Assembly: GCF_018417635.1 (NCBI RefSeq) | Contig: NZ_CP071007.1 | Location: 3,472,501 to 3,536,500, forward strand | Source: Pseudomonas sp. SORT22 | GTDB taxonomy: Bacteria > Pseudomonadota > Gammaproteobacteria > Pseudomonadales > Pseudomonadaceae | DNA: 64,000 nucleotides | Reading direction: 5' to 3' | Shown: one piece after another, positions 1-64,000 of the stretch | How positions within the stretch are numbered: position 1 is the first letter of the stretch | Layout: every line of letters begins with the position of its first letter | Position numbers and translations under genes: made by a program | Notes under the pieces: model-generated | Seen by the model: the letters and a program-made list of their open reading frames with translations, nothing else | The model's database searches: none | What the model was told of the DNA's origin: nothing

Positions 1-421
1 GATCACCGGCCCCGAGCGCCGCGGCCTGCTGCACTGCGTGCTGGATGTGCCCGGGCAGCGCGAGGTGCATGCCATTTGCGTGCACCTGTCACTGCTCGAA
101 AGCCACCGGCAACAGCAGTTGCAACTGCTGCGCAAGCTGCTCGACTCGCTGCCTGGCGATGCCCCGGTGATCATCGCCGGCGACTTCAACGACTGGAAAC
201 TGCGCGGCAACCGCACCCTCAACCTGCACCGCGACCTGCACGAAGCCTTCGAGCGTCATCACGGCCTGCTTGCCCGCACCTATCCGGCGCGCTTGCCGCT
301 GCTGCGCCTGGACCGCATCTACCTGCGCAACGCCCACAGCCATGCCCCGCAAATTCTCGGCAACAAGCCCTGGAGCCACCTCTCCGATCACCTGCCATTG
401 GCCGTGGAAGTGCAGCTTTAG
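1..421 (+). CDS. Endonuclease/exonuclease/phosphatase family protein (3' part only)
   Basis: The reading frame is already open at base 2, so the 5' end lies outside the window. About 139 C-terminal residues are seen. They carry the family signatures: GDFND (Asp/Asn of the DNase I-like active site) in the middle and SDHLPLAVEV near the end, where SDH supplies the catalytic Asp/His. The fold covers Mg2+-dependent phosphodiesterases. The short segment resembles YbhP-type proteins, often found next to a cardiolipin synthase, but that neighbour is not visible. Substrate unknown. Confidence 0.85.
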   Translation, partial: ITGPERRGLLHCVLDVPGQREVHAICVHLSLLESHRQQQLQLLRKLLDSLPGDAPVIIAGDFNDWKLRGNRTLNLHRDLHEAFERHHGLLARTYPARLPLLRLDRIYLRNAHSHAPQILGNKPWSHLSDHLPLAVEVQL

Positions 422-732
422 CAATCATTCGGCATAGCCGCACCGCTGGAAAGAGCGGTTGCGGCTATAGGATGTAAATTTTTGTTTAATTTCAGCTAAT
501 TGCCACTACCAATAGCTTGACAACGGTTATTTCACGCTTTCTTGACGCCCGCCCCGTCCTCTCCTTAGCTACAAGTAATGCAGCAACTGCAGATTCCATT
601 CCGAGCCTCTAGCGCGCGCTTTTCAGCGCGCGACAGGGACCGGTTTGCTGGTTTGGGTCGCCCTCTGGTTTTGCTTTACAGCCCGTGACATCAGGCCAGA
701 ACCCTGGCTTATAAAAACAGAGGAGAACCGCC
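422..732. other. Intergenic region upstream of the autotransporter-like gene
   Basis: This gap of 311 bases has no supported gene. It is more AT-rich than its surroundings. A TTGACA hexamer at 517-522 could be a -35 element, but I see no convincing -10 at the right distance. A 7-bp GC hairpin lies at 613-632 (CGCGCGC, 6-base loop, GCGCGCG); it has no T-run, so it is not a classical terminator. AGGAG at 721-725 is the ribosome binding site of the next gene. Confidence 0.5.
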
Positions 733-1803
733 ATGAAAAAAACTCCGAATCCTGCGGGCTTTGAGTATGTTTTCTATGCGGTTTCCACGTCGCTGCTACT
801 GGCAACCCCGTTGGAAACCCATGCATTGGGCCTGGAGGATAACGACCCGTTCAACAACCTGGTACAGGCCCAACCTGCACTTTCGCTCAACCCGGTCAGC
901 GCCAGCGGCCTGGGCCTGAGCACCCTCGGTGCGTTTTCCGAACGCCTGGCCGAACGCCATGCGCCAGCACCGAACGACAGCATCGCCAGCCAGTGGGCGC
1001 AGTTTTTCCCGACTGCAGTGCGCACCTCAAGCCCAGAGGCCGACAACCTCGCCACGCCGAACCAGAGCCTGCAAATCAGCCCTGATCTGTTCGTTCGTGA
1101 AACCGGCGGCGGCAATACTCACCGCGCCGGTTTCTTTGTCGGCCACAGCAACCTGCAAAGCGGTTTCGACGGCCTGCGCAAACCCCAGGTCGGCAACAAA
1201 GAGAGCGTGCTCAACCTCGACGGGCAAAGCCTGGGTGTGTACTGGAGCATGACCCACGACCAGGGCTGGCACCTGGATGCGGTGGCCATGGGCACGCGCT
1301 TTGATATCAATGGCCGCAGCGAGAGCGGCCAGCGCCTGGATGGCAACGGCCACGCCCTGACCCTCTCGGTCGAGGGCGGCTACCCGATCAGCCTGGGCAA
1401 CAACTGGACCCTGGAACCGCAAGCACAGTTGATCAACCAGCAGTACTTTCCTGGCAGCCAGACCCAGACCGACACCCAGCAAGCCTTTGACCAGCAGCCC
1501 AACTGGACCGGCCGGGTCGGTGCCAAATTGTCGGCGCGCTACAACGTGCGCGGCATGCCGATCGAGCCGTTCGTGCGCACCAACGTCTGGTACGACTTCT
1601 CCAATGCCGACACCGTGAGCCTGGACAAGGTCGACAAGATCAGCAGCGGGCGCAACTCCGCCACCGTCGAACTGGGCTTGGGCCTGGTGGCGCGGGTCAC
1701 GCCGAAAGTGGCGCTGTTTGTCAGCGCCGACTACAGCAGCGATGTCGATGACAATGACCTCAACGGCCTGATCGGCAACCTCGGTGTCAGGGTGCGCTGG
1801 TGA
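733..1803 (+). CDS. Small autotransporter-barrel outer-membrane protein
   Basis: The protein has 356 residues. Residues 1-32 look like a signal peptide with a likely cut after THA. A short segment of roughly 85-90 residues follows, and from about residue 117 the sequence shows alternating polar/hydrophobic beta-strands ending in VRVRW, the aromatic terminus typical of autotransporter barrels recognised by the BAM machinery. The passenger is far shorter than in classical adhesins or esterases and has no visible catalytic motif, so the protein may simply be an outer-membrane barrel. AGGAG lies 7 bases before the ATG. It stands alone, convergent with glgB. Confidence 0.75.
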   Translation: MKKTPNPAGFEYVFYAVSTSLLLATPLETHALGLEDNDPFNNLVQAQPALSLNPVSASGLGLSTLGAFSERLAERHAPAPNDSIASQWAQFFPTAVRTSSPEADNLATPNQSLQISPDLFVRETGGGNTHRAGFFVGHSNLQSGFDGLRKPQVGNKESVLNLDGQSLGVYWSMTHDQGWHLDAVAMGTRFDINGRSESGQRLDGNGHALTLSVEGGYPISLGNNWTLEPQAQLINQQYFPGSQTQTDTQQAFDQQPNWTGRVGAKLSARYNVRGMPIEPFVRTNVWYDFSNADTVSLDKVDKISSGRNSATVELGLGLVARVTPKVALFVSADYSSDVDDNDLNGLIGNLGVRVRW

Positions 1804-1818
1804 TGCGAGCGCTGGCCA

Positions 1819-4029
1819 TCACTGCGGCCGCAGGATCAACACCCCCAGCGGCGGCAGGTTGAGCCGCAACGACAGCGGCTGGCCATGGCTGGGCTGGGCC
1901 TGACTGGCCACCTCGCCAAGGTTGCCGTAGTTGGAGCCGGCATAGCCCTCGGCGTCGCTGTTGAACACCTCGGCCCAGCGCTCGCCAAACGGCACGCCGA
2001 TGCGATAGCCCTCGCGCGGCACCGGGGTGAAGTTGGCCACCACCAGCAACGGCTCGCCGTTCACGCTCCAGCGCAGCCAGGCATACACACTGTTGTGCGC
2101 GTCATCGCCGATCAACCATTGAAAGCCTTGCGGCACGCAGTCCTGTTCGTGCAGCGCACGCTCGTCGCGGTACAAACGGTTGAGGTCGCTGACCAGCCGT
2201 TGCACACCCAGATGCTCGGGGTACTTGAGCAGGTACCAGTCCAGTTCGCTGTCGTGGTTCCACTCGCGCCACTGGCCGAACTCACAGCCCATGAACAACA
2301 GTTTTTTGCCCGGATGGGTCCACATGAAGGTCAGGTAGGCGCGCAGGTTGGCGAACTTCTGCCAGCGATCGCCAGGCATCTTGTCGATCAGAGAGTGCTT
2401 GCCGTGCACCACCTCGTCATGGGAGATCGGCAGGATGAAATGTTCGGAATAGGCGTAGATCAGGCCGAAGCTCATTTCGTTGTGGTGATAGGTGCGGTGG
2501 ATCGGGTCGTTCTGGATGTAATGCAGGGTGTCGTGCATCCAGCCCATGTTCCACTTGTAGGCAAAGCCCAAACCGCCCTGCTGGGTTGGCTGGCTGACGC
2601 CTGGCCAGGCCGTGGACTCCTCGGCAATCACCAGGGCGCCGGGGGCCTCCAGGGCCACCACGTCGTTGAGGTGACGCAAAAAGTCGATGGCTTCGAGGTT
2701 CTCGCGCCCGCCATGGCGATTCGGCACCCACTCGCCGGCCTTGCGCGAGTAGTCGCGGTAGAGCATCGAGGCCACGGCATCGACGCGCAGGCCGTCGATA
2801 TGAAAATGCTTGAGCCAGTGCAGCGCCGAGGCCAGCATGAAGCCGTGCACTTCGGTGCGCCCAAGGTTGTAGATCAGCGTGTCCCAGTCCTGGTGGAAGC
2901 CCTCCAGCGGGTTGTCGTACTCGTACAGCGCGGTGCCGTCGAAGCGCGCCAGGCCGTGGGTGTCGGTGGGGAAATGCGCCGGCACCCAGTCGAGGATCAC
3001 GCCGATCTGCGCCTGGTGGCAGGCGTCGATGAAGGCGGCAAAGTCTTCGGCACTGCCGTAGCGCGCGGTCGGCGCGAACATCGACAGTGGCTGGTAACCC
3101 CAGGAGCCGCCAAACGGATGCTCCATGATCGGCATCAGCTCGATATGGGTAAAGCCCAGCTGCTGGATATAGGGCACCAGGCGCTCGGCCAGCTCGCGCC
3201 AGTTGTAAAAGCGCGCCACTTCGCCATTGTCGTCCAGCTCACATTGCCAGGAGCCGGCGTGTAATTCGTAGATCGACAGCGGCGCGCTGCTGGCCTGGCG
3301 TTCACCGCGCTGCTGCATCCAGTCCTGGTCTTGCCAGTCATGGGCCAGGGGGCCGGCGACCCTTGAGGCGGTGCTCGGCGGCAACTCGGTGGCGCGGGCC
3401 AGCGGGTCGGCCTTGAGCGGCAGGATGCCGTCGCGCCCGAGCACTTCGTATTTGTACGCTTCGCCGGCCCGCAGGCGCGGCACAAACAGTTCCCAGACCC
3501 CGGACGGATGGCGCAGGCGCATGGGGTGACGGCGGCCGTCCCAGTTGTTGAAATCACCCACCACCGAGACCCGCCGGGCGTTCGGTGCCCACACCGAAAA
3601 GCGCACGCCATCGACACCTTCGACATTCAGCGGTTGCGCGCCCATCGCCGCCGCAAGATCACGGTGATTGCCCTCGGCAAACAGGTACAGGTCCATGTCG
3701 CCGAGCAACGGCCCGAAGCTGTAGGGGTCTTCGGTGATCTGCTCGCCGCCGGCCCAGTTGATCTGCAACAGGTACGGCTGCGATTCGCGCAGATGAGTGA
3801 TGAACAACCCCGGTACCGGGCCCTGCTCCAGCTCTGCCAGCACGCGACTGTCGTCACGGGCCAGCACCCGTACGTTCAGAGCGTTGGGCAGGTAGGCGCG
3901 GACAAACTGGCCACCGGCACCATCCGGGTGCGGACCGAGCACCGCGAACGGGTCGGTATGTTCGGCTCTTACCAGGGCATCGATATCGCGCTGCCCCAGT
4001 CCTCCTTCCTCGCGCTTGCGTTGCGTCAT
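1819..4029 (-). CDS. glgB: 1,4-alpha-glucan branching enzyme GlgB
   Basis: The protein has 736 residues, close to the E. coli enzyme (728). The N-terminal CBM48/isoamylase-like part (about 20-220) is followed by a GH13 barrel with DWVPAH at 347-352, nucleophile Asp417 in DGLRVDAV, acid/base Glu470 and HD at 537-538 in ISHDEV. It transfers cleaved alpha-1,4 chains to form alpha-1,6 branches. It is the last gene of the minus-strand operon glgE-treS/mak-glgB and begins directly after the treS stop codon, which suggests coupled translation. Together with GlgE it turns maltose-1-phosphate into branched glucan. Confidence 0.97.
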
Positions 4030-7000
4030 TTACTGCTCTCCCCAGGTACTGATCAGACCATGCAGGCCATGCAAAGGCACGGCCAGCCAATGCGGACGGT
4101 TCTCGGCTTCGTAGAGGATTTCGTAGGCGACTTTCTCGAGGCTGAACAACGCCAGCGCCGCCTGCTCGCCGTCAGCCTGCTGCCAGGCATGGGGCATGGC
4201 CGCGGTGGCCAGCCCATAGGCCTCGACAAAAGCATGCCGGGCCTGGTGCAGGTAACGGCGGGCGACGCGCTGACGCGCCTGACGGGCAGCCTCGCAAAGG
4301 TCGACAGCAGAAGCACTGCGCAGCACCATCGCTGCAGCATAGTCGAATGAACGCAGCACGCCGCTGACATCCTTGTACGGGCTGTGCCTGGCCCGCCGCT
4401 CATCCAGCGGTCGCGCCGGTTCGCCTTCGAAATCGATCAGGTAGGCATCGCCCTGCACCACCAGCACCTGGCCCAGGTGCAAGTCGCCATGTACACGCAT
4501 CAACAGCCCGCCGACCGCCTGTTTGCTCAGTTCGGCTATGTGCTTGAGCAGGCTCTTGCGTTGCTGTTGCAGGTCGTCGACCAGGGCCTGGCTGGCGCTG
4601 TCGAGGCTGGCGCGATGTGCTTGCAGCAGGTCCAGGGCGCGGCTCAGCTGGGCGCTGATGTGCTTGTTCCAGGCCTGGCTGTCGCGGCTGCTGCTGGCCC
4701 GCGGCTGGAACGCCGGATCGGCGCTGGGCGCCGCCAGCAGCAGGTGCATCTCGCCCAGGCGCTGGCCGAGCAAGGCGGCAAAATCGGCAAGGTCCTGCAG
4801 GGCATCGGTGTGCACGTCCTGATCGTTGCTCGATGGCTCCATCTCGTCGCGGATGGCCCGTTCGAGGTTGTTCTGGGTCCAGTCCCAGGCGTCGCCCTGA
4901 TTGCTCAGGTAGCCCTGGGCGATCATCAGCAGGTGCGGTTGCGCCTTAGCGTCGACGCGGCTGACCCAGGCCAGCAGCGGCGAGATATTGGCAAAGCCTG
5001 CGGCCGTCAGGTAGGCGCTCATTTCCAGCTCGGGGTGCACCCCGGGGTTGACCCGGCGGATCAGCTTGAGCACCAGGCTGCCACCGACCACCACCGAACT
5101 GTTGGACTGCTCGGCGCTCAGGTAGCGCACTTGCGCGTCGTCGCCCAGGTTCAATGCCGCCAGTTGTTCTGTGGCGGTAAAACGCAGCTCGCCCTCGCTG
5201 CACGGCAAGCGCAAGCCGTCCTTGCAGCCGGCCAATACCGCGCGCACGAAGCTCTCAAGCACGAAGCCATCGGTGATCAGCCCCACCTGGCGGCCGCGGC
5301 GCACCCGCGCCAGGGCCAGTTGCTGCGGCGCCGGGCTGTTGATGTTTTCTTCGCCGATCAGGCCGAACGGCAGTTGATAGCGGCTGCTCTGGCCGCCGCC
5401 CTGCACGTCGATCTCGCTGAGCAGCACCGGGCTGGTGGTGTCGCCAAAACGCACGCCGTAGGCGATCTGCACCTGTTCGATGCGGCTTTCCTTGCCGGCA
5501 AACCAGCGGCGCTTGGGCAGGTACTGGGGCAGGATGCTGTCTTGCAAAGTGGCCCGCGACGGCGCTTCAAGCAGCTCTTCCATGCGCTTTTTCAGCACCA
5601 GTGTGGTGAACTCCGGCAGGCTCTGGGCCGGCTCCATGTGCCAGCTGGGCATCTGGTCCTTGTCAGCGAGCAGGAACCAGTAAAAGCCGTAAGGCGGCAA
5701 GGTCAGCAGAAACGGCAACTGGCCGATCGGCGGGAAGGCACTGCCGCCGAGCATCTCCACCGGCACCTTGTCGGCGTACTGCTGCAGCTCAAGCTCAGCC
5801 GCCTGTGCGGCGCGCGAGACGTTGGCCACGCAGAGGATGATCTCGGCCTTGCCGTCGCTGCCGGTGTACTCGCGGATGTAGGCGAGAATCCGCCGGTTGC
5901 TCGGCGTGAGCATCTTCAGTGCGCCGCGGCCGAAGGCTTTTTGCTGCTTGCGCACCGCCAGCAGGCGGCGGTTCCAGTTCAATAGCGAATGCGGGTCGTG
6001 GGCCTGGGCCTCGACGTTGACCGACTGGAAACCGTACAGCGGGTCCATGATCGGCGGCAGCACCAGGCGCGCCGGGTCGGCGCGCGAGAACCCGCCGTTG
6101 CGGTCGATCGACCACTGCATCGGCGTGCGCACGCCATCGCGGTCGCCCAGGTAGATGTTGTCGCCCATGCCGATTTCGTCGCCGTAGTACAGGGTCGGCG
6201 TGCCGGGCATCGACAGCAGCAGGCTGCACAAAAGCTCGACCCGGCGCCGGTCGCGCTGCAGCAGCGGCGCCAGGCGCCGGCGAATGCCGAGGTTGATCCG
6301 CGCCCGGCGATCCTCGGCGTAGTAGTTCCACAAGTAGTCGCGCTCGCGGTCGGTGACCATCTCCAGGGTCAGCTCATCGTGGTTGCGCAAGAAGATCGCC
6401 CATTGGCAGTTGGCCGGGATCTCCGGGGTCTGACGCAGGATGTCGGTGATCGGAAAGCGGTCTTCCTGGGCCACGGCCATGTACATGCGCGGCATCAGCG
6501 GGAAGTGAAAAGCCATGTGGCATTCATCGCCCTGCCCTTCGCCAAAGTACAACTGGGTGTCTTCCGGCCACTGGTTGGCCTCGGCCAGGAGCATGCGGTC
6601 GGGGTAGTTGGCATCGATCTCGGCGCGGATCTTTTTCAGCACCTGGTGGGTTTCGGGCAGGTTCTCGTTGTTGGTGCCGTCGCGCTCGATCAGGTAAGGG
6701 ATGGCGTCCAGGCGCAGGCCGTCGACGCCCAGGTCGAGCCAGTAGCGCATGACCCCGAGCACCGCCTTGAGCACCTGCGGGTTGTCGAAATTGAGGTCCG
6801 GCTGGTGCGAGTAGAAGCGGTGCCAGAAGTATTGGCCGGCCACCGGGTCCCAGGTCCAGTTGGATTTCTCGGTGTCGAGGAAGATGATCCGCGTGCCGTC
6901 GTACTTCTGGTCGCTGTCGGACCACACGTAAAAGTCCCGGGCCTTGCTCCCCGGCTTGGCGCGCCGGGCTTTCTGGAACCACGGATGCTGGTCGGAGGTG

Positions 7001-7341
7001 TGGTTGATGACAAGTTCGGTTATCACCCGCAGGCCGCGCTTGTGGGCCTCGGCAATGAAGCGTTTTACGTCAGCCAGGGTGCCGTAGTCGGGGTGCACTG
7101 CCTTGTACTCGGCGATGTCGTAGCCATCATCGCGCCGTGGCGAAGGGTAGAACGGCAGCAGCCACAGGGTGTTGACCCCAAGCTCGGCGATGTAGTCGAG
7201 CTTGGCGATCAGGCCGGGGAAGTCACCGATGCCGTCGTTGTTGGAATCAAAGAAGGATTTGACGTGTACCTGGTAGATGATCGCGTCCTTGTACCACAAC
7301 GGATCATCGATAAAGGCGGCTGGGCGGGCGCGCTTGGCCAT
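4030..7341 (-). CDS. treS: Trehalose synthase / maltokinase fusion (TreS-Mak)
   Basis: The fusion protein has 1103 residues. The N-terminal GH13 domain (about 1-550) carries Asp212 in DGLRLDAI, Glu254 in LLAEANQ and HD at 321-322, and interconverts trehalose and maltose. The C-terminal part (about 600-1103) has kinase motifs HGDLHLGQ at 951-958 and DFEGE at 970-974, typical of maltokinase (Pep2/Mak), which makes maltose-1-phosphate for GlgE. I chose the ATG at 7341 because AAAGGAG stands just upstream; the frame stays open 30 codons further, but that stretch lies inside glgE. Only 13 bases separate it from the glgE stop. Confidence 0.96.
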   Translation of the reverse strand: MAKRARPAAFIDDPLWYKDAIIYQVHVKSFFDSNNDGIGDFPGLIAKLDYIAELGVNTLWLLPFYPSPRRDDGYDIAEYKAVHPDYGTLADVKRFIAEAHKRGLRVITELVINHTSDQHPWFQKARRAKPGSKARDFYVWSDSDQKYDGTRIIFLDTEKSNWTWDPVAGQYFWHRFYSHQPDLNFDNPQVLKAVLGVMRYWLDLGVDGLRLDAIPYLIERDGTNNENLPETHQVLKKIRAEIDANYPDRMLLAEANQWPEDTQLYFGEGQGDECHMAFHFPLMPRMYMAVAQEDRFPITDILRQTPEIPANCQWAIFLRNHDELTLEMVTDRERDYLWNYYAEDRRARINLGIRRRLAPLLQRDRRRVELLCSLLLSMPGTPTLYYGDEIGMGDNIYLGDRDGVRTPMQWSIDRNGGFSRADPARLVLPPIMDPLYGFQSVNVEAQAHDPHSLLNWNRRLLAVRKQQKAFGRGALKMLTPSNRRILAYIREYTGSDGKAEIILCVANVSRAAQAAELELQQYADKVPVEMLGGSAFPPIGQLPFLLTLPPYGFYWFLLADKDQMPSWHMEPAQSLPEFTTLVLKKRMEELLEAPSRATLQDSILPQYLPKRRWFAGKESRIEQVQIAYGVRFGDTTSPVLLSEIDVQGGGQSSRYQLPFGLIGEENINSPAPQQLALARVRRGRQVGLITDGFVLESFVRAVLAGCKDGLRLPCSEGELRFTATEQLAALNLGDDAQVRYLSAEQSNSSVVVGGSLVLKLIRRVNPGVHPELEMSAYLTAAGFANISPLLAWVSRVDAKAQPHLLMIAQGYLSNQGDAWDWTQNNLERAIRDEMEPSSNDQDVHTDALQDLADFAALLGQRLGEMHLLLAAPSADPAFQPRASSSRDSQAWNKHISAQLSRALDLLQAHRASLDSASQALVDDLQQQRKSLLKHIAELSKQAVGGLLMRVHGDLHLGQVLVVQGDAYLIDFEGEPARPLDERRARHSPYKDVSGVLRSFDYAAAMVLRSASAVDLCEAARQARQRVARRYLHQARHAFVEAYGLATAAMPHAWQQADGEQAALALFSLEKVAYEILYEAENRPHWLAVPLHGLHGLISTWGEQ

Positions 7342-7354
7342 GCTCGACTCCTTT

Positions 7355-9379
7355 CTAGTGGGCTTTTTCGATACGCCAGACAGCGAACGGCAGGTGCCAG
7401 GGCTCGATGCGCATCCATTGGGTCTTGCCATGCCAGGTCCAGCGATGGCCGCTCATCAGGTCTTCGCCGAAGGTGTCGGCATGGTCGTCCAGGCCCAGCT
7501 CCCACAACGGCAGTTCGAAGTGCGCCTCCTGGGCGTTGTGCGGGTCGAGGCTGACGGCGATGAGGATGAAGTTGTCGCGCTCGGCAGTGCGTTTGCCGAA
7601 GTACAGGATGTTGTCGTTCCAGGCGTTATAGAAAGCCACGCCCAGGTGGGTGTGCAAGGCCGGATTCTGCCGGCGGATACGGTTGAGCTGGGCGATTTCG
7701 GCGATTATATTGCCTGGCTGGCTGAAGTCGCGCGGGCGGATCTGGTACTTCTCCGAATCCAGGTATTCCTCCTTGCCTGGCACCGGCGTCGCCTCGCACA
7801 GCTCGAACCCTGAGTACATGCCCCACAGGCCCGAGCCCATGGCCGCCAGCGCGGCGCGAATAAGGAAGCCGGCACGCCCCGATTCATGCAGAAAGTACGG
7901 GTTGATGTCCGGGGTATTGACGAAGTAGTTCGGCCGGTAGCAGTAGCACCACGGCGGCTGGTTGAGCTCCTCGAAGTAGCTTTGCAGCTCGGCCTTGGTG
8001 TTGCGCCAGGTGAAGTAGCTGTAGCTCTGGGAGTAACCGACCTTGCCCAGGCGCGCCATCATCGCAGGCTTGGTGAAGGCCTCGGCGAGGAAGATAACGT
8101 CCGGGTACTGGCTGCGCACATTGGCGATCAGCCAATGCCAGAACGGCAAGGGCTTGGTGTGCGGGTTGTCGACGCGAAAGGTCTTGACCCCCTCCTTGAC
8201 CCAGCCCACCACCACATCGCGCAGCGCCAGCCACAGGGCCGGTACCGAATCGGCGGCATAGAAGTCGACGTTGACGATGTCCTGGTACTTTTTCGGTGGG
8301 TTCTCGGCATAGCGGATGCTGCCGTCCGGGCGCCAGGAGAACCAGCCCGGGTGCTCCTTGAGCCAGGGGTGGTCCTGGGAACACTGAATGGCAAAATCCA
8401 GGGCGATTTCCAGGCCGTGCCCGGCGGCGGCGGCCACCAGCCGGCGAAAATCCTCGCGGCTGCCCAGTTGTGGGTGAATCGCCTCGTGCCCGCCCTCGGC
8501 GCCGCCAATCGCATAAGGGCTGCCGGGGTCACCGGGCTCGGCCTGCAAGGCATTGTTGCGGCCCTTGCGGTGGCGCACACCGATCGGGTGGATGGGCGGG
8601 AAGTACAGCACGTCAAAGCCCATGTCGCGGATCATCGGCAAGCGTTGGTGCACGTCATTGAAGGTACCGTGCCGTTCGGGGTCGTCGGTGACCGAGCGCG
8701 GAAACAGCTCGTACCAACTGGCGAACCGGGCCTGGATGCGTTCGACATCCAGCGGGTATTCAGGGCTGCGGCTGAGGTAGGTACGGTGCTCGGCCTCGGC
8801 CATCAGAACGGCGGTGTCCGGGTGCAGCAGCAAGGCCACCTGCTCGTCGACGGGCAAACCGGGCAGGTGCTGGTACAGGGCCTGCAGCTGGTCACGCAGG
8901 GGGCCGTTGCTGCGACCGATATTGTGCTCGATCTGCAGCAGCCCTTCCTGCAGCTCCAGGGGCACCGCGACGCCTGCGTTGAATTTCTTCTCCAGGTCGT
9001 GGCAATAGGTGGCGAACGGGTCGATCCAGGCCTCGATGCTGAACAGGTGGCGGCCCTGCTCGCTGACGGTGAACTCGGCCTGCCACAGGTCATTGCCGGC
9101 AAACTGCATCGGCACGCGGTGCCAGCGCCGGCTGTGGGCCTGGCGCCAGTTGAGCATCACTGCCAGGGCGTCATGACCGTCGGCGTAAACCTTGCTGCTG
9201 ACCTGCACCGGCTCAGCGACCACCGCCTTGACCGCAAACAGCCCGCCATCAAGCACCGGCACGGTGTTCTCGATCACGATCCGCGGTTCGAGCAGGGCCT
9301 GGGACAGGCTCAGGGCCTGGCCCGGGTGGTCGCTAGCCGCAGTCATACGGTCGGTTTCGAAGGGCTCATCGCGGGTCAT
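7355..9379 (-). CDS. glgE: Alpha-1,4-glucan:maltose-1-phosphate maltosyltransferase GlgE
   Basis: The protein has 674 residues. It has an N-terminal beta-sandwich, then the GH13_3 catalytic domain with nucleophile Asp404 in FRVDNPHTKPLPFW and acid/base Glu433 in FLAEAF. GlgE adds maltosyl units from maltose-1-phosphate to growing alpha-glucans. It is the promoter-proximal gene of the operon, with TreS-Mak making its substrate and GlgB branching its product. ATG 9379 was chosen, although MTAASD (11 residues downstream) is an alternative. No sugar-specific operator is evident in the 140 bases upstream. Confidence 0.96.
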   Translation of the reverse strand: MTRDEPFETDRMTAASDHPGQALSLSQALLEPRIVIENTVPVLDGGLFAVKAVVAEPVQVSSKVYADGHDALAVMLNWRQAHSRRWHRVPMQFAGNDLWQAEFTVSEQGRHLFSIEAWIDPFATYCHDLEKKFNAGVAVPLELQEGLLQIEHNIGRSNGPLRDQLQALYQHLPGLPVDEQVALLLHPDTAVLMAEAEHRTYLSRSPEYPLDVERIQARFASWYELFPRSVTDDPERHGTFNDVHQRLPMIRDMGFDVLYFPPIHPIGVRHRKGRNNALQAEPGDPGSPYAIGGAEGGHEAIHPQLGSREDFRRLVAAAAGHGLEIALDFAIQCSQDHPWLKEHPGWFSWRPDGSIRYAENPPKKYQDIVNVDFYAADSVPALWLALRDVVVGWVKEGVKTFRVDNPHTKPLPFWHWLIANVRSQYPDVIFLAEAFTKPAMMARLGKVGYSQSYSYFTWRNTKAELQSYFEELNQPPWCYCYRPNYFVNTPDINPYFLHESGRAGFLIRAALAAMGSGLWGMYSGFELCEATPVPGKEEYLDSEKYQIRPRDFSQPGNIIAEIAQLNRIRRQNPALHTHLGVAFYNAWNDNILYFGKRTAERDNFILIAVSLDPHNAQEAHFELPLWELGLDDHADTFGEDLMSGHRWTWHGKTQWMRIEPWHLPFAVWRIEKAH

Positions 9380-9519
9380 CGAACGTTGCTCCGTTATGAA
9401 GTGGCGGTAAAGGTTCAGAGCGGGGGCGCGGCCCGGGGTTCAAAAAAAATGAGCGATTGGCCGGGCCCGGGGTCGAAACCCTGAGCATGCCATCCACAAC
9501 CCCGTTGCGAGGTCAGGCC

Positions 9520-9681
9520 ATGAACATTCCCATCCCGGCTGAAACGCCCGATCCGAATATCGACGACCCGACACTGCCACCGCCGGTGCCAGAGCAGGAC
9601 CCTGATGAGGTGCCGGTGCAACCGACGGTGCCGCCCACCGTGGGCGACCCGCCGAGTAACGAGCCGCCGGTGAAAGCGTAG
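9520..9681 (+). CDS. Small Pro/Asp-rich protein of unknown function
   Basis: About 53 residues, nearly all Pro, Asp, Glu, Val and Thr, with PPPVPEQDP and VPPTVGDPP repeats and no hydrophobic core, so it is probably disordered. I chose the ATG at 9520, after GCGAGG, over in-frame starts further up. Short acidic proline-rich proteins of this style are, as far as I recall, annotated in other pseudomonads, which supports it as real. It is divergent from glgE and is followed at once by a REP pair. Function unknown. Confidence 0.6.
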   Translation: MNIPIPAETPDPNIDDPTLPPPVPEQDPDEVPVQPTVPPTVGDPPSNEPPVKA

Positions 9682-9685
9682 ACAT

Positions 9686-9735
9686 CGCGGGGCAAGCCCG
9701 CTCCTGCAATATAAGTAGGAGCGGGCTTGCCCCAC
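9686..9735. repeat. Inverted pair of REP elements
   Basis: The arms GGGGCAAGCCCGCTCCTGC (9689-9707) and GTAGGAGCGGGCTTGCCCC (9715-9733) are near-perfect inverted copies separated by a short AT loop. This is the common P. putida REP core found between genes, here between the small proline-rich gene and the convergent acyl-CoA synthetase gene. It may act as a bidirectional transcription stop. Confidence 0.85.
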
Positions 9736-9741
9736 GAAAAA

Positions 9742-11415
9742 TCAGCGGTTGATCAGCTCTTCAATGCTGATCTCGCGCATCCTGAACTTCTGCACCTTGC
9801 CGGTCACCGTCATCGGAAACTCATCGACAAAGCGGAAGTAGCGCGGGGCCTTGAAGTGGGCAATGCGGCTCTTGCACCACTGTTGCAGTTCGATCTCGCT
9901 GGCGCTGTGGCCGGGGTGAAACTTGATCCAGGCGACGATCTCTTCGCCATAACGCTCATCGGGTATGCCGATCACCTGCACATCCGCCACCGCCGGGTGG
10001 GTAAAGAAGAACTCTTCCAGCTCGCGCGGATAGATGTTCTCACCGCCGCGAATGATCATGTCCTTGTTGCGCCCGGCGATGCACACATAGCCGGCCTCGT
10101 TCATGCTCGCGAGGTCGCCGGTGTGCATCCAGCCGGCCGGATCGATGGCTTCGCTGGAGGCCGCCGGGTTGCCCCAGTAACCGAGCATCACGCTGTAACC
10201 GCGGGTGCACAGCTCGCCGATCTGCCCGCGCGGCACAATGCAGCCCTGCTCATCGATGATCTTGCTTTCCAGCTGCGGCTGGGTCCGCCCTACCGTGGTC
10301 ACGCGAAGTTCAAGGTCGTCATCGGCGCCGGTCTGCAACGACACCGGGCTGGTTTCGGTCATGCCGTAGGCGATCTGCACCTCGCTCATGTGCATCTCGC
10401 CGATCACCCGGCGCATCACCTCGATCGGGCAGGTGGCGCCGGCCATGATCCCGGTGCGCAGGGTCGACAGGTCCATCTCGCTACGCTGCGGGTGATCGAG
10501 CATGGCGATGAACATGGTCGGCACGCCATACAGGGCGGTGGCCCTCTCCTCGATGACGCAGTTCAACGTCAGCAGCGGATCGAAGGCGTCGTTGGGGTAG
10601 ATCATGGTGCTGCCATGGGTGACACAGCCGAGGTTGCCCATGACCATGCCGAAGCAGTGGTACAGCGGCACCGGGATCACCATGCGGTCGTGCTCGCTCA
10701 GGCCCAGGCTCTCGCCGACCATGTAGCCGTTGTTGAGGATGTTGTAGTGGCTGAGGGTCGCGCCCTTGGGGAAGCCGGTGGTGCCGGAGGTGTACTGGAT
10801 GTTCACTGGTTGGTCGAACTGCAGGCTGTGCTGACGGGCCTGGAAGTCGGCCGGGTCGGTTTCGCTGGCCAGCCAGGCCAGGCGCTCCCAGGGCAGAAAG
10901 CCTGCTGGCGGCTGGGCATCAAGGCTGATCAACCCGCGCAGCTGCGGCAGGCGTTCGCTGCGTAGCTGCCCTGGCGCTTGCTGGGCGAGGTTGGGCAGCA
11001 GCTCGCCAAGCATGGCGTGGTAATCGCAAGTCTTGAAGGCACCGGCGCTGATCAGCCACTGGCAGCCCGACTGCTTGAGCACGTATTCAAGCTCGCTGGT
11101 GCGATACGCCGGGTTGATGTTGACCAGGATCACGCCGATCTTGGCGCTGGCGAACTGGGCAATGCACCACTGCGCGCAATTGGGCGCCCAGATGCCTAAG
11201 CGATCGCCGGTTTTCAGCCCCAGCGCCATCAGCGCGCGGGCATGCAGGTCGACGCTGGCGGCCAGCGTCTGCCAGGTGTAGCGCTGCTGCTGATGTCGCA
11301 CCACCAGCGCCTCGCGCTGGGCAAAGCGGGCGACCGTCTGGTCGAATGCCTGGCCGATGGTCATGGCCAGCAACGGCTTGTCCTGACGGCCCTGGGTATA
11401 GCTCGGTTGATTCAT
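9742..11415 (-). CDS. AMP-forming acyl-CoA synthetase linked to the liu operon
   Basis: The protein has 557 residues. The ANL-family signature [11 protein letters not shown] lies near residue 210 and the C-terminal part has the GGENIYPRE and [10 protein letters not shown] segments that hold the hinge and catalytic Lys. It activates a carboxylic acid to acyl-AMP, then acyl-CoA. I chose ATG 11415, which follows an AAAGGGA ribosome site and begins MNQPSYTQG. The gene diverges from liuA and shares a control region with two identical palindromes, so it is probably co-regulated with leucine/isovalerate catabolism. A medium- or branched-chain substrate is plausible; the exact acid is not visible. 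Confidence 0.9.
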
Positions 11416-11476
11416 GGCGGTCCCTTTTTGTGGTTGTTCTGGGAGCTGATTCAAGCGCGACTTACTCTGGCGCATA

Positions 11477-11492
11477 TTTACGTTAACGTAAA
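11477..11492. promoter_or_regulatory. Palindromic operator 1, probable LiuR site
   Basis: A perfect 16-base palindrome, TTTACGTTAACGTAAA, lies 61 bases before the acyl-CoA synthetase start. It resembles the sites of LiuR, the MerR-family regulator of branched-chain acyl-CoA catabolism. An identical copy lies 50 bases away. Confidence 0.75.
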
Positions 11493-11526
11493 GGTCATGG
11501 CGAGATTGACAGCTAACGATGGCAGG

Positions 11527-11542
11527 TTTACGTTAACGTAAA
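11527..11542. promoter_or_regulatory. Palindromic operator 2, probable LiuR site
   Basis: Second perfect copy of TTTACGTTAACGTAAA, on the liuA side of the divergent promoter region. The pair could serve one promoter each or bind cooperatively; the 50-base spacing puts both on nearly the same face of the helix. Confidence 0.75.
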
Positions 11543-11576
11543 GGTTACTGACAAACAGGGTTTGTGTTGTGAGGCT

Positions 11577-11632
11577 ATCGCGGGGCAAGCCCGCTCCCAC
11601 AAAGAACTGTAGGAGCGGGCATAACCTGCGAT
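11577..11632. repeat. REP pair upstream of liuA
   Basis: ATCGCGGGGCAAGCCCGCTC and a degenerate inverted copy (GGAGCGGGCATAACCTGCGAT) form a REP hairpin. It lies between the operators and the liuA start, hence probably in the liuA leader or between promoter and gene. Confidence 0.75.
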
Positions 11633-11684
11633 GAGGCCAGCACAAGCACCCTTAATCCAAGAACAATCAACAATAGGTGCCCGC

Positions 11685-12848
11685 ATGCGTTATCCGACCC
11701 TGAACTTCGCCCTGGGCGAAACCATCGACATGCTTCGCGACCAGGTGCAGTCCTTCGTCGCCGCAGAGCTGGCGCCACGCGCCGCGCAGATCGACCAGGA
11801 CAACCTGTTCCCCGCCGACATGTGGCGCAAGTTCGGTGACATGGGCCTGCTGGGCATCACCGTCAGTGAAGAATACGGCGGCGCCGGCCTGGGCTACCTG
11901 GCCCACGTGGTGGCCATGGAAGAAATCAGCCGCGGCTCGGCCTCGGTCGCCCTCTCCTACGGCGCCCATTCCAACCTCTGCGTCAACCAGATCAACCGCA
12001 ACGGCAACGCCGAGCAGAAAGCCAAGTACCTGCCCAAGCTGATCAGTGGCGAGCACATCGGCGCCCTGGCCATGAGCGAGCCGAATGCCGGTTCCGACGT
12101 GGTATCGATGAAACTGCGCGCCGAACTGCGCGGCGACCACTTCGTCCTCAACGGCAGCAAGACCTGGATCACCAACGGCCCGGACGCCAACACCTACGTG
12201 ATCTACGCCAAGACCGACCTCGACAAAGGCGCCCACGGCATCACCGCCTTTATTGTCGAACGCGACTGGAAAGGCTTCAGCCGCAGCAACAAGTTCGACA
12301 AGCTGGGCATGCGCGGCTCGAACACCTGCGAGCTGTTCTTCGACAACGTCGAAGTCCCCAAAGAGAACATCCTCGGCGTGCTCAACGGCGGCGTCAAAGT
12401 ACTGATGAGCGGCCTGGACTACGAGCGCGTGGTGCTCTCCGGCGGCCCGACCGGGATCATGCAGGCCTGCATGGACCTGGTGGTGCCCTACATCCACGAC
12501 CGCAAGCAGTTCGGCCAGAGCATCGGCGAGTTCCAGCTGATCCAGGGCAAAATCGCCGACATGTACACCCAGCTCAACGCCAGCCGCGCCTACCTGTACG
12601 CCGTGGCCCAGGCCTGCGACCGCGCCGAAACCACGCGCAAGGACGCCGCCGGGGTCATCCTCTACACCGCCGAGCGCGCCACCCAGATGGCCCTTGAGGC
12701 GATCCAGATTCTGGGAGGCAACGGCTACATCAACGAATTCCCGGCCGGCCGCCTGCTGCGCGATGCCAAGCTCTACGAGATCGGCGCCGGCACCAGTGAG
12801 ATCCGCCGGATGCTGATCGGCCGCGAACTCTTCCAAGAGACGCGCTGA
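11685..12848 (+). CDS. liuA: Isovaleryl-CoA dehydrogenase LiuA
   Basis: The protein has 387 residues and is a full-length acyl-CoA dehydrogenase. It shows the IVD-specific catalytic Glu context [15 protein letters not shown], the [14 protein letters not shown] segment and the C-terminal [16 protein letters not shown]. It oxidises isovaleryl-CoA to 3-methylcrotonyl-CoA in leucine degradation, passing electrons to ETF. I chose ATG 11685 ([11 protein letters not shown]), after AGGTG. It is the first gene of liuABCD, and the following genes carry out the next steps. Confidence 0.95.
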
Positions 12849-12860
12849 AGCGCTTAGCAG

Positions 12861-12960
12861 CAAGCTACAAGCGGCAAGTCGATGCAGCCCCCGCAGTGCT
12901 GACGGCTCGCGACTGCCGCCATAACACAGATCAGTCTTGCAGCTTGAAGCTTGTCGCTTG
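12861..12960. repeat. Inverted intergenic repeat between liuA and liuB
   Basis: CAAGCTACAAGCGGCAAG at 12861-12878 is matched, inverted, by CTTGAAGCTTGTCGCTTG at about 12943-12960. The outer 12 bases pair at 11 positions, so the liuA-liuB spacer could fold into a long stem-loop. Repeats of this AGCTACAAGC type occur between pseudomonad genes. It may tune expression or mRNA stability within the operon. Confidence 0.55.
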
Positions 12961-12980
12961 ATTCTGCGTGAGGAACCACA

Positions 12981-14585
12981 ATGATCATCAAGTCTCACAT
13001 CAATCCGAAGTCAGCAGAGTTCGCGCAGAGCTACGCCGCCATGGCGAACCAGGTCGACGCCTTGCGCAGCCTGATCGCCCAGGTGCACCAGGGCGGTGGG
13101 CCCAAGGCCCAGGAGCGGCACACCTCGCGGGGCAAACTGCTGCCACGCGAACGTATCGACCGCCTGCTCGACGCAGGTTCGCCGTTCCTTGAAATCGGCC
13201 AGCTGGCCGCCCATGAGGTGTACGGCGAAGACGTCCCGGCCGCAGGCGTGATCGCCGGCATTGGCCGGGTTGAAGGCGTCGAATGCATGATCGTCGCCAA
13301 CGACGCCACGGTCAAAGGCGGCTCCTACTACCCGCTAACGGTGAAAAAACACCTGCGCGCCCAGGCCATCGCCCTGCAGAACCGCCTGCCGTGCCTGTAC
13401 CTGGTGGACTCCGGTGGCGCCAACCTGCCGCGCCAGGATGAAGTGTTCCCCGACCGCGAGCACTTCGGGCGGATCTTCTTCAACCAGGCCAACATGAGCG
13501 CCCTCGGCATTCCCCAGATCGCCGTGGTCATGGGCTCGTGCACCGCCGGCGGCGCCTATGTGCCGGCCATGGCCGACGAAGCGATCATGGTCCGCCAGCA
13601 GGCGACGATCTTTCTTGCCGGCCCCCCGCTGGTCAAGGCTGCCACCGGCGAAGTGGTCAGCGCCGAAGACCTCGGCGGCGCCGACGTACACTGCAAAACC
13701 AGCGGCGTCGCCGACCACTATGCCGACAACGACGAACACGCCCTGGCCATCGCCCGGCGCTGCGTGGCCAACCTCAACTGGCACAAGCTCGGCGAGTTGC
13801 AGCAGCGCGCGCCAGTGGCGCCGCTGTACAGCAGTGAAGAGCTGTACGGCGTGGTGCCGGCCGATGCCAAGCAGCCGTTCGATGTGCGCGAGGTAATTGC
13901 GCGGCTGGTCGACGGCTCGGTATTCGATGAGTTCAAGGCGTTGTTCGGCACCACTCTGGTGTGCGGCTTTGCCCACCTGCACGGGTATCCGGTAGCGATC
14001 CTGGCCAACAACGGCATCCTCTTCGCAGAAGCTGCGCAAAAAGGCGCGCACTTCATCGAGCTGGCCTGCCAGCGCGGCATCCCGCTGCTGTTCTTGCAGA
14101 ACATTACCGGCTTCATGGTCGGCCAGAAGTACGAGGCCGGTGGCATCGCCAAGCATGGCGCCAAGCTGGTCACCGCGGTGGCCTGCGCCCAGGTGCCGAA
14201 GTTCACCGTGATCATCGGCGGCAGCTTTGGAGCCGGCAACTACGGCATGTGCGGCCGCGCCTACGACCCGCGCTTCTTGTGGATGTGGCCAAACGCACGG
14301 ATCGGCGTGATGGGCGCCGAACAGGCCGCCGGCGTGCTCGCCCAGGTCAAGCGCGAGCAGAGCGAGCGCAGCGGCCAGGCCTTCAGCGCCGAAGACGAAG
14401 CGCGTCTGAAGCAGCCGATCCTCGACCAGTACGAGCACCAGGGCCACCCTTACTACTCCAGCGCCCGGCTGTGGGACGACGGCGTCATCGACCCGGCGCA
14501 AACCCGCGAGATCCTTGGCCTGGCGTTGTCCGCGGCCCTCAACGCACCGATCGAACAGAGCCGTTTCGGCATTTTCCGGATGTGA
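12981..14585 (+). CDS. liuB: Methylcrotonyl-CoA carboxylase beta subunit LiuB
   Basis: The protein has 534 residues with both halves of the carboxyltransferase fold: [20 protein letters not shown] in the N-terminal half, and the acyl-CoA binding half with [17 protein letters not shown] and [18 protein letters not shown]. This is the biotin-dependent transferase half of 3-methylcrotonyl-CoA carboxylase, which works with LiuD. The start follows GTGAGGA. The stop lies 2 bases before liuC. Confidence 0.96.
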
Positions 14586-14587
14586 CC

Positions 14588-15406
14588 ATGAGCGACTTCA
14601 CTACCCTTGAACTGATCAAGGACCCCCGTGGTTTCGCCACCCTGTGGCTGAGCCGGGAAGACAAGAACAACGCCTTCAACGCGCAGATGATCCGCGAGCT
14701 GATCATCGCCATCGACCATATCGGCGCCGACAGCAGCCTGCGTTTCGTGCTGCTGCGCGGCCGTGGCCGGCACTTCAGCGCCGGTGCCGACCTGGCCTGG
14801 ATGCAGCAGTCGGCGCAACTGGATTACAACACCAACCTTGACGACGCCCGCGAGCTGGCCGAGCTGATGTACAACCTGGCGCGGCTCAAGGTGCCGACCC
14901 TGGCGGTGGTGCAAGGCGCAGCCTTTGGTGGCGCCCTGGGCCTGATCAGCTGCTGCGACATGGCCATTGGCGCCAGTGACGCGCAGTTGTGCCTGTCGGA
15001 AGTGCGCATCGGCTTGGCGCCAGCGGTGATCAGCCCGTTCGTGGTCCAGGCCATGGGCGAGCGCGCCGCGCGCCGCTACGCCCTCACCGCCGAACGCTTC
15101 AGCGGTGAGCGCGCCCGTGAGCTGGGCCTGCTGGCCGAAGCCTACCCGGCCGCCGAGCTGGAACAGCAGGTCGACAACTGGATCGACAACCTGCTGCTCA
15201 ACAGCCCGCAGGCCATGCGTGCCAGCAAGGAGCTGCTGCGTGAAGTCGGCCCCGGCGAGCTGACCCCGGCCATCCGCCGCTACTGCGAAAACGCCATCGC
15301 CCGCATTCGCGTCAGCCCTGAAGGCCAGGAAGGCCTGCGCGCCTTCCTGGAAAAACGCAGCCCGGCCTGGCAGGGCCAACCGTCGCACAAGGAGCCGCGC
15401 CCATGA
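14588..15406 (+). CDS. liuC: Methylglutaconyl-CoA hydratase LiuC
   Basis: The protein has 272 residues with a crotonase fold. RGRGRHFSAGADLAWMQ and GAAFGGALGLISCCDMAI supply the two backbone oxyanion-hole segments, and the Glu in LCLSEVRIGLAPAVI is the likely catalytic base. It hydrates 3-methylglutaconyl-CoA to HMG-CoA. The ATG at 14588 lies 2 bases after the liuB stop, and the stop overlaps the liuD start by four bases (ATGA), so translation is coupled. A frame open upstream inside liuB is not part of it. Confidence 0.93.
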   Translation: MSDFTTLELIKDPRGFATLWLSREDKNNAFNAQMIRELIIAIDHIGADSSLRFVLLRGRGRHFSAGADLAWMQQSAQLDYNTNLDDARELAELMYNLARLKVPTLAVVQGAAFGGALGLISCCDMAIGASDAQLCLSEVRIGLAPAVISPFVVQAMGERAARRYALTAERFSGERARELGLLAEAYPAAELEQQVDNWIDNLLLNSPQAMRASKELLREVGPGELTPAIRRYCENAIARIRVSPEGQEGLRAFLEKRSPAWQGQPSHKEPRP

Positions 15407-17358
15407 GCCGCACCCCGTTGACCACCCTGCTGGTCGCCAACCGCGGCGAGATCGCCTGCCGGGTGATGCGCACCGCCAAGGCCCTGGGCCTGACCACTGT
15501 GGCCGTGCACAGCGCCATCGACCGTGAAGCGCGGCACAGCCGCGAAGCTGACATTCGCGTCGACCTCGGCGGCGCCAAGGCCGCTGACAGCTACCTGGAC
15601 ATCGACAAGCTGCTGGCTGCGGCCAAAGCCAGCGGCGCCCAGGCGATCCACCCCGGCTACGGCTTTTTGTCCGAAAACGCAGGCTTTGCCCGTGCCATCG
15701 AGCAGGCCGGGCTGATTTTCCTCGGCCCACCGGCCAGCGCCATCGATGCCATGGGCAGCAAGTCGGCGGCCAAGGCCCTGATGGAACAGGCCGGCGTGCC
15801 GCTGGTGCCGGGTTATCACGGCGAAGCCCAGGACCTGGAAACCTTCCGCGCCGCCGCCGAAAAGATCGGCTACCCGGTGCTGCTCAAGGCTACCGCTGGC
15901 GGCGGCGGCAAAGGCATGAAGGTGGTCGAGCACGAAAGCCAGCTCGGCGAAGCCCTGGCCTCGGCCCAGCGTGAAGCGCAGTCGTCGTTCGGCGATGCGC
16001 GCATGCTGGTGGAAAAATACGTGCTCAAGCCGCGCCACGTAGAGATCCAGGTGTTCGCCGACCAGCACGGCAACTGCCTGTACCTCAACGAGCGCGACTG
16101 CTCGATCCAGCGCCGGCACCAGAAGGTCGTCGAAGAAGCCCCTGCCCCGGGCCTGAGCAGCGCCCAGCGCCAGGCCATGGGCGAAGCGGCGGTCAAGGCG
16201 GCCCAGGCCATCGGCTATGTCGGTGCCGGTACCGTGGAGTTTCTGCTCGATGCCCGCGGCGAGTTCTTCTTCATGGAGATGAACACCCGCCTGCAGGTCG
16301 AGCACCCGGTCACCGAAGCGATCACCGGCCTGGACCTGGTCGCCTGGCAGATCCGCGTCGCCTGTGGCGAGCCATTGCCAATCACCCAGGCGCAGGTGCC
16401 GCTCAACGGCCATGCCATCGAAGTGCGCCTGTATGCCGAAGACCCGGCCAATGACTTTCTCCCGGCCACCGGCCACCTGGCGCTGTACCGCGAGTCGGCG
16501 CCGGGCGAAGGCCGACGGGTGGACAGCGGCGTCAGCGAAGGCGACGACGTCTCGCCGTTCTATGACCCGATGCTCGGCAAACTGATCGCCTGGGGCGAAA
16601 CCCGCGAGCAGGCGCGCTTGCGCTTGCTGGCGATGCTCGACGAGTTTGCCATCGGCGGGCTGAAAACCAATATCGCCTTTCTGCGGCGCATCCTCGCCCA
16701 CCCGGCATTTGCCGAGGCCGAGCTGGATACCGGTTTCATCCCGCGTTATCAGGAACAATTGCTACCGGCACCGCAAGCCTTGCCAGCGGCGTTCTGGCAG
16801 GCAGCGGCCGAGGCCTTTATCCAGAGTCAGCCGCTGCGACCGCGTGACGATGACCGTCACTCGCCGTGGGCCGCCAACAACGGCTTTCGTGCCGGCGTGC
16901 CGGCGCAGGTCAGCCTGCACCTGACCTGCAACGGTGAAGCTCGGGTCATCAACCTGACTCAGGCGGATGCATCGAAGCTGACCCTGGACGGCGAGCAGCT
17001 ACTGATCGACGAAGACGGCCTGCGCCGCCGGCACCTGGCAATCCGCCGTGGCCAGACCCTGTACCTGCAATGGGACGGCGAGCTGCACAGCGTCAACCGC
17101 TACGACCCGATTGCCGAGGCCGATGCCAGCCACAGCCATCAGGGCGGCCTTGGCGCGCCAATGAACGGCAGCATCGTACGGGTGCTGGTGGAGGTTGGCC
17201 AGGCGGTGGAAGCTGGCACGCAGCTGGTGGTGCTGGAAGCCATGAAGATGGAACACAGCATCCGCGCGCCCCATGCCGGGACAGTCAAGGCGCTGTTCTG
17301 CCAGGAAGGCGAGATGGTCAGTGAAGGGGCTGTGCTGGTGGAGCTGGACGAGGCTTGA
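15403..17358 (+). CDS. liuD: Methylcrotonyl-CoA carboxylase alpha subunit LiuD (biotin carboxylase/BCCP)
   Basis: The protein has 651 residues. The biotin carboxylase domain (1-445) starts with LLVANRGEIACRV and has the ATP-grasp loop KATAGGGGKGMKVV. A linker domain and the biotinyl domain follow, with AMKM whose Lys615 is the biotin site. With LiuB it carboxylates 3-methylcrotonyl-CoA. It is the last gene of the cluster. No HMG-CoA lyase (liuE) follows; the last leucine step must be encoded elsewhere. Confidence 0.96.
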   Translation: MSRTPLTTLLVANRGEIACRVMRTAKALGLTTVAVHSAIDREARHSREADIRVDLGGAKAADSYLDIDKLLAAAKASGAQAIHPGYGFLSENAGFARAIEQAGLIFLGPPASAIDAMGSKSAAKALMEQAGVPLVPGYHGEAQDLETFRAAAEKIGYPVLLKATAGGGGKGMKVVEHESQLGEALASAQREAQSSFGDARMLVEKYVLKPRHVEIQVFADQHGNCLYLNERDCSIQRRHQKVVEEAPAPGLSSAQRQAMGEAAVKAAQAIGYVGAGTVEFLLDARGEFFFMEMNTRLQVEHPVTEAITGLDLVAWQIRVACGEPLPITQAQVPLNGHAIEVRLYAEDPANDFLPATGHLALYRESAPGEGRRVDSGVSEGDDVSPFYDPMLGKLIAWGETREQARLRLLAMLDEFAIGGLKTNIAFLRRILAHPAFAEAELDTGFIPRYQEQLLPAPQALPAAFWQAAAEAFIQSQPLRPRDDDRHSPWAANNGFRAGVPAQVSLHLTCNGEARVINLTQADASKLTLDGEQLLIDEDGLRRRHLAIRRGQTLYLQWDGELHSVNRYDPIAEADASHSHQGGLGAPMNGSIVRVLVEVGQAVEAGTQLVVLEAMKMEHSIRAPHAGTVKALFCQEGEMVSEGAVLVELDEA

Positions 17359-17362
17359 GGGC

Positions 17363-17402
17363 CTCATCGCGGGGCAAGTCGGATCGCCTGCCCCGCGATG
17401 AG
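17363..17402. terminator. REP-like hairpin after liuD
   Basis: A 14-bp perfect stem (CTCATCGCGGGGCA at 17363-17376, TGCCCCGCGATGAG at 17389-17402) with a 12-base loop lies between convergent liuD and the repressor gene. It has no T-run, so any termination would be REP-type rather than classical. Confidence 0.6.
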
Positions 17403-17409
17403 ATTCAGC

Positions 17410-18069
17410 TCAAAACTTGACCAATGCCTGCACCACCACCCCCAGCAACTCACACTGCTCGCTGCACAAGGCCTTGGGATAGGTCGGGTTGAGCGGGCGC
17501 AAGTAGCGCTGGCCGCCCTCCTCGCTCAACTGGCGAAAACTCGTTGCCGTGCTGCCTGGCGAACGCGCGATCACCAGTTTGCCGGGTTCGGCCGCAAGCC
17601 CGGTATCGACCAGGATCAGCATGCCCTCCGGCACGCTCAAGCCCAACGGCGCGGTCATCGCGTCGCCTTCGACCCTGAGCCAGAACGCCCGCCCCTGCGC
17701 TTTATAGTCGGTTGACTGCAACGGCGTGTCATCGGCCACCTCAACCGGGTCAAGATTGCCCCAGGCCAGAATCGGGTAGCGAAAATACAGTTCGTGCTGT
17801 AGGCCATCGGCGCCAGCCACAGTAGTCGGGTTGCCCGATACCGTGTAGGAACCGTTGCTTTCCGACACCTGATTGGGGAAAACCATCTGCAGCGGCGGCA
17901 GCCCCACTTCCACCAGAATCTGGTTGAGCACCCGCAGTTTCGGCTCGCGCTCCTCGCGCAGCCAGTGGCCCACGGCGCCCTGGGTGACTCCGATGCGTTC
18001 GGCGAGATTTTCCTGCGTGACTTTCAGTTCACGCATCCTGGCTTTAACCAGGTCAGTCCATTTATCCAT
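17410..18069 (-). CDS. CI/LexA-like repressor with a degenerate S24 domain
   Basis: The protein has 219 residues. Residues 1-55 form an XRE-type helix-turn-helix (VTQENLAERIGVTQGAVGHWL). Residues 95-215 match the S24/LexA self-cleavage fold, but the nucleophile position reads GDAM (Ala137 instead of Ser), the general-base position reads SFRQL (Arg179 instead of Lys) and the usual Ala-Gly cleavage region reads LAWGNLDP. I infer a repressor that cannot cleave itself. I chose ATG 18069 (MDKWTDLVKAR); its ribosome site is weak. It diverges from the DUF3077 gene, and palindromes fill the promoter region. Confidence 0.85.
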   Translation of the reverse strand: MDKWTDLVKARMRELKVTQENLAERIGVTQGAVGHWLREEREPKLRVLNQILVEVGLPPLQMVFPNQVSESNGSYTVSGNPTTVAGADGLQHELYFRYPILAWGNLDPVEVADDTPLQSTDYKAQGRAFWLRVEGDAMTAPLGLSVPEGMLILVDTGLAAEPGKLVIARSPGSTATSFRQLSEEGGQRYLRPLNPTYPKALCSEQCELLGVVVQALVKF

Positions 18070-18101
18070 CGCTGGCACGATACGGACTGCCTTCTGGCGC
18101 T

Positions 18102-18142
18102 CAATACACATATTGTAGTATTTAAACAATAGTCATAACTAC
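18102..18142. promoter_or_regulatory. Cluster of inverted repeats, candidate operator of the CI-like repressor
   Basis: The AT-rich gap holds CAATA-CACA-TATTG (18102-18115), TATTGT-9 bases-ACAATA (18111-18131) and GTAGT...ACTAC (18115-18142). Overlapping dyads just upstream of a helix-turn-helix repressor gene suggest autoregulation and control of the divergent DUF3077 gene. Confidence 0.45.
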
Positions 18143-18200
18143 ATAGCGTATTAATATCTGCCAACACCTTTCATCGCTTACCCAAACAGCAGGCAGACGC

Positions 18201-18533
18201 ATGAAACCGATATCCCCTGAAACGGACCTCAGCCTTGATTCCGAAGCATTAAGTAACAGTGATGCCGCCCGGCGCGCGCTGGATTACTACCTCAACCCGG
18301 CACCGGTGACCTTTGGCCCCGACGAGCCGCTGCTGGTCGCCCGTGAGGGCCTCAGCAGCGCCCAGGCCACCGCCCAGGCCAGCAATATATTGCGCTGCGC
18401 TGCCGCCACCGCCTACGAATCGGCTGACGGCATGCAAGGCGTACCGCGCGACCTGGCGCTGGCGTCGATGCACATGATCAACATGGCCAGGGCCATGCTC
18501 GAGCGCACGGCAGCCAATCAGGAGCATTCCTGA
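18201..18533 (+). CDS. DUF3077 family protein
   Basis: The protein has 110 residues. The C-terminal two thirds (AREGLSSAQATAQASNIL, RCAAATAYESADG, then a helix ending MARAMLERT) match the Pseudomonas DUF3077 pattern, a small all-helical protein of unknown role. The N-terminal 40 residues are less conserved in type. It is divergent from the CI-like repressor; such pairs may be a regulator and its target. No membrane segment or catalytic motif. Confidence 0.75.
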   Translation: MKPISPETDLSLDSEALSNSDAARRALDYYLNPAPVTFGPDEPLLVAREGLSSAQATAQASNILRCAAATAYESADGMQGVPRDLALASMHMINMARAMLERTAANQEHS

Positions 18534-18606
18534 GCCTGTTGCAGAACGTTACGTGGGAGTCGACCGAAGGCGGGTGCTGGTGTCCGCCGGTCAGGAGGGA
18601 GCGCAC

Positions 18607-18626
18607 TGCGTAAAAGTTTTTACGCA
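18607..18626. promoter_or_regulatory. Perfect 20-base palindrome upstream of prrF
   Basis: TGCGTAAAAGTTTTTACGCA has 9-bp perfect arms around GT. It lies 16 bases before the prrF -35 hexamer. It does not look like a Fur box and has no T-run outside the stem, so I read it as a binding site for an unidentified regulator. Confidence 0.5.
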
Positions 18627-18642
18627 ATGACAGAAAATTCAT

Positions 18643-18671
18643 TTGACTTGCAAATGATAACGATTATTATT
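18643..18671 (+). promoter_or_regulatory. prrF promoter with overlapping Fur box
   Basis: TTGACT (18643-18648) and TATTAT (18665-18670) are spaced 16 bases apart as -35 and -10. GATAACGATTATTATT (18656-18671) matches the Fur consensus well and overlaps the -10, so iron-loaded Fur would block transcription. Confidence 0.85.
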
Positions 18672-18676
18672 GCTCA

Positions 18677-18792
18677 CAGCTGGTCGCGAGACTGGTTGGA
18701 TAAACTGAAAGCCCTTAGGTCGGACTCTCAGATTATCTCCTCATCAGGCTAATCACGGTTTTTGACCCGGCTTTTTGCCGGGTCTTTTTTTT
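18677..18792 (+). ncRNA. prrF: PrrF-type iron-responsive small RNA
   Basis: The transcript would be about 116 nt, the usual PrrF length. It begins near CAGCTGGTCGCGAG, contains the conserved core CTCAGATTATCTCC and TCATCAGGCTAATCACGG that pairs with target mRNAs, and ends in a classical terminator. PrrF RNAs of Pseudomonas, made under iron starvation, repress non-essential iron enzymes such as SodB and heme/iron proteins. The Fur box in the promoter fits. The start point is inferred from the promoter; the 3' end from the T-run. Confidence 0.93.
18764..18792 (+). terminator. Rho-independent terminator of prrF
   Basis: GACCCGGC, a 5-T loop and GCCGGGTC form an 8-bp stem followed by eight T (18785-18792). 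Confidence 0.95.
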
Positions 18793-18895
18793 GGTCTTCA
18801 GGCTAATGAAGATGGGTGTTGCTTGAATGGCCGCGATGATAGCAAATGAATGTCGCACAGTGAATGGTTGTAACAGCGCTTTGCGGAATTAGCAC

Positions 18896-18913
18896 TTGAG
18901 AATCAATCTCGTT
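18896..18913 (+). promoter_or_regulatory. Fur-like box upstream of the sigma/FecR fusion
   Basis: TTGAGAATCAATCTCGTT agrees at 15 of 18 positions with the TTGAGAATGATTCTCATT type of Fur box seen before iron-starvation sigma genes. It lies 66 bases before the start codon. Confidence 0.5.
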
Positions 18914-18978
18914 ACGAATAAGCTGTTGCAGCGTCAAGGAAGACGCCCCCACTCCACCGACCAGCAAGGAGCTTGTAC

Positions 18979-19491
18979 ATGACCCGTCTGTTGCTGCCCC
19001 TTGAACACAATCCCCTTTCCCACCATCTGGCGGACGATGCCCTGCTGCAGCGCCTGAAAAAGCTGCCGCGCCGCGTTCAGCAGGTATTCCTCCTCAGCCG
19101 CCTCGATCAACTGTCGTTCGCCAGCATTGCCGAGCGCCTCGACCTGCCGGCCATCACTGTCGAGCGCCACATGAACCAGGCGCTGCAGATTGCCCGCGAA
19201 GAGCGCGACGCCCTGGCGAGCATCGCCGGTCAGTGGTACGTACGCCTGCAAAGCCCGGACGTGACGGCCAGCGAACGCATCGATTTTCGCCGCTGGCTAG
19301 ACAGCGCCCCGGCACACCGCGAGGCGTTCCACGCCACCGAGCTGCGCTGGCGCTCGCTGCTGGCTCCGGCGCGCCAACTGGGCGAGGACGGCTGGTACCG
19401 GCAACCACGCGCCGCGCTGTCGCTGGGCGGTTGCTCGGTGGCCATCGGCCTGGGCCTGGCGGCATTGGCAGCGATCGGTTTCTGGTCCTGA
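18979..19491 (+). CDS. Sigma-70 region 4 fused to FecR N-terminal (DUF4880) domain and a membrane anchor
   Basis: The protein has 170 residues. Residues 20-73 match sigma region 4 of FecI-type ECF factors (RLKKLPRRVQQVFLLSRLDQ, then a helix-turn-helix). Residues 82-122 (QWYVRLQSPDV...RRWLDSAPAHREAF) match the cytoplasmic anti-sigma domain of FecR, and residues 150-169 form one hydrophobic segment. Sigma region 2, needed for core binding and -10 melting, and the periplasmic FecR domain are both absent. ATG 18979 has AGGAG 7 bases upstream. It may be a membrane-tethered DNA-binding or sigma-modulating protein, or a remnant of a fecI-fecR pair. Confidence 0.75.
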   Translation: MTRLLLPLEHNPLSHHLADDALLQRLKKLPRRVQQVFLLSRLDQLSFASIAERLDLPAITVERHMNQALQIAREERDALASIAGQWYVRLQSPDVTASERIDFRRWLDSAPAHREAFHATELRWRSLLAPARQLGEDGWYRQPRAALSLGGCSVAIGLGLAALAAIGFWS

Positions 19492-19500
19492 GCCAGGCGT

Positions 19501-19527
19501 GTAGAGTAGTTGCCACAACAACTCTAC
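19501..19527. other. Stem-loop between the sigma/FecR fusion and the carboxypeptidase gene
   Basis: GTAGAGTAGTTG and CAACAACTCTAC form a 12-bp stem with one mismatch and a 3-base loop. It ends 13 bases before the next start codon and has no T-run. It could attenuate readthrough or stabilise the downstream message. Confidence 0.45.
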
Positions 19528-19540
19528 ATGGAGCCTGGTG

Positions 19541-20689
19541 ATGACCGTGACGCTGTCCCCCCTGCACATCGACTGCGATTTCGATTCCGGCAACATCCTC
19601 GTCAAGGGTGCCAGTGACCCTGCACGGGTGCGCCTGGAGATCCGCCCCGACACCCGCAGCGAGCACTTCCAGTGGTTCCACTTCAAGGCTGCGGGGCTGA
19701 CCCCGGGCCAGACCCATGGTTTTGTCCTGGAAAACGCCGGTGCCTCGTCCTACCACGAGGCCTGGAGCGGTTACCAGGCCGTGGCCTCCTACGACCAGCA
19801 ACAGTGGTTCCGGGTGCCCACCACTTTCGACGGCAAGGCCCTCGAATTCAGCCTCAAGGCCGAACGGCCCCAGGCCTGGTTTGCCTATTTCGAGCCTTAC
19901 CCGCGCGCGCGCCACAATCAGTTGATTGAACGCGCCACCAGCCTGCCTGGCGTTGAACTGCTGGCCACCGGCCGCAGCGTCGAAGGCCGTGACATCCAGT
20001 TGCTGCGCGCCGGCGACGGCGCCGCAACCAAGCGCAAACTGTGGATCATCGCCCAGCAGCACCCGGGTGAGCACATGGCCGAGTGGTTCATGGAGGGGGT
20101 GATCGACCGCCTGCAAGACAATGACCCGACGATCCAGGGCTTGCTGCAGGAAGCCGACCTGTACCTGATCGCGAACATGAACCCCGACGGCGCCATCCAC
20201 GGCCACCTGCGCACCAACGCCAAGGGCCAGGACCTGAACCGCGCCTGGCAGGATGCGAGCATCGACAAGAGCCCGGAGGTATTCTTCGCCCAGCAGCAGA
20301 TGAAGCTGCACGGCGTCGACCTGTTCCTCGACGTGCACGGCGACGAAGAAATCCCCCACGTGTTCACCGCCGGCTGCGAAGGCAACCCCGGCTACAACGC
20401 GCGTATCGCCGCCCTGGAAACCACCTTCCGCGACAGCCTGTGCAAGCGCACCGTGGACTTCCAGCAGGTCCATGGCTACCCGCGCTCCGCCCCTGGCCAG
20501 GCCAATATGACCCTGGCCTGCAACAGCGTCGGCCAGGCCCATGACTGCCTGTCGCTGACCCTTGAGATGCCGTTCAAAGACCACGACGACGCGCCCAACG
20601 CCGAAACCGGCTGGAACGGCCAACGCAGCAAGGACCTGGCCAGCGCCGTGCTCGACGTGTTCGCGAAGATGGCCGCTACCCTGCGCTAA
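19541..20689 (+). CDS. M14-type cytosolic carboxypeptidase-like protein
   Basis: The protein has 382 residues. An N-terminal beta-rich domain (1-125), typical of cytosolic carboxypeptidases, precedes the M14 catalytic domain. Zinc ligands are visible in QQHPGEHMAEWFMEG (His, Glu) and FLDVHGDEE (His); Glu in LTLEMPFKD is the likely catalytic residue. No signal peptide, so it acts in the cytosol on an unknown peptide or protein tail. ATG 19541 follows GGAG; a GTG three bases upstream is less likely. Confidence 0.88.
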   Translation: MTVTLSPLHIDCDFDSGNILVKGASDPARVRLEIRPDTRSEHFQWFHFKAAGLTPGQTHGFVLENAGASSYHEAWSGYQAVASYDQQQWFRVPTTFDGKALEFSLKAERPQAWFAYFEPYPRARHNQLIERATSLPGVELLATGRSVEGRDIQLLRAGDGAATKRKLWIIAQQHPGEHMAEWFMEGVIDRLQDNDPTIQGLLQEADLYLIANMNPDGAIHGHLRTNAKGQDLNRAWQDASIDKSPEVFFAQQQMKLHGVDLFLDVHGDEEIPHVFTAGCEGNPGYNARIAALETTFRDSLCKRTVDFQQVHGYPRSAPGQANMTLACNSVGQAHDCLSLTLEMPFKDHDDAPNAETGWNGQRSKDLASAVLDVFAKMAATLR

Positions 20690-20797
20690 ACCTGCTGGCG
20701 AGCAGGATCAACCGCCCTGGCAGGCAAAGCAAAGACCTGCCGGGGCCTTCGAACCCTAAATGGCGGCCACCAACGCCTCCTTTAGGGAACCTGCGCC

Positions 20798-22114
20798 ATG
20801 ACTACCCGCCTCCCCCATTTGCTCAAGGGCACCAGCCTCAGCCTGCTGCTGGCCCTGCCCCCGGTTCAGGCACTTGAGCTGTATGCCGATGACGACACCC
20901 ACCTGAACGCCAACTTCCTCGCCGTGTACGGCCTGTTCAACAGCCGCAAGAATTACGACGACACCCCAGGCGGCTCGACCTGGCGCGAAGGCTTTATCAA
21001 ATATGGCTTGAGCGCCGACCAGCGCCTGGGCGAACTGGGCACGGTTTACGGCACCGCCAACCTGGTCAGTTCGGCGACCTGGGGCGACGGCGATCCTGCC
21101 GGCATCAGCGATGGCAGCGAACGCACGACTAAATTCGACGAAGCCTTCGCCGGCTGGCGCTCGGGCAAACTGATCCCGGCACTGGGCGAGGATGGCCTGG
21201 ACCTGTCGTTCGGTCGCCAGGTCATCACCCTCGGCGATGGCTTCATCATCAACGACGACGGCCTGAACTTCGGCAAGGGCCCGGCCGACGGCGAGCTCAA
21301 TCGCGGCGGCGCCTATTACCTGGCCGCCCGCCATGCTTTCGACAAGACCGCAGTACTGCGCCTGGGCGCCAAGGATGGCCTGCATGGCAGCCTGTTGTGG
21401 ATGAAGTCGGACAACCGCGCCCAGGCCAACAGCGAACTGGCCGCCGGCACCCTGGCCTACAGCGCTGCCCCCGGCACCCTGGAACTGACTTACATTCGCG
21501 GCCTGAATGTCGATGATCGCTATGCCAGCGAGTTCCAGAAACAACGTGAAGGCATGGACATCTACAGCCTGCGCGGCGCCGGCGATGCTGGGGTCGAGAA
21601 CGCGCATTTCGCCTTCGAATATGCCTGGCAAAACAAGCACGCAGGGCCGGAGAAAGCCTGGTACGCCGAAGCCGGCTACACCTTTGCCGAGGTGCCCTGG
21701 CGCCCGGACCTGACCTACCGCTACAGCCGCTATTCCGAAGGCTGGGACTCGATGTTCAACGGCATGAACCGCGGCTACGGCACCTGGTTCCAGGGCGAGG
21801 TCACGGGCAACTATTCAGGCCCGTTCAACAGCAACAACGACGTGCACTTTGTCGGCCTCAAGGCCACCCCGGTCGAGGCCCTGACCCTGGGCGTGCTGCT
21901 GTTCAACTACAAGACCCTGCACGAGCGCGGCACGCTGAACCTCGACGGCCGCGAGCTGGACCTGTACGCCGAATGGGCGGTCAGCGAGCACCTGATCATC
22001 AGCCCGCTGCTGGGCCTGTACCAGCCGCGCAAGAGCAGCGATGACGGCGGCAACCAGGTTGGCGGCAATGGCACCAACGTCTACAGCCAGTTGACCATTG
22101 CCGTGCCGTTTTAA
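20798..22114 (+). CDS. Alginate-export-type outer-membrane porin
   Basis: The protein has 438 residues. Residues 1-25 form a signal peptide (LLLALPPVQA). The rest alternates in beta-strand style, with many Tyr/Trp girdle residues, and ends in TIAVPF with the terminal Phe used for BAM recognition. Its pattern (GDGFIINDDGLNFG, YRYSRYSEGWDSMFNG) matches Alginate_exp/DUF1302-like porins. The substrate is unknown. Its stop overlaps by 4 bases the stop of the convergent thioesterase gene. Confidence 0.8.
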   Translation: MTTRLPHLLKGTSLSLLLALPPVQALELYADDDTHLNANFLAVYGLFNSRKNYDDTPGGSTWREGFIKYGLSADQRLGELGTVYGTANLVSSATWGDGDPAGISDGSERTTKFDEAFAGWRSGKLIPALGEDGLDLSFGRQVITLGDGFIINDDGLNFGKGPADGELNRGGAYYLAARHAFDKTAVLRLGAKDGLHGSLLWMKSDNRAQANSELAAGTLAYSAAPGTLELTYIRGLNVDDRYASEFQKQREGMDIYSLRGAGDAGVENAHFAFEYAWQNKHAGPEKAWYAEAGYTFAEVPWRPDLTYRYSRYSEGWDSMFNGMNRGYGTWFQGEVTGNYSGPFNSNNDVHFVGLKATPVEALTLGVLLFNYKTLHERGTLNLDGRELDLYAEWAVSEHLIISPLLGLYQPRKSSDDGGNQVGGNGTNVYSQLTIAVPF

Positions 22115-22608
22115 GCGGTGCCGTGGGCCTTGTGCTTGAGCTTTTCGGTGTCGACCCGGACGAACACCGAGTCAGCGCTGACGGTCAGCACGTCGTCGGC
22201 CCAGACTTCGCAGATCACCCGGCTCTTGCGCCCCACTTCACCCTCGACCCGGGCCTTGAGCAGCAGCTCGACGCCCATCGGCGTGGGTTTCAGGTAGGTC
22301 AGGTTGAGCTGGCCGGTGACGCAGTCGATACGCGGCAGGCTGCCCGGCTCGCGGCCTTCGGCGCGGTAGTGGTAGGCCATGGCGGTCCAGTTCGAATGGC
22401 AGTCGACCAGCATCGCCAGCAAACCGCCATAGACCAGCCCCGGCCAGCCGAGGAAGGTGCTGTCGGGCGAGTGCCGGCACAGCAGGTGGATACCGTCGGC
22501 GTCCCAGTGGCTTTTCAGGTGCAGGCCGCTGGGGTGGGAACAGCCACAGCCGTAGCAGACGCCTTCGGGGGCGGCCAGTTCCTGCAGGGATAAGGCTTGG
22601 GTACTCAT
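22111..22608 (-). CDS. PaaI-type hotdog thioesterase
   Basis: The protein has 165 residues. It starts with a Cys motif (CYGCGCSHPSGLHLKS) usual in this thioesterase branch, then a hotdog core with WPGLVYGGLLAMLVDCHSNW, in which the helix carries the catalytic Asp. It probably hydrolyses an acyl- or aryl-CoA. ATG 22608 has AGGAAG just upstream; the frame extends further but without a good start. It is not obviously coupled to a pathway here. Confidence 0.85.
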   Translation of the reverse strand: MSTQALSLQELAAPEGVCYGCGCSHPSGLHLKSHWDADGIHLLCRHSPDSTFLGWPGLVYGGLLAMLVDCHSNWTAMAYHYRAEGREPGSLPRIDCVTGQLNLTYLKPTPMGVELLLKARVEGEVGRKSRVICEVWADDVLTVSADSVFVRVDTEKLKHKAHGTA

Positions 22609-22717
22609 AGGCTTCCTGATTGTCTGTTTTTTAAAGGGAAAGCAACGCCGATAGTAACGCCGGACAACGAAAAAGCCCATGAACCGGTCATGGGCTTTTG
22701 CCGTGCCAAGCGCCGCG

Positions 22718-24127
22718 CTAGAGGCCTTTGGCCGATACCGCCGGGCTGCCGGCCGCCTCGCTGGCCGGTGTTTTACGGCGGGTCAGCGAGATCAGCAGGA
22801 TGGCCAGGGTCACCCCCGCGGTCATCAGGGTTTCATAGCGGTAGGCCGGGCTGATCAGCATGTAGCCGAGCACCAGGGTAATCAGGCCGATGACCAGCCA
22901 GGTCAGCCACGGGAACAGCCACATCTTGAACGCAAGCTCCGTGCCCTGGCGATCGGTGATGGCGCGCATGCGCAGCTGCGACACAGCAATCACCAGGTAC
23001 ACCAGCAAGGCGATGGCGCCGGTGGTCGAGAGCAAGAAGCCGAAGACCTTGCCCGGGAACACATAGTTGACCAGGCAACCGGCAAAGCCTGCGAAGGTCG
23101 AGAGAATCACCGCCACGGTCGGCACGCCATTGCCGGAGATACGCTTGGTCATCTTCAGCGCCTCGCCCCGCGAGCCCAGCGAGTAGAGCATGCGCGAGGC
23201 GGTATAAAGCCCCGAGTTCATGCAACTGGTCACCGCCACCAGCACCACCAGGTCGACCATCAGCTTGGCGCCCGGCACGTTGAGCACTTCCAGCACGCGC
23301 TGGAACGAGCCAACGGCCTTGAGGCCCGGGTCGTTCCAGGCTACCAGCGAAACGATGAAGAAGATCGAGACGATGTAGAAGATCGCGATGCGGTACACCA
23401 CCAGGTTGGTGGCCCTGCGGATCTTGTCCTTGGGGTTGGACGTTTCGTCGGCGGCGATGGTGACGATCTCGGCGCCGAAGAACGAGAAAATGGTCACCAG
23501 CACGCCGCCGAGCACCGCGCCAAAGCCGTTGGGCATGAAGCCGCCAGTGGCCCACAGTTGCTGCACGCCGGAGACTTCGGCCAGTGGCCAGAAGCCGAAC
23601 ACCGCCAGGGTGCAGACGCCAATAAAGGCAAGAATGGCAATGACCTTGATCAGCGCGAACCAGTACTCGAACTCGCCGAAGTTCTTCACGCTGATCAGGT
23701 TGGTGCCCGACAGCACGATCATGATCAGAAAGGCGAACAGCCACGACGGCACGCCGGGGAAGTAGGCATGCAGGATATCGGCACCGGCAATCGCCTCGAC
23801 CGGAATGATCAGCACCCAGAACCACCAGTACAGCCAGCCGATGGTAAACCCGGCCCAGGGCCCGATGGCCTGGCTGGCGTAGGTGGAGAACGAGCCGCTG
23901 TTGGGGTTGGCGATGGCCATCTCCCCGAGCATGCGCATCACCAATAGCACCAGCAGGCCGGTCATGGTGTAGGAAATCAGAATGGCCGGCCCGGCGGTGG
24001 CGATGGCCGTTGACGAGCCAATGAACAGCCCGGCGCCGATGATCCCGGCAATGGAGATCATCGACACCTGGCGCGAGGTCAGACCGTGTTGCAGCGAACG
24101 CTGTTTCTTTTGTTGTAGCGATGCCAT
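22718..24127 (-). CDS. APC-family amino-acid permease (GabP/LysP type)
   Basis: The protein has 469 residues and about 12 hydrophobic segments. The family start ISIAGIIGAGLFIGSS and GEMAIANPNSGSFSTYA place it in the amino-acid transporter group of APC permeases, near GABA and lysine/basic amino-acid carriers. It lies 113 bases downstream of the aldehyde dehydrogenase gene on the same strand, with a REP pair between them, so it may bring in the amino acid that the neighbouring aminotransferase and dehydrogenase degrade. GAGGG precedes the start codon. Confidence 0.9.
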   Translation of the reverse strand: MASLQQKKQRSLQHGLTSRQVSMISIAGIIGAGLFIGSSTAIATAGPAILISYTMTGLLVLLVMRMLGEMAIANPNSGSFSTYASQAIGPWAGFTIGWLYWWFWVLIIPVEAIAGADILHAYFPGVPSWLFAFLIMIVLSGTNLISVKNFGEFEYWFALIKVIAILAFIGVCTLAVFGFWPLAEVSGVQQLWATGGFMPNGFGAVLGGVLVTIFSFFGAEIVTIAADETSNPKDKIRRATNLVVYRIAIFYIVSIFFIVSLVAWNDPGLKAVGSFQRVLEVLNVPGAKLMVDLVVLVAVTSCMNSGLYTASRMLYSLGSRGEALKMTKRISGNGVPTVAVILSTFAGFAGCLVNYVFPGKVFGFLLSTTGAIALLVYLVIAVSQLRMRAITDRQGTELAFKMWLFPWLTWLVIGLITLVLGYMLISPAYRYETLMTAGVTLAILLISLTRRKTPASEAAGSPAVSAKGL

Positions 24128-24168
24128 GGGTAACCCTCTACTGCTTGTTCTTGTACGGTGGTGTACTT

Positions 24169-24233
24169 ATCGCGGGTCAAGCCCGCTCCCACAGAGATCA
24201 CCTCCCCTGTGGGAGCGGGCTTGCCCCGCGATA
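24169..24233. repeat. Inverted REP pair
   Basis: The arms at 24169-24194 and 24207-24232 are inverted copies of the GCGGGCAAGCCCGCTCCCACAG type. They separate the permease gene from the aldehyde dehydrogenase gene and may limit readthrough. Confidence 0.85.
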
Positions 24234-24240
24234 GGGCCCG

Positions 24241-25731
24241 TCAGTCGAAGACAATCCCCTGCGCCAACGGCAGCTCGCGGGAATAGTTCACGGTATTGGT
24301 CTGCCGGCGCATGTAGGCCTTCCACGAATCCGAGCCCGACTCACGGCCACCGCCGGTTTCCTTCTCACCGCCAAAGGCGCCGCCAATCTCCGCACCGCTG
24401 GTGCCGATGTTGACGTTGGCAATCCCGCAGTCACTGCCCGCGGCGCTCTGGAAGCGCTCGGCTTCGCGCAGGTCGGTGGTGAAGATGCACGACGACAAGC
24501 CTTGCGGCACTTCGTTGTTCAGGCGCAGGGCTTCTTCGAACTCGTCGTAGGCCAGCACGTAGAGGATCGGTGCGAAGGTTTCATGGCGTACCACGGCGCT
24601 CTGGCCAGGCATCTCGACGATCGCCGGGGCCACGTAGTAGGCATTCGGGTACTGCTCCTGCAGCTGCCGCTCGCCACCGAATACCTGGCCGCCTTCATCG
24701 CGGGCCTGGGTCAGGGCATTGTGCATGGCGCTGAAGGACTGCTTGTCGATCAGCGGACCGACCAGGTTGTCTTTACGCGGGTCGCCGATACGAACCTTGG
24801 CGTAGGCGGCTTTGACCCGAGCAACCACTTCGTCCTTGATCGAGCGATGGACGATCAGCCGGCGCAAGGTGGTGCAGCGCTGGCCAGCAGTACCGACGGC
24901 GCTGAAGAGGATGCCGCGCACGGCCAGATCCAGGTCGGCACTCGGTGCAAGAATCATCGCGTTGTTGCCACCCAGTTCAAGGATGCTGCGGCCGAAACGT
25001 GCAGCCACCCGCGGGCCGACTTCACGGCCCATGCGGGTGCTGCCGGTGGCGCTGACCAGCGGCACGCGCGGATCGTCGACCAGCGCTTCGCCGGCCTCAC
25101 GATCACCGATGATCAACTGGCTCAGGCCTTCTGGCGCATCGCCAAAGGCTTTCAGGGCTTTTTCGAACAGCGCCTGGCAGGCCAGCGCGGTCAGCGGGGT
25201 TTTCTCCGACGGCTTCCAGACCACGGCGTTGCCGCACACCAATGCCAGGGTGGTGTTCCAGGCCCAGACCGCGACGGGGAAGTTGAAGGCGCTGATCACT
25301 CCAACCACGCCCAACGGGTGCCAGGTTTCACGCATATGGTGGCCCGGGCGCTCGGAGGCGATAGTCAGGCCATAGAGCTGACGCGACAGGCCGACGGCGA
25401 AGTCGCAGATGTCGATCATTTCCTGCACTTCGCCCAGGCCTTCCTGGGTGATCTTGCCGGCTTCGATCGACACCAGCTCGCCGAGTGCAGCCTTGTGCTC
25501 ACGCAGCACTTCGCCGAACAGCCGCACCAGTTCGCCACGCCGTGGCGCCGGCACATCACGCCAGCGCAAGAAGGCCCCATGGGCGGCGTCGATACGACGG
25601 GTTACCGCCGCTTTGTCTTCCAGGGTAAGCGCTGCGATCTGGCTGCCGTCGATGGGCGTAAAAACAGCATGAGTGCCGCCGTTATATAAACTTTCAGGCA
25701 CGCCCAAACGGGTAAGTAGTTCAGCAACCAT
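24241..25731 (-). CDS. amaB: ALDH7-type aldehyde dehydrogenase, probable piperideine-6-carboxylate dehydrogenase
   Basis: The protein has 496 residues, like AmaB/antiquitin. It has the NAD-binding Rossmann part, catalytic Glu in ILELGGNNAMI and Cys in GTAGQRCTTLRR. The antiquitin-type context WHPLGVVGVISAFNFPVAVWAWN supports oxidation of 2-aminoadipate semialdehyde/P6C to 2-aminoadipate in lysine breakdown. It diverges from a LysR gene, and a class III aminotransferase lies beyond. GGAG lies 9 bases before the ATG. A role in another omega-semialdehyde pathway cannot be excluded. Confidence 0.85.
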   Translation of the reverse strand: MVAELLTRLGVPESLYNGGTHAVFTPIDGSQIAALTLEDKAAVTRRIDAAHGAFLRWRDVPAPRRGELVRLFGEVLREHKAALGELVSIEAGKITQEGLGEVQEMIDICDFAVGLSRQLYGLTIASERPGHHMRETWHPLGVVGVISAFNFPVAVWAWNTTLALVCGNAVVWKPSEKTPLTALACQALFEKALKAFGDAPEGLSQLIIGDREAGEALVDDPRVPLVSATGSTRMGREVGPRVAARFGRSILELGGNNAMILAPSADLDLAVRGILFSAVGTAGQRCTTLRRLIVHRSIKDEVVARVKAAYAKVRIGDPRKDNLVGPLIDKQSFSAMHNALTQARDEGGQVFGGERQLQEQYPNAYYVAPAIVEMPGQSAVVRHETFAPILYVLAYDEFEEALRLNNEVPQGLSSCIFTTDLREAERFQSAAGSDCGIANVNIGTSGAEIGGAFGGEKETGGGRESGSDSWKAYMRRQTNTVNYSRELPLAQGIVFD

Positions 25732-25881
25732 CTTATTATTCTCCTACAGCGGATACGGGTTGAAATCGTTGATGCAGGTCAGTATTAATCTATAGGGCCG
25801 CTGCTCACAAACGACCTTTTAGAAGCACATGATTCTGTAACGGAATGACCTCATCTCTTTTTCGCCAGGTTGAACCCACCC

Positions 25882-26799
25882 ATGTCCAAACGACTGATGC
25901 CCTCCACCACCGCCCTGCAGTGCTTCGAAGCCGCCGCCCGGCACCTGAGTTTTACCCGTGCAGCCCAAGAGCTGCACCTGACCCAGAGCGCGGTGAGCAA
26001 GCAGGTCGCGCAGCTTGAAGAGATGCTCTCGCACCCGCTGTTCCAGCGCATCCGCCGGCGCCTGCACCTGACCCCGGCCGGCGCCCTGTACCTGGCCGAG
26101 GTGAACAAGATCCTGGTGCAACTGGACATGTCCAGCCGCTACATCCTCAGTTATGGCGGCGAGACCGAAGTGCTGCGCATCGCCACCCAGCCGACCTTCG
26201 GCGAGCGTTGGCTGGTGCCTAATCTCAAGGGCTTCGGCGAGCGCCATCCGCGTATTCACCTGGACATCCGCAACGAACTGGAGCCCTTCGACCTGGTTCA
26301 GGCCAAGGCCGACATCGCCTTCTTTTTCGGCCAGGGCACCTGGCCCGGGGCAACCTGCATCGAGCTGTTCAAGGAGCAGGTGGTGCCGGTGTGCGCCCCG
26401 GACCTGCTGGTCCGGCAGCACTTCGACAGTGCCGAATCACTCACCGAACACCGCCTGCTGCAGTGCACCTCGCGGCCCGAGGCCTGGCATGAGTGGTTTC
26501 TCGGCCAGGGCCTGCACAGCCAGAACAGCTACCACGGCCCACGCTTCGACACCTTCTACATGTGCATCCGCGCCGCCCAGGCCGGCTGCGGCATCGCCCT
26601 TGTCCCGCGTTATCTGGTGGCCGAGGAGCTGGCCGAAGGCAAATTGGCGATCCCCTGGAACCACCCGAAAACCAGCGAGGGCTCGCATTTTATCGCCCAC
26701 GCCGAGCATGCCGCCGAGGTGCCCAAGGTCCGCGCCTTTGTCGAGTGGATCGTTGAGCGCGTGGGCAGTGGCGGGCAAGTTCCGGAATTGAAGGAATGA
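25882..26799 (+). CDS. LysR-family regulator (GcvA-like)
   Basis: The protein has 305 residues. The winged helix (STTALQCFEAAARHLSFTRAAQELHLTQSAVSKQVAQLE) is followed by a LysR effector domain (about 90-295). It is divergent from the aldehyde dehydrogenase gene and directly upstream of the aminotransferase gene, so it probably controls both in response to an amino acid or its semialdehyde. I chose ATG 25882; an in-frame TTG lies 12 bases upstream. Confidence 0.9.
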   Translation: MSKRLMPSTTALQCFEAAARHLSFTRAAQELHLTQSAVSKQVAQLEEMLSHPLFQRIRRRLHLTPAGALYLAEVNKILVQLDMSSRYILSYGGETEVLRIATQPTFGERWLVPNLKGFGERHPRIHLDIRNELEPFDLVQAKADIAFFFGQGTWPGATCIELFKEQVVPVCAPDLLVRQHFDSAESLTEHRLLQCTSRPEAWHEWFLGQGLHSQNSYHGPRFDTFYMCIRAAQAGCGIALVPRYLVAEELAEGKLAIPWNHPKTSEGSHFIAHAEHAAEVPKVRAFVEWIVERVGSGGQVPELKE

Positions 26800-26878
26800 T
26801 TGCAATCCTTTATTTCGTTTGCACTGAATAACCGCGGCTCGCTTAGATAATAAGAAACTGCAGCGAGGCCGCGGGCAA

Positions 26879-28129
26879 ATGAGTCACGAAACTATCAGCC
26901 AGTCTATTTCCGTAGTTCACCCTATTACACTGTCACACGGTAAAAACGCGGAAGTCTGGGACACCGACGGCAAACGTTATATTGATTTTGTCGGCGGTAT
27001 TGGCGTGTTGAACCTGGGCCACTGCCACCCGCGAATTGTCGCCGCCATCCAGACGCAGGCCACGCGCCTGACCCACTACGCCTTCAACGCCGCCGGGCAT
27101 GAGCCCTACATCGAGCTGATGCACCGGCTGGCGCAGTTCGTGCCAGTGTCTTACCCGCTCAGTGGCATGCTCACCAACAGCGGTGCGGAAGCTGCAGAAA
27201 ACGCCCTGAAGATCGCTCGCGGTGCCACCGGCAAGACTGCGATCATCGCCTTTGACGGCGGCTTTCATGGCCGCACCCTGGCGACCCTCAACCTCAACGG
27301 CAAGGTCGCCCCCTACAAGCAGCGCGTCGGCGTGCTGCCGGGGCCGGTGTATCACCTGCCCTTCCCCAGCCAGGACACCGGGGTGAGCACCGAGCAGGCG
27401 CTCGAGGCCATGCAGCGCCTGTTCAGCGTCGAGATCGACGTCAATGACGTGGCCGCCTTCATCTTTGAACCGGTGCAGGGCGAGGCCGGCTTCCTGGCTA
27501 TGGAACCTGCGTTCGCCCAGGCCTTGCGCAGCTTCTGCGACCAGCACGGGATCCTGCTCATCATCGATGAAATCCAGTCGGGTTTTGGCCGCACCGGCCA
27601 GCGCTTCGCCTTCCCGCGCCTGGGCATCGAGCCGGACCTGCTGTTGCTGGCCAAGAGTATTGCCGGCGGCATGCCGCTGGGCGCGGTGGTCGGGCGCAAG
27701 GCGCTGGTCGACAACCTGCCCAAAGGCGGCCTGGGCGGTACCTACTCCGGCAACCCAATAGCCTGCGCCGCCGCGCTGGCCACCCTGGATGAAATGAGCG
27801 ATGCCAACCTGGCAACCTGGGGCGAGCAGCAGGAAGCGGCGCTGCTCAGGCGCTTCGAACGCTGGCAGGCCAACAAACTTTCACCTTACCTGGGCCGCCT
27901 GACCGGCACCGGCGCGATGCGTGGCATCGAGCTGGTCAACGCCAATGGCAGTCCGGCCACGGCGCAGCTGGCACACCTGCTGGCAGCGGCCAGAAGCGCC
28001 GGCCTGCTGCTGATGCCCAGCGGCAAGGCGCGGCACATCATCCGCTTGCTGGCACCGCTGACCATCGAGCCTGAGGTGCTGGAAGAAGGCCTTGATATCC
28101 TCGAACGCTGCCTTGGCGAGCTGGCTTAA
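26879..28129 (+). CDS. Class III PLP aminotransferase (GabT/lysine 6-aminotransferase type)
   Basis: The protein has 416 residues. It shows FHGRTLATL, FEPVQGEAGF, IIDEIQSGFGRTG (Asp binds the PLP ring nitrogen) and the Schiff-base Lys in LLLAKSIAGGMPLGA. It transfers an omega-amino group from GABA, 5-aminovalerate or lysine to 2-oxoglutarate. With the P6C-type dehydrogenase and permease nearby, lysine epsilon-transamination is the best guess. Its stop overlaps the end of the convergent ArsR-rhodanese gene by 4 bases. Confidence 0.88.
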   Translation: MSHETISQSISVVHPITLSHGKNAEVWDTDGKRYIDFVGGIGVLNLGHCHPRIVAAIQTQATRLTHYAFNAAGHEPYIELMHRLAQFVPVSYPLSGMLTNSGAEAAENALKIARGATGKTAIIAFDGGFHGRTLATLNLNGKVAPYKQRVGVLPGPVYHLPFPSQDTGVSTEQALEAMQRLFSVEIDVNDVAAFIFEPVQGEAGFLAMEPAFAQALRSFCDQHGILLIIDEIQSGFGRTGQRFAFPRLGIEPDLLLLAKSIAGGMPLGAVVGRKALVDNLPKGGLGGTYSGNPIACAAALATLDEMSDANLATWGEQQEAALLRRFERWQANKLSPYLGRLTGTGAMRGIELVNANGSPATAQLAHLLAAARSAGLLLMPSGKARHIIRLLAPLTIEPEVLEEGLDILERCLGELA

Positions 28130-28770
28130 CCCTGCAGCGGCCCGGGCCACTGCTCAACGCCTGCAAGGTAATGACGCGCCTTGAAGCCGCCGGCTTTCAG
28201 GGCCGTCACCGCATCGCGGGAAAACACGCACCAGGGCCCACGGCAATAGGCGACCACTTCCTGGCTGGCCGGCAGCTCACCCAGGCGCTGCTGCAATTCG
28301 CTGAATGGAATATTGATCGCCCCCGGCAAGTGCCCCTGGGCAAATTCCTCGGCCGGGCGCACATCGAGCAGGGTCACGCTGTGCTCCTGCAAACGCTCAA
28401 GCAGCTCTTCCCTGCTGATCCCTTCCAGCTGTTCAGGCGCACTCAGGCTATCGCTCATCAGCTCGCGGATCGCCGCACGGTTGAACGCGGCCAATTGCCC
28501 GAGCGCCGCCAGCACCTCGGTGATCGGCCCGGCGCTGAGCCGGTAGAGCACGCGCTTGCCATCACGGCGGGTCTGCACGAAGCCGGCGCGACGCAAGTGC
28601 TGCAGGTGCTGGGAGGCGTTGGCCACCGACAGCTGGCACTGCTGAGCCAGTTGCTCGACGGCCAGCTCACCGCCCGCCATCTGTTCGAGCAGATTCAGAC
28701 GATGGGCGTGGCCAAGGGTCCGCGCCAGCTCGGCAATCTGCTGGTGTTGTTGGGTTTTCATATCAGTCAT
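28126..28770 (-). CDS. ArsR-family regulator fused to a rhodanese domain
   Basis: The protein has 214 residues. Residues 5-90 form an ArsR/SmtB winged helix (LSVANASQHLQHLRRAGFV). Residues 115-213 form a rhodanese domain with DVRPAEEF and the active loop CRGPWC at 176-181 (Cys176 would carry the persulfide). The fusion suggests sensing of reactive sulfur or a thiol oxidant. ATG 28770 was chosen; an in-frame TTG lies 24 bases upstream. It diverges from the DUF2938 gene, with a clear palindrome between them. Confidence 0.9.
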   Translation of the reverse strand: MTDMKTQQHQQIAELARTLGHAHRLNLLEQMAGGELAVEQLAQQCQLSVANASQHLQHLRRAGFVQTRRDGKRVLYRLSAGPITEVLAALGQLAAFNRAAIRELMSDSLSAPEQLEGISREELLERLQEHSVTLLDVRPAEEFAQGHLPGAINIPFSELQQRLGELPASQEVVAYCRGPWCVFSRDAVTALKAGGFKARHYLAGVEQWPGPLQG

Positions 28771-28795
28771 TGACAGCAAGGTAGCATTGGCCAAT

Positions 28796-28817
28796 CATTC
28801 AATCAATCTATTGAATG
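28796..28817. promoter_or_regulatory. Candidate ArsR-rhodanese operator
   Basis: CATTCAAT and ATTGAATG are perfect 8-bp arms separated by 6 bases. The site lies between the divergent regulator and DUF2938 genes, where an ArsR-type repressor would act on both. Confidence 0.65.
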
Positions 28818-28836
28818 TTATTAAAAGGAGTACGCC

Positions 28837-29325
28837 ATGCTTGAAGGATTGACCCTTGCGATACTGATTGGCGTAACGGCCACCGCCATTGCCGATCTCT
28901 GGTCGCTGTTCCAGTTGCGCGTGCTGGGCATGGCCGGGCCGAACTGGGGCTTGGTCGGCCGCTGGATTGGCCATATGCCGCGCGGGCAGTTCGCCCATCA
29001 GAGCATCGCCAAGGCGCCTGCGCTGGCCAACGAACGGCTGATCGGCTGGAGTGCGCATTACCTAATAGGGGTGATGTTCGCCGCTTTGCTGCTCGCCCTT
29101 TGCGGGCTGGAGTGGGCGCAACAGCCACGGTTTATGCCAGCATTTGTGCTTGGCCTGGCGACCGTGGCGGCGCCCTACCTGATCATGCAGCCCGGCATGG
29201 GTGCCGGTGTCTTTGCCTCGAAAACCCCCAAGCCGAATGTGGCGCGGGCACGCAGCCTGCTGGCCCATGGGGTGTTTGGCGTGGCCTTGTACCTGGCCGG
29301 GTTGTTCTGGGCCGGGCTGTTGTAG
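28837..29325 (+). CDS. DUF2938 family membrane protein
   Basis: The protein has 162 residues with four hydrophobic segments (about 4-22, 73-92, 98-118, 140-160). Conserved-looking polar patches include GRWIGHMPRGQFAH and PGMGAGVFASKTPKPN. It belongs to DUF2938, small inner-membrane proteins of unknown role. AAAGGAG precedes the ATG. It lies just beyond the ArsR-rhodanese operator, so it is probably the regulator's main target, perhaps in sulfur-species or metal transport. Confidence 0.85.
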   Translation: MLEGLTLAILIGVTATAIADLWSLFQLRVLGMAGPNWGLVGRWIGHMPRGQFAHQSIAKAPALANERLIGWSAHYLIGVMFAALLLALCGLEWAQQPRFMPAFVLGLATVAAPYLIMQPGMGAGVFASKTPKPNVARARSLLAHGVFGVALYLAGLFWAGLL

Positions 29326-29334
29326 CCCAACTGA

Positions 29335-29622
29335 TTACAGGCCCAGTTCTTGCGGAGTAAGCATGTCGCATTCAAAGGCGATCCAGCCGCCTTCCAGCTC
29401 GGCATGGCCGTTAACGATCGGGCCGTAGTAGCTCAGGCCGTTATCGAGGGTCACGCAGATGTGCGTCGCCTTGTCCGGAGCGGCCAGGGCACCGACAAAG
29501 TGGACCTTCTTCAGCGTCTCGGTAACGGCTTCAAGACCCACCCGAATTGCAACGTTTTCCACCGCTTCAACGTCTGCATGCAGGTCGTCGCTGACGGTTA
29601 CGGTGGCTGTGTAGTTGTACAT
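29335..29622 (-). CDS. Small protein of unknown function
   Basis: The protein has 95 residues, acidic, with a mixed alpha/beta pattern (YTATVTVSDDLHADVEAVENV, ending GWIAFECDMLTPQELGL). No membrane segment, signal or known motif. TTGGAG lies at a good distance before the ATG and the frame fills a gap with typical codon use, so I take it as real. It lies tail to tail with the DUF2938 gene. Confidence 0.6.
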   Translation of the reverse strand: MYNYTATVTVSDDLHADVEAVENVAIRVGLEAVTETLKKVHFVGALAAPDKATHICVTLDNGLSYYGPIVNGHAELEGGWIAFECDMLTPQELGL

Positions 29623-29794
29623 GGTCGAACTCCAACGACAATTCTATCGGCGTCTGCTGACGCTCACGGGCGCATAGGGTAATGGAGCGGCCCGGAAAAA
29701 GCCCGCGCCTATCGACGAGGCGACGCACGAAGGTACCCTCGGCCCGCCCCGGCTGGTATTGTGCCCCCCGATAAAACCTGTCAGAGGAATGACA

Positions 29795-30226
29795 TTGAGT
29801 GCTGAACAGAACCTGACCTCGGACATGTTCGAGGTCGACAAGCGCCTGGGGCTCAAGCCCGTGGTGGATTTCAACAACTACCTGCAAAAAGCCTTCGGCG
29901 ACGGGCCTTGCACCTGTATCCGCTGCCGCACCAGCGGCGGTGACGAAACGGGCTACGAGTACCAGCACACCTTCGTGCTCGACGGCCAGACGCTCAACCG
30001 GCGCTTTGCCAACACTGCGGGCAGCGATGTGCTCAATGCACTGAAGAAGGCCTGGCTTTCGTACACCAAGGCCGACCTGCCGGCGCTGGGTGCGCTGGAC
30101 CTGAGTGCAGTGAAAGGTTTTGTTGAACCGCAGCTGCACAAGCGCCTGCTGCCGTTGTTCCTGGCCAGCGGCCTGGTGCGTGAAATCGACGGGCAGTGGA
30201 TGCTGCAGGTGCAAGCCGGCGATTGA
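29795..30226 (+). CDS. Unknown protein with a CxCxxC cluster
   Basis: The protein has 143 residues. Near the N-terminal third it has GPCTCIRCRTSGG, a close Cys cluster (39, 41, 44) that could bind metal, followed by a helical part. I chose the TTG at 29795 because GAGGA lies 6 bases before it; the ATG at 29789 touches this site directly and is less likely. Function unknown. Confidence 0.6.
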   Translation: MSAEQNLTSDMFEVDKRLGLKPVVDFNNYLQKAFGDGPCTCIRCRTSGGDETGYEYQHTFVLDGQTLNRRFANTAGSDVLNALKKAWLSYTKADLPALGALDLSAVKGFVEPQLHKRLLPLFLASGLVREIDGQWMLQVQAGD

Positions 30227-30748
30227 GTGCTTGGGGCTGCTTGTGCAGCCCATCACCGGCAAGGCCGACTCCCACAGGTAGCGTAGGCTTTTAGAGGCGC
30301 GAGCTGATCCATTGGCGATGCTGCTCACACCTCACCTTTGCTTCTAGATGTACGTAATTGCAGACGCCACCTATCGTCCCTTGCAGAAGGCCGAGTGGAA
30401 CCCTTGCGTAGTGGGGCGACGGCCATGGATGGCCGGCGAGCGCCGTAGGGCCAGGGACGGCCCTTCGGCGCGCCCCCACGGGAGCAAGGGTGGAAGGAGG
30501 GAACCCGGAGCGCAGCGCAGGGCCGATGAAGGGACAGGGCGTTTTTGGTTACTTTTGCCGCCAAGCAAAAGTGACCCGCCGTAAGGGCGGAAGGCGCCGG
30601 CAGCGCCTCATCATCAAATGGATCAGCTCAAACACAGCCTGGCTGCCCCAATACTTGCAAGCTTCTTAAGACAGTTACTACCACACTTCCAGGCCTGTAC
30701 AGCACCTGTGGGATCGGCGATGCGGCGACGGCCTGCCCGCGATGCCCC
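30227..30748. other. Repeat-rich intergenic gap
   Basis: This gap of 522 bases has no supported gene. It starts with a REP-like stretch (30235-30280, CACCGGCAAGGCCGACTCCC), contains the large Pseudomonas-type repeat listed separately, and ends with another REP-like piece (30708-30745). Several open frames run through it on both strands, but they come from the repeat's GC bias. Confidence 0.65.
30319..30608. repeat. Pseudomonas interspersed repeat with nested palindromes
   Basis: The segment includes GGCCATGGATGGCC, a run rich in GCGC blocks, then GTTACTTTTG, 8 bases, CAAAAGTGACCCG and the ending CCGTAAGGGCGG. From memory, elements with this GTTACTTTT...AAAAGTGACCCGC ending occur many times in Pseudomonas genomes. 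ACTTTTG/CAAAAGT forms a 7-bp hairpin at about 30552-30573. Open frames in it are not genes. Confidence 0.6.
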
Positions 30749-31693
30749 TCAGCCACCCACCGCCAGCGCAAACGGCCCCTGCGCCAGTTGCTCACGCAAG
30801 AACGCCACGCAACTGCGGACCTTCGCCGAGCTACCCGAACGCGCCGCCGTCACCGCCCAGACATCCGCCGGCTGGTGATAGGCCGGCAACACCCTGACCA
30901 GCGACCCCTCCTGCAAGCTGGCGGCCACGTCCCAGTACGAAGCCATGATGATGCCGTGCCCGTCCATCGCCCATTGGCGGACGATATCGCTGTGGTTGGC
31001 GGCCATGGGCCCGGTGACCTTGACCGTTTCCGGCCCGCCCGGGCCGACCAGTCGCCACACGCCAAAGCGGTCGTCGCGGCTGCGAAACAGCAGGCAATCG
31101 TGCTGGGCCAGTTCCGCCGGTACCCGCACCGGCCCGCGCCGCGCCAGGTAATCCGGCGATGCCGCCAGCACCCGCTTGTTCTCGGCAATGCGGTGAGCGA
31201 TCAGGTGTTTTTCCTGCACCTCGCCGACGCGGATGTCGATATCGAAGTTCTCGCCAATCAGGTCGACCCGGCGGTCGAGCAGTTCCAGCCAGATATCCAG
31301 GGTCGGGTGACGCTTGCGCAACAGCGACAAGATCGGCGCGATGTGCTCGCGGCCCAGGCGCAGGCTGGTGCTGATACGCAGGGTGCCGCGCGGCTCGCTG
31401 TGGGCAGCGGACAACGACTCAAGCATCGACTCGACGTTCTCGAGAATCTTCTGCGCCCAGATGAACGCCGCCTCGCCGTCGCTGGTGATATTCACCCGCC
31501 GCGTGGTGCGGTTGAACAGCTTGACCCCCAGCAAGGTCTCGAGGGTGGCAATGCGCTTGCTGACATGCGCCGGCGACAGGCCGATCTCGGTGGCGGCGGC
31601 GATGAAGCTTGAGCGGCGCGCCACTTCGCAGAACAACTGCAGGTCGCGCAGCAGTGGTTCATTATTCGCTAATAGCGCATTCTGATTCTTCAT
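30749..31693 (-). CDS. LysR-family regulator of the Gfo/Idh-aroQ operon
   Basis: The protein has 314 residues. The helix-turn-helix (FCEVARRSSFIAAATEIGLSPAHVSKRIATLETLL) is followed by an effector domain of the subgroup with PRGTLRISTSLRLGREHIAPIL. It is divergent from the Gfo/Idh-MFS-aroQ-Gfo/Idh operon (83 bases between starts), which makes it the likely activator or repressor of that operon. The ligand may be quinate, shikimate or a related cyclitol acid. Confidence 0.88.
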   Translation of the reverse strand: MKNQNALLANNEPLLRDLQLFCEVARRSSFIAAATEIGLSPAHVSKRIATLETLLGVKLFNRTTRRVNITSDGEAAFIWAQKILENVESMLESLSAAHSEPRGTLRISTSLRLGREHIAPILSLLRKRHPTLDIWLELLDRRVDLIGENFDIDIRVGEVQEKHLIAHRIAENKRVLAASPDYLARRGPVRVPAELAQHDCLLFRSRDDRFGVWRLVGPGGPETVKVTGPMAANHSDIVRQWAMDGHGIIMASYWDVAASLQEGSLVRVLPAYHQPADVWAVTAARSGSSAKVRSCVAFLREQLAQGPFALAVGG

Positions 31694-31776
31694 CTGGCCC
31701 GATTATCTCCTGGGAGTTTTTTATTAGCCTCTCACAAAACCGCTGCCGCGGTCCGCATAACAATAACGAGAGCGCC

Positions 31777-32829
31777 ATGAACAAACTTCGCATTGCCGTT
31801 GCCGGTGCCGGCCTGATTGGCCGCAGGCATATCGAACTGATCCAGGCCAGCGCCGAGTGCGAACTGGCCGCCCTGATCGACCCGGCCCCGGCCGCCGCCG
31901 AGCTGGCAGCCAGCCACGGCGTTGCCCTCTACCCTTCACTTGAGCAACTGTTTGCCGAGCAGCGCCCGGACGGGGTGATCCTCGCTACGCCCAATCACCT
32001 GCATGTCGAAGGCGCCCTGGCCTGCGTCGACCACGGCGTTGCCGCGCTGATCGAAAAACCCGTGGCCCACACCCTGGAGGAAGGCAAGCGCCTGCTGGCG
32101 ATCGCCGAGCAAACGGGTGCGCGGCTGCTGGTCGGCCATCACCGTGCCCACAGCGCGATCCTCGCCAAGGCCCGCGAGGTAATCGCCGAAGGCTTGCTCG
32201 GCAACCTGGTGGCGGTGATGGGCAGCGCGCTGTTCTACAAGCCCGACGACTATTTCGACGCCGCGCCCTGGCGCCGGCAGCTCGGCGGCGGGCCGGTACT
32301 GATCAACATGATCCACGAGATCGGCAACCTGCGTTCGCTGTGCGGCGAGATCGTCGCCGTGCAGGCCCAGGCTTCCAGCGCCACCCGTGGCTTTGCCGTG
32401 GAAGACAGCGTCGCCATCAGCCTGCGCTTTGCCAACGGCGCCCTCGGCACCTTCATGCTCTGCGACACCGCCGCCTGCGCCCGCAGCTGGGAGCAGACCG
32501 CACGGGAGAACCCCGATTACCCCAGCTACGCCGACGAAGACTGCTACGTGATCTGCGGCACCCAGGGCACGCTGTCGATCCCGACCATGCGCCTGAAGTA
32601 CTACGAGCAATCTGCCGAGCGCTCATGGTGGAAACCCTTCAGCACCGCCGTGGCGCCGCTGCAAAGCGCCGACCCGCTGGCCCGCCAGCTGGCGCACTTC
32701 TGCCAGGTGGTGCGTGGCGAACAAGCGCCGCTGGTGAGCGTGCGCGACGGCCTGCGCAACCTGCAGATCGTCGAAGCCATCAGCAGCGCCGCGCGCAGCG
32801 GGCAGATCGTCGACACCGACAGCCTCTGA
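31777..32829 (+). CDS. Gfo/Idh/MocA-family oxidoreductase (first copy)
   Basis: The protein has 350 residues. The N-terminal Rossmann domain starts RIAVAGAGLIGRRHIELI; ALIEKPVAH holds the EKP motif whose Lys is catalytic. The C-terminal alpha/beta domain has GGGPVLINMIHEIGNLRSL. It would use NAD(P) to oxidise a hydroxyl of a sugar- or cyclitol-like acid. I chose ATG 31777; the frame is open further upstream but overlaps the LysR gene. It is the first gene of a four-gene operon containing aroQ. Confidence 0.92.
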   Translation: MNKLRIAVAGAGLIGRRHIELIQASAECELAALIDPAPAAAELAASHGVALYPSLEQLFAEQRPDGVILATPNHLHVEGALACVDHGVAALIEKPVAHTLEEGKRLLAIAEQTGARLLVGHHRAHSAILAKAREVIAEGLLGNLVAVMGSALFYKPDDYFDAAPWRRQLGGGPVLINMIHEIGNLRSLCGEIVAVQAQASSATRGFAVEDSVAISLRFANGALGTFMLCDTAACARSWEQTARENPDYPSYADEDCYVICGTQGTLSIPTMRLKYYEQSAERSWWKPFSTAVAPLQSADPLARQLAHFCQVVRGEQAPLVSVRDGLRNLQIVEAISSAARSGQIVDTDSL

Positions 32830-32882
32830 AGCCTTTTATCCAGTCCTACCGCTCCATAACAACAACAAACGGAGACAGACAG

Positions 32883-34274
32883 ATGGCCAACCATCCCCAA
32901 GGGCTGCATGCAGCCCGGCAAACCAAGAAAGCCACGGCCAGCGGCTGGGTCGGCTCGGCGCTCGAGTACTACGACTTCTTCATTTATGCCCAGGCTGCGG
33001 CGCTGATTTTCCCGCAGATCTTCTTCCCTTCCAGCGACCCGAAACTGGCCATCGTCGCCTCCCTGGCCACCTACGGCGTCGGCTACCTGGCGCGCCCGGT
33101 CGGCGCCTTCGTGCTCGGCCACTGGGGCGATACCCGCGGGCGCAAGCATGTGTTGCTGCTGTGCATGCTGTTGATGGGCCTGGCCACCTTCGCCGTCGGC
33201 CTGCTGCCGACCTACAACCAGATCGGCTACTGGGCGCCAGTGCTATTGGTGGTGCTGCGCCTGGTCCAGGGCTTTGCCGTGGCCGGGGAAATCGCCGGTG
33301 CCAGCTCGATGATCCTCGAACATGCGCCGCCCGGTCGTCGTGGCTTTTACGCAAGCTTCACCCTGCAGGGCGTGCAGGCCGGCCAGGTGCTGGCGGCGGC
33401 AATCTTCCTGCCGCTGGCCTATTTCATGCCCGAAGAGGCCTTCAACAGCTGGGGCTGGCGCATCCCCTTCCTGCTCAGTGCCGCCGTGCTGCTGGCAGCA
33501 TTCATCATCCGCCGCGAGGTCGAGGAGCCGGCGGCGTTCACCCAGAAAGTCGCCAAGGTGGTGCGCCAGCGCTCGCCCATCGGTGAAGCCTTCAAGCACA
33601 GCTGGCGCGGCATGCTGGTAGTACTCGGGGTGTCGCTGATGAACGTGATCCCGGTGGTGACCACCGTGTTCGGCGCCGCCTATGCGGTACAGCCGGCCTA
33701 CGGCGTGGGTTTTGACAAGAGCGTGTACCTGTGGATCCCGGTGGTCGGCAACATCGTCGCAGTGCTGGTGATCCCCTTTGTCGGCAACCTCTCCGACCGC
33801 ATCGGCCGCCGCCCGCTGATCATCGGCAGCGCCATCGGCTGCGGGTTGATGTCGTTCCTTTACCTCTACGCCATCAGCCTGCACAACCTGCCGCTGGCGT
33901 TTGCCGCCTCGCTGCTGATGTGGGGGATGATCTACCAGGGCTACAACGCCATCTTCCCAAGCTTCTTCCCCGAGCAGTTCCAGACCCATTACCGGGTCTC
34001 GGCCATGGCCGTGGCGCAGAACATCGGCTACATGATCACCGCCTTGCTGCCGGCGCTGTTCACCGCCGTGGCGCCGCCGGGCTCCGACAACGTGCCGCTG
34101 CTGATCGGCGCCATCACCTGCCTGGTCACCGCGCTGTCGGCCATCGCCGCCTGGAGCGCCCCGGAAACCTACCGCACGCCCATCGACCAACTCGGCAAGG
34201 CCGACGCGGTGAGCCTGGACAAACCCACCTACGACGCCCTGCGCGCCAACGCCCTGACTGGAAACCAGCCATGA
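32883..34274 (+). CDS. MFS metabolite:H+ symporter (shikimate/ShiA-like)
   Basis: The protein has 463 residues and about 12 hydrophobic segments. Signatures of the metabolite:H+ symporter group are visible: [31 protein letters not shown] in the first loop and LSDRIGRRP in the second half. The relatives carry shikimate, quinate-like acids, citrate or betaine. Its stop overlaps the aroQ start (ATGA), so uptake and dehydroquinase activity are made together. Confidence 0.9.
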
Positions 34275-34726
34275 ATACCCTGCTCGTGCTCAACGGCCCC
34301 AACCTGAACATGCTCGGCCTGCGCCAACCCGAAGTCTACGGCCGCGAAACCCTGGCCGATGTCGAAAACCTCTGCCAGCAGGCCGCCCGGCGCCTGGAGC
34401 TGAAGCTTGAGTTCCAGCAGACCAACCACGAAGGCCAACTGATCGACTGGATTCACCAGGCCCGTGGCCGGGTCGGCGCAATCGTCATCAACCCCGGCGC
34501 CTGGACCCACACCTCGGTGGCAATTCACGACGCTTTGATTGCCGCCGAAGTGCCGGTGATCGAGGTGCACATCTCCAACGTCCACCGCCGCGAAGCCTTC
34601 CGCCACCACTCCTATGTATCGCTGGTGGCCAAGGCGGTGCTGGCCGGTTTCGGCACTCACGGCTACGTGCTGGCGATCGAACATTTTGCCCGCGAACTCA
34701 AGCACGCCAACGGAGGCGCCCAATGA
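34271..34726 (+). CDS. aroQ: Type II 3-dehydroquinate dehydratase AroQ
   Basis: The protein has 151 residues, the normal length. [16 protein letters not shown] carries the flexible-loop Arg and catalytic Tyr, [16 protein letters not shown] and [18 protein letters not shown] supply substrate-binding and catalytic residues. It interconverts 3-dehydroquinate and 3-dehydroshikimate. Its place between a transporter and two dehydrogenase-like genes suggests a catabolic role (quinate/shikimate use) rather than the housekeeping aromatic pathway. It overlaps both neighbours by 4 bases. Confidence 0.95.
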
Positions 34727-35889
34727 AAACCATGGCCAACCCACAACAACGACTGCGCCTGGGCTTTGTCGGCGGCGGCCTGGAGTCGTCGATCGGTTCG
34801 ACTCACCGCTACGCAGCGTCCCTGGACGGCCATTACCAGCTGGTCGCCGGGGTCTTCGCCCGCGACCCCGAGCGCAACCTGGCCGCGGCCCAGGCCTATG
34901 GCGTGGCGCCAGAGCGCGCCTATGCCGATTTTGAAGCCATGGCCAGGGCCGAAGCCGCCCGCGCAGACGGCATCCAGGTGGTGGCGATCATGGCGCCCAA
35001 TGCCGTGCACGTACCGGCGAGCCTTGCGTTTCTCAAGCACGGTATCGATGTCATCTGCGACAAGCCGCTGGCGGCGAACCTTGCCCAGGCCAATGCCCTG
35101 CTCGATCAGGTTCGCCAAGGCCCTGCCCTGCACCTGCTGACCCACAACTACAGCGGCTACCCGTTGATTCGCGAAGCCCGCGAACTGATCGCCCAGGGTG
35201 CGATCGGCGAGGTGCGCCTGGTGCAGGTCGAGCACGCCAGTGCCTTCGGCACCCACCCGCTGGAGCAGCAAGGGGTCAAGGCCCTGGCCTGGCGCACCGA
35301 CCCCAGCCAGGCCGGCGCTTCGTCGGTACTGGCCGATGTCGGCGTGCATGCCCACCAACTGCTGCGCTTTGTAACAGGCCAGGAGGTCAGCCAGGTCTCG
35401 GCCGAGCTCAGCACCCTGGTGCCGGGCCGCGCCTCGGACGACAACGCCCACGTCAAACTGCGCCTGAGCGGCGGCGGCCGAGGCCTGCTATGGGCAAGCT
35501 TCGTCGCTGCCGGCCAGCGCCATGGCTTGCAGATCCGGATCTTTGGCTCAAGCGGCTCGCTGTACTGGCACCAGGAACAACCCGAGCGCCTCGAACTGCG
35601 CCACCAGGACCAGCCGCACCAGGTGCTGCGCCGGGGTGAAAGCTGGCTCAGCGATGCCGCCAGACAAGCCACGCGAATCAAGGCCGGCCAGCCCGAAGGC
35701 CTGCTCGAAGCCTTCGCCAACATCTACAGCGACGCCGCCGAACTGATCAGGGCCCGCCGCGAACAGCGCGCCCCGGCGCCCTTGGCACGCCTGTGCCCGA
35801 CCGCTGAAGACGGCCTGCGCGGCATGGCATTTATCGAGGCGTGTGTGCAGTCGGATCGCCAGGAGGGGCGCTGGATCGAAGTCAGTTGA
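34723..35889 (+). CDS. Gfo/Idh/MocA-family oxidoreductase (second copy)
   Basis: The protein has 388 residues. The nucleotide-binding start reads [17 protein letters not shown], with a Ser-rich loop different from the first copy; DVICDKPLA gives the catalytic Lys as DKP. The C-terminal half has [18 protein letters not shown]. It overlaps aroQ by 4 bases and is the last gene of the operon. The two dehydrogenases are too different to be a recent duplication, so they probably act on different intermediates. Confidence 0.92.
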
Positions 35890-36814
35890 GCGCGCACTCG
35901 CGCAACCACTCAATCATCACCCGCAAACGCAGCGGTAACCTCTCCCGCGGCGGATGCACCAGGTAGTAACCCTGCCCCGCCGTCTGGCTGAAGCCCCCCA
36001 GGGGCAGGATCAACGCGCCCTGGTCCAGCAACGGTTGCACCAGGCGCCGGCGACCGATGGCCACGCCGGCATGGTGGCTGGCGGCGGCGCTGCACAGGTC
36101 GGAGCGGTCGAAGGTCAGGTGGCGGGCGGGCAGGTGCTGTTGTACGCCCTGCTCGCCGGCCCAGCGTTGCCACTCGGCGTCGAAGGCGGCATGTTCCCAG
36201 GCCAGGGCATCGTGCAGCAAGGTGCACTGGGCCAGGCGCCCGGGGTGGTCGATCAGGCCGTGGCGCTCGGCATACTGCGGGCTGCACACCGGGGCGACGT
36301 GCTCGTCCATCAACAACTGGCTGGCCAGCCCGGGAAACTCGCCATGGCCATACAACAAGGCCAGGTCCACCGGGCGGGTGCGAAAATCCACCGGCTCGTT
36401 GCCGGTGCGGATGTCCAGGCTGACCTGCGGATAGCGCTGCTGGAAATCCGCCAGGCGCGGCACCAGCCAGTGCTGGGCCAGCGACGGCCGCACATACAGG
36501 CTCAGGGCACCGCTGACTTCTTCAGTCGACGGTTGCAGGGCTTCTTGCAGTTGCGCTTCCAAGCCTTGCAGCACCTGATAGAGGCGCTCGCCTTCAGCGG
36601 TCAGGCGAATGCGCCGGGTCAGGCGTTCGAACAGGCGCAACGCCAGGGCTTGCTCCAGGCGGGCGATGCGATGGCTGACGGCGCTGGCAGTCAGGCACAG
36701 CTCTTGCGCGGCCTGACTGAAGCTCAGGTGCCGGGCAACCGCGACAAAGGTGTGCAGGTTGGCGAACTGGGCACAGCTCTTGCGGCTGCCAAGGCGATCG
36801 GGCAGGTTGAGCAT
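35882..36814 (-). CDS. LysR-family regulator, DsdC-like
   Basis: The protein has 310 residues. The helix-turn-helix (NLHTFVAVARHLSFSQAAQELCLTASAVSHRIARLE) and the effector domain with RPSLAQHWLVPRLADFQQRYP resemble DsdC, the D-serine-responsive activator. It lies 2 bases after dsdA on the same strand, so the two form one operon, unlike the divergent arrangement in E. coli. Its last 8 bases overlap the end of the convergent oxidoreductase gene. Confidence 0.85.
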   Translation of the reverse strand: MLNLPDRLGSRKSCAQFANLHTFVAVARHLSFSQAAQELCLTASAVSHRIARLEQALALRLFERLTRRIRLTAEGERLYQVLQGLEAQLQEALQPSTEEVSGALSLYVRPSLAQHWLVPRLADFQQRYPQVSLDIRTGNEPVDFRTRPVDLALLYGHGEFPGLASQLLMDEHVAPVCSPQYAERHGLIDHPGRLAQCTLLHDALAWEHAAFDAEWQRWAGEQGVQQHLPARHLTFDRSDLCSAAASHHAGVAIGRRRLVQPLLDQGALILPLGGFSQTAGQGYYLVHPPRERLPLRLRVMIEWLRECALN

Positions 36815-36816
36815 GC

Positions 36817-38169
36817 TCAGTTACCGGCCAGTTCTGCGCGGCCCCTGGCCAGGTAGCGGTCCATCTCCTCGCGCGGCACCATGCTGCCGCCGGTGCCCCA
36901 CACCAGGTGGGTGGCGCGGGCCATGCGCGCCTCACTCAAGCCCAGGCGCTGACGGTAGCCCTGCTGCTCCTGCAGCACAGTGCACATGCCCGCGAGCCCG
37001 GCCAGCGCCGACGGCTCGAGTTCGATGCCCTCACACGCCTGCATCTGCGCCAGCTGGCGGTACAGGGTGGCGTCGCTGACGGTGTAGTAGCCATCGACCA
37101 GGCGCTGCAACGAACGGCCGACAAAGCCCGAGGGCCGGCCCACCGCCAGGCCGTCGGCGGCGGTCTGGTTGTCGATGCCGAAGTCGTACACCGACACCGC
37201 GTCGTGCAGGCCGGTGTACACGCCTAGGAACATGCACGGCGAGTGGGTCGGCTCGGCGAACAGGCAATGTACCGCGTCGCCAAAGATCTGCTTGAGGCCA
37301 AAGGCCACGCCGCCAGGCCCCCCGCCGACGCCGCACGGCAGGTAGACGAACAGCGGGTGCTCGGCATCCACCACGATGCCTTGTTCCGCCAACTGGCGCT
37401 GCAGGCGCTCGGCGGCCACGGCGTAACCGAGGAACAGGTTCAGCGAGTTTTCATCATCGACGAAGTGACAGTGCGCATCGCCCTCGGCCTCCTTACGGCC
37501 CTGCTCCACCGCCACGCTGTAATCGGCGCTGTACTCGCGCACCTCGACGCCGCAGGCGCGCAGGCGCTCCTTTTTCCACTGGCGGGCATCGGCAGACATA
37601 TGCACGGTGGCCTTGAAACCCAGGCGCGCGCTGATGATGCCGATCGACAAGCCTAGGTTGCCGGTGGAGCCGACCGCCACGCTGTACTGGCCGAAGAACG
37701 CCCGGGCGGCATCGCTGTCGAGCCTGGCGTAGCTGTCGCCCGGTTGCAGCAGGCCGCCTTTGAGGGCCAGGTCTTCGGCATGCTTGAGCACTTCATAGAT
37801 GCCGCCACGGGCCTTGATCGAACCGGAAATCGGCAGCAGGTTGTCGGCCTTGAGCCACAGCGCGCCGTTCACTGGCAGTTGCTGCTCGGCGCACAGCACC
37901 GCCTGCAACGCGTGCAGCGCCACCAACGGCGATTCAATGATGCCGGCGCTGGCCGAGGTTTCGGGGAATGCCGAGGCGATGAACGGGGCAAAGCGTTCGA
38001 GCCGCGCGCTGGCCTCACGGATATCCGCGGCGGTCAGCGCCACGTCAGCGAGGGCTTCGGCGCTCGGCGCCAGGGCCGGGTTGAACCAGCAGGTCGGGCG
38101 CAGCGCCACAAGACCTGCGATCAACGGATGACTTTGGCACCAGGCAGTAACGGATTTTTCCAGCGGCAT
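36817..38169 (-). CDS. dsdA: D-serine ammonia-lyase DsdA
   Basis: The protein has 450 residues, slightly longer than E. coli DsdA. Fold type II PLP enzyme: the Schiff-base Lys lies in GSIKARGG, the phosphate-binding loop in GSTGNLG and a Gly-rich loop in [10 protein letters not shown]. It converts D-serine to pyruvate and ammonia, removing a toxic cell-wall-interfering amino acid or using it as nutrient. It is the first gene of a two-gene unit with the LysR gene. Confidence 0.95.
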
Positions 38170-38345
38170 CGGGCAGCTCCATGAGGCGAATGCAACGATT
38201 AAGCGACAGCCCCGGTCGCTTTACAACCGATGCCTGTTCAGCCCATGGATGAACCTGCTTCAGCCATGGGCTGCCGTGCAAGGCGCTGCACTTCTGCTAC
38301 CTTGGGAATACCCTCTTCTTGTGCATCACACACAGGTGACCCCTC

Positions 38346-40451
38346 ATGGCGCGCACCACCCCTATCGAGCTGTACCGCAACATCGGCATCGTCGCCCATG
38401 TTGACGCCGGCAAGACCACCACCACCGAACGCATCCTGTTCTACACCGGGGTCAACCACAAGATGGGCGAGGTGCACGACGGCGCCGCAACCATGGACTG
38501 GATGGCCCAGGAGCAAGAGCGCGGCATCACCATCACTTCGGCGGCGACCACGGCGTTCTGGCAGGGCTCGACCAAGCAGTTCCCCGACAAGTACCGCTTC
38601 AACATCATCGACACCCCCGGCCACGTCGATTTCACCATCGAGGTCGAGCGCTCGCTGCGCGTGCTCGACGGCGCGGTGGTGGTGTTCAGCGGCGCCGATG
38701 GCGTCGAGCCGCAATCGGAAACAGTCTGGCGCCAGGCCAACAAGTACCATGTGCCGCGCCTGGCCTACGTCAACAAAATGGACCGCCAGGGCGCGGACTT
38801 TCTGCGCGTGGTCAAGCAGATCGACCAGCGCCTGGGCCACCACCCGGTGCCGATCCAGCTGTCGATCGGCGCCGAGGAACATTTCGCCGGGCAGATTGAC
38901 CTGGTGAAGATGAAGGCCATCTACTGGAACGACGACGACCAGGGCACCAGCTACCGCGAAGAAGAGATTCCCGCCGACATGCTCGCGCTTGCCAACGAAT
39001 GGCGCGCGCACATGGTCGAGGCCGCCGCCGAGGCCAACGACGAGTTCATGGAGCTGTACCTCAACGGCCAGGAGCTGAGCAACGAGCAGATCAAGGCCGG
39101 CCTGCGCCAGCGCACCCTGGCCAACCAGATCGTCCCGGCGATCTGCGGCTCGTCGTTCAAGAACAAGGGCGTGCCGCTGATGCTCGACGCGGTCATCGAC
39201 TACCTGCCGGCGCCCTCGGAAATCCCGGCGATCAACGGCACCGACCCGGACCACGAAGACAAGCACCTGGAACGCCATGCCGACGACAACGAACCGTTCT
39301 CGGCGCTGGCGTTCAAGATCGCCACCGACCCCTTCGTCGGCACCCTGACCTTCGCCCGGGTCTACTCCGGCGTGCTCAGCTCCGGCAATGCCGTGCTCAA
39401 TTCGGTCAAGGGCAAGAAGGAGCGGATCGGGCGCATGGTGCAGATGCACGCCAACCAGCGCGCCGAGATCAAGGACGTGTGCGCCGGCGACATCGCCGCG
39501 CTGATCGGCATGAAGGACGTCACCACCGGCGACACCCTCTGTGACATCAACCAGCCGATCATCCTCGAGCGCATGGACTTCCCCGACCCGGTGATCTCGG
39601 TGGCGGTCGAGCCGAAAACCAAGGCCGACCAGGAGAAAATGGGCATCGCCCTGAGCAAGCTGGCCCAGGAAGACCCGTCGTTTCGCGTGCGTACCGACGA
39701 AGAGACGGCGCAGACGATCATCTCCGGCATGGGCGAGTTGCACCTGGACATCATCGTCGACCGCATGCGCCGCGAGTTCGGCGTCGAGGCCAATATCGGC
39801 AAGCCGCAGGTGGCCTACCGCGAGAAGATCCGCAACACCTGCGAGATCGAAGGCAAGTTCGTTCGCCAGTCCGGCGGTCGCGGCCAGTACGGCCACTGCT
39901 GGATCCGCTTCGCCCCGGGCGATGAAGGCAAAGAGGGCCTGGAGTTCGTCAACGAAGTGGTCGGCGGCGTAGTGCCGCGTGAATACATCCCGGCGATCCA
40001 GAAAGGTATCGAAGAACAAATGCAAAACGGCGTGCTCGCCGGTTATCCGCTGATCGGCCTCAAGGCTACGGTGTTCGACGGCTCGTACCACGACGTCGAC
40101 TCCAACGAGATGGCCTTCAAGGTCGCCGCCTCCATGGCCACCAAACAGCTGAAAGATAAAGGCGGTGCAGTACTGCTGGAGCCGGTGATGAAGGTCGAAG
40201 TGGTGACCCCCGAAGAATACCAGGGCGACATCATGGGCGACCTCAGCCGGCGCCGCGGGATGATCCAGGAAGGCGGCGAAACCCCGGCGGGCAAGGTAGT
40301 GCGCGCGGAAGTGCCGCTGGGCGAGATGTTCGGCTACTCCACGCAGATGCGCTCGATGACCCAGGGCCGCGCCAGCTACACCATGGAGTTCACCAAGTAC
40401 GCCGAGGCGCCGGCGAGCATCAGTGAGGCGATCATCAAGAAACAAGGCTGA
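38346..40451 (+). CDS. fusB: Elongation factor G, second (FusB/FusA2) type
   Basis: The protein has 701 residues. GTPase motifs: G1 [10 protein letters not shown]2 [10 protein letters not shown]3 DTPGH and G4 NKMD, followed by EF-G domains II-V with [10 protein letters not shown] and the C-terminal GQxxY-like [12 protein letters not shown]. It is not in the str operon (no rpsL, rpsG or tuf here) and is flanked by unrelated genes, so it is the extra EF-G copy found in pseudomonads, perhaps used for ribosome recycling or stress. AGGTGA precedes the ATG. Confidence 0.92.
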
Positions 40452-40470
40452 TACACCGACCGCTCGCCCC

Positions 40471-40516
40471 CTGTGGCAGCCGGCCTTGCCGGCGATGGGG
40501 TGCGCAGCGGCCCCAC
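40471..40516. repeat. REP-like element between fusB and ligD
   Basis: CTGTGGCAGCCGGCCTTGCC and the following GGCGATGGGGTGCG contain the palindrome GCCGGCCTTGCCGGC (40479-40493), a short REP-type hairpin between two plus-strand genes. Confidence 0.5.
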
Positions 40517-40599
40517 CTCGAACAAAAGCCGATTGAACTCCCACCCCTGCCGCCCTATCCCAATGCTTAGGACCCGCCCAAAAGCCGCAGGACACCGCC

Positions 40600-43050
40600 A
40601 TGGCCAAGCCGTTGCAGGAGTACGCGCGCAAGCGCAATTTCGACGCTACCCCGGAGCCCGCAGGCCATCAGCGCAGCGGCAAAAAAACCGCCCACGCCCT
40701 GCAGTACTGCATCCAGAAACACGACGCCAGCCACCTGCACTATGACTTTCGCCTGGAGCTGGACGGCACCCTGAAAAGCTGGGCCATCCCCAAGGGCCCG
40801 TCGCTGGACCCCAAGGTCCGGCGCCTGGCCGTGCACGTCGAAGACCACCCGCTGGACTACGCCAGTTTCGAAGGCACCATCCCCGAAGGTCATTACGGTG
40901 CCGGTGATGTGATCGTCTGGGACCGTGGGGTATGGATTCCCGAAGAAGATCCACACAAGGCCTATGCCAAGGGCAAGCTGCGCTTTCGCCTGCAGGGCGA
41001 GAAACTCTCGGGCATCTGGAACCTGTTTCGCACTCACCTGGCCGGCAAGAAGGAGCAGTGGCTGCTGATCAAGTCCGACGATGCCCAGGCGCGCCCGCAG
41101 GCCGACTACGACATTCTCGAAGCCGAGCCGGACAGCGTGGTCAGCGAACGCACGCTGCCCACGCGCACACCCAAGGCAGACGGCAACAGCGAACTCGGCG
41201 GCGCGAAAAAAGCTGCCCTGCCCGCCTCGCTCAAGCCGCAACTGGCCACCCTGGTAGAGACGCCGCCCGAGGGCGACTGGCGCTACGAAGTCAAGTTCGA
41301 CGGCTACCGCATCCTCGCCCGCATCGAAGGTGACGAGGTGCGCCTGTTCACCCGCAACGGCCATGACTGGACCGCCAGGCTGCCCCGGCAAGCCAAGGCC
41401 CTGGCCAGGCTCGGCCTGCACTCGGCCTGGCTCGATGGCGAGATGGTGGTGGCCAACGAGCACGGCGTCGCGGATTTCCAGGCCCTGCAGAATGCCTTCG
41501 ACCAGCAACGCGACGAGCAGATCCTCTATTACCTGTTCGATGTGCCCTACCTCAACGGCATGGACCTGCGCCAGTGCCCGCTGGAGCAACGGCGTGCGGC
41601 GTTGGCAAAGGTGCTGGAAAAGGCCGATGAAAAGCGCCTGCGCTTTTCCGCCGACTTTGACCAGAGCGTCGAATCGCTGCTCGACAGCGCCTGCAAAATG
41701 CAGATGGAAGGCCTGATCGGCAAGCGCCTGGGCAGCAGCTACCTGAACCGGCGCAGCAGCGACTGGATCAAGCTCAAGTGCAAGCAGCGCCAGGAGTTCG
41801 TCATCGTCGGCTTTACCGAGCCCAAGGGCTCGCGCGAGGCCTTCGGCGCGCTGCTGCTGGCCCTGCATGATGACCGCGGCGAGCTGCGCTATGCCGGCAA
41901 GGTCGGCAGCGGGTTCAACAGCGCGACCCTGGCCCATATTCACCAGCGCCTCAAACCCCTCGAAGTGGCCAGGCCGCAGTTTGCCAAGCCGCCCAGCGGC
42001 GCCGAGGCCAAAGGTGTGCACTGGCTCAAGCCAAGGCTGCTGGCCGAGGTCGCCTATGCGCAGATGACCCGCGACGGCGTGGTCCGCCATTCGGTGTTCC
42101 ATGGCCTGCGCGACGACAAACCGGCCAAGGCCATTGGCCTGGAGCAACCCGTGAAAACCCCGGCAAGCAAAACGTCCAACCTGCACCTGACCCACCCCGA
42201 CCGCGTCATCGACGCCAGCACCGGCATCAGCAAGCGCCAGGTCGCCGAGTACTACGCCCAGGTCGCCGAGTGGATCCTGCCGCACCTCAAGCGCCGCCCG
42301 GTGGCGCTGGTGCGCGCACCCGATGGCCTGGCCGGCGAGCTGTTCTTCCAGAAGAACGCCGCGCAATTGAACATCCCGGGCCTTGAAAGCCACGCCAAGG
42401 CCGAAGCCGGCCAGGCGCTGATGATCATCGACCAGGCCCGGACCCTGCTCGGCGCGGTGCAGATGAACACCCTCGAGCTGCACACCTGGAACGCCACCGC
42501 CAAGGATTTCGACAGGCCCGACCGCCTGATCCTCGACCTCGACCCCGACCCGGCGCTGCCGTGGAAGGCCATGCTCGAAGCCACCCAGCTGACCCTTGCA
42601 TTGCTCGACGAACTGGGCTTGCAAGCGTTCCTCAAGACCAGCGGCGGCAAGGGCATGCACATTGTCGTGCCGCTGACCCGGCGCGCCGGCTGGGACGAGG
42701 TCAAAGGCTTCAGCCAGGCCATGGTCCAGCACCTGGCCGGGCTGTTCCCCGAGCGCCTGTCGGCGGTGTCCGGACCGAAGAACCGGGTCGGGCGGATCTT
42801 CATCGACTACCTGCGCAACGGTAAAGGCGCGACCACGGTTTGCGCCTATTCGATCCGCGCCCGCGAAGGGCTGCCGGTGTCGGTGCCGATTCGCCGTGAA
42901 GAGCTGACCGAGCTTAAAGGCGCGAACCAGTGGAACCTGCTCAACCTCGGCGAACGCCTGGCCGCTGGCGATGACCCTTGGGCCGGGTATGGCCAGGTAC
43001 GCCAGTCGATCAGCAAGGAACTGCGCCGGCGCATGGGGGTTGAGTCATGA
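40600..43050 (+). CDS. ligD: Multifunctional DNA ligase D (NHEJ)
   Basis: The protein has 816 residues with three domains. The 3'-phosphoesterase (1-165) keeps His41, His47, Asp49, Arg51 and His83, as in the P. aeruginosa enzyme shifted by one. The ATP-dependent ligase (215-520) has adenylated Lys232 in KFDGYR. The polymerase/primase (545-816) has Asp646 and Asp648 in LDLDPD. LigD seals Ku-bound DNA ends in non-homologous end joining. It overlaps the next gene by 4 bases, joining repair to a biosynthetic-looking cassette; ku lies about 7 kb downstream on the other strand. Confidence 0.96.
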   Translation: MAKPLQEYARKRNFDATPEPAGHQRSGKKTAHALQYCIQKHDASHLHYDFRLELDGTLKSWAIPKGPSLDPKVRRLAVHVEDHPLDYASFEGTIPEGHYGAGDVIVWDRGVWIPEEDPHKAYAKGKLRFRLQGEKLSGIWNLFRTHLAGKKEQWLLIKSDDAQARPQADYDILEAEPDSVVSERTLPTRTPKADGNSELGGAKKAALPASLKPQLATLVETPPEGDWRYEVKFDGYRILARIEGDEVRLFTRNGHDWTARLPRQAKALARLGLHSAWLDGEMVVANEHGVADFQALQNAFDQQRDEQILYYLFDVPYLNGMDLRQCPLEQRRAALAKVLEKADEKRLRFSADFDQSVESLLDSACKMQMEGLIGKRLGSSYLNRRSSDWIKLKCKQRQEFVIVGFTEPKGSREAFGALLLALHDDRGELRYAGKVGSGFNSATLAHIHQRLKPLEVARPQFAKPPSGAEAKGVHWLKPRLLAEVAYAQMTRDGVVRHSVFHGLRDDKPAKAIGLEQPVKTPASKTSNLHLTHPDRVIDASTGISKRQVAEYYAQVAEWILPHLKRRPVALVRAPDGLAGELFFQKNAAQLNIPGLESHAKAEAGQALMIIDQARTLLGAVQMNTLELHTWNATAKDFDRPDRLILDLDPDPALPWKAMLEATQLTLALLDELGLQAFLKTSGGKGMHIVVPLTRRAGWDEVKGFSQAMVQHLAGLFPERLSAVSGPKNRVGRIFIDYLRNGKGATTVCAYSIRAREGLPVSVPIRREELTELKGANQWNLLNLGERLAAGDDPWAGYGQVRQSISKELRRRMGVES

Positions 43051-44060
43051 ACCACCTGGAGCTGTTACAGACCTTCGCCCGTCGCCCGCAGGCGCTGACC
43101 CTCGACCGCCAGTTGCAACGCTGCCTGGAACAATGCCGGGAGACCGGTCTCGACCAACTGCCGCTGCCCGGCCATGGCCGCACCCTGCAGCGTTGGCAGG
43201 TACTGGCCGAGGTCGCCGGGGCTGATCTGGCCCTGGCCAAGCTGTTCGAGGGCCACACCGACGCCCTGGCGATCATCCATGAGTGCGCCGCCAGCCATCT
43301 GGACCCGGCGGGCAGTTGGGGGGTATGGGCAGCCGAGCCGCCGAATGCGCGGGTGCGTATCGTCCGTCGCACCGGCAACGACGTGCACCTGCAAGGCCGC
43401 AAGGCCTGGTGCTCCGGCGCCCTGCAGATCGACCGGGCGCTGCTCACCGCCTGGGACGAACAAGACCGTCCGCAACTGGTGGCGGTGGCCTTGAACCAAC
43501 CGGCGCTGCGCATCTTCAATGACGGCTGGCAGGCGGTCGGCATGGCCATTACCGCCAGCGTCGATGTCGAGTTCAACGACTGCCCGGCGCACCTGGTCGG
43601 CAGCAGCGGCCAGTACCTGTCGCGACCGGGCTTCTGGCACGGTGGCGCTGGCATCGCTGCCTGCTGGTACGGCGCGGCGCAAACCCTGGGCGAGTTTTTG
43701 CTCGAACACTGCCGCAGCCATGAAGACGCCCACGCCCAGGCGCATCTGGGTGCAGTCGACGCTGCGCTTGCCGGTGCCCGGGCGGCCTTGCACGAAGCCG
43801 CGGCGTGGATCGACGGCCATCCCGGCAGCGATGCCGAGCTGAGCGTCCGGCGCCTGCGCGCGCAGGTCGAAAACGCCGCGCTGTGTGTGCTCGATCACGT
43901 CGGCCGGGCCCTGGGCGCGACGCCGTTCTGTCGCGACAGCCAGTTTGCCCGGCTCAGCGCCGACCTGCCGGTGTTCCTGCGCCAGAGCCATGCCGAGCGC
44001 GACCTGGCCGAGCTGGGCCGGCAAGTGCGTGCAACCCCCGAGGGAGGCTGGCGGCTATGA
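43047..44060 (+). CDS. Acyl-CoA-dehydrogenase-like flavoprotein of the ligD-linked cassette
   Basis: The protein has 337 residues, about 40 fewer than ordinary acyl-CoA dehydrogenases. The N-terminal helical part, the central beta domain with SWGVWAAEPPNARVRIVRR and LQGRKAWCSGAL, and the C-terminal helical part are recognisable. The usual GGxGY segment and catalytic Glu context are not seen, so activity on acyl-CoA is uncertain. It starts inside the ligD stop (ATGA) and overlaps the next gene the same way, so it is translated with them. Confidence 0.75.
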   Translation: MNHLELLQTFARRPQALTLDRQLQRCLEQCRETGLDQLPLPGHGRTLQRWQVLAEVAGADLALAKLFEGHTDALAIIHECAASHLDPAGSWGVWAAEPPNARVRIVRRTGNDVHLQGRKAWCSGALQIDRALLTAWDEQDRPQLVAVALNQPALRIFNDGWQAVGMAITASVDVEFNDCPAHLVGSSGQYLSRPGFWHGGAGIAACWYGAAQTLGEFLLEHCRSHEDAHAQAHLGAVDAALAGARAALHEAAAWIDGHPGSDAELSVRRLRAQVENAALCVLDHVGRALGATPFCRDSQFARLSADLPVFLRQSHAERDLAELGRQVRATPEGGWRL

Positions 44061-44821
44061 CCCTGCAACCACCGCAAAACCCGATCCAGGCGCCGGGCAC
44101 ACCGCTGGCGCACTGGCAAGCGTCGGCGATCCTGCAGTCGGTGCCGGCAATTACCCATGACCAGTTGGTACCCGTTGGCAGGCGCCTGGTGGTGGTCGCC
44201 CCGCACCCGGACGACGAAGTGCTCGGCTGCGGCGGCGTGCTGGCTGGCATGCGTGGCCGTGAACACGAGTTGCTGCTGGTCTCGGTCAGCGACGGTGAGG
44301 CCAGCCACCCCGATTCGCGCCACTGGACCAGCGAACGCCTGCGCCAGCAACGCCCACGAGAAAGCGCCGATGCCCTGCGCCGCCTCGGGCTGGACCTGAG
44401 CCGCCTGAGCTGGCTGCGCCTGGGCCTGGCCGACAGCGCCGTGGCCAACCATGAACGCTGGCTGGCCGAACGCCTGGTGCAGCTACTGCGCGCCAGCGAC
44501 CGGGTGCTGACCACCTGGCGCCTGGACGGCCACTGCGACCATGAAGCAGTAGGCCGCGCTTGCGCCCGCGCCTGCGACACGGTCGGTGCGCGCTTGATCG
44601 AAGTGCCGATCTGGGCCTGGCACTGGGCCCGCCCCAGCGACCCGCGGCTGCCCTGGCAGCGCGCCCACAAGCTGTTTCTCGACCGCGCGGTGCTGGCCCT
44701 CAAGCAACAGGCCATCGCCGCCCATACCAGCCAGTTGCAGGCCGACGAGCAGACCCCGCCGGTGCTTGACCGCGAGGCCCTGGCCCGCCTGCAGCAACCC
44801 TTCGAACTGGTGTTCACATGA
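44057..44821 (+). CDS. PIG-L (LmbE-type) deacetylase
   Basis: The protein has 254 residues. APHPDDEVLGCGG is the zinc-binding His/Asp-Asp signature and DGHCDHEAVG carries the second His ligand. PIG-L enzymes remove N-acetyl groups from GlcNAc-type sugars, as in mycothiol, bacillithiol, GPI anchors and antibiotics. No signal peptide. Between a flavoprotein and a methyltransferase, with a GT2 gene behind, it suggests modification of an amino-sugar conjugate. Confidence 0.9.
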   Translation: MTLQPPQNPIQAPGTPLAHWQASAILQSVPAITHDQLVPVGRRLVVVAPHPDDEVLGCGGVLAGMRGREHELLLVSVSDGEASHPDSRHWTSERLRQQRPRESADALRRLGLDLSRLSWLRLGLADSAVANHERWLAERLVQLLRASDRVLTTWRLDGHCDHEAVGRACARACDTVGARLIEVPIWAWHWARPSDPRLPWQRAHKLFLDRAVLALKQQAIAAHTSQLQADEQTPPVLDREALARLQQPFELVFT

Positions 44822-45417
44822 GCGTCTCGGCCAGCTACTTCGAGCACCTGTTCGCGCACAGCGACGACCCCTGGGCGTTTCGCACCCGCTGGTACGAAAA
44901 ACGCAAGCGCGAGCTGCTGCTGGCCAGCCTGCCGCGCCAGTACTACGGCCGCGTATTCGAGCCGGCCTGCGCCAATGGCGAACTCAGCGCCGCCCTCGCC
45001 GAGCGCTGCGAAAGCCTTTTGTGCCAGGACCTCAACGCCACCGCCGTGCAACTGGCCGCTGAACGCCTGCGGCCATGGCCCAACGCCGAGGTCATGCAAG
45101 GCTGCCTGCCTGGCGACTGGCCGGCCGGCGAGTTCGAGCTGATCGTGCTCAGCGAGATCGGCTACTACCTGGACCCCGGCCAGTGGCTGGAAGTACTGGA
45201 GCGCGCCACGGCCAGCCTGACCTCTGACGGCGCCCTGCTGCTGTGCCACTGGTTGCACCCGATCGACGGCTGCCCGCAAACCGGCCACCAGGTCCATGAA
45301 CTGCTGGCGGAGCGCTTGCCGTTGTACCGCAGCCTGCAGCACGAAGAGGCCGACTTTGTTCTTGAATACTGGTGCCTCCAGCCTTATGCCATCGACCTTG
45401 ACGAGCCCTGCCTATGA
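44818..45417 (+). CDS. SAM-dependent methyltransferase (NodS-like)
   Basis: The protein has 199 residues. Class I fold: motif I VFEPACANGELSAAL, an acidic loop end (LCQDLN) and IVLSEIGYYL after beta-4. The start DPWAFRTRWYEKRKR and overall pattern resemble NodS, which methylates the free amine of a deacetylated chitooligosaccharide. In this cassette it may act on the amine uncovered by the PIG-L deacetylase. It overlaps both neighbours by 4 bases. Confidence 0.85.
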   Translation: MSVSASYFEHLFAHSDDPWAFRTRWYEKRKRELLLASLPRQYYGRVFEPACANGELSAALAERCESLLCQDLNATAVQLAAERLRPWPNAEVMQGCLPGDWPAGEFELIVLSEIGYYLDPGQWLEVLERATASLTSDGALLLCHWLHPIDGCPQTGHQVHELLAERLPLYRSLQHEEADFVLEYWCLQPYAIDLDEPCL

Positions 45418-46073
45418 TTGCCGTGATTGTCCCCGCGCATAACGAAGAACTACTGCTCGGCCGCTGCCTGCGCGCCCTTGGCCGTGCCGCGCGTACGGTG
45501 TCGGCGCTGGGTGAAGAGGTGCAGATTGTGGTGGTTTTGGACAGCTGCTGCGATGCCAGCGAGGCCGTCGCCCGCGCCCATGGCGTGGAGCTGCTCAAGG
45601 TCCAGGCGCGCAATGTCGGCCAGGCGCGCCGCGCCGGTGCGGCGTTGATGCTCGAGCGTGGCGCACGCTGGCTGGCCTTCACCGATGCCGACAGCTGCGT
45701 CCCGGCCGACTGGCTGTTGTGCCAGTTGGCCTTTGCCGCCGATGCGGTGTGCGGCACGGTGCATGTCGAGACCTGGCAAGCCCACCAGGATGCGGCGCTG
45801 CGCGAACGCTACCTGGCCCATTACCAGGCCCGCGAAGGCCACCGGCACATACACGGCGCCAACCTCGGCATCTGCGCCCGCGCCTACGAAAAGGTCGGGG
45901 GGTTCCAGCCATTGCCGCTGCACGAGGATGTGCAACTGGTCAACGACCTGCAGCAAAGCGGCGCACATATCGTCTGGACCGCGCGCAACAGCGTGTCGAC
46001 CAGCAGCCGCAAGGACTGCCGGGTGCGCGGCGGCTTCGGGGATTTTCTCAACAACCTGAACGGCCTGGCCTGA
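45414..46073 (+). CDS. Family 2 glycosyltransferase
   Basis: The protein has 219 residues, a minimal GT-A fold. IAVIVPAHNEELLLGRCL starts the nucleotide-sugar domain, FTDADSC gives the DxD-like metal site, and PLHEDVQLVNDL the later acidic motif. No membrane segments, so it is cytosolic or peripheral. It is the last gene of the ligD-coupled cassette and probably transfers an amino sugar to a lipid or small-molecule acceptor that the deacetylase and methyltransferase then modify. Confidence 0.88.
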   Translation: MIAVIVPAHNEELLLGRCLRALGRAARTVSALGEEVQIVVVLDSCCDASEAVARAHGVELLKVQARNVGQARRAGAALMLERGARWLAFTDADSCVPADWLLCQLAFAADAVCGTVHVETWQAHQDAALRERYLAHYQAREGHRHIHGANLGICARAYEKVGGFQPLPLHEDVQLVNDLQQSGAHIVWTARNSVSTSSRKDCRVRGGFGDFLNNLNGLA

Positions 46074-46185
46074 ACAGAGAAACCTGTTAACCGTCCGCCG
46101 CACTTTTTCACAAATGCCCTCAAGTTAATCATCAGCGCGGTTCTTATGATCAGGCCTGCTTGATCAACCACGAGGGAGAAACACC

Positions 46186-47280
46186 ATGGATGTCAGTTGG
46201 CAGTATCTGAGTACCCCGGCCGCCGAGTACTTCAGCGAGGTACTGCAGACCACACCTGCCCAGGTCAAGAATGACATGAGGCAGATTTTCAAGCGCCTCA
46301 CCGCACAGGCTGGCCCCGGCTGTGTCTTCAGTGTGGAAAAACAGCAGGCCTTTGTGCTCGAAGGCGCTACCGGCTATGCCGACATCGAGCAGCGCAGCCC
46401 TTTGACTGCCGACTCGGTGTTCAACCTTGCCTCGGTTTCCAAACAATTCACCGCCTTCGCCATTCACTTGCTGGCCCGCGAAGGCAAGTTGTCGCTGGAT
46501 GACTCTATCCGCCGCTACGTACCTGAGCTGGGCAGTTACGCCGATCCGGTGACCTTGCGCCACCTGCTGCATCACAGCGGTGGCCTGCCCAGCTACGAGG
46601 ATGCCGCCCAGGCTCAAGGCATCGCCGATACCCAGCCCCTGACCCAGGCCCAGGCACTCGCCTTGCTGGCAGCACAGAAACAGGCGGAGTTTGCCCCCGG
46701 CACAGAGTTTTCCTACAGCAACAGCGGGTACTTCATGCTCTCGCTGGTGGTCGAGCGCGTCAGCGGCAAGAGCATCCGGCGCTTTTCCCAGCAGGCGATC
46801 TTCACACCGTTGCAGATGACCCATACCCGGATTGTCGACCAGTACCCGCTTGATTTCGCTGTAGTGCGGGGTTATACGCGTGCGCTGTGGGGCCCGGTCA
46901 AACGGTATGAGAGCCCGTGGGAGGTGACCGGCGACGGCCAGGTGCATTCCAGCGTACGCGACCTGATGAAATGGGGAGCCAATCTGCACAGCGGCAAAGT
47001 GGGCGGCCCCGACCTGCTGGCGGTGATGTCCAGAAGTGGCCCGCGGGTGGCAAGGCACCATGAGGACTACGCCATGGGTTTGTCGCCGCGGCTGTACAAA
47101 GGCACGCGCCTGCTCGAACACTCCGGTGGCTGGGCCGGCTATGCAACGCAGTTCATGTACTTTCCGGATGCGCAAACCACCGTTGCAGTGTTGTGCAACG
47201 AAGAAAACATCGACGCCAGCGAATACGCCACGAAAATCGCCGACGCGTTGGCGCTCGAAAAGTGGACCCATCCCCTCTAG
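46186..47280 (+). CDS. Beta-lactamase-fold serine hydrolase
   Basis: The protein has 364 residues. Class C/DD-peptidase-type motifs: SVSK at 83-86 (Ser83 nucleophile), YSN in FSYSNSGYF, and HSGG near residue 335. It has no signal peptide, so it may be a cytosolic esterase or peptidase rather than a beta-lactamase. It lies 112 bases after the GT2 gene, with its own probable promoter, and is convergent with a LysR gene. Confidence 0.88.
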   Translation: MDVSWQYLSTPAAEYFSEVLQTTPAQVKNDMRQIFKRLTAQAGPGCVFSVEKQQAFVLEGATGYADIEQRSPLTADSVFNLASVSKQFTAFAIHLLAREGKLSLDDSIRRYVPELGSYADPVTLRHLLHHSGGLPSYEDAAQAQGIADTQPLTQAQALALLAAQKQAEFAPGTEFSYSNSGYFMLSLVVERVSGKSIRRFSQQAIFTPLQMTHTRIVDQYPLDFAVVRGYTRALWGPVKRYESPWEVTGDGQVHSSVRDLMKWGANLHSGKVGGPDLLAVMSRSGPRVARHHEDYAMGLSPRLYKGTRLLEHSGGWAGYATQFMYFPDAQTTVAVLCNEENIDASEYATKIADALALEKWTHPL

Positions 47281-47293
47281 GCAAGCCTGCACC

Positions 47294-48229
47294 TCAAGCC
47301 GGTGGCGTGAGAACCGCCTCGATGTGGCGCGCTTGGGCAAGGTGAGCCTTGATGAAGTCGATCCAGGCGCGGACCTTGCGCGGTACGTGGCGGCTGGACG
47401 GATACAGGGCATACACGCTTTGCGGCGCAAAACCATAGCCGGGCAGCCCATCGAGCAACTGCCCGCTGGCCAGCTCATCGGCCACCAGCCAGTCCGGCAA
47501 CAGCGCCACGCCTGCGCCCTGCACGGCAAAGGCACGCAGGATCGAGGCGTTGTCGGCGATCAGCAATGGCGTGCCCTGAGGGACATACTCCGAACTGCGC
47601 GCCTTGCTGTCGACCAGCGCCCAGCGGTTGTTCTGCTCGAAACGGCTGTGCACCAGTTGCGGCAGCTGGGCCAGGCGCGCGGGTGAGTTGATCAACTGCT
47701 CGCCGTGGGCAGCCAGCAGGCCGGGCGCCAGCACCAGGCGCACCTGGTAGCTCGCCAGGCATACGCCACGGTAATCGGAGTCGTGTGCCTGGCCCAGGCG
47801 GATGGCGACATCGAAGCGCTCGCGCACCAGGTCGACCTGAGCGGTGTGGGTTTCCAGACGCACGCTCAGTTGCGGGTGCAAACGGCAGAACGCTTGCAGT
47901 GCCGGGGCGAGCACCTTCAGCCCGTACTCGACCGTGGTGGTAATCCGCAGGCTGCCCTGCAAGCTGGCGTGCTCGGCGCGCGCTTCGTCGATGGCGATGC
48001 GGGCATCTTCGACCAACAGCAGGCAACGCTGGTAAAAGCGCTCGCCGGCATCGGTCAGGGCGATGCGGCGGGTGGTGCGGGTCAGCAGGGTGACGCCCAA
48101 TTCAGCTTCCAGTTGCTTGATGCTGAAGCTGACCGCAGCGCGGGTTTGCTGCAAGCGCTCGGCGGCGCCGGTGAAGGAGCCTGCCTGCACCACGGCGCAA
48201 AACAGTTCGAAACGGTCGAGGCTGACCAT
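47294..48229 (-). CDS. LysR-family regulator
   Basis: The protein has 311 residues: N-terminal helix-turn-helix (LFCAVVQAGSFTGAAERLQQTRAAVSFSIKQLEAEL) and a CrgA/DmlR-type effector domain with GSLRITTTVEYGLKVLAP. It is divergent from the MFS pump gene (114 bases between starts), so it probably controls that gene. The regulator fits the common pattern of a LysR gene paired with a drug efflux pump. Confidence 0.9.
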   Translation of the reverse strand: MVSLDRFELFCAVVQAGSFTGAAERLQQTRAAVSFSIKQLEAELGVTLLTRTTRRIALTDAGERFYQRCLLLVEDARIAIDEARAEHASLQGSLRITTTVEYGLKVLAPALQAFCRLHPQLSVRLETHTAQVDLVRERFDVAIRLGQAHDSDYRGVCLASYQVRLVLAPGLLAAHGEQLINSPARLAQLPQLVHSRFEQNNRWALVDSKARSSEYVPQGTPLLIADNASILRAFAVQGAGVALLPDWLVADELASGQLLDGLPGYGFAPQSVYALYPSSRHVPRKVRAWIDFIKAHLAQARHIEAVLTPPA

Positions 48230-48343
48230 GCGTGTGGGCTCGCCATTGTCAAAATAATTCGACCAATCTGCCGGGTTTACGCACCTTATTCAAGCGCCAA
48301 CAAGCCACTAGACTGCGCCTTTCTCCAGCCCTTCGAAGCACTC

Positions 48344-49540
48344 ATGCCCTATCGCACGAAAGTCACCCTGGTCTATCTGCTGGGTTTCACCCTCGACCTG
48401 CTCAACATGTTTGCCCTCAACGCCGCCTACCCGGCTCTGGGCCAGGAACTGCACGCCTCGGTGGCGCAACTGAGCTGGAGCAGCAACCTGTACATGCTCG
48501 GCCTGACCCTGGTGATCCCGCTGGGCACCTGGCTGGCCACGCGGCTGGGTGAACGGCAAACGCTAATGCTGTCGCTGGCGCTGTTCGGCCTGGGCTCGGC
48601 GCTGGCAGGCAGCGCCGGTTCGATCGACAGCCTGCTGGTCTGGCGCCTGCTGCAAGGCCTGGGTGGCGGCCTGCTGATTCCGGTGGGCCAGGCCATGGCT
48701 TATCGCCTGTATGCGCCCGAGCAGCGCCACCACCTGACCTCACTGGTGATGATGGTCGCCTTGCTGGTCCCGGCGTTGTCGCCGGCACTGGGCGGGGTGG
48801 TAGTCGATCAGGGCTCGTGGCGCTGGATCTTCTTCGCCATGCTGCCGCTGAGCCTGATCACCCTTGCCCTGGTGCTGGCCTGGCTGCCGGCAAACCCGCC
48901 GTTGCCTGCGCCGCAGCCAATGCTGGAGTTGCGCCTGCTCGGCCAACCGCTGCTGCGCACGGCGATGCTTATCTACCTGTGCGTGCCAGGCGTGTTCATC
49001 GGCGCCAACCTGGTGGCCGCCCTGTACCTACAGCAGCGCCTTGGGCTCAGCGCCACGGCCACCGGCGCCCTGATGCTGCCCTGGTCAGCGGGCGCCCTGG
49101 CGGCGATCGCCTGGGTGCGCTGGCGCTTCAACCTGAGCGGCCCCAAGCGCCTGCTGATTGCCGGGATGCTGATCCAGTGCGCCGCCCTGCTGTGGCTGGC
49201 CCTGCCCTCAGTTGCCGGGCACCAGGCCTGGCTGGCGCTGATCTTCGCCCTGCTCGGCATGGGCAGCAGCCTGTGCAGCAGCAGCGCGCAAAGCCTGGCG
49301 TTCCTGGCCATCGCGCCGGCGCAAATGGGCCAGGCCAGCGCCTTGTGGAACCTCAACCGCCAGCTGAGCTTCTGCCTCGGCGTCGCCGTGCTCGGCGCCG
49401 TGCTTAACCGGTTGCTGCCCGGTGACCAGGCGTTCCGGCACACCTTCATCCTCGCCGCGCTGCTGACCCTGATTCCGCTACCGCTGGTGCTGAAACTGCC
49501 CGGGGCTCGCGGCCTGGGGCTTACTACCACTACTACTTGA
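48344..49540 (+). CDS. MFS efflux transporter (DHA type)
   Basis: The protein has 398 residues and about 12 hydrophobic segments. LGTWLATRLGERQ is the loop 2-3 signature, and VPALSPALGGVVVDQGSWRWIF is the motif C region typical of drug:H+ antiporters. I chose ATG 48344; the frame is open upstream across the divergent LysR gene. The pump's substrate is unknown. It lies 9 bases before the SnoaL-like gene, so these two may be an operon. Confidence 0.88.
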   Translation: MPYRTKVTLVYLLGFTLDLLNMFALNAAYPALGQELHASVAQLSWSSNLYMLGLTLVIPLGTWLATRLGERQTLMLSLALFGLGSALAGSAGSIDSLLVWRLLQGLGGGLLIPVGQAMAYRLYAPEQRHHLTSLVMMVALLVPALSPALGGVVVDQGSWRWIFFAMLPLSLITLALVLAWLPANPPLPAPQPMLELRLLGQPLLRTAMLIYLCVPGVFIGANLVAALYLQQRLGLSATATGALMLPWSAGALAAIAWVRWRFNLSGPKRLLIAGMLIQCAALLWLALPSVAGHQAWLALIFALLGMGSSLCSSSAQSLAFLAIAPAQMGQASALWNLNRQLSFCLGVAVLGAVLNRLLPGDQAFRHTFILAALLTLIPLPLVLKLPGARGLGLTTTTT

Positions 49541-49549
49541 GATGTGCCC

Positions 49550-49939
49550 ATGACCCATCCCGCTTTCACGGAAGTTCTCGACGCCCACGTAGCCATCGAA
49601 CAATGGCTGTCCGGCGCAGCCCACGCCACAGAGCTGGACGCATTGATGGCGCGCTTCAGCGCGCAGTTCTCGATGATCAACCTGCCCGGCCAAATCGTCG
49701 ATTATCAGGGCTTGCAGCAACTGTTCGCCCACGCCCACGGCCAGCGCGCCGGGCTGCAAATCAGCATCGATGAGCTGCAAGTGATTGGCGAAGGGCCAAG
49801 CCTTTGCGTGGTCAGTTATCGCGAATGGCAGGTCGATGACGCCGGCAATCGCTCGGTGCGCCGCTCGACCGCAGTGTTCGAGCGCCACGATGGCGCCCTG
49901 CGCTGGCGCCATCTGCATGAAACCACCGTGGCCGGCTGA
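49550..49939 (+). CDS. SnoaL/NTF2-like small protein
   Basis: The protein has 129 residues. The start (AHVAIEQWLSGAAHATELDALMARF) and the beta-rich end (VVSYREWQVDD, AVFERHDGALRWRHLHETTV) fit the DUF4440/SnoaL cone-shaped fold. No catalytic residues can be assigned. It probably shares an mRNA with the MFS pump. Its stop is directly next to the stop of ku on the other strand. Confidence 0.65.
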   Translation: MTHPAFTEVLDAHVAIEQWLSGAAHATELDALMARFSAQFSMINLPGQIVDYQGLQQLFAHAHGQRAGLQISIDELQVIGEGPSLCVVSYREWQVDDAGNRSVRRSTAVFERHDGALRWRHLHETTVAG

Positions 49940-50800
49940 TCAGGCCTTCTTGCGCGGCTTGCTGCCGGCAGGCTTTTTCGCCGCTGGCGCGGCTTTCTTC
50001 GCCGCCGGTTTGCGCCCGCCCAGGCTGCGTTTGAGCAGCTCGGTAAGGTCGATGATATCGGCGCTTTTCTGCTCGCCTTCGCCTTCCAGCGGCTCGACCG
50101 TGGCGATCTTGCCCTGGCTGGCCTTCTCTTCGACCAGGCTCATGATGGTGTCCTTGAAGTCGTTGCGGTATTCCTCCGGCGTCCAGTGCCCGCTCATGTC
50201 CTCGACCAGGCGCCTGGCCATTTGCAGCTCACGCTTGTCGATGCTCGAGTCGCGCACGCTGGCGTCCAGTTCCAGGCTGTCGAGGCCGCGCACTTCCTCG
50301 GGCCAGCGCAGGGTAATCATCACCATCGCGTCCTCCAGCGGGCGCAGCAGCGCCAGGTGCTGCTGGGTGTGCAGCACCACCTTGGCCAGGGCCACCTTGC
50401 CGGTGCTCTGCAAGGTTCCGCGCAGCAAGGCATAAACCTTGCCACCACGCCGGTCGGGGCTCAGGTAATACGGGGTGTCGAACTGCTGCAGGGGGATTTC
50501 GTCGCTGTCGACAAACGAGAAGATATCGATGGTCTGGGTCGCCTCGGGGCGGGCCTTGCGGATCTCCTCCTCGCTGATCACCACGTATTGGCCTTTCTGG
50601 TATTGCACGCCCTTGACGATGTGCTCGCGGGCGATCTCCTTGCCGGTGACTTTGTTCACCCGCTTGTAGCCCACCGGTTCCATGCTGCGCTCATCGAGCC
50701 AGTCGAAATCGACCCGGTCGCTGCTGATCGCAGTACTCAACGACACCGGGATGTGCACCAGGCCGAAGCTGATGGCACCTTTCCAGATGGCTCTGGCCAT
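49940..50800 (-). CDS. ku: NHEJ DNA end-binding protein Ku
   Basis: The protein has 286 residues. It begins MARAIWKGAISFGLVHIPV, the typical bacterial Ku start, followed by the beta-barrel core and a Lys/Ala/Pro-rich tail (about 255-286) that binds DNA nonspecifically. Ku dimers encircle broken ends and recruit LigD. I chose ATG 50800, after GGGAG; an upstream extension of about 98 codons runs into the next gene's promoter and is not typical Ku sequence. Confidence 0.95.
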   Translation of the reverse strand: MARAIWKGAISFGLVHIPVSLSTAISSDRVDFDWLDERSMEPVGYKRVNKVTGKEIAREHIVKGVQYQKGQYVVISEEEIRKARPEATQTIDIFSFVDSDEIPLQQFDTPYYLSPDRRGGKVYALLRGTLQSTGKVALAKVVLHTQQHLALLRPLEDAMVMITLRWPEEVRGLDSLELDASVRDSSIDKRELQMARRLVEDMSGHWTPEEYRNDFKDTIMSLVEEKASQGKIATVEPLEGEGEQKSADIIDLTELLKRSLGGRKPAAKKAAPAAKKPAGSKPRKKA

Positions 50801-50978
50801 GACGTTCTCCCAGGGGTATTTGAAGGGCCCTTTGTCAGTCTGACTGCGCCGGTCGGTGAAGGTTTGCTGCAACTGCGCAGATCCGCTGCTGCACAGCATT
50901 GAAGCTGAACTCTGGCGCCGGCAGCCTTTCGTAAAACTAACAGCCGTCCGTTTGTTCACACCCACGGAGATACCGCTC

Positions 50979-51488
50979 ATGAGCCCGTTCCTGCGCCCCA
51001 CCCGCCTCGCCCTGGAGCTTTGCGCCCTGCTCAGCATCGGCGCCCAGGCCGCCAGCAACAATGCCTTTGTCGACGAAGCCATCAGTGCCGGCATGGCGGA
51101 AATTCAGACCAGCCAGCTGGCCCTGGAAAAAACCCGCTCGCCCGAGGTAAAGGCGTTTGCCCAGCAGATGATCAAGGATCACACTAAAGCCAATCAGCAC
51201 CTGCTTGAGCTGGCCAGACAACATGGCTTCAGCGTCCCGGACGACGCTGCCCTGACCAGCAAGGCGCGCAAGATGATGCTGCAGGTGCAGGACGGCGCGT
51301 CGTTCGATGCGGCCTATGCCACCCATCAGGTCGACGCCCATGAACAGGCGGTGCGCCTGTTCGACGAAGAGAGCCGGTCGACCTCCGCCCCGGACGACCT
51401 GCGCACCTTTGCCAAGACTACGTTGCCGACCCTCAAGCATCACCTGCAAATGGCCAAGCAACTGCAAAACGCGCACCGCAAGAACTGA
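50979..51488 (+). CDS. DUF4142 periplasmic protein
   Basis: The protein has 169 residues. Residues 1-25 look like a signal peptide ending AQA. The rest is the four-helix, ferritin-like DUF4142 domain (FVDEAISAGMAEIQTSQLALEKTRSPEVKAFAQQMIKDHTKAN). Such proteins often belong to envelope- or oxidative-stress regulons; the role is unknown. ATG 50979 has CGGAG 10 bases upstream. A 95-residue gene follows 14 bases later and probably shares its mRNA. Confidence 0.85.
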   Translation: MSPFLRPTRLALELCALLSIGAQAASNNAFVDEAISAGMAEIQTSQLALEKTRSPEVKAFAQQMIKDHTKANQHLLELARQHGFSVPDDAALTSKARKMMLQVQDGASFDAAYATHQVDAHEQAVRLFDEESRSTSAPDDLRTFAKTTLPTLKHHLQMAKQLQNAHRKN

Positions 51489-51502
51489 AGGAGGGCCCTG
51501 GA

Positions 51503-51790
51503 ATGAGAAAGGTCAGCCCGGCCAGCCCGACCAGCCTGCAGATCGACTTTGTCCAGGACACGCTGTTCGGCCCGGTGGCCCACAGCGCCGAATGTGAAGT
51601 GCAGCTGGCGCCATTGAACATCAATGGCCTGCCGGGCCTGCGCCTGCAGGTACGCGCGCCGGTACCGGCCAAGCTTGAGCGTTCGCACAGCGTGGCGTTT
51701 GTCTGGGAGGGCCGTACTTATCGCGGGATCGTCCAGTATCACCGGCGCTGTGATGACGGTGGCTTGCAGTTGCAGCTGGAGCTGCAGTAA
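51503..51790 (+). CDS. Unknown 95-residue protein
   Basis: A beta-rich protein (VQLAPLNINGLPGLRLQVRAP, FVWEGRTYRGIVQYHRR) that recalls small beta-barrel domains such as PilZ, but without the RxxxR and DxSxxG motifs that would bind c-di-GMP. A strong GGAGG lies before the ATG. Probably an operon with the DUF4142 gene. No function assigned. Confidence 0.6.
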   Translation: MRKVSPASPTSLQIDFVQDTLFGPVAHSAECEVQLAPLNINGLPGLRLQVRAPVPAKLERSHSVAFVWEGRTYRGIVQYHRRCDDGGLQLQLELQ

Positions 51791-51922
51791 CCCGGCTCCC
51801 ACAACAGCGGTGTATACACCGGATCTTGGGCTGGGTGGTTCAAATAAATGAAACCCCGTCGCCGGCCAGACCTCCATAGAACAGGGAGCGGTGTTTTAAA
51901 CCCTGTTTACCCGGAGGTCACC

Positions 51923-52537
51923 ATGAGTACCCATCTGGTTCAACTCTTCACCCACCCCGATGACGCCTGGATGGAAATCCGCCAGGAAGAAGAACTGCAC
52001 CCGCGCCACTACCTGCCGCACCTGCTGCTGATGGCGCTGATTCCCGCCCTGTGCCTGTTCATTGGTACCACCAGTATTGGCTGGAGCCTGGCCGGCACCG
52101 AGCGGGTGCGCCTGAGTGTGGCCAGCGCCGCCGAGCTTGGGGTGCTGTTGTATGCCGCCTGCGTGGTCGGGGTGATGATCATGGGCGGGTTCATTCGCTG
52201 GATGTCGCGCACCTTCGATGCCCGCCCCAGCCTCAACCAGTGCATCGGTTTTGCCGCCTACACCGCCACGCCGTACTTTGTCGCCGGTGTCGCCGGGCTC
52301 TACCCCGGGCGCTGGCTGGCGTTGATCGTGCTGGGTGCGGCGTCGGCCTATGCGACGTTCCTGCTGTACGTTGGCCTGCCGACCTTCCTGCGCCTGCGCA
52401 AGGAAGACGGCCTGCTGTACTCGACCAGTGTCTGGGCGGTGGGGCTGCTGGTGCTGGTGACCATCCTGGTGTCGATGATCCTGTTCTGGTTCAACGTCCT
52501 CAGCCCCGAATACCTGCGCCCGGCCAGCCTCGGCTGA
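51923..52537 (+). CDS. Yip1-domain membrane protein
   Basis: The protein has 204 residues. A soluble start (LVQLFTHPDDAWMEIRQEEEL), typical of bacterial Yip1-family proteins, is followed by five or so hydrophobic segments. The conserved region GGFIRWMSRTFDARPSLNQC lies in the middle. Role unknown. ATG 51923 has CGGAGGT just before it. Confidence 0.85.
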   Translation: MSTHLVQLFTHPDDAWMEIRQEEELHPRHYLPHLLLMALIPALCLFIGTTSIGWSLAGTERVRLSVASAAELGVLLYAACVVGVMIMGGFIRWMSRTFDARPSLNQCIGFAAYTATPYFVAGVAGLYPGRWLALIVLGAASAYATFLLYVGLPTFLRLRKEDGLLYSTSVWAVGLLVLVTILVSMILFWFNVLSPEYLRPASLG

Positions 52538-52557
52538 CTGGACGCAGTCGGCGTGGT

Positions 52558-52830
52558 TCAGGCAAGCGCCTGGGGCTTGAACGGAATCTGGCTACGCCCC
52601 AGGCGCTGCTCTTCGCGCACCTGGGCCACCAACGCGGCAAGTTCGTGGCAGGTGGTCAGGCTATGCACCTTGATGCCGGTGACGGTCAGGCAGTCGCCCA
52701 GGCTATCGCCCTGCCCCAGCTGGATGGTCAGGTGCTCGCCATCGGTGCACGACACCACACTGTGTTCAGGCAGCAATGCCTGTTCAATCATATGGCACAA
52801 CTCAAGCGTGGAAACTCCAATCAGTGACAT
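52558..52830 (-). CDS. DUF1652 protein
   Basis: The protein has 90 residues. It matches the Pseudomonas DUF1652 pattern: LELCHMIEQALLPEHSVVSCTDGEHLTIQL, then VTGIKVHSLTTCHELAALVAQVREE. Small alpha/beta proteins of unknown function that usually occur in several copies per genome. It is convergent with the Yip1 gene. Confidence 0.75.
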   Translation of the reverse strand: MSLIGVSTLELCHMIEQALLPEHSVVSCTDGEHLTIQLGQGDSLGDCLTVTGIKVHSLTTCHELAALVAQVREEQRLGRSQIPFKPQALA

Positions 52831-53122
52831 GCTGCAATCCTCGTGTCGGAGGGCCCGACTATTCAGTTAGTACTGCGTCGGCCCTCGATGCCAATTGAAA
52901 TTGCTGATGCCGCGCCGTTCCCCCATGCAGGGCAGCAATGGTCTTTCGGAAGAGCCACCCGTGGCTCGCCAAGTTCAAAGCATTCGCGGCTATCGGGGAT
53001 GAATGGCGGCCCCGGACCGTTCGTCCCGCAGCGGCGAAATATTTCAAACTTTGCCTGCGCCGACCGCCTCCCAACCTGTGTAAGGCAAACGCCTTGCGAA
53101 CATTCACAAGAGGAAGAGAATC

Positions 53123-53302
53123 ATGGCTAGCAAAGACACTTCGAATCCCGGGAATTTCGCGAACGACCGGCAAAAAGCGTCTGAAGCCGGGAAAAAGGGT
53201 GGCCAGGCTTCCGGTGGCAATCAAAAGCCAAGTGACCAGAGCCGCAAGCCCGACATGGGTAAAGACCAGACCCGCAAACCAAGTGGTGGCGGCCGTAGCT
53301 AA
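53123..53302 (+). CDS. KGG-repeat stress protein
   Basis: A short gene of 59 codons: MASKDTSNPGNFANDRQKAS, then EAGKKGGQASGG and a tail with repeated RKP. The GKKGG motif is the KGG (GsiB/con-10) signature of hydrophilic, stress-induced proteins. AGGA lies 9 bases before the ATG. In bacteria these are general-stress products, but no clear RpoS or AlgU promoter could be assigned here. The upstream 290 bases hold no other gene. Confidence 0.85.
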   Translation: MASKDTSNPGNFANDRQKASEAGKKGGQASGGNQKPSDQSRKPDMGKDQTRKPSGGGRS

Positions 53303-53351
53303 AGGACGAAAGGCCGGCGCACGCCACGTGCGTCGGTCCCGAGGCACTGCC

Positions 53352-53912
53352 ATGAGCCAACAGGTGATCCACTTTCATTGCCAGATCGATCAGGACACCA
53401 CCGAGCGTTTTCGCGACCGCTGCCTGCAGGCCGTCGACGATGGCGCCACCTCCTTGCTGCTGTTTTTGTCGACCACCGGTGGCAGCACCAACTTCGGTTT
53501 CTCGCTGTACAGCTTTCTCAAGTCCTTGCCGGTGCCGTTGTGCGCAGTCAACGCCGGCAACATCGAATCGATGGGCATCATCATGTACCTGGCCGCTGGC
53601 GAGCGTGTCGCCGCGCCGCATTCGCGTTTTCTCATCCACCCCATGACCTGGCACTTCAGCCAGAGCGCGGTGGACCATTCGCGCCTGCGCGAATACCTGT
53701 CGAGCCTGAACAACGACCTGGAGCGCTACGTGCGCATTTTCGAGCTGGAGACTGCCCAGGCCGAGCGCAAACTGGACATCTTCCATTGCCTGTCGACCGA
53801 AGAAAAGGTCATCCCCGCCTACGATTCGCTGGCCTGCGGCATCGCCCATCGCCTGGAGCAGGTGGTGTTCGAAAAGGATGCCCGGCACCTGACCATCAGC
53901 GGCGCTCACTGA
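53352..53912 (+). CDS. ClpP-like serine protease
   Basis: The protein has 186 residues, shorter at the N-terminus than ClpP (no propeptide or axial loop). The head domain is recognisable: LSTTGGSTNFGFSLYSFL, GNIESMGIIMYLAAGERVAAPHSRFLIHPM. Candidate triad Ser73, His96 and Asp142. The residue before Ser is Glu instead of Ala, and the third Asp context is unusual, so it is a divergent paralog. No ATPase partner gene is next to it; it lies 49 bases after the KGG gene. Confidence 0.85.
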   Translation: MSQQVIHFHCQIDQDTTERFRDRCLQAVDDGATSLLLFLSTTGGSTNFGFSLYSFLKSLPVPLCAVNAGNIESMGIIMYLAAGERVAAPHSRFLIHPMTWHFSQSAVDHSRLREYLSSLNNDLERYVRIFELETAQAERKLDIFHCLSTEEKVIPAYDSLACGIAHRLEQVVFEKDARHLTISGAH

Positions 53913-54012
53913 CAGGCTGAAATCCGATGGAATTTTTCTACCGGCGCAGCACTCACTAGAGGCATTGAAGGGATTTTCTTGGTCACTGCTCTGTAAGGAT
54001 CATTCCAGACCC

Positions 54013-54240
54013 ATGAACAACGCAAAACTGTTCGTCATCGACTACCAGCTTCACGGCGATCACAAGTCCTTCATCATCCGCGCCGAGACGATGGACAACG
54101 CTGAAGCCTGGCACTGGGCAAGTTGCGACGCCGGTATCGGTCGCATAGGCCGGTACGGTCGCGAAAAAGTCAAAAAAGTCAGCAAGCCACTGGCCGAACG
54201 CTACGGCATTACCGATGTGACCTGGCGCCAGTCCAGCTGA
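54013..54240 (+). CDS. Small conserved pseudomonad protein (DUF6555-like)
   Basis: The protein has 75 residues: KLFVIDYQLHGDHKSFIIRAETMDNAEAWHWASCDAGIGRI, then a basic segment KVKKVSKP and a C-terminal Trp. The composition suggests one small alpha/beta domain. I recall near-identical small proteins in other Pseudomonas genomes, but no function. It is convergent with alkA. Confidence 0.65.
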   Translation: MNNAKLFVIDYQLHGDHKSFIIRAETMDNAEAWHWASCDAGIGRIGRYGREKVKKVSKPLAERYGITDVTWRQSS

Positions 54241-54241
54241 G

Positions 54242-55159
54242 TCAGCTCAACGACGCCCACAGGTGCTGGGCGGCATAGGCGCGCCACGGGCTCCAGGCCG
54301 GTGCGCGCTGGGCCAGTTGCGCCTCGGGGCCTTCAAGCAGGCGCAGGGCCTTGACCAGCGCCACGTCGCCCAGCGGCAAGGCATCGGCCGCGCCCATCTG
54401 GCGCAAGGCCAGGTAGTGGGCGCTCCACGGGCCGATGCCGCGCAGCCGGCACAGGCGCTGGACCCAGGCCTCCAGGTCGCGCTCAGGGCGCAGCAGTTGC
54501 GGGTCTAGCAGCAGCGCCCGGGCCAGGGTCGAGAGTGTCGCGGCCCGCGAGCGCGGCATGCCCAGGCCACTGAGGTCGACGTCAGCAACAGCCTCTGCGC
54601 GGGGGAACACATGGGTCAGGCCGGGTACACGCTGAAGCTGCGCGGCCAGCGGCTCGCCGTACCCCGCCACCAGGCGCCCGGCCAGGGTAATCGCCCCGGC
54701 GACGCTGATCTGCTGGCCCAGCACTGTACGCATGGCCTGCTCGAACCCATCCCAGCCCCGAGGCACGCGCAGGCCCGGGCGCAGTTCGATCAATTGCGCC
54801 ATCAACGGGTCGCGGCGCAGCAGTGCTTCGATCTTCAGCGGCTCGGCATCCAGGTCGAATACTCGCCGGACCCTGGCCAGCAACCCCGGCAACGCGCCGG
54901 CAGAGCTAGCGATCACAGTGACTTTCAGCCGGTGCCCACGCGCCTTCGCGACCTGGACGATGCCCTGGCCACGAGCGAGATCAAAACTGCGGGTATAGAC
55001 CCCCGCTACGACCGTCTCTACCCCGCTAATCGCCCGCGCAGCAAGAAACCCCAGCAGCGACGGCCAGTGCAAGGGTGGCTGGTAAGCCAGCCAGAAGCTG
55101 ATAGCGCTGGCGGGCCGAATGCTGCGGCGATGGCCTGCCAGGCTGGAGGTAGAATTCAT
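54242..55159 (-). CDS. alkA: DNA-3-methyladenine glycosylase II (AlkA-like)
   Basis: The protein has 305 residues. An N-terminal AlkA-type domain (1-110) precedes a helix-hairpin-helix glycosylase domain: LRGIGPWSAHYLALR is the hairpin and the catalytic Asp lies in LPLGDVALVKAL. It removes alkylated bases from DNA. ATG 55159 was chosen; the frame extends upstream without a good ribosome site. The Ada-type activator domain is not present. Confidence 0.9.
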   Translation of the reverse strand: MNSTSSLAGHRRSIRPASAISFWLAYQPPLHWPSLLGFLAARAISGVETVVAGVYTRSFDLARGQGIVQVAKARGHRLKVTVIASSAGALPGLLARVRRVFDLDAEPLKIEALLRRDPLMAQLIELRPGLRVPRGWDGFEQAMRTVLGQQISVAGAITLAGRLVAGYGEPLAAQLQRVPGLTHVFPRAEAVADVDLSGLGMPRSRAATLSTLARALLLDPQLLRPERDLEAWVQRLCRLRGIGPWSAHYLALRQMGAADALPLGDVALVKALRLLEGPEAQLAQRAPAWSPWRAYAAQHLWASLS

Positions 55160-55266
55160 GCGCCGATCATCACCTGGGCAACGGCAACGACGCCAGGGAT
55201 TTCGACGACTGTCAGACGACGTCGGCCGGGCCACGCCAGCGCCCGGCCGTCGATCATTGAACGGCG

Positions 55267-55893
55267 TTACTTGCCGTTGGTGAGGGTGTTGTAGCTGGTC
55301 ATCAGGTTGCGGTAGTCGGGGATGTGGTTGGCGAACAAGGTGCCCAGGCCTTCGATATCGTTGCGCCAGTCGCGGTGCAGCTCGCAGGCCAGGCCGAACC
55401 AGGTCATCAGCTGGGCGCCGGCTTGCGACATGCGGTTCCAGGCCGAGTCGCGGGTCAGTTCGTTGAAGGTACCGGAGGCATCGGTGACCACAAACACCTC
55501 AAAACCTTCTTCCAGGGCCGACAGCGCCGGGAAAGCCACGCACACCTCGGTCACCACACCGGCAATGATCAGTTGCTTCTTGCCGGTGGCCTTGACCGCC
55601 TTGACGAAGTCTTCGTTGTCCCAGGCGTTGATCTGCCCCGGACGGGCAATGTACGGCGCCTCGGGGAACTGCGCCTTGAGCTCGGGCACCAGCGGGCCGT
55701 TGGGACCGGTTTCGAAGCTGGTGGTGAGGATGGTCGGCAGCTTGAAATACTTGGCCAGGTCGCCGACGGCCAGCACGTTGTTCTTGAAACGGTCCGGGTC
55801 GATGTCTCGCACCAGCGACAGCAGGCCGGTCTGGTGGTCGACCAGCAGGACGGCAGCGTTGTTCTTGTCCAGGCGGACGTAGGGCTTGGTCAT
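55267..55893 (-). CDS. Isochorismatase-family hydrolase (YcaC-like), first paralog
   Basis: The protein has 208 residues. VLLVDHQTGLL supplies the catalytic Asp, VTEVCVAF the nucleophilic Cys preceded by the family's cis-peptide region. YcaC-like members are octameric hydrolases with unknown physiological substrate. It lies 51 bases downstream of a clearly related gene on the same strand, and a pirin gene lies beyond, suggesting one operon. AAGGAG precedes the start. Confidence 0.9.
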   Translation of the reverse strand: MTKPYVRLDKNNAAVLLVDHQTGLLSLVRDIDPDRFKNNVLAVGDLAKYFKLPTILTTSFETGPNGPLVPELKAQFPEAPYIARPGQINAWDNEDFVKAVKATGKKQLIIAGVVTEVCVAFPALSALEEGFEVFVVTDASGTFNELTRDSAWNRMSQAGAQLMTWFGLACELHRDWRNDIEGLGTLFANHIPDYRNLMTSYNTLTNGK

Positions 55894-55944
55894 GGTCTTA
55901 CTCCTTGCGTTGAGACGCCGGTGCCAGGCACCGGACATGAGGGA

Positions 55945-56631
55945 TCAGCGTTGCGAATCGAGTAGTTCATTGTCGCGGGCTACCTGTTGCGCCTTGAGGT
56001 AGCTTTCAATCAGCAGCTGGTAATGCGGGAACACCGAGCTGTAGGCCTCGGCCCATTGCTGGGCGTCTTCGCGGTTCCAGCTGCGCTGGACCTCCGAGCA
56101 CACCGCAGCGGTGTCCATCGGCACCACACCGGCCTGCATTACCCGCGCCAAGGTGATTTCCTCAGCCATCTTCGAGTAGGTACCGCTGGCGTCGATCACG
56201 GCAAACACCTGGTAGCCTGCAGCAACTGCGCTGATGCTCGGGAAGGCCATGCACACACTGGTGATGGTGCCGGCGATGATCAGTTGCTGCTTGCCGGTAG
56301 CCTTGACTGCCTCGACGAACTCGGGATTGTCCCAGGCGTTGATTTCACCTTTACGGGCGATATAGCGGGCATGCGGCGCGGCTTGGTGAATTTCCGGAAT
56401 CAGCGGGCCATTGGGGCCTTGTGGCACCGAAGCGGTAGTGATCACCGGGATCTTCGCCAGGCTGGCAATCTTGGCCAGGGTGATGGCGTTGGCCCGCAGC
56501 TCGGTCATGGGCATGTCCTTGACCGTCTGGAACAGGCCGCTCTGGTGGTCGATCAGCAGCATCGCGACATTTTCAGGGTCTATGCGCGGCACCTGGCCGT
56601 TGAAGTTGGCAACGTTGGCAAAGGTACTCAT
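55945..56631 (-). CDS. Isochorismatase-family hydrolase (YcaC-like), second paralog
   Basis: The protein has 228 residues. The catalytic Asp lies in [10 protein letters not shown] and Cys in [26 protein letters not shown] is nearly identical to the matching stretch in the downstream paralog, so the pair comes from a duplication. It carries an N-terminal extension of about 15 residues. It lies 28 bases after the pirin gene, same strand, probably cotranscribed. Confidence 0.9.
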
Positions 56632-56659
56632 GGCGTATTCTCCTTCAGGGGTTATGAGA

Positions 56660-57550
56660 CTAGTTGTGGTGGCGCGGACCGGCCTGCCCGCTCATCTGGC
56701 CGAAGCGCCCGGCGCGAAAATCGTCAAAGGCCTCGGCGATTTCGGCATCGCTGTTCATCACGAACGGGCCGTAGCCAACGATCGGCTCATCCAGCGGCTC
56801 GCCACTGAGCAGCAACACCGACACATCGCTTTGCGCTTCAAGCAGCAGCTCGTCACCGGCGCGGTCAAACAGCACCAGTTGCGCGGCGCCAACCTGGCGC
56901 TCGCCGTTGACCAGCAACTGGCCGCGCAACACCACCAGCGCGGTGCTGCGCCCGGCGGCACTGGGCAAGCGCACGGGCGCGCCGGCCTTGAGCTGCAGGT
57001 CCCAGACATCCATGGCCGAGAAAGTCTGCGCCGGGCCCTGGTGGCCGCGAAACGCACCGGCAATCACTCGCAAGGTGCCGGCGCCGTTGCCCAGTGGCAC
57101 CAGCGGGATGTCGCTGCTGAGCAGGGTCTGGTAACCGGCCGGCGCCGATTTGTCCCTGGCTGGCAGGTTGACCCACAGCTGGACCATTTCCAGGGTGCCG
57201 CCCTTGGCAGCGAACGCCGGCGAGTGGAACTCTTCATGGAGAATGCCGCCGGCGGCGGTCATCCACTGCACATCGCCCGGGCCGATCAGGCCGCCGGCGC
57301 CAGTGGAGTCGCGGTGCTCCAGTTCGCCCTGGTAGACGATGGTCACGGTTTCGAAACCGCGATGGGGATGCTGGCCGACGCCGCGACGCGCCGTGGTCGG
57401 GGTGAAGTCGTGGGGGCCGGCATAGTCCAGCAGCAGGAACGGGCTGATGTGCTGGGCCAGGTTGTCGTAGGTAAACAGGCTACGGACCGGGAAGCCATCA
57501 CCTACCCAGTGGGGGTTCGGGCTGCTGTAGACGCCTTGGATCTTTTTCAT
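56660..57550 (-). CDS. Pirin-family cupin
   Basis: The protein has 296 residues. The N-terminal cupin keeps metal ligands in [11 protein letters not shown] (two His) and GGILHEEF (His, Glu); a C-terminal cupin follows. Bacterial pirins such as YhaK/YhhW act as quercetinases or redox-sensing proteins. ATG 57550 has GAGGAGG just upstream. It diverges from a LysR gene and heads a run of three minus-strand genes. Confidence 0.92.
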
Positions 57551-57649
57551 CAGATGCCTCCTCTCGTGCATGGCTATAACCATACGAGCGCAACGACATC
57601 GGCGGTAGATCGGTTAAACTGCCTTCAGCGTTCCATATGGAGAACACTG

Positions 57650-58555
57650 GTGGAAGACCTCAACGACCTTTATTACTTTGCCCAGGTTGTCGATCACGGC
57701 GGCTTTGCCCCGGCCGGCCGCGCCCTGGACATGCCCAAGTCCAAGCTCAGCCGGCGTATTGCCGGGCTGGAAGAACGCCTGGGGGTGCGCCTGATCCAGC
57801 GTTCGACCCGGCATTTTTCGGTGACTGAAATCGGCCAGGCTTACTACCGCCACTGTGTGGCCATGCTGGTGGAGGCCGAAGGCGCCGCCGAGCTGATCGA
57901 GCGCAACCGCGCCGAGCCCCAGGGCATCGTGCGCCTGAGTTGCCCGACGGCGTTGCTGGATTTCTGGGTGGGGGCCATGCTCACCCGCTTCATGGTCCAG
58001 TGCCCGCTGGTGCAGTTGCATATCGAAAGCACCAATCGCCAGGTCGACCTGATCCAGGAAGGCATCGACATTGCCTTGCGCGTGCGCGTACCGCCTTTGG
58101 AAAGCAGCGACCTGGTGATGAAGGTACTGGCGCGCAGCACCCAGTACCTGGTGGCGGCGCCCGCCTTGCTCGAACGCCTGCCCCCGCGCCCGGTGCCCGC
58201 CGACCTGAGCGCCCTGCCGAGCCTGCACTGGGGCTACCCGCAACGCGATTACCACTGGCACCTGCTCGGTCCCGACGGCGTCCGCGCCAGCCTGCGACAC
58301 AGCCCGCGGCTGGTCACCGACGACCTGGTGGTACTGCGCCAGGCGGCGGTGGCGGGTGTCGGCGTGGTGCACTTGCCGCTGGTGGTGATCCGCGAAGAAC
58401 TCGACGCCGGCCGCCTGCTGCAAGCCACGCCGAACTGGGCACCGGAGTGCGGCGTGGTGCACGCGGTGTTCGCCTCGCGGCGCGGCTTGCTGCCGTCGGT
58501 GCGCAGCCTGCTGGACTTTCTGGCGGCGGAGTTCGAGGCCAGTGATATCGCCTGA
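57650..58555 (+). CDS. LysR-family regulator next to pirin
   Basis: The protein has 301 residues. The helix-turn-helix reads LYYFAQVVDHGGFAPAGRALDMPKSKLSRRIAGLEERL. The effector domain has the PQGIVRLSCPTALLDFWVG pattern. I chose the GTG at 57650 because GGAG lies 7 bases upstream; a frame open far upstream overlaps the pirin gene and is not used. It probably controls the divergent pirin-isochorismatase operon. Confidence 0.9.
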   Translation: MEDLNDLYYFAQVVDHGGFAPAGRALDMPKSKLSRRIAGLEERLGVRLIQRSTRHFSVTEIGQAYYRHCVAMLVEAEGAAELIERNRAEPQGIVRLSCPTALLDFWVGAMLTRFMVQCPLVQLHIESTNRQVDLIQEGIDIALRVRVPPLESSDLVMKVLARSTQYLVAAPALLERLPPRPVPADLSALPSLHWGYPQRDYHWHLLGPDGVRASLRHSPRLVTDDLVVLRQAAVAGVGVVHLPLVVIREELDAGRLLQATPNWAPECGVVHAVFASRRGLLPSVRSLLDFLAAEFEASDIA

Positions 58556-58568
58556 ACCTGCGGCTTGA

Positions 58569-59444
58569 TTACTGTTCCAGCAAAAACGCCGCGACCCGCT
58601 CGCTGCACGCCGCCGGATCTTCCTGCATGAAGCAGTGCCCACCCGCCACCTGGCTGGCGCTGACCTGAGGATTGCCCAGGGCCCAGCGCTGCACCGACTG
58701 CGGCACGAAGGGATAGGTGGTTTGGCCATACAGCACCAGGCTCGGGGTGCTCACCTGGGCCAGCGACGCCCACATGCGCCGGGGGAAGGAGCTGAAGATT
58801 TCCACTTCACGGCTAGGGCGGCACTTGAGCACCACGCCTTCGCCGCAATCGCCAATGGCGTGTTCGATATAGGACTGCAACGCCGGCTCGCTCCAGCCCT
58901 TGAAGATCCCCCGCCCTTCCAGCGATGCCCGCGCCGCCGTGCGGTCAGGCCAGTGGCTGCGACGGGTGGCAGCCTTGCGCGCCAGAGCATGGCGACGGTG
59001 CAGGCCGACCAGCGCCGCCGCGCCCATGATGCCCATCATCGCCCGGGTGAACAGCACCGGGTCAAGCAGCACCGCACGCTGGAACAGCTGCGGCTGTTGC
59101 GCCAGCATCAGGCCGGTGAGCACCCCGCCAAAACTGTGGCCGACGGCAAAGCGTGGTACATCGCCGTACTCGCCACGGCCGGCCTCGAAGGCTTCGATGG
59201 CAAGCTCGGCAGTGCGGTTCCAGCCGGCGAACGGGCCGCCATGGTCGCTGTCGCCATGGCCCTGGACATCGCACAGCCACAGGTCGAACTGCTCGGCCAG
59301 GCGCGCCAGCAACGGCTGGTAGGCCAGGCAGCAAAAGCCGTTGCCGTGCAAGAAATGCAGCAGCGGCTTGCCACTGGCTGGGGAGCGCCAGCCGCGCAGG
59401 GTGAAGCCAGCACTTGTGTCATGGGACCAGGGAATCAACTGCAT
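58569..59444 (-). CDS. Alpha/beta hydrolase
   Basis: The protein has 291 residues. HGNGFCC gives the oxyanion region, VGHSFGGVL the nucleophile elbow (Ser), and GGHCFMQED the catalytic His. It belongs to the esterase/epoxide-hydrolase-like part of the fold; the substrate is unknown. ATG 59444 was preferred to an in-frame GTG 12 bases upstream. It is convergent with the LysR gene and follows the broken LysE gene on the same strand. Confidence 0.88.
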   Translation of the reverse strand: MQLIPWSHDTSAGFTLRGWRSPASGKPLLHFLHGNGFCCLAYQPLLARLAEQFDLWLCDVQGHGDSDHGGPFAGWNRTAELAIEAFEAGRGEYGDVPRFAVGHSFGGVLTGLMLAQQPQLFQRAVLLDPVLFTRAMMGIMGAAALVGLHRRHALARKAATRRSHWPDRTAARASLEGRGIFKGWSEPALQSYIEHAIGDCGEGVVLKCRPSREVEIFSSFPRRMWASLAQVSTPSLVLYGQTTYPFVPQSVQRWALGNPQVSASQVAGGHCFMQEDPAACSERVAAFLLEQ

Positions 59445-59461
59445 GTGCCAGCGCACTCACG

Positions 59462-60091
59462 TCAGGAAAAACCCGATTCTACAAACAGCAGGGGGTACAG
59501 GGATATCACCAGCAGCGCCGCCATCAGCAGATTGAACAGCATCAGCCAGCGCGGGTTCTGCAACACCGTGCGCAAGGCGCTGCCGAACATCACCCAGACG
59601 CAGACACTGGGCAGGTTGACCAGGGCGAACACCGCGGCAATGACGATGACGTTGGTGACGTAGCCCTAGGCCGGGGTGTAGGTGGTGATCGCGCCCACGG
59701 CCATCACCCAGGCTTTCGGGTTGACCCACTGAAAGGCTGCCGCGCCCCAGAAGCCCAGGGGCTTGCGGCTCGACGAGTCGCTGACCGACAGCGGCCCGGA
59801 GGTGGCAATCTTGTAGGCCAGGTACAACAGGTAGGCGGCGCCCACGTAGCGCAGCACGGTATAGATCGGCGGGTAGGCTTTGAACACCTCGCCCAGGCCA
59901 AAACCCACCGCCAATACCATGACCATGAAGCCGACACTGATGCCCAGCGCGTGAGGAATCGAACGGCGCACGCCGAAGTTCACCCCGGAGGCCAGCAACA
60001 TGGTGTTGTTGGGCCCCGGGGTGATCGAGGAGACAAAGGCGAACAGCACGAAGGCAGTGATCAGGTCCAGTGAGCCGAGCATGGCAGGCAT
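59462..60091 (-). pseudogene. LysE-family exporter with an in-frame amber codon
   Basis: The frame reads as a normal LysE/RhtB translocator from FAFVSSITPGPNNTMLL through WVNPKAWVMAVGAITTYTPA, then hits TAG at 59666-59668, and continues in the same frame with GYVTNVIVIAAVFALVNLP and three more hydrophobic helices to a TGA at 59462-59464. Total length (about 208 codons) is normal for the family. CAG (Gln) to TAG would explain it. ATG 60091 or 60082 could be the start. Without the last helices, export activity is unlikely. A base-calling error is also possible. Confidence 0.85.
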
Positions 60092-60170
60092 CCAGTATTT
60101 TTATTGGGCTGCCCTGACACTAACGGAGTCCTGATCCGCCTCGACCATACAGTTAGTGAAAATAATGCCG

Positions 60171-60779
60171 CTACACTTGACTGTCCTGCTCGGCCAGCGC
60201 TTCGACGACGAACTCCAGGCGGTCCTGGCCGAAGAACATCTGCTCGCCGACAAAGCAGCTTGGCGCACCGAACACGCCACGGCGCACCGCTTCCTCGGTA
60301 GCGTCCTTGAGTGCGGCCTTGACCTCGGGCTCGGCGCTCCAGGCCTGGTATTGCTCGGGGTCGAAACCGGCCTCCTGCAGCACTGCCGCCAGCACCTGCG
60401 GGTCGGCAAGATTGCGCTGGCGCACCCACAGGGCCGTGAACATCGCGTTCAGGTAGGCCTCGAAACGCTCTGGCTGGTAGCGCTGCACGGCCACCGTGCC
60501 GCGCATCAGGCCCAGGGTGTTGATCGGGAAGCCCGGCGGCAAGGCCAGGGTCACGCCGTAGCGTTTGGCGTAGCGCTGAAAATCAACGAACACATGCCGG
60601 GCCTTGGCCGGCACCATCGCCGGCGAGGCGTTGCCGGTGGCCTGGAATACCCCGCCCAGCAACATCGGCCGGTACACCAGTTGCGCATCGTGCTCGGCGC
60701 AGAGTTTCGGCAACTGGGTCCAGGCCAGGTAGCTGGCCGGGCTGCCCAGGTCAAAGAAGAATTCTACGGTTTTGCTCAT
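60171..60779 (-). CDS. 2-hydroxychromene-2-carboxylate isomerase / kappa-GST-like protein (DsbA fold)
   Basis: The protein has 202 residues. VEFFFDLGSPASYLAW contains the catalytic Ser of the kappa-class GST/HCCA-isomerase group, and GVFGAPSCFVGEQMFFGQDRL the conserved cis-Pro region (GAPS). No CxxC, so it is not a disulfide oxidase. It uses glutathione for isomerisation or conjugation of an aromatic or other compound. ATG 60779 follows AAGGAC. It lies 46 bases downstream of the SDR gene, same strand. Confidence 0.88.
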   Translation of the reverse strand: MSKTVEFFFDLGSPASYLAWTQLPKLCAEHDAQLVYRPMLLGGVFQATGNASPAMVPAKARHVFVDFQRYAKRYGVTLALPPGFPINTLGLMRGTVAVQRYQPERFEAYLNAMFTALWVRQRNLADPQVLAAVLQEAGFDPEQYQAWSAEPEVKAALKDATEEAVRRGVFGAPSCFVGEQMFFGQDRLEFVVEALAEQDSQV

Positions 60780-60825
60780 CTGCAGCAGGTCCTTTTTTGT
60801 TGTTGCGCAGGCTGTTGTCAAAGGC

Positions 60826-61557
60826 TTACCAGCGCTCCATCCACGGCCGCAGGTCAAGCTCGAAGGTCCAGGCGTCGCGCGGCTGGCTGTGCAGAAACCA
60901 GTAGCTGTCGGCGATATGTTGCGGGTCGAGAATGCCGTCCTGGTCCTTGAGCGCATAGCGCTCGGGGAAGCTGTCGCGGATGAACGCGGTATCGATGGCA
61001 CCGTCCACCACCACATGGGCGACATGAATATTGCGCGGCCCAAGTTCGCGGGCCATGCTCTGGGCCAGGGCGCGAATGCCGTGCTTGGCGCCGGCAAACG
61101 CGGCAAACCCGGCAGCGCCACGCAAGCCTGCAGTGGCACCGGTAAACAGGATAGTCCCACGCTCGCGGGTCACCATGCGCCGCGCCACCGCCTGGCCGCT
61201 GAGAAAGCCTGCGAAACAGGCCATTTCCCAGATCTTGAAGTACTTGCGCGCGGTCTCTTCGAGAATGCTGCAGGGCACGTTGGCGCCGATGTTGAAGACA
61301 AAGGCTTCGATCGGACCGACGCTGCTTTCGATCTCTTCGACCAGCGCCGCCACCTCCTCTTCCTTGCGCGCATCCGAGGCAAAACCGTAGGCCTCGCCAC
61401 CGGCGGCGCGGATCTCGTCCACCAGCGGCTGCAGCTTGTCGGCGCTGCGCCGGGTCACGCAGGCGACATAACCCTCGCGGGCAAAACGCCGGGCAATCGC
61501 GCCGCCGGTTGCATCACCGGCCCCTACCACCAGTACCACCTTCTTGCCTTGGGTCAT
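60826..61557 (-). CDS. SDR-family protein lacking the catalytic Tyr
   Basis: The protein has 243 residues. The nucleotide site is a variant (VVGAGDATGGAIARRF instead of TGxxxGIG) and NIGAN replaces NNAG. The active-site YxxxK reads FAGAK, with Phe for Tyr. Several SDRs with FASAK in this place are known to me from pseudomonads, so the protein is probably real but with changed chemistry. ATG 61557 follows GGAGG. It is divergent from a TetR gene, with the isomerase gene behind. Confidence 0.88.
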   Translation of the reverse strand: MTQGKKVVLVVGAGDATGGAIARRFAREGYVACVTRRSADKLQPLVDEIRAAGGEAYGFASDARKEEEVAALVEEIESSVGPIEAFVFNIGANVPCSILEETARKYFKIWEMACFAGFLSGQAVARRMVTRERGTILFTGATAGLRGAAGFAAFAGAKHGIRALAQSMARELGPRNIHVAHVVVDGAIDTAFIRDSFPERYALKDQDGILDPQHIADSYWFLHSQPRDAWTFELDLRPWMERW

Positions 61558-61572
61558 GTCTCGCCTCCATTG

Positions 61573-61595
61573 GTAAACGATCATTTAGTAAACGA
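61573..61595. promoter_or_regulatory. Direct repeats between SDR and TetR genes
   Basis: GTAAACGA occurs at 61573-61580 and again at 61588-61595, a 15-base period, between divergent SDR and TetR genes. Candidate binding site for the TetR protein. Confidence 0.4.
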
Positions 61596-61648
61596 ACGCT
61601 ATGCTATGATTCAGGCTTCGTCAAGCCAGCCCTGTGGAGCCTTCCGGC

Positions 61649-62203
61649 GTGCGCTATTCCACCACCCATAAAGAACAAACCCGGCAGAAACTGCTGCAAA
61701 GCAGCGGCGCCCTGGCCAAACGCGGCGGCTTTGCAGCCACTGGCGTGGCCGGGTTGATGAAGGCCATCGGCCTGACCGGCGGCGCCTTCTACAACCACTT
61801 CCCGTCCAAGGACGAGCTGTTCACCGAGGTGGTGCGCCGCGAGCTGTCGCACAGCCCCATCGCCCAGCAGCCGATGAACCGCGCGCGGCTCGAGCGCTGC
61901 CTGGAGCAGTACCTGAGCATGGCCCACCTGCACAATGTCGAAGGCGGCTGCGCGATCCCGACCCTGGGCGCGGAAATCGCCCGCGCCGAGCAGCCGGTGC
62001 GCGCGGAAGCCGAACACTGGCTGTGCCAGCTCCAGCAAGCATGGGCGCAAACCCTCGAAGACCCGGCCCTGGCCTGGGCGCTGATCAGCCAGTGCGTGGG
62101 CGCGCTGGTGCTTGCGCGCATGCTCGCCAGCGAGCCGATTCAGGAAGAGGTGCTCAAGGCCTCCCGCGATTTCATTGCCGGGGCCCTGCATGAAGCGCCT
62201 TGA
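61649..62203 (+). CDS. TetR-family regulator
   Basis: The protein has 184 residues. The helix-turn-helix (LLQSSGALAKRGGFAATGVAGLMKAIGLTGGAFYNHFPSKDELF) is the standard TetR form. Start GTG 61649 (MRYSTTHKEQTR) was preferred; GTG 61634 is in frame. GGAG stands 10 bases before the chosen start. It probably controls the divergent SDR-isomerase pair, and perhaps the DUF4157-like gene that overlaps its 3' end by 14 bases. Confidence 0.9.
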   Translation: MRYSTTHKEQTRQKLLQSSGALAKRGGFAATGVAGLMKAIGLTGGAFYNHFPSKDELFTEVVRRELSHSPIAQQPMNRARLERCLEQYLSMAHLHNVEGGCAIPTLGAEIARAEQPVRAEAEHWLCQLQQAWAQTLEDPALAWALISQCVGALVLARMLASEPIQEEVLKASRDFIAGALHEAP

Positions 62204-62786
62204 GTCGTTGCTGCTGAGCCTTGCCCTGAGCGCCCCGCTCACCGCCCTCGCCGCCTGCCCGGCCGGACAGTACGAAATCTGCCTGGGCAGTTGCATCTGT
62301 TCGCCCATCGACCCCGGCCAGGCCGGCACCGTGCTCGACGACCTCGGCCGGGTGGCCAGCAGCTCCCTGGCCCTGGCCTTGCAGCAGGCGCGCAACACCG
62401 CTGCGGCCGGCACGCTGCTGCCGATCCCCCTGCACATCCGCGCCCAGCTCGAATCCTATTATGACTTCCAGGTGCTCGACGCGGCGCGCTACAAGGTCGG
62501 CGACCAACAAGCCCTGGACAGCGCCAACGCCCTGCTGCAGAACCCCGACGTCAACGCCGTGACCCTGATCGACATCATCGTTTTTCGCAACCAGGCCGAC
62601 GCCGAAAACAACGTCGCCCTCTGGGCCCACGAACTGCACCACGTGCAGCAATACCAGCAATGGGGCGTGGAAGCATTCGCCCGGCGCTACTCGCGCGACT
62701 TCGACGCCGTCGAAGCGCCGGCCTACGAGATCCAGGCAAAGGTCAGCAAGGCCCTGCGCGAGCGGGCCTCGGGCCAGGCGCGCTGA
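62190..62786 (+). CDS. DUF4157-like exported protein with HELHH motif
   Basis: The protein has 198 residues. Residues 1-22 form a signal peptide with a lipobox-like LAAC (Cys23), though several further Cys (31, 35, 37) suggest disulfides instead. WAHELHHVQQYQQWG at 145-159 is the HExxH motif of a zinc peptidase-like fold, as in the DUF4157 domain of contractile-injection effectors. No injection-system genes are nearby. It starts inside the TetR gene. Confidence 0.8.
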   Translation: MKRLESLLLSLALSAPLTALAACPAGQYEICLGSCICSPIDPGQAGTVLDDLGRVASSSLALALQQARNTAAAGTLLPIPLHIRAQLESYYDFQVLDAARYKVGDQQALDSANALLQNPDVNAVTLIDIIVFRNQADAENNVALWAHELHHVQQYQQWGVEAFARRYSRDFDAVEAPAYEIQAKVSKALRERASGQAR

Positions 62787-63398
62787 TCAGGCCAGGGCGG
62801 CGTGCAAAGCGCACAACGCCGGTTTGATCATCGCCTGCAGGCGCGCCGTGGCAATGCCGTCGCGGGCCTGGATGGCAATACCGTGCAGCAAGGTGGCAAA
62901 CAGGTCGCCCAGCGCCTGCGGGTCGGCCTCGGCCTTGAGCTCGCCACGGCCATGGGCCTGCTGCAGCAGGTCGATGATCGACTGGGTACGCTGGCGGCGC
63001 AGCTCGCTCATCCAGCCCAGTACGCCGCTGATATCCGGGCCGCCGCTGGCGGTCGATGACACCGCCAGGCAACCGCGCGGGCCGTCCGCTGCGGTGTAGG
63101 TGGCAATGGCCTCGAGGAGGATCTGCTCCACGGCCTGGCCCACCGCCAGCTCACGGTTGATGACCCGCTCGGCAAAGCCGCCCTGCTCGGCCAGGTACAG
63201 CGCCACCACCTCGCGAAACAGCTGCTCCTTGCTGCCGAAGGCGGCGTAGATGCGTGCCGAGGCAATGCCCAGGGCACTGACCAGCAAGGCCATTGACGTG
63301 CCTTCGTAACCGTATTGCCAGAAGGTCGCCAGGGCCTTGTGCAGGGCCTGGTCGCGATCGAATTCCCGGGGACGTCCGGCCATGGGTTGTGTGTCCAT
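62787..63398 (-). CDS. TetR-family regulator
   Basis: The protein has 203 residues. The start AGRPREFDRDQALHKALATFWQYGYEGTSMALLVSALGIASARIYAAFGSKEQLF is typical of the TetR subgroup with GRPREFD. ATG 63398 was chosen; the internal ATG 63383 is possible. It is divergent from the sugar-phosphate isomerase gene and lies 58 bases from a long perfect palindrome. Its stop directly abuts that of the DUF4157-like gene. Confidence 0.92.
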   Translation of the reverse strand: MDTQPMAGRPREFDRDQALHKALATFWQYGYEGTSMALLVSALGIASARIYAAFGSKEQLFREVVALYLAEQGGFAERVINRELAVGQAVEQILLEAIATYTAADGPRGCLAVSSTASGGPDISGVLGWMSELRRQRTQSIIDLLQQAHGRGELKAEADPQALGDLFATLLHGIAIQARDGIATARLQAMIKPALCALHAALA

Positions 63399-63455
63399 CA
63401 AATCAGATGGGGCGGATTCTACCCTGCAAGACAGTTGACGCAAGCGCGTTGTCGC

Positions 63456-63485
63456 CCTATTGTTTGTCGATCGACAAACAATAGG
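63456..63485. promoter_or_regulatory. Perfect 30-base palindromic operator
   Basis: CCTATTGTTTGTCGA is followed directly by its exact inverse complement, TCGACAAACAATAGG. It lies between the divergent TetR and isomerase genes, and its last bases overlap the AGGAAG ribosome site of the isomerase gene. A TetR dimer or pair of dimers would fit and would block both transcription and, possibly, translation start. Confidence 0.85.
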
Positions 63486-63493
63486 AAGTCATC

Positions 63494-64000
63494 ATGCGTA
63501 CCCTCAAAGGTCCTAGCCTGCACCTGGCCCAGTTCAGTGCCGAACAAGCCCCTTTCAACAGCCTGCCCGAGATCGCTCGCTGGGCTGCCGGCCATGGTTT
63601 CAAGGCCTTGCAGGTGCCGGCCTGGGACCGGCGTCTGTTCGACCTGGAACTGGCCGCACACAGCCAGACTTATTGTGATGAGCTGCGCGGCATGCTTGCC
63701 GAACACGGCCTTGAGGTCAGCGAGCTGAGCACCCATCTGCTCGGCCAGTTGGTAGCGGTTCACCCGGCCTACGACGCCCTGTGCGACAACTTCGCCCCGC
63801 CCGCGCTGCACGGCAAACCCCAGGCGCGCACCGCCTGGGCGCTGGAACAACTGCAGCTGGCAATCAAGGCCTCGCAACGCCTGGGCCTGACCGACATGGG
63901 GACTTTCTCAGGCTCGCTGGCCTGGCCTTACCTGTTCCCGTTTCCGCAGCGCCCGGCGGGCCTGATCGAGGCGGCTTTCGAAGAGCTGGCGCGGCGCTGG
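63494..64000 (+). CDS. Sugar-phosphate isomerase/epimerase family protein (5' part)
   Basis: The frame is open from ATG 63494 to the end of the window, so only 169 residues are seen. MRTLKGPSLHLAQFSAEQAP, then an AP-endonuclease-2/xylose-isomerase-like TIM barrel beginning: WAAGHGFKALQVPAWDRRLFD, EHGLEVSELSTHLLGQLVAVH. Metal ligands of the barrel lie further on. AGGAAG precedes the ATG. It is divergent from a TetR gene, which probably represses it; a Gfo/Idh dehydrogenase often follows such genes. Confidence 0.88.
   Translation, partial: MRTLKGPSLHLAQFSAEQAPFNSLPEIARWAAGHGFKALQVPAWDRRLFDLELAAHSQTYCDELRGMLAEHGLEVSELSTHLLGQLVAVHPAYDALCDNFAPPALHGKPQARTAWALEQLQLAIKASQRLGLTDMGTFSGSLAWPYLFPFPQRPAGLIEAAFEELARRW

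Follow-up and report, generated by a model that had tools for sequence, protein, structure and literature searches.

The window, a stretch of 64,000 nucleotides from Pseudomonas sp. SORT22 (NZ_CP071007.1, positions 3,472,501 to 3,536,500), contains a DNA ligase D gene followed by a cassette of four genes, acad, pigL, mt and gt2. The five open reading frames, with a 4-base ATGA overlap at each of the four junctions, were confirmed as first described from the sequence (Table 1). The original prediction had also attributed this order, with ku at its end, to P. putida KT2440; ligD-acad-pigL-mt-gt2 followed by a convergent ku was found in two other named P. putida strains (L073 and L090). In the window itself ku stands further off, with AmpC-like, LysR, MFS and SnoaL-like genes (LysR and MFS named by eye) between it and the cassette. 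A sigma-70 promoter scan of positions 40300-46300 gave no promoter-like sites and a terminator scan of the same interval gave one terminator-like site, on the opposite strand; both scans were uninformative.

Table 1. Features of the ligD-cassette locus and of the trehalose/alpha-glucan locus, in window coordinates.
Feature	Positions	Strand	Basis
ligD, DNA ligase D (3'-phosphoesterase, ligase, primase-polymerase)	40600..43050	+	Pfam domains (phosphoesterase, ligase, Prim-Pol); TIGR02776, 742 bits
acad, ACAD-fold protein nearest DszC-type flavin monooxygenases; cassette gene 1	43047..44060	+	Pfam, profile and Foldseek matches
pigL, predicted PIG-L/LmbE-type deacetylase, conserved H50, D53, H162	44057..44821	+	Pfam (5e-26), alignment
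mt, NodS-like class I SAM methyltransferase	44818..45417	+	Pfam (NodS, 1.6e-9, 38.4 bits, cut-off 24); own-family crystal structure 4isc
gt2, family-2 glycosyltransferase, conserved D91-x-D93 and E171-D172	45414..46073	+	Pfam (1.4e-12), alignment, structure model
ATGA overlap ligD/acad	43047..43050	+	sequence; spacing across loci
ATGA overlap acad/pigL	44057..44060	+	sequence; spacing across loci
ATGA overlap pigL/mt	44818..44821	+	sequence; spacing across loci
ATGA overlap mt/gt2	45414..45417	+	sequence; spacing across loci
ku, convergent; four genes between gt2 and ku	49940..50797	-	ORF list, Pfam
EEP-family gene, 3' part, directly follows glgX	1..418	+	sequence match
Rest of trehalose/alpha-glucan locus	733..9379	.	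matches and by eye
autotransporter	733-1803	+	by match
glgB	1819-4029	-	by match
treS	4030-7431	-	named by eye
glgE	7355-9379	-	named by eye

Gene spacing was surveyed across 128 loci with distinct ACAD proteins, with start codons picked by script, and single spacings may err. The spacing from mt to gt2 was exactly -4 in 91 of 97 loci and that from pigL to mt in 90 of 120, while acad overlapped pigL in 116 of 119; these overlaps within the cassette are conserved beyond what chance would give. No such conservation is seen at the ligD-acad junction, where the spacing was exactly -4 in just 7 of 43 loci (range -4 to 674). Where the cassette lies behind glgX instead, the glgX-acad junction was an overlap or a gap of 30 bp or less (41 of 42 loci).

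The set of four genes described in the original prediction is real and is conserved, and the families it comprises do point to amino-sugar chemistry. The first protein scored 22.6 bits against the Pfam ACAD domain, below the gathering cut-off of 33.3; relatives above the Pfam cut-offs were the L026 protein (middle domain, 34.3) and those of Bradyrhizobium and D. radiodurans (N-terminal domain). An ACAD profile matched the solved structures of DszC (1.3e-16), TdsC (1e-14) and MsuC (4e-13) best, followed by two "acyl-CoA dehydrogenase type 2" chains (8e-13), the first clear dehydrogenase (1.7e-10) and the amino-sugar nitrososynthases (from 5e-9 down). One of the two type 2 chains carries the title flavin-containing monooxygenase. 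Foldseek placed TdsC, DszC, MsuC, 5z8t and XiaF at ranks 2-20, although the fold by itself does not set the protein apart from dehydrogenases. By sequence and fold together it is closest to the DszC-type (class D) flavin monooxygenases, and a monooxygenase activity is predicted. It differs from DszC, TdsC and MsuC, its nearest solved relatives by sequence, in sharing only about 20% identity, in being about 50-65 residues shorter and in an invariant R312-Q313 near the C-terminus, in the loop preceding the last helix. The nitrososynthases KijD3 and DnmZ, which oxidise amino sugars, are a weaker match. The catalytic glutamate of acyl-CoA dehydrogenases is placed in the C-terminal domain; among the 16 invariant columns of a 42-row alignment the sole acidic one was E68, outside that domain, and E275 was nearly invariant. 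The four-gene cassette contains no reductase gene.

The second protein has the motif HPDDE, which together with a distal histidine we take to be the zinc site of PIG-L/LmbE deacetylases; H50, D53 and H162 were invariant in 32 rows, and HPGDE replaced HPDDE in four of these, all a second PIG-L. On these motifs it belongs to the PIG-L/LmbE superfamily and is a predicted deacetylase. BshB1 and MshB were among its solved relatives, and its scores against the BshB1 and BshB2 equivalogs (43.2 and 36.5 bits) fell below both cut-offs (182.5 and 195.25). The methyltransferase is a relative of NodS (2.6e-17 to 3ofj) and likewise stayed below the cut-off of the NodS equivalog (46.2 bits, cut-off 300). 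The GT2 protein (219 residues) formed a compact single domain in its structure model, and a fold search returned general GT-A enzymes that indicate no substrate, mostly polysaccharide, teichoic-acid and protein transferases (WrtF, TarP, TarS, GalNAc-T).

Two known systems resemble this set. In mycothiol and bacillithiol synthesis, a glycosyltransferase of the GT4 class (MshA or BshA) and a PIG-L-type deacetylase (MshB or BshB) form the front end of a route to a stress-protective amino-sugar glycoside. The cassette shares this pairing, but it has a GT2 instead of a GT4 (only Glycos_transf_2 and related models matched), none of its four genes is a cysteine ligase (MshC or BshC), and it adds a methyltransferase and an ACAD-fold protein. 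The Nod-factor enzymes NodC, NodB and NodS successively transfer sugars, deacetylate and N-methylate, a series of steps that the cassette families resemble, with mt a NodS relative; the deacetylase of the cassette, however, is a PIG-L and not NodB, it lacks a chitin synthase (NodC) or acyltransferase, and no NodB or NodC model was among the families matched in it.

The original prediction had read the ATGA coupling as a usual sign of joint function, and had proposed a neighbourhood search. The coupling stands in the window. Among the named loci, taken as the 80 best out of 560 and leaning to the window's type, 34 have the cassette linked to ligD, 28 of the 34 with an opposite-strand ku within the retrieved stretch. 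The ligD link is common to many named species and so is no strain oddity. The ACAD gene was present in 100 of 159 same-genus genomes, the genus being taken as Pseudomonas from PrrF and the named relatives, as one match in 99 and as two abutting pieces in the remaining one. Immediately behind glgX, in the trehalose operon, it was found in 71 of the 100; another 5 had it 13-18 kb away from glgX, 20 had it immediately behind ligD and 4 had it at other sites, and no genome had it behind both. It was away from ligD in 80 of the 100 genomes, at least 72 of which carry ligD elsewhere. A cassette usually lying apart from ligD is one of the outcomes that the original prediction had named as refuting it, and its proposed tie to ligD is only partly supported. 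A ligD match was found in 96 of the 100 ACAD-bearing genomes versus 28 of the 59 without ACAD, and a glgX match in 100 of 100 versus 43 of 59, neither comparison being corrected for shared ancestry. A quick tree of the ACAD proteins (77 rows, covering about half of the named loci and leaving out rows L052-L060) had a branch with SH-aLRT 97 of which the glgX-linked rows made up one side, and 6 context changes sufficed in all. One genome (G007) showed partial loss of the cassette.

Between the two alternative sites, the window genome uses the one behind ligD. Its trehalose locus reads treZ-malQ-treY-DUF2934-glgX-EEP-autotransporter-glgB with no cassette match in between, and the glgX-EEP interval, which holds the cassette in most relatives of the glgX type, is unoccupied. 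The treZ-malQ-treY-glgX operon is the physical host of the cassette in those 71 genomes and has no sequence relation to it. The available parts of two papers, PMC8084333 and PMC8982409, name the operon genes as far as glgX, and looking there for terms that denote the cassette families gave no matches.

An ACAD-profile protein search gave 6716 matches among 7998 scored; the 120 matches listed share 55-93% identity with the window protein, and those with a named organism were from Pseudomonas. Relatives accompanied by the deacetylase and methyltransferase were found in beta- and alphaproteobacteria, Deinococcus, Nostoc, Kitasatospora and Acinetobacter plasmids; for Streptomyces, Embleya, Comamonas and most of the remaining plasmid records, just the ACAD match was seen. 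The distribution is patchy, since ACAD was present in 6 of 377 genomes of a class sample and in 12 of 120 sampled from the order of one genome, G306. ACAD relatives lay on plasmids typed as mobilizable or conjugative in 11 of 52 and 21 of 29 records.

Neighbours were counted in stretches outside the genus. Catalase occurred in 14 of 54 cassette stretches and in none of the 47 controls (P=6e-5); for loci retrieved after the catalase references were fixed, the figures were 6 of 26 and 0 of 47 (P=0.0014). Trehalose/glucan genes were not enriched (4 of 54 versus 4 of 47), and on this ground membership of a trehalose pathway was rejected as a general rule. With ku or ligD in 4 of the 54, NHEJ enrichment was weak (P=0.08, with a reference set that includes genes of one tested locus, L156), and the cassette does not regularly adjoin either gene, in the genus or outside it. 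The controls were arbitrary positions: 23 of the 28 genomes tested first supplied 40 of them, and 7 of the 13 tested later supplied the other 7. The 54 include 13 plasmid loci picked from 52 records and counted without plasmid controls, and rows that share a genus (L033/L034; L037/L039/L040) and so lack independence; some stretches were shorter than 20 kb. Outside this count are seven plasmid loci annotated later and one unannotated one; catalase was annotated in 3 of the 7, two Acinetobacter loci that also carry otsA-otsB and one Cupriavidus locus with GlgE.

We propose, with a probability of roughly 0.6, that the cassette is a self-contained, horizontally spread biosynthetic unit that belongs to the stationary-phase, osmotic, oxidative or desiccation equipment of the cell rather than to the NHEJ machinery. 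As to reaction order, substrates and product, the GT2 would transfer an N-acetylated amino sugar onto a small acceptor, the PIG-L enzyme would strip the acetyl group, the NodS-like methyltransferase would methylate the freed amine and the ACAD-fold flavoprotein would oxidise the amino sugar, as a monooxygenase rather than a dehydrogenase; the soluble product may serve as an intracellular protectant. The cassette would have no fixed partner and would ride behind whatever stress-expressed gene it had joined, be it glgX, as in one Pseudomonas lineage, or ligD, as in others. Catalase neighbours in distant bacteria, taken with the trehalose siting, point to stress survival rather than DNA repair itself as its role, and the wider placement pattern fits general stress survival better. 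In P. aeruginosa, trehalose confers osmotic tolerance and GlgE-derived glucan desiccation tolerance, according to PMC8084333, and the general stress regulon of Sphingopyxis includes ku-ligD and catalases, according to PMC7083833.

A tie to double-strand break repair was dropped as the leading account because the ACAD gene is away from ligD in most same-genus genomes, and we keep it as a rival in which the coupling to ligD would mark a role of the enzymes or their product at DNA ends, be it acting on them, protecting them or signalling to them. The ATGA coupling in the window, the ligD-linked loci among the best 80 (in the list biased to the window's type) with their opposite-strand ku, and the commoner ligD in ACAD-bearing genomes, kinship uncorrected and glgX behaving likewise, are what it would predict, as are ku or ligD near the cassette in another genus of the same family (L033 and L034, where the ligD link recurs) and both genes near it in L053 (probably alphaproteobacterial) and Bradyrhizobium L156. 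Set against the ligD genes that stand elsewhere without the cassette, the rarity of the exact ligD overlap and the weak enrichment outside the genus, such a joint function appears very unlikely. The ligD link may instead be neutral, a transferable cassette having settled behind an expressed gene and been kept by descent with no shared role; the few context changes in the ACAD tree, the plasmid-borne relatives and the partial loss in G007 agree with this, but catalase neighbours recurring above controls and overlaps kept over wide divergence make it quite unlikely.

The cassette might also decorate a cell-surface or exported polysaccharide, an LPS core or a glycolipid rather than make a free small molecule. 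This would suit the largely polysaccharide, teichoic-acid and protein transferases among the fold matches of GT2, the run of three further glycosyltransferases in the alphaproteobacterial versions of Novosphingobium (L157) and Paracoccus (L163), and the UDP-galactopyranose mutase among the neighbours in two Deinococcus plasmids. Given that an unsystematic look noticed no recurrent flippase, polymerase or export gene beside the core, and that GT2 is a small, compact single domain, we consider it unlikely.

Extending the stress-survival reading, we suggest tentatively, at somewhat less than even odds, a so far undescribed pathway whose product, an N-methylated, flavin-oxidised amino-sugar glycoside, would act as a dry-state or stationary-phase protectant in many bacteria, the cassette having moved between phyla, partly on plasmids (Pseudomonas, Burkholderiales, Acinetobacter, alphaproteobacteria, Deinococcus, Nostoc, Kitasatospora), and docking into trehalose, catalase or NHEJ loci. 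No description of the cassette was found among the titles and abstract beginnings listed for open-licence PMC papers, and one could sit outside these. Trehalose, glucan, catalase and NHEJ are each studied on their own as responses to drying, oxidation and starvation; that a portable set of genes repeatedly joins such loci, in genera as distant as Pseudomonas, Deinococcus and Nostoc, suggests that a metabolite with a part in the stress survival of bacteria has been overlooked. Since the cassette is found immediately downstream of ligD or glgX, mutants of either gene that are polar on it could be mis-scored as NHEJ or trehalose phenotypes.

The Deinococcus ACAD proteins carry an N-terminal extension, which had no match to transferase cluster c18 and, for the single one of three searched, no solved relatives. 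In two of the three, a suggestive similarity to glycosyl-hydrolase-53 was seen below the cut-off (E 0.014 and 0.022).

The five genes and four ATGA overlaps of the original prediction were present as described when the sequence was read, and ligD, the PIG-L deacetylase, the NodS-family methyltransferase and the GT2 glycosyltransferase were backed by Pfam and NCBIfam, with the ACAD-like protein scoring under its Pfam cut-off. The ku gene was found on the opposite strand, 3.9 kb past the cassette (acad-pigL-mt-gt2), with four other genes in between. Across 128 loci with distinct ACADs, the spacing of mt to gt2 was -4 in 91/97 and that of pigL to mt was -4 in 90/120, with acad and pigL overlapping in 116/119; the inner coupling belongs to the cassette itself. 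The glgX to acad junction was tight (21/42 overlapping, 20/42 at 0-30 bp). Spacing from ligD to acad ranged from -4 to 674 bp (-4 in 7/43), and the ligD/acad overlap is a feature of a minority of strains carrying the cassette behind ligD.

PIG-L was present in 22/38 genomes, all 22 belonging to the genus of the window, and 20-kb neighbourhoods taken for 20 of the 21 other PIG-L genomes displayed two main arrangements, behind ligD or behind malQ-treY-DUF2934-glgX (the families of this run were verified). Separate searches of one set of 159 genomes with the ACAD profile, ligD and glgX detected ACAD in 100. It follows glgX directly in 71 and ligD directly in 20; in 5 more it lies 13-18 kb from glgX, the remaining 4 have it elsewhere, and no genome has it behind both genes. 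The predicted link to ligD is an established placement in the genus, but the minority one of two (20 versus 71 of 100). One of the four placed elsewhere (G057, locus L061) has a ligD-like ORF of 210 codons just upstream. Among 80 named loci (the best 80 of 560, biased to the window's type), 34 were at ligD, 33 at glgX and 13 at other sites; carriers of the ligD type are, among others, P. putida, P. entomophila, P. soli, P. capeferrum and P. gingeri, and those of the glgX type include P. viridiflava, P. mandelii and P. orientalis as well as some isolates of P. fluorescens. In a variant at four loci (L017, L064, L065, L067), lying 13-15 kb from glgX, gt2 precedes acad by 3.3-3.5 kb; at L064 an Nramp-type gene stands between.

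In the window genome (5.8 Mb, single contig), treZ-malQ-treY-DUF2934-glgX stands just left of the window; 13 bp past the glgX match lies an EEP match, followed by an autotransporter and glgB, and no cassette gene matches were found in this stretch. As glgX-type relatives show the same order with the cassette inserted between glgX and EEP, the window genome has a trehalose locus without the cassette, 43 kb from its ligD-linked cassette. In a quick ACAD tree of 77 rows (27 ligD, 23 glgX, 27 other), a branch with SH-aLRT 97 had every glgX-linked row on the same side, with 5 context changes for the ligD label and 6 for all labels jointly; being unrooted, the tree does not tell which of the two sites is older. 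Another genus of the family (two genomes) carries ku-ligD-cassette as a single run, and in locus L033 such a run is convergent with EEP-glgX-treY-malQ, showing that one locus can hold both partners.

Beyond Pseudomonas, ACAD was found in 33/397 genomes (21/231 genera) of a phylum sample, 6/377 of a class sample and 12/120 of the order of genome G306, which is probably alphaproteobacterial. The 54 loci examined outside the genus (28 from the phylum sample, 13 further, 13 plasmid) contained the methyltransferase in 52, PIG-L in 43 and a relative of the window GT2 in 29 at the thresholds used, with ACAD alone among cassette genes in L159. Plasmids were searched with two different ACADs. The first search gave 52 records (Sulfitobacter 13, Deinococcus 8, and others including Paracoccus, Novosphingobium, Sphingomonas, Methylobacterium, Komagataeibacter, Sphingobium, Nostoc and Bradyrhizobium); the second gave 29 (Acinetobacter 19, Cupriavidus 3, Pandoraea 2, Comamonas 2, Kitasatospora, Streptomyces, Embleya). 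None of the tested neighbour genes was found near the Komagataeibacter, Roseomonas and Sphingobium loci. Two mobilizable Acinetobacter plasmids (L229, L235) carry catalase, cassette and otsAB inside 15 kb, a putative movable stress-survival island.

Positions and gene orders of individual features
Feature	Position	Description
PrrF RNA	window 18643	with the named relatives, marks the genome as Pseudomonas
EF-G gene, full	window 38346-40451	directly upstream of ligD
pigL of G007	L013 10080-11060	intact, 94% identical
Second PIG-L	L025 10477-11259	
Second PIG-L	L029 9502-10338	
Second PIG-L	L031 9654-10547	
Second PIG-L	L032 9497-10285	
Extended Deinococcus ACAD	L153 6696-9035	
Extended Deinococcus ACAD	L165 7696-10044	
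Extended Deinococcus ACAD	L228 4789-7152	
Deinococcus radiodurans		ACAD 779 residues; helicase gene between pigL and mt
Bradyrhizobium		acad-pigL-mt, opposite GT, DUF72, ligase, Ku, ligD, rpoH
Novosphingobium		catalase, three transferases, acad-pigL-mt, transferase
Sulfitobacter		acad-pigL-mt-GT-catalase
Paracoccus		acad-pigL-mt-GT, catalase 7 kb away
Nostoc		acad-pigL-mt, opposite GT
Kitasatospora		acad-pigL-mt
Acinetobacter haemolyticus, A. towneri plasmids		catalase, cassette, MFS, otsA-otsB
Cupriavidus		GlgE, opposite-strand pigL and catalase, then acad-mt-GT
Pandoraea, two plasmids		CsbD-family genes; no catalase listed

The neighbourhoods of the 54 loci were compared with 47 arbitrary 20-kb control stretches from genomes that had supplied such loci. 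Any catalase was present in 14/54 loci versus 0/47 controls (P=6e-5), and in 6/26 of the loci added once the catalase references had been chosen (P=0.0014); any tested gene was present in 25/54 versus 4/47 (P=2e-5). A first run of 28 loci versus 40 controls gave the same picture. NHEJ genes reached 4/54 versus 0/47 (P=0.08), trehalose/glucan genes were not enriched (4/54 versus 4/47, P=0.72), and otsA (3/54 versus 1/47, P=0.36) and the sucrose-synthase type (3/54 versus 0/47, P=0.15) behaved likewise; these trehalose/glucan, otsA, sucrose-synthase and NHEJ figures count against the stress-locus reading. Catalase is therefore the recurrent cross-taxon neighbour, and trehalose the partner inside Pseudomonas.

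In the available passages of the sources, trehalose confers osmotic tolerance and GlgE glucan, not trehalose, desiccation tolerance in P. aeruginosa, and both operons of P. putida KT2440 are said to go up under water stress (PMC8084333); the P. syringae operon is named gene by gene as far as glgX (PMC8982409), and the Sphingopyxis general stress regulon includes both ku-ligD and catalases (PMC7083833). These passages carry no mention of the cassette, and no published account of it was found among the matches listed (titles and abstract starts, open-licence PMC literature). The original observation of coupling stands; a portable stress-survival cassette with a predicted amino-sugar product accounts for it better than a tie to ligD, with a probability of about 0.6, lowered slightly because some loci are without pigL. 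In three of these (L068, L071, L093) the order is ligD-acad-mt-gt2 with no pigL in place, and the genome from which L068 comes, G003, carries a pigL relative at another site (L018). The nearest sampled relative, G007, keeps only pigL behind ligD (locus L013), with acad, mt and gt2 missing along with the AmpC-like gene; its PIG-L enzyme may have a separate use of its own.

The ACAD structure model was confident (pLDDT 94.5). Its nearest solved relatives by sequence were DszC, TdsC and methanesulfinate monooxygenase, followed by two acyl-CoA-dehydrogenase-type-2 chains and then dehydrogenases, with amino-sugar nitrososynthases weaker. Foldseek placed a putative acyl-CoA dehydrogenase at rank 1 and monooxygenases at ranks 2-20, its matches including the hydroxylase XiaF; in VIA-align, dehydrogenases and monooxygenases scored alike, so fold alone does not settle between them. 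PigL retains H50, D53 and H162 and is nearest to the solved TT1542, chitobiose, BshB1 and MshB deacetylases; the methyltransferase family has its own structure, 4isc, with NodS next; and Gt2 retains D91, D93, E171 and D172, its fold matching general GT-A enzymes. The simplest predicted series would run from sugar transfer through deacetylation and N-methylation to oxidation.

Besides D. radiodurans, three more Deinococcus loci were read. The ACAD has an extra N-terminal part of ~400-430 residues in 3/4 loci read, L158 being without it; this part gave at most a sub-threshold glycosyl-hydrolase match, and L228 has a family-1 glycosyl hydrolase gene upstream. EF-G is also retained next to ligD in L013 and L076. 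In glgX-type genomes a second PIG-L gene stands after the cassette or alone behind glgX, and is the only one there in four loci (L029-L032). Its motif is HPGDE versus HPDDE in the cassette enzyme, with glycine at the position of the catalytic base.
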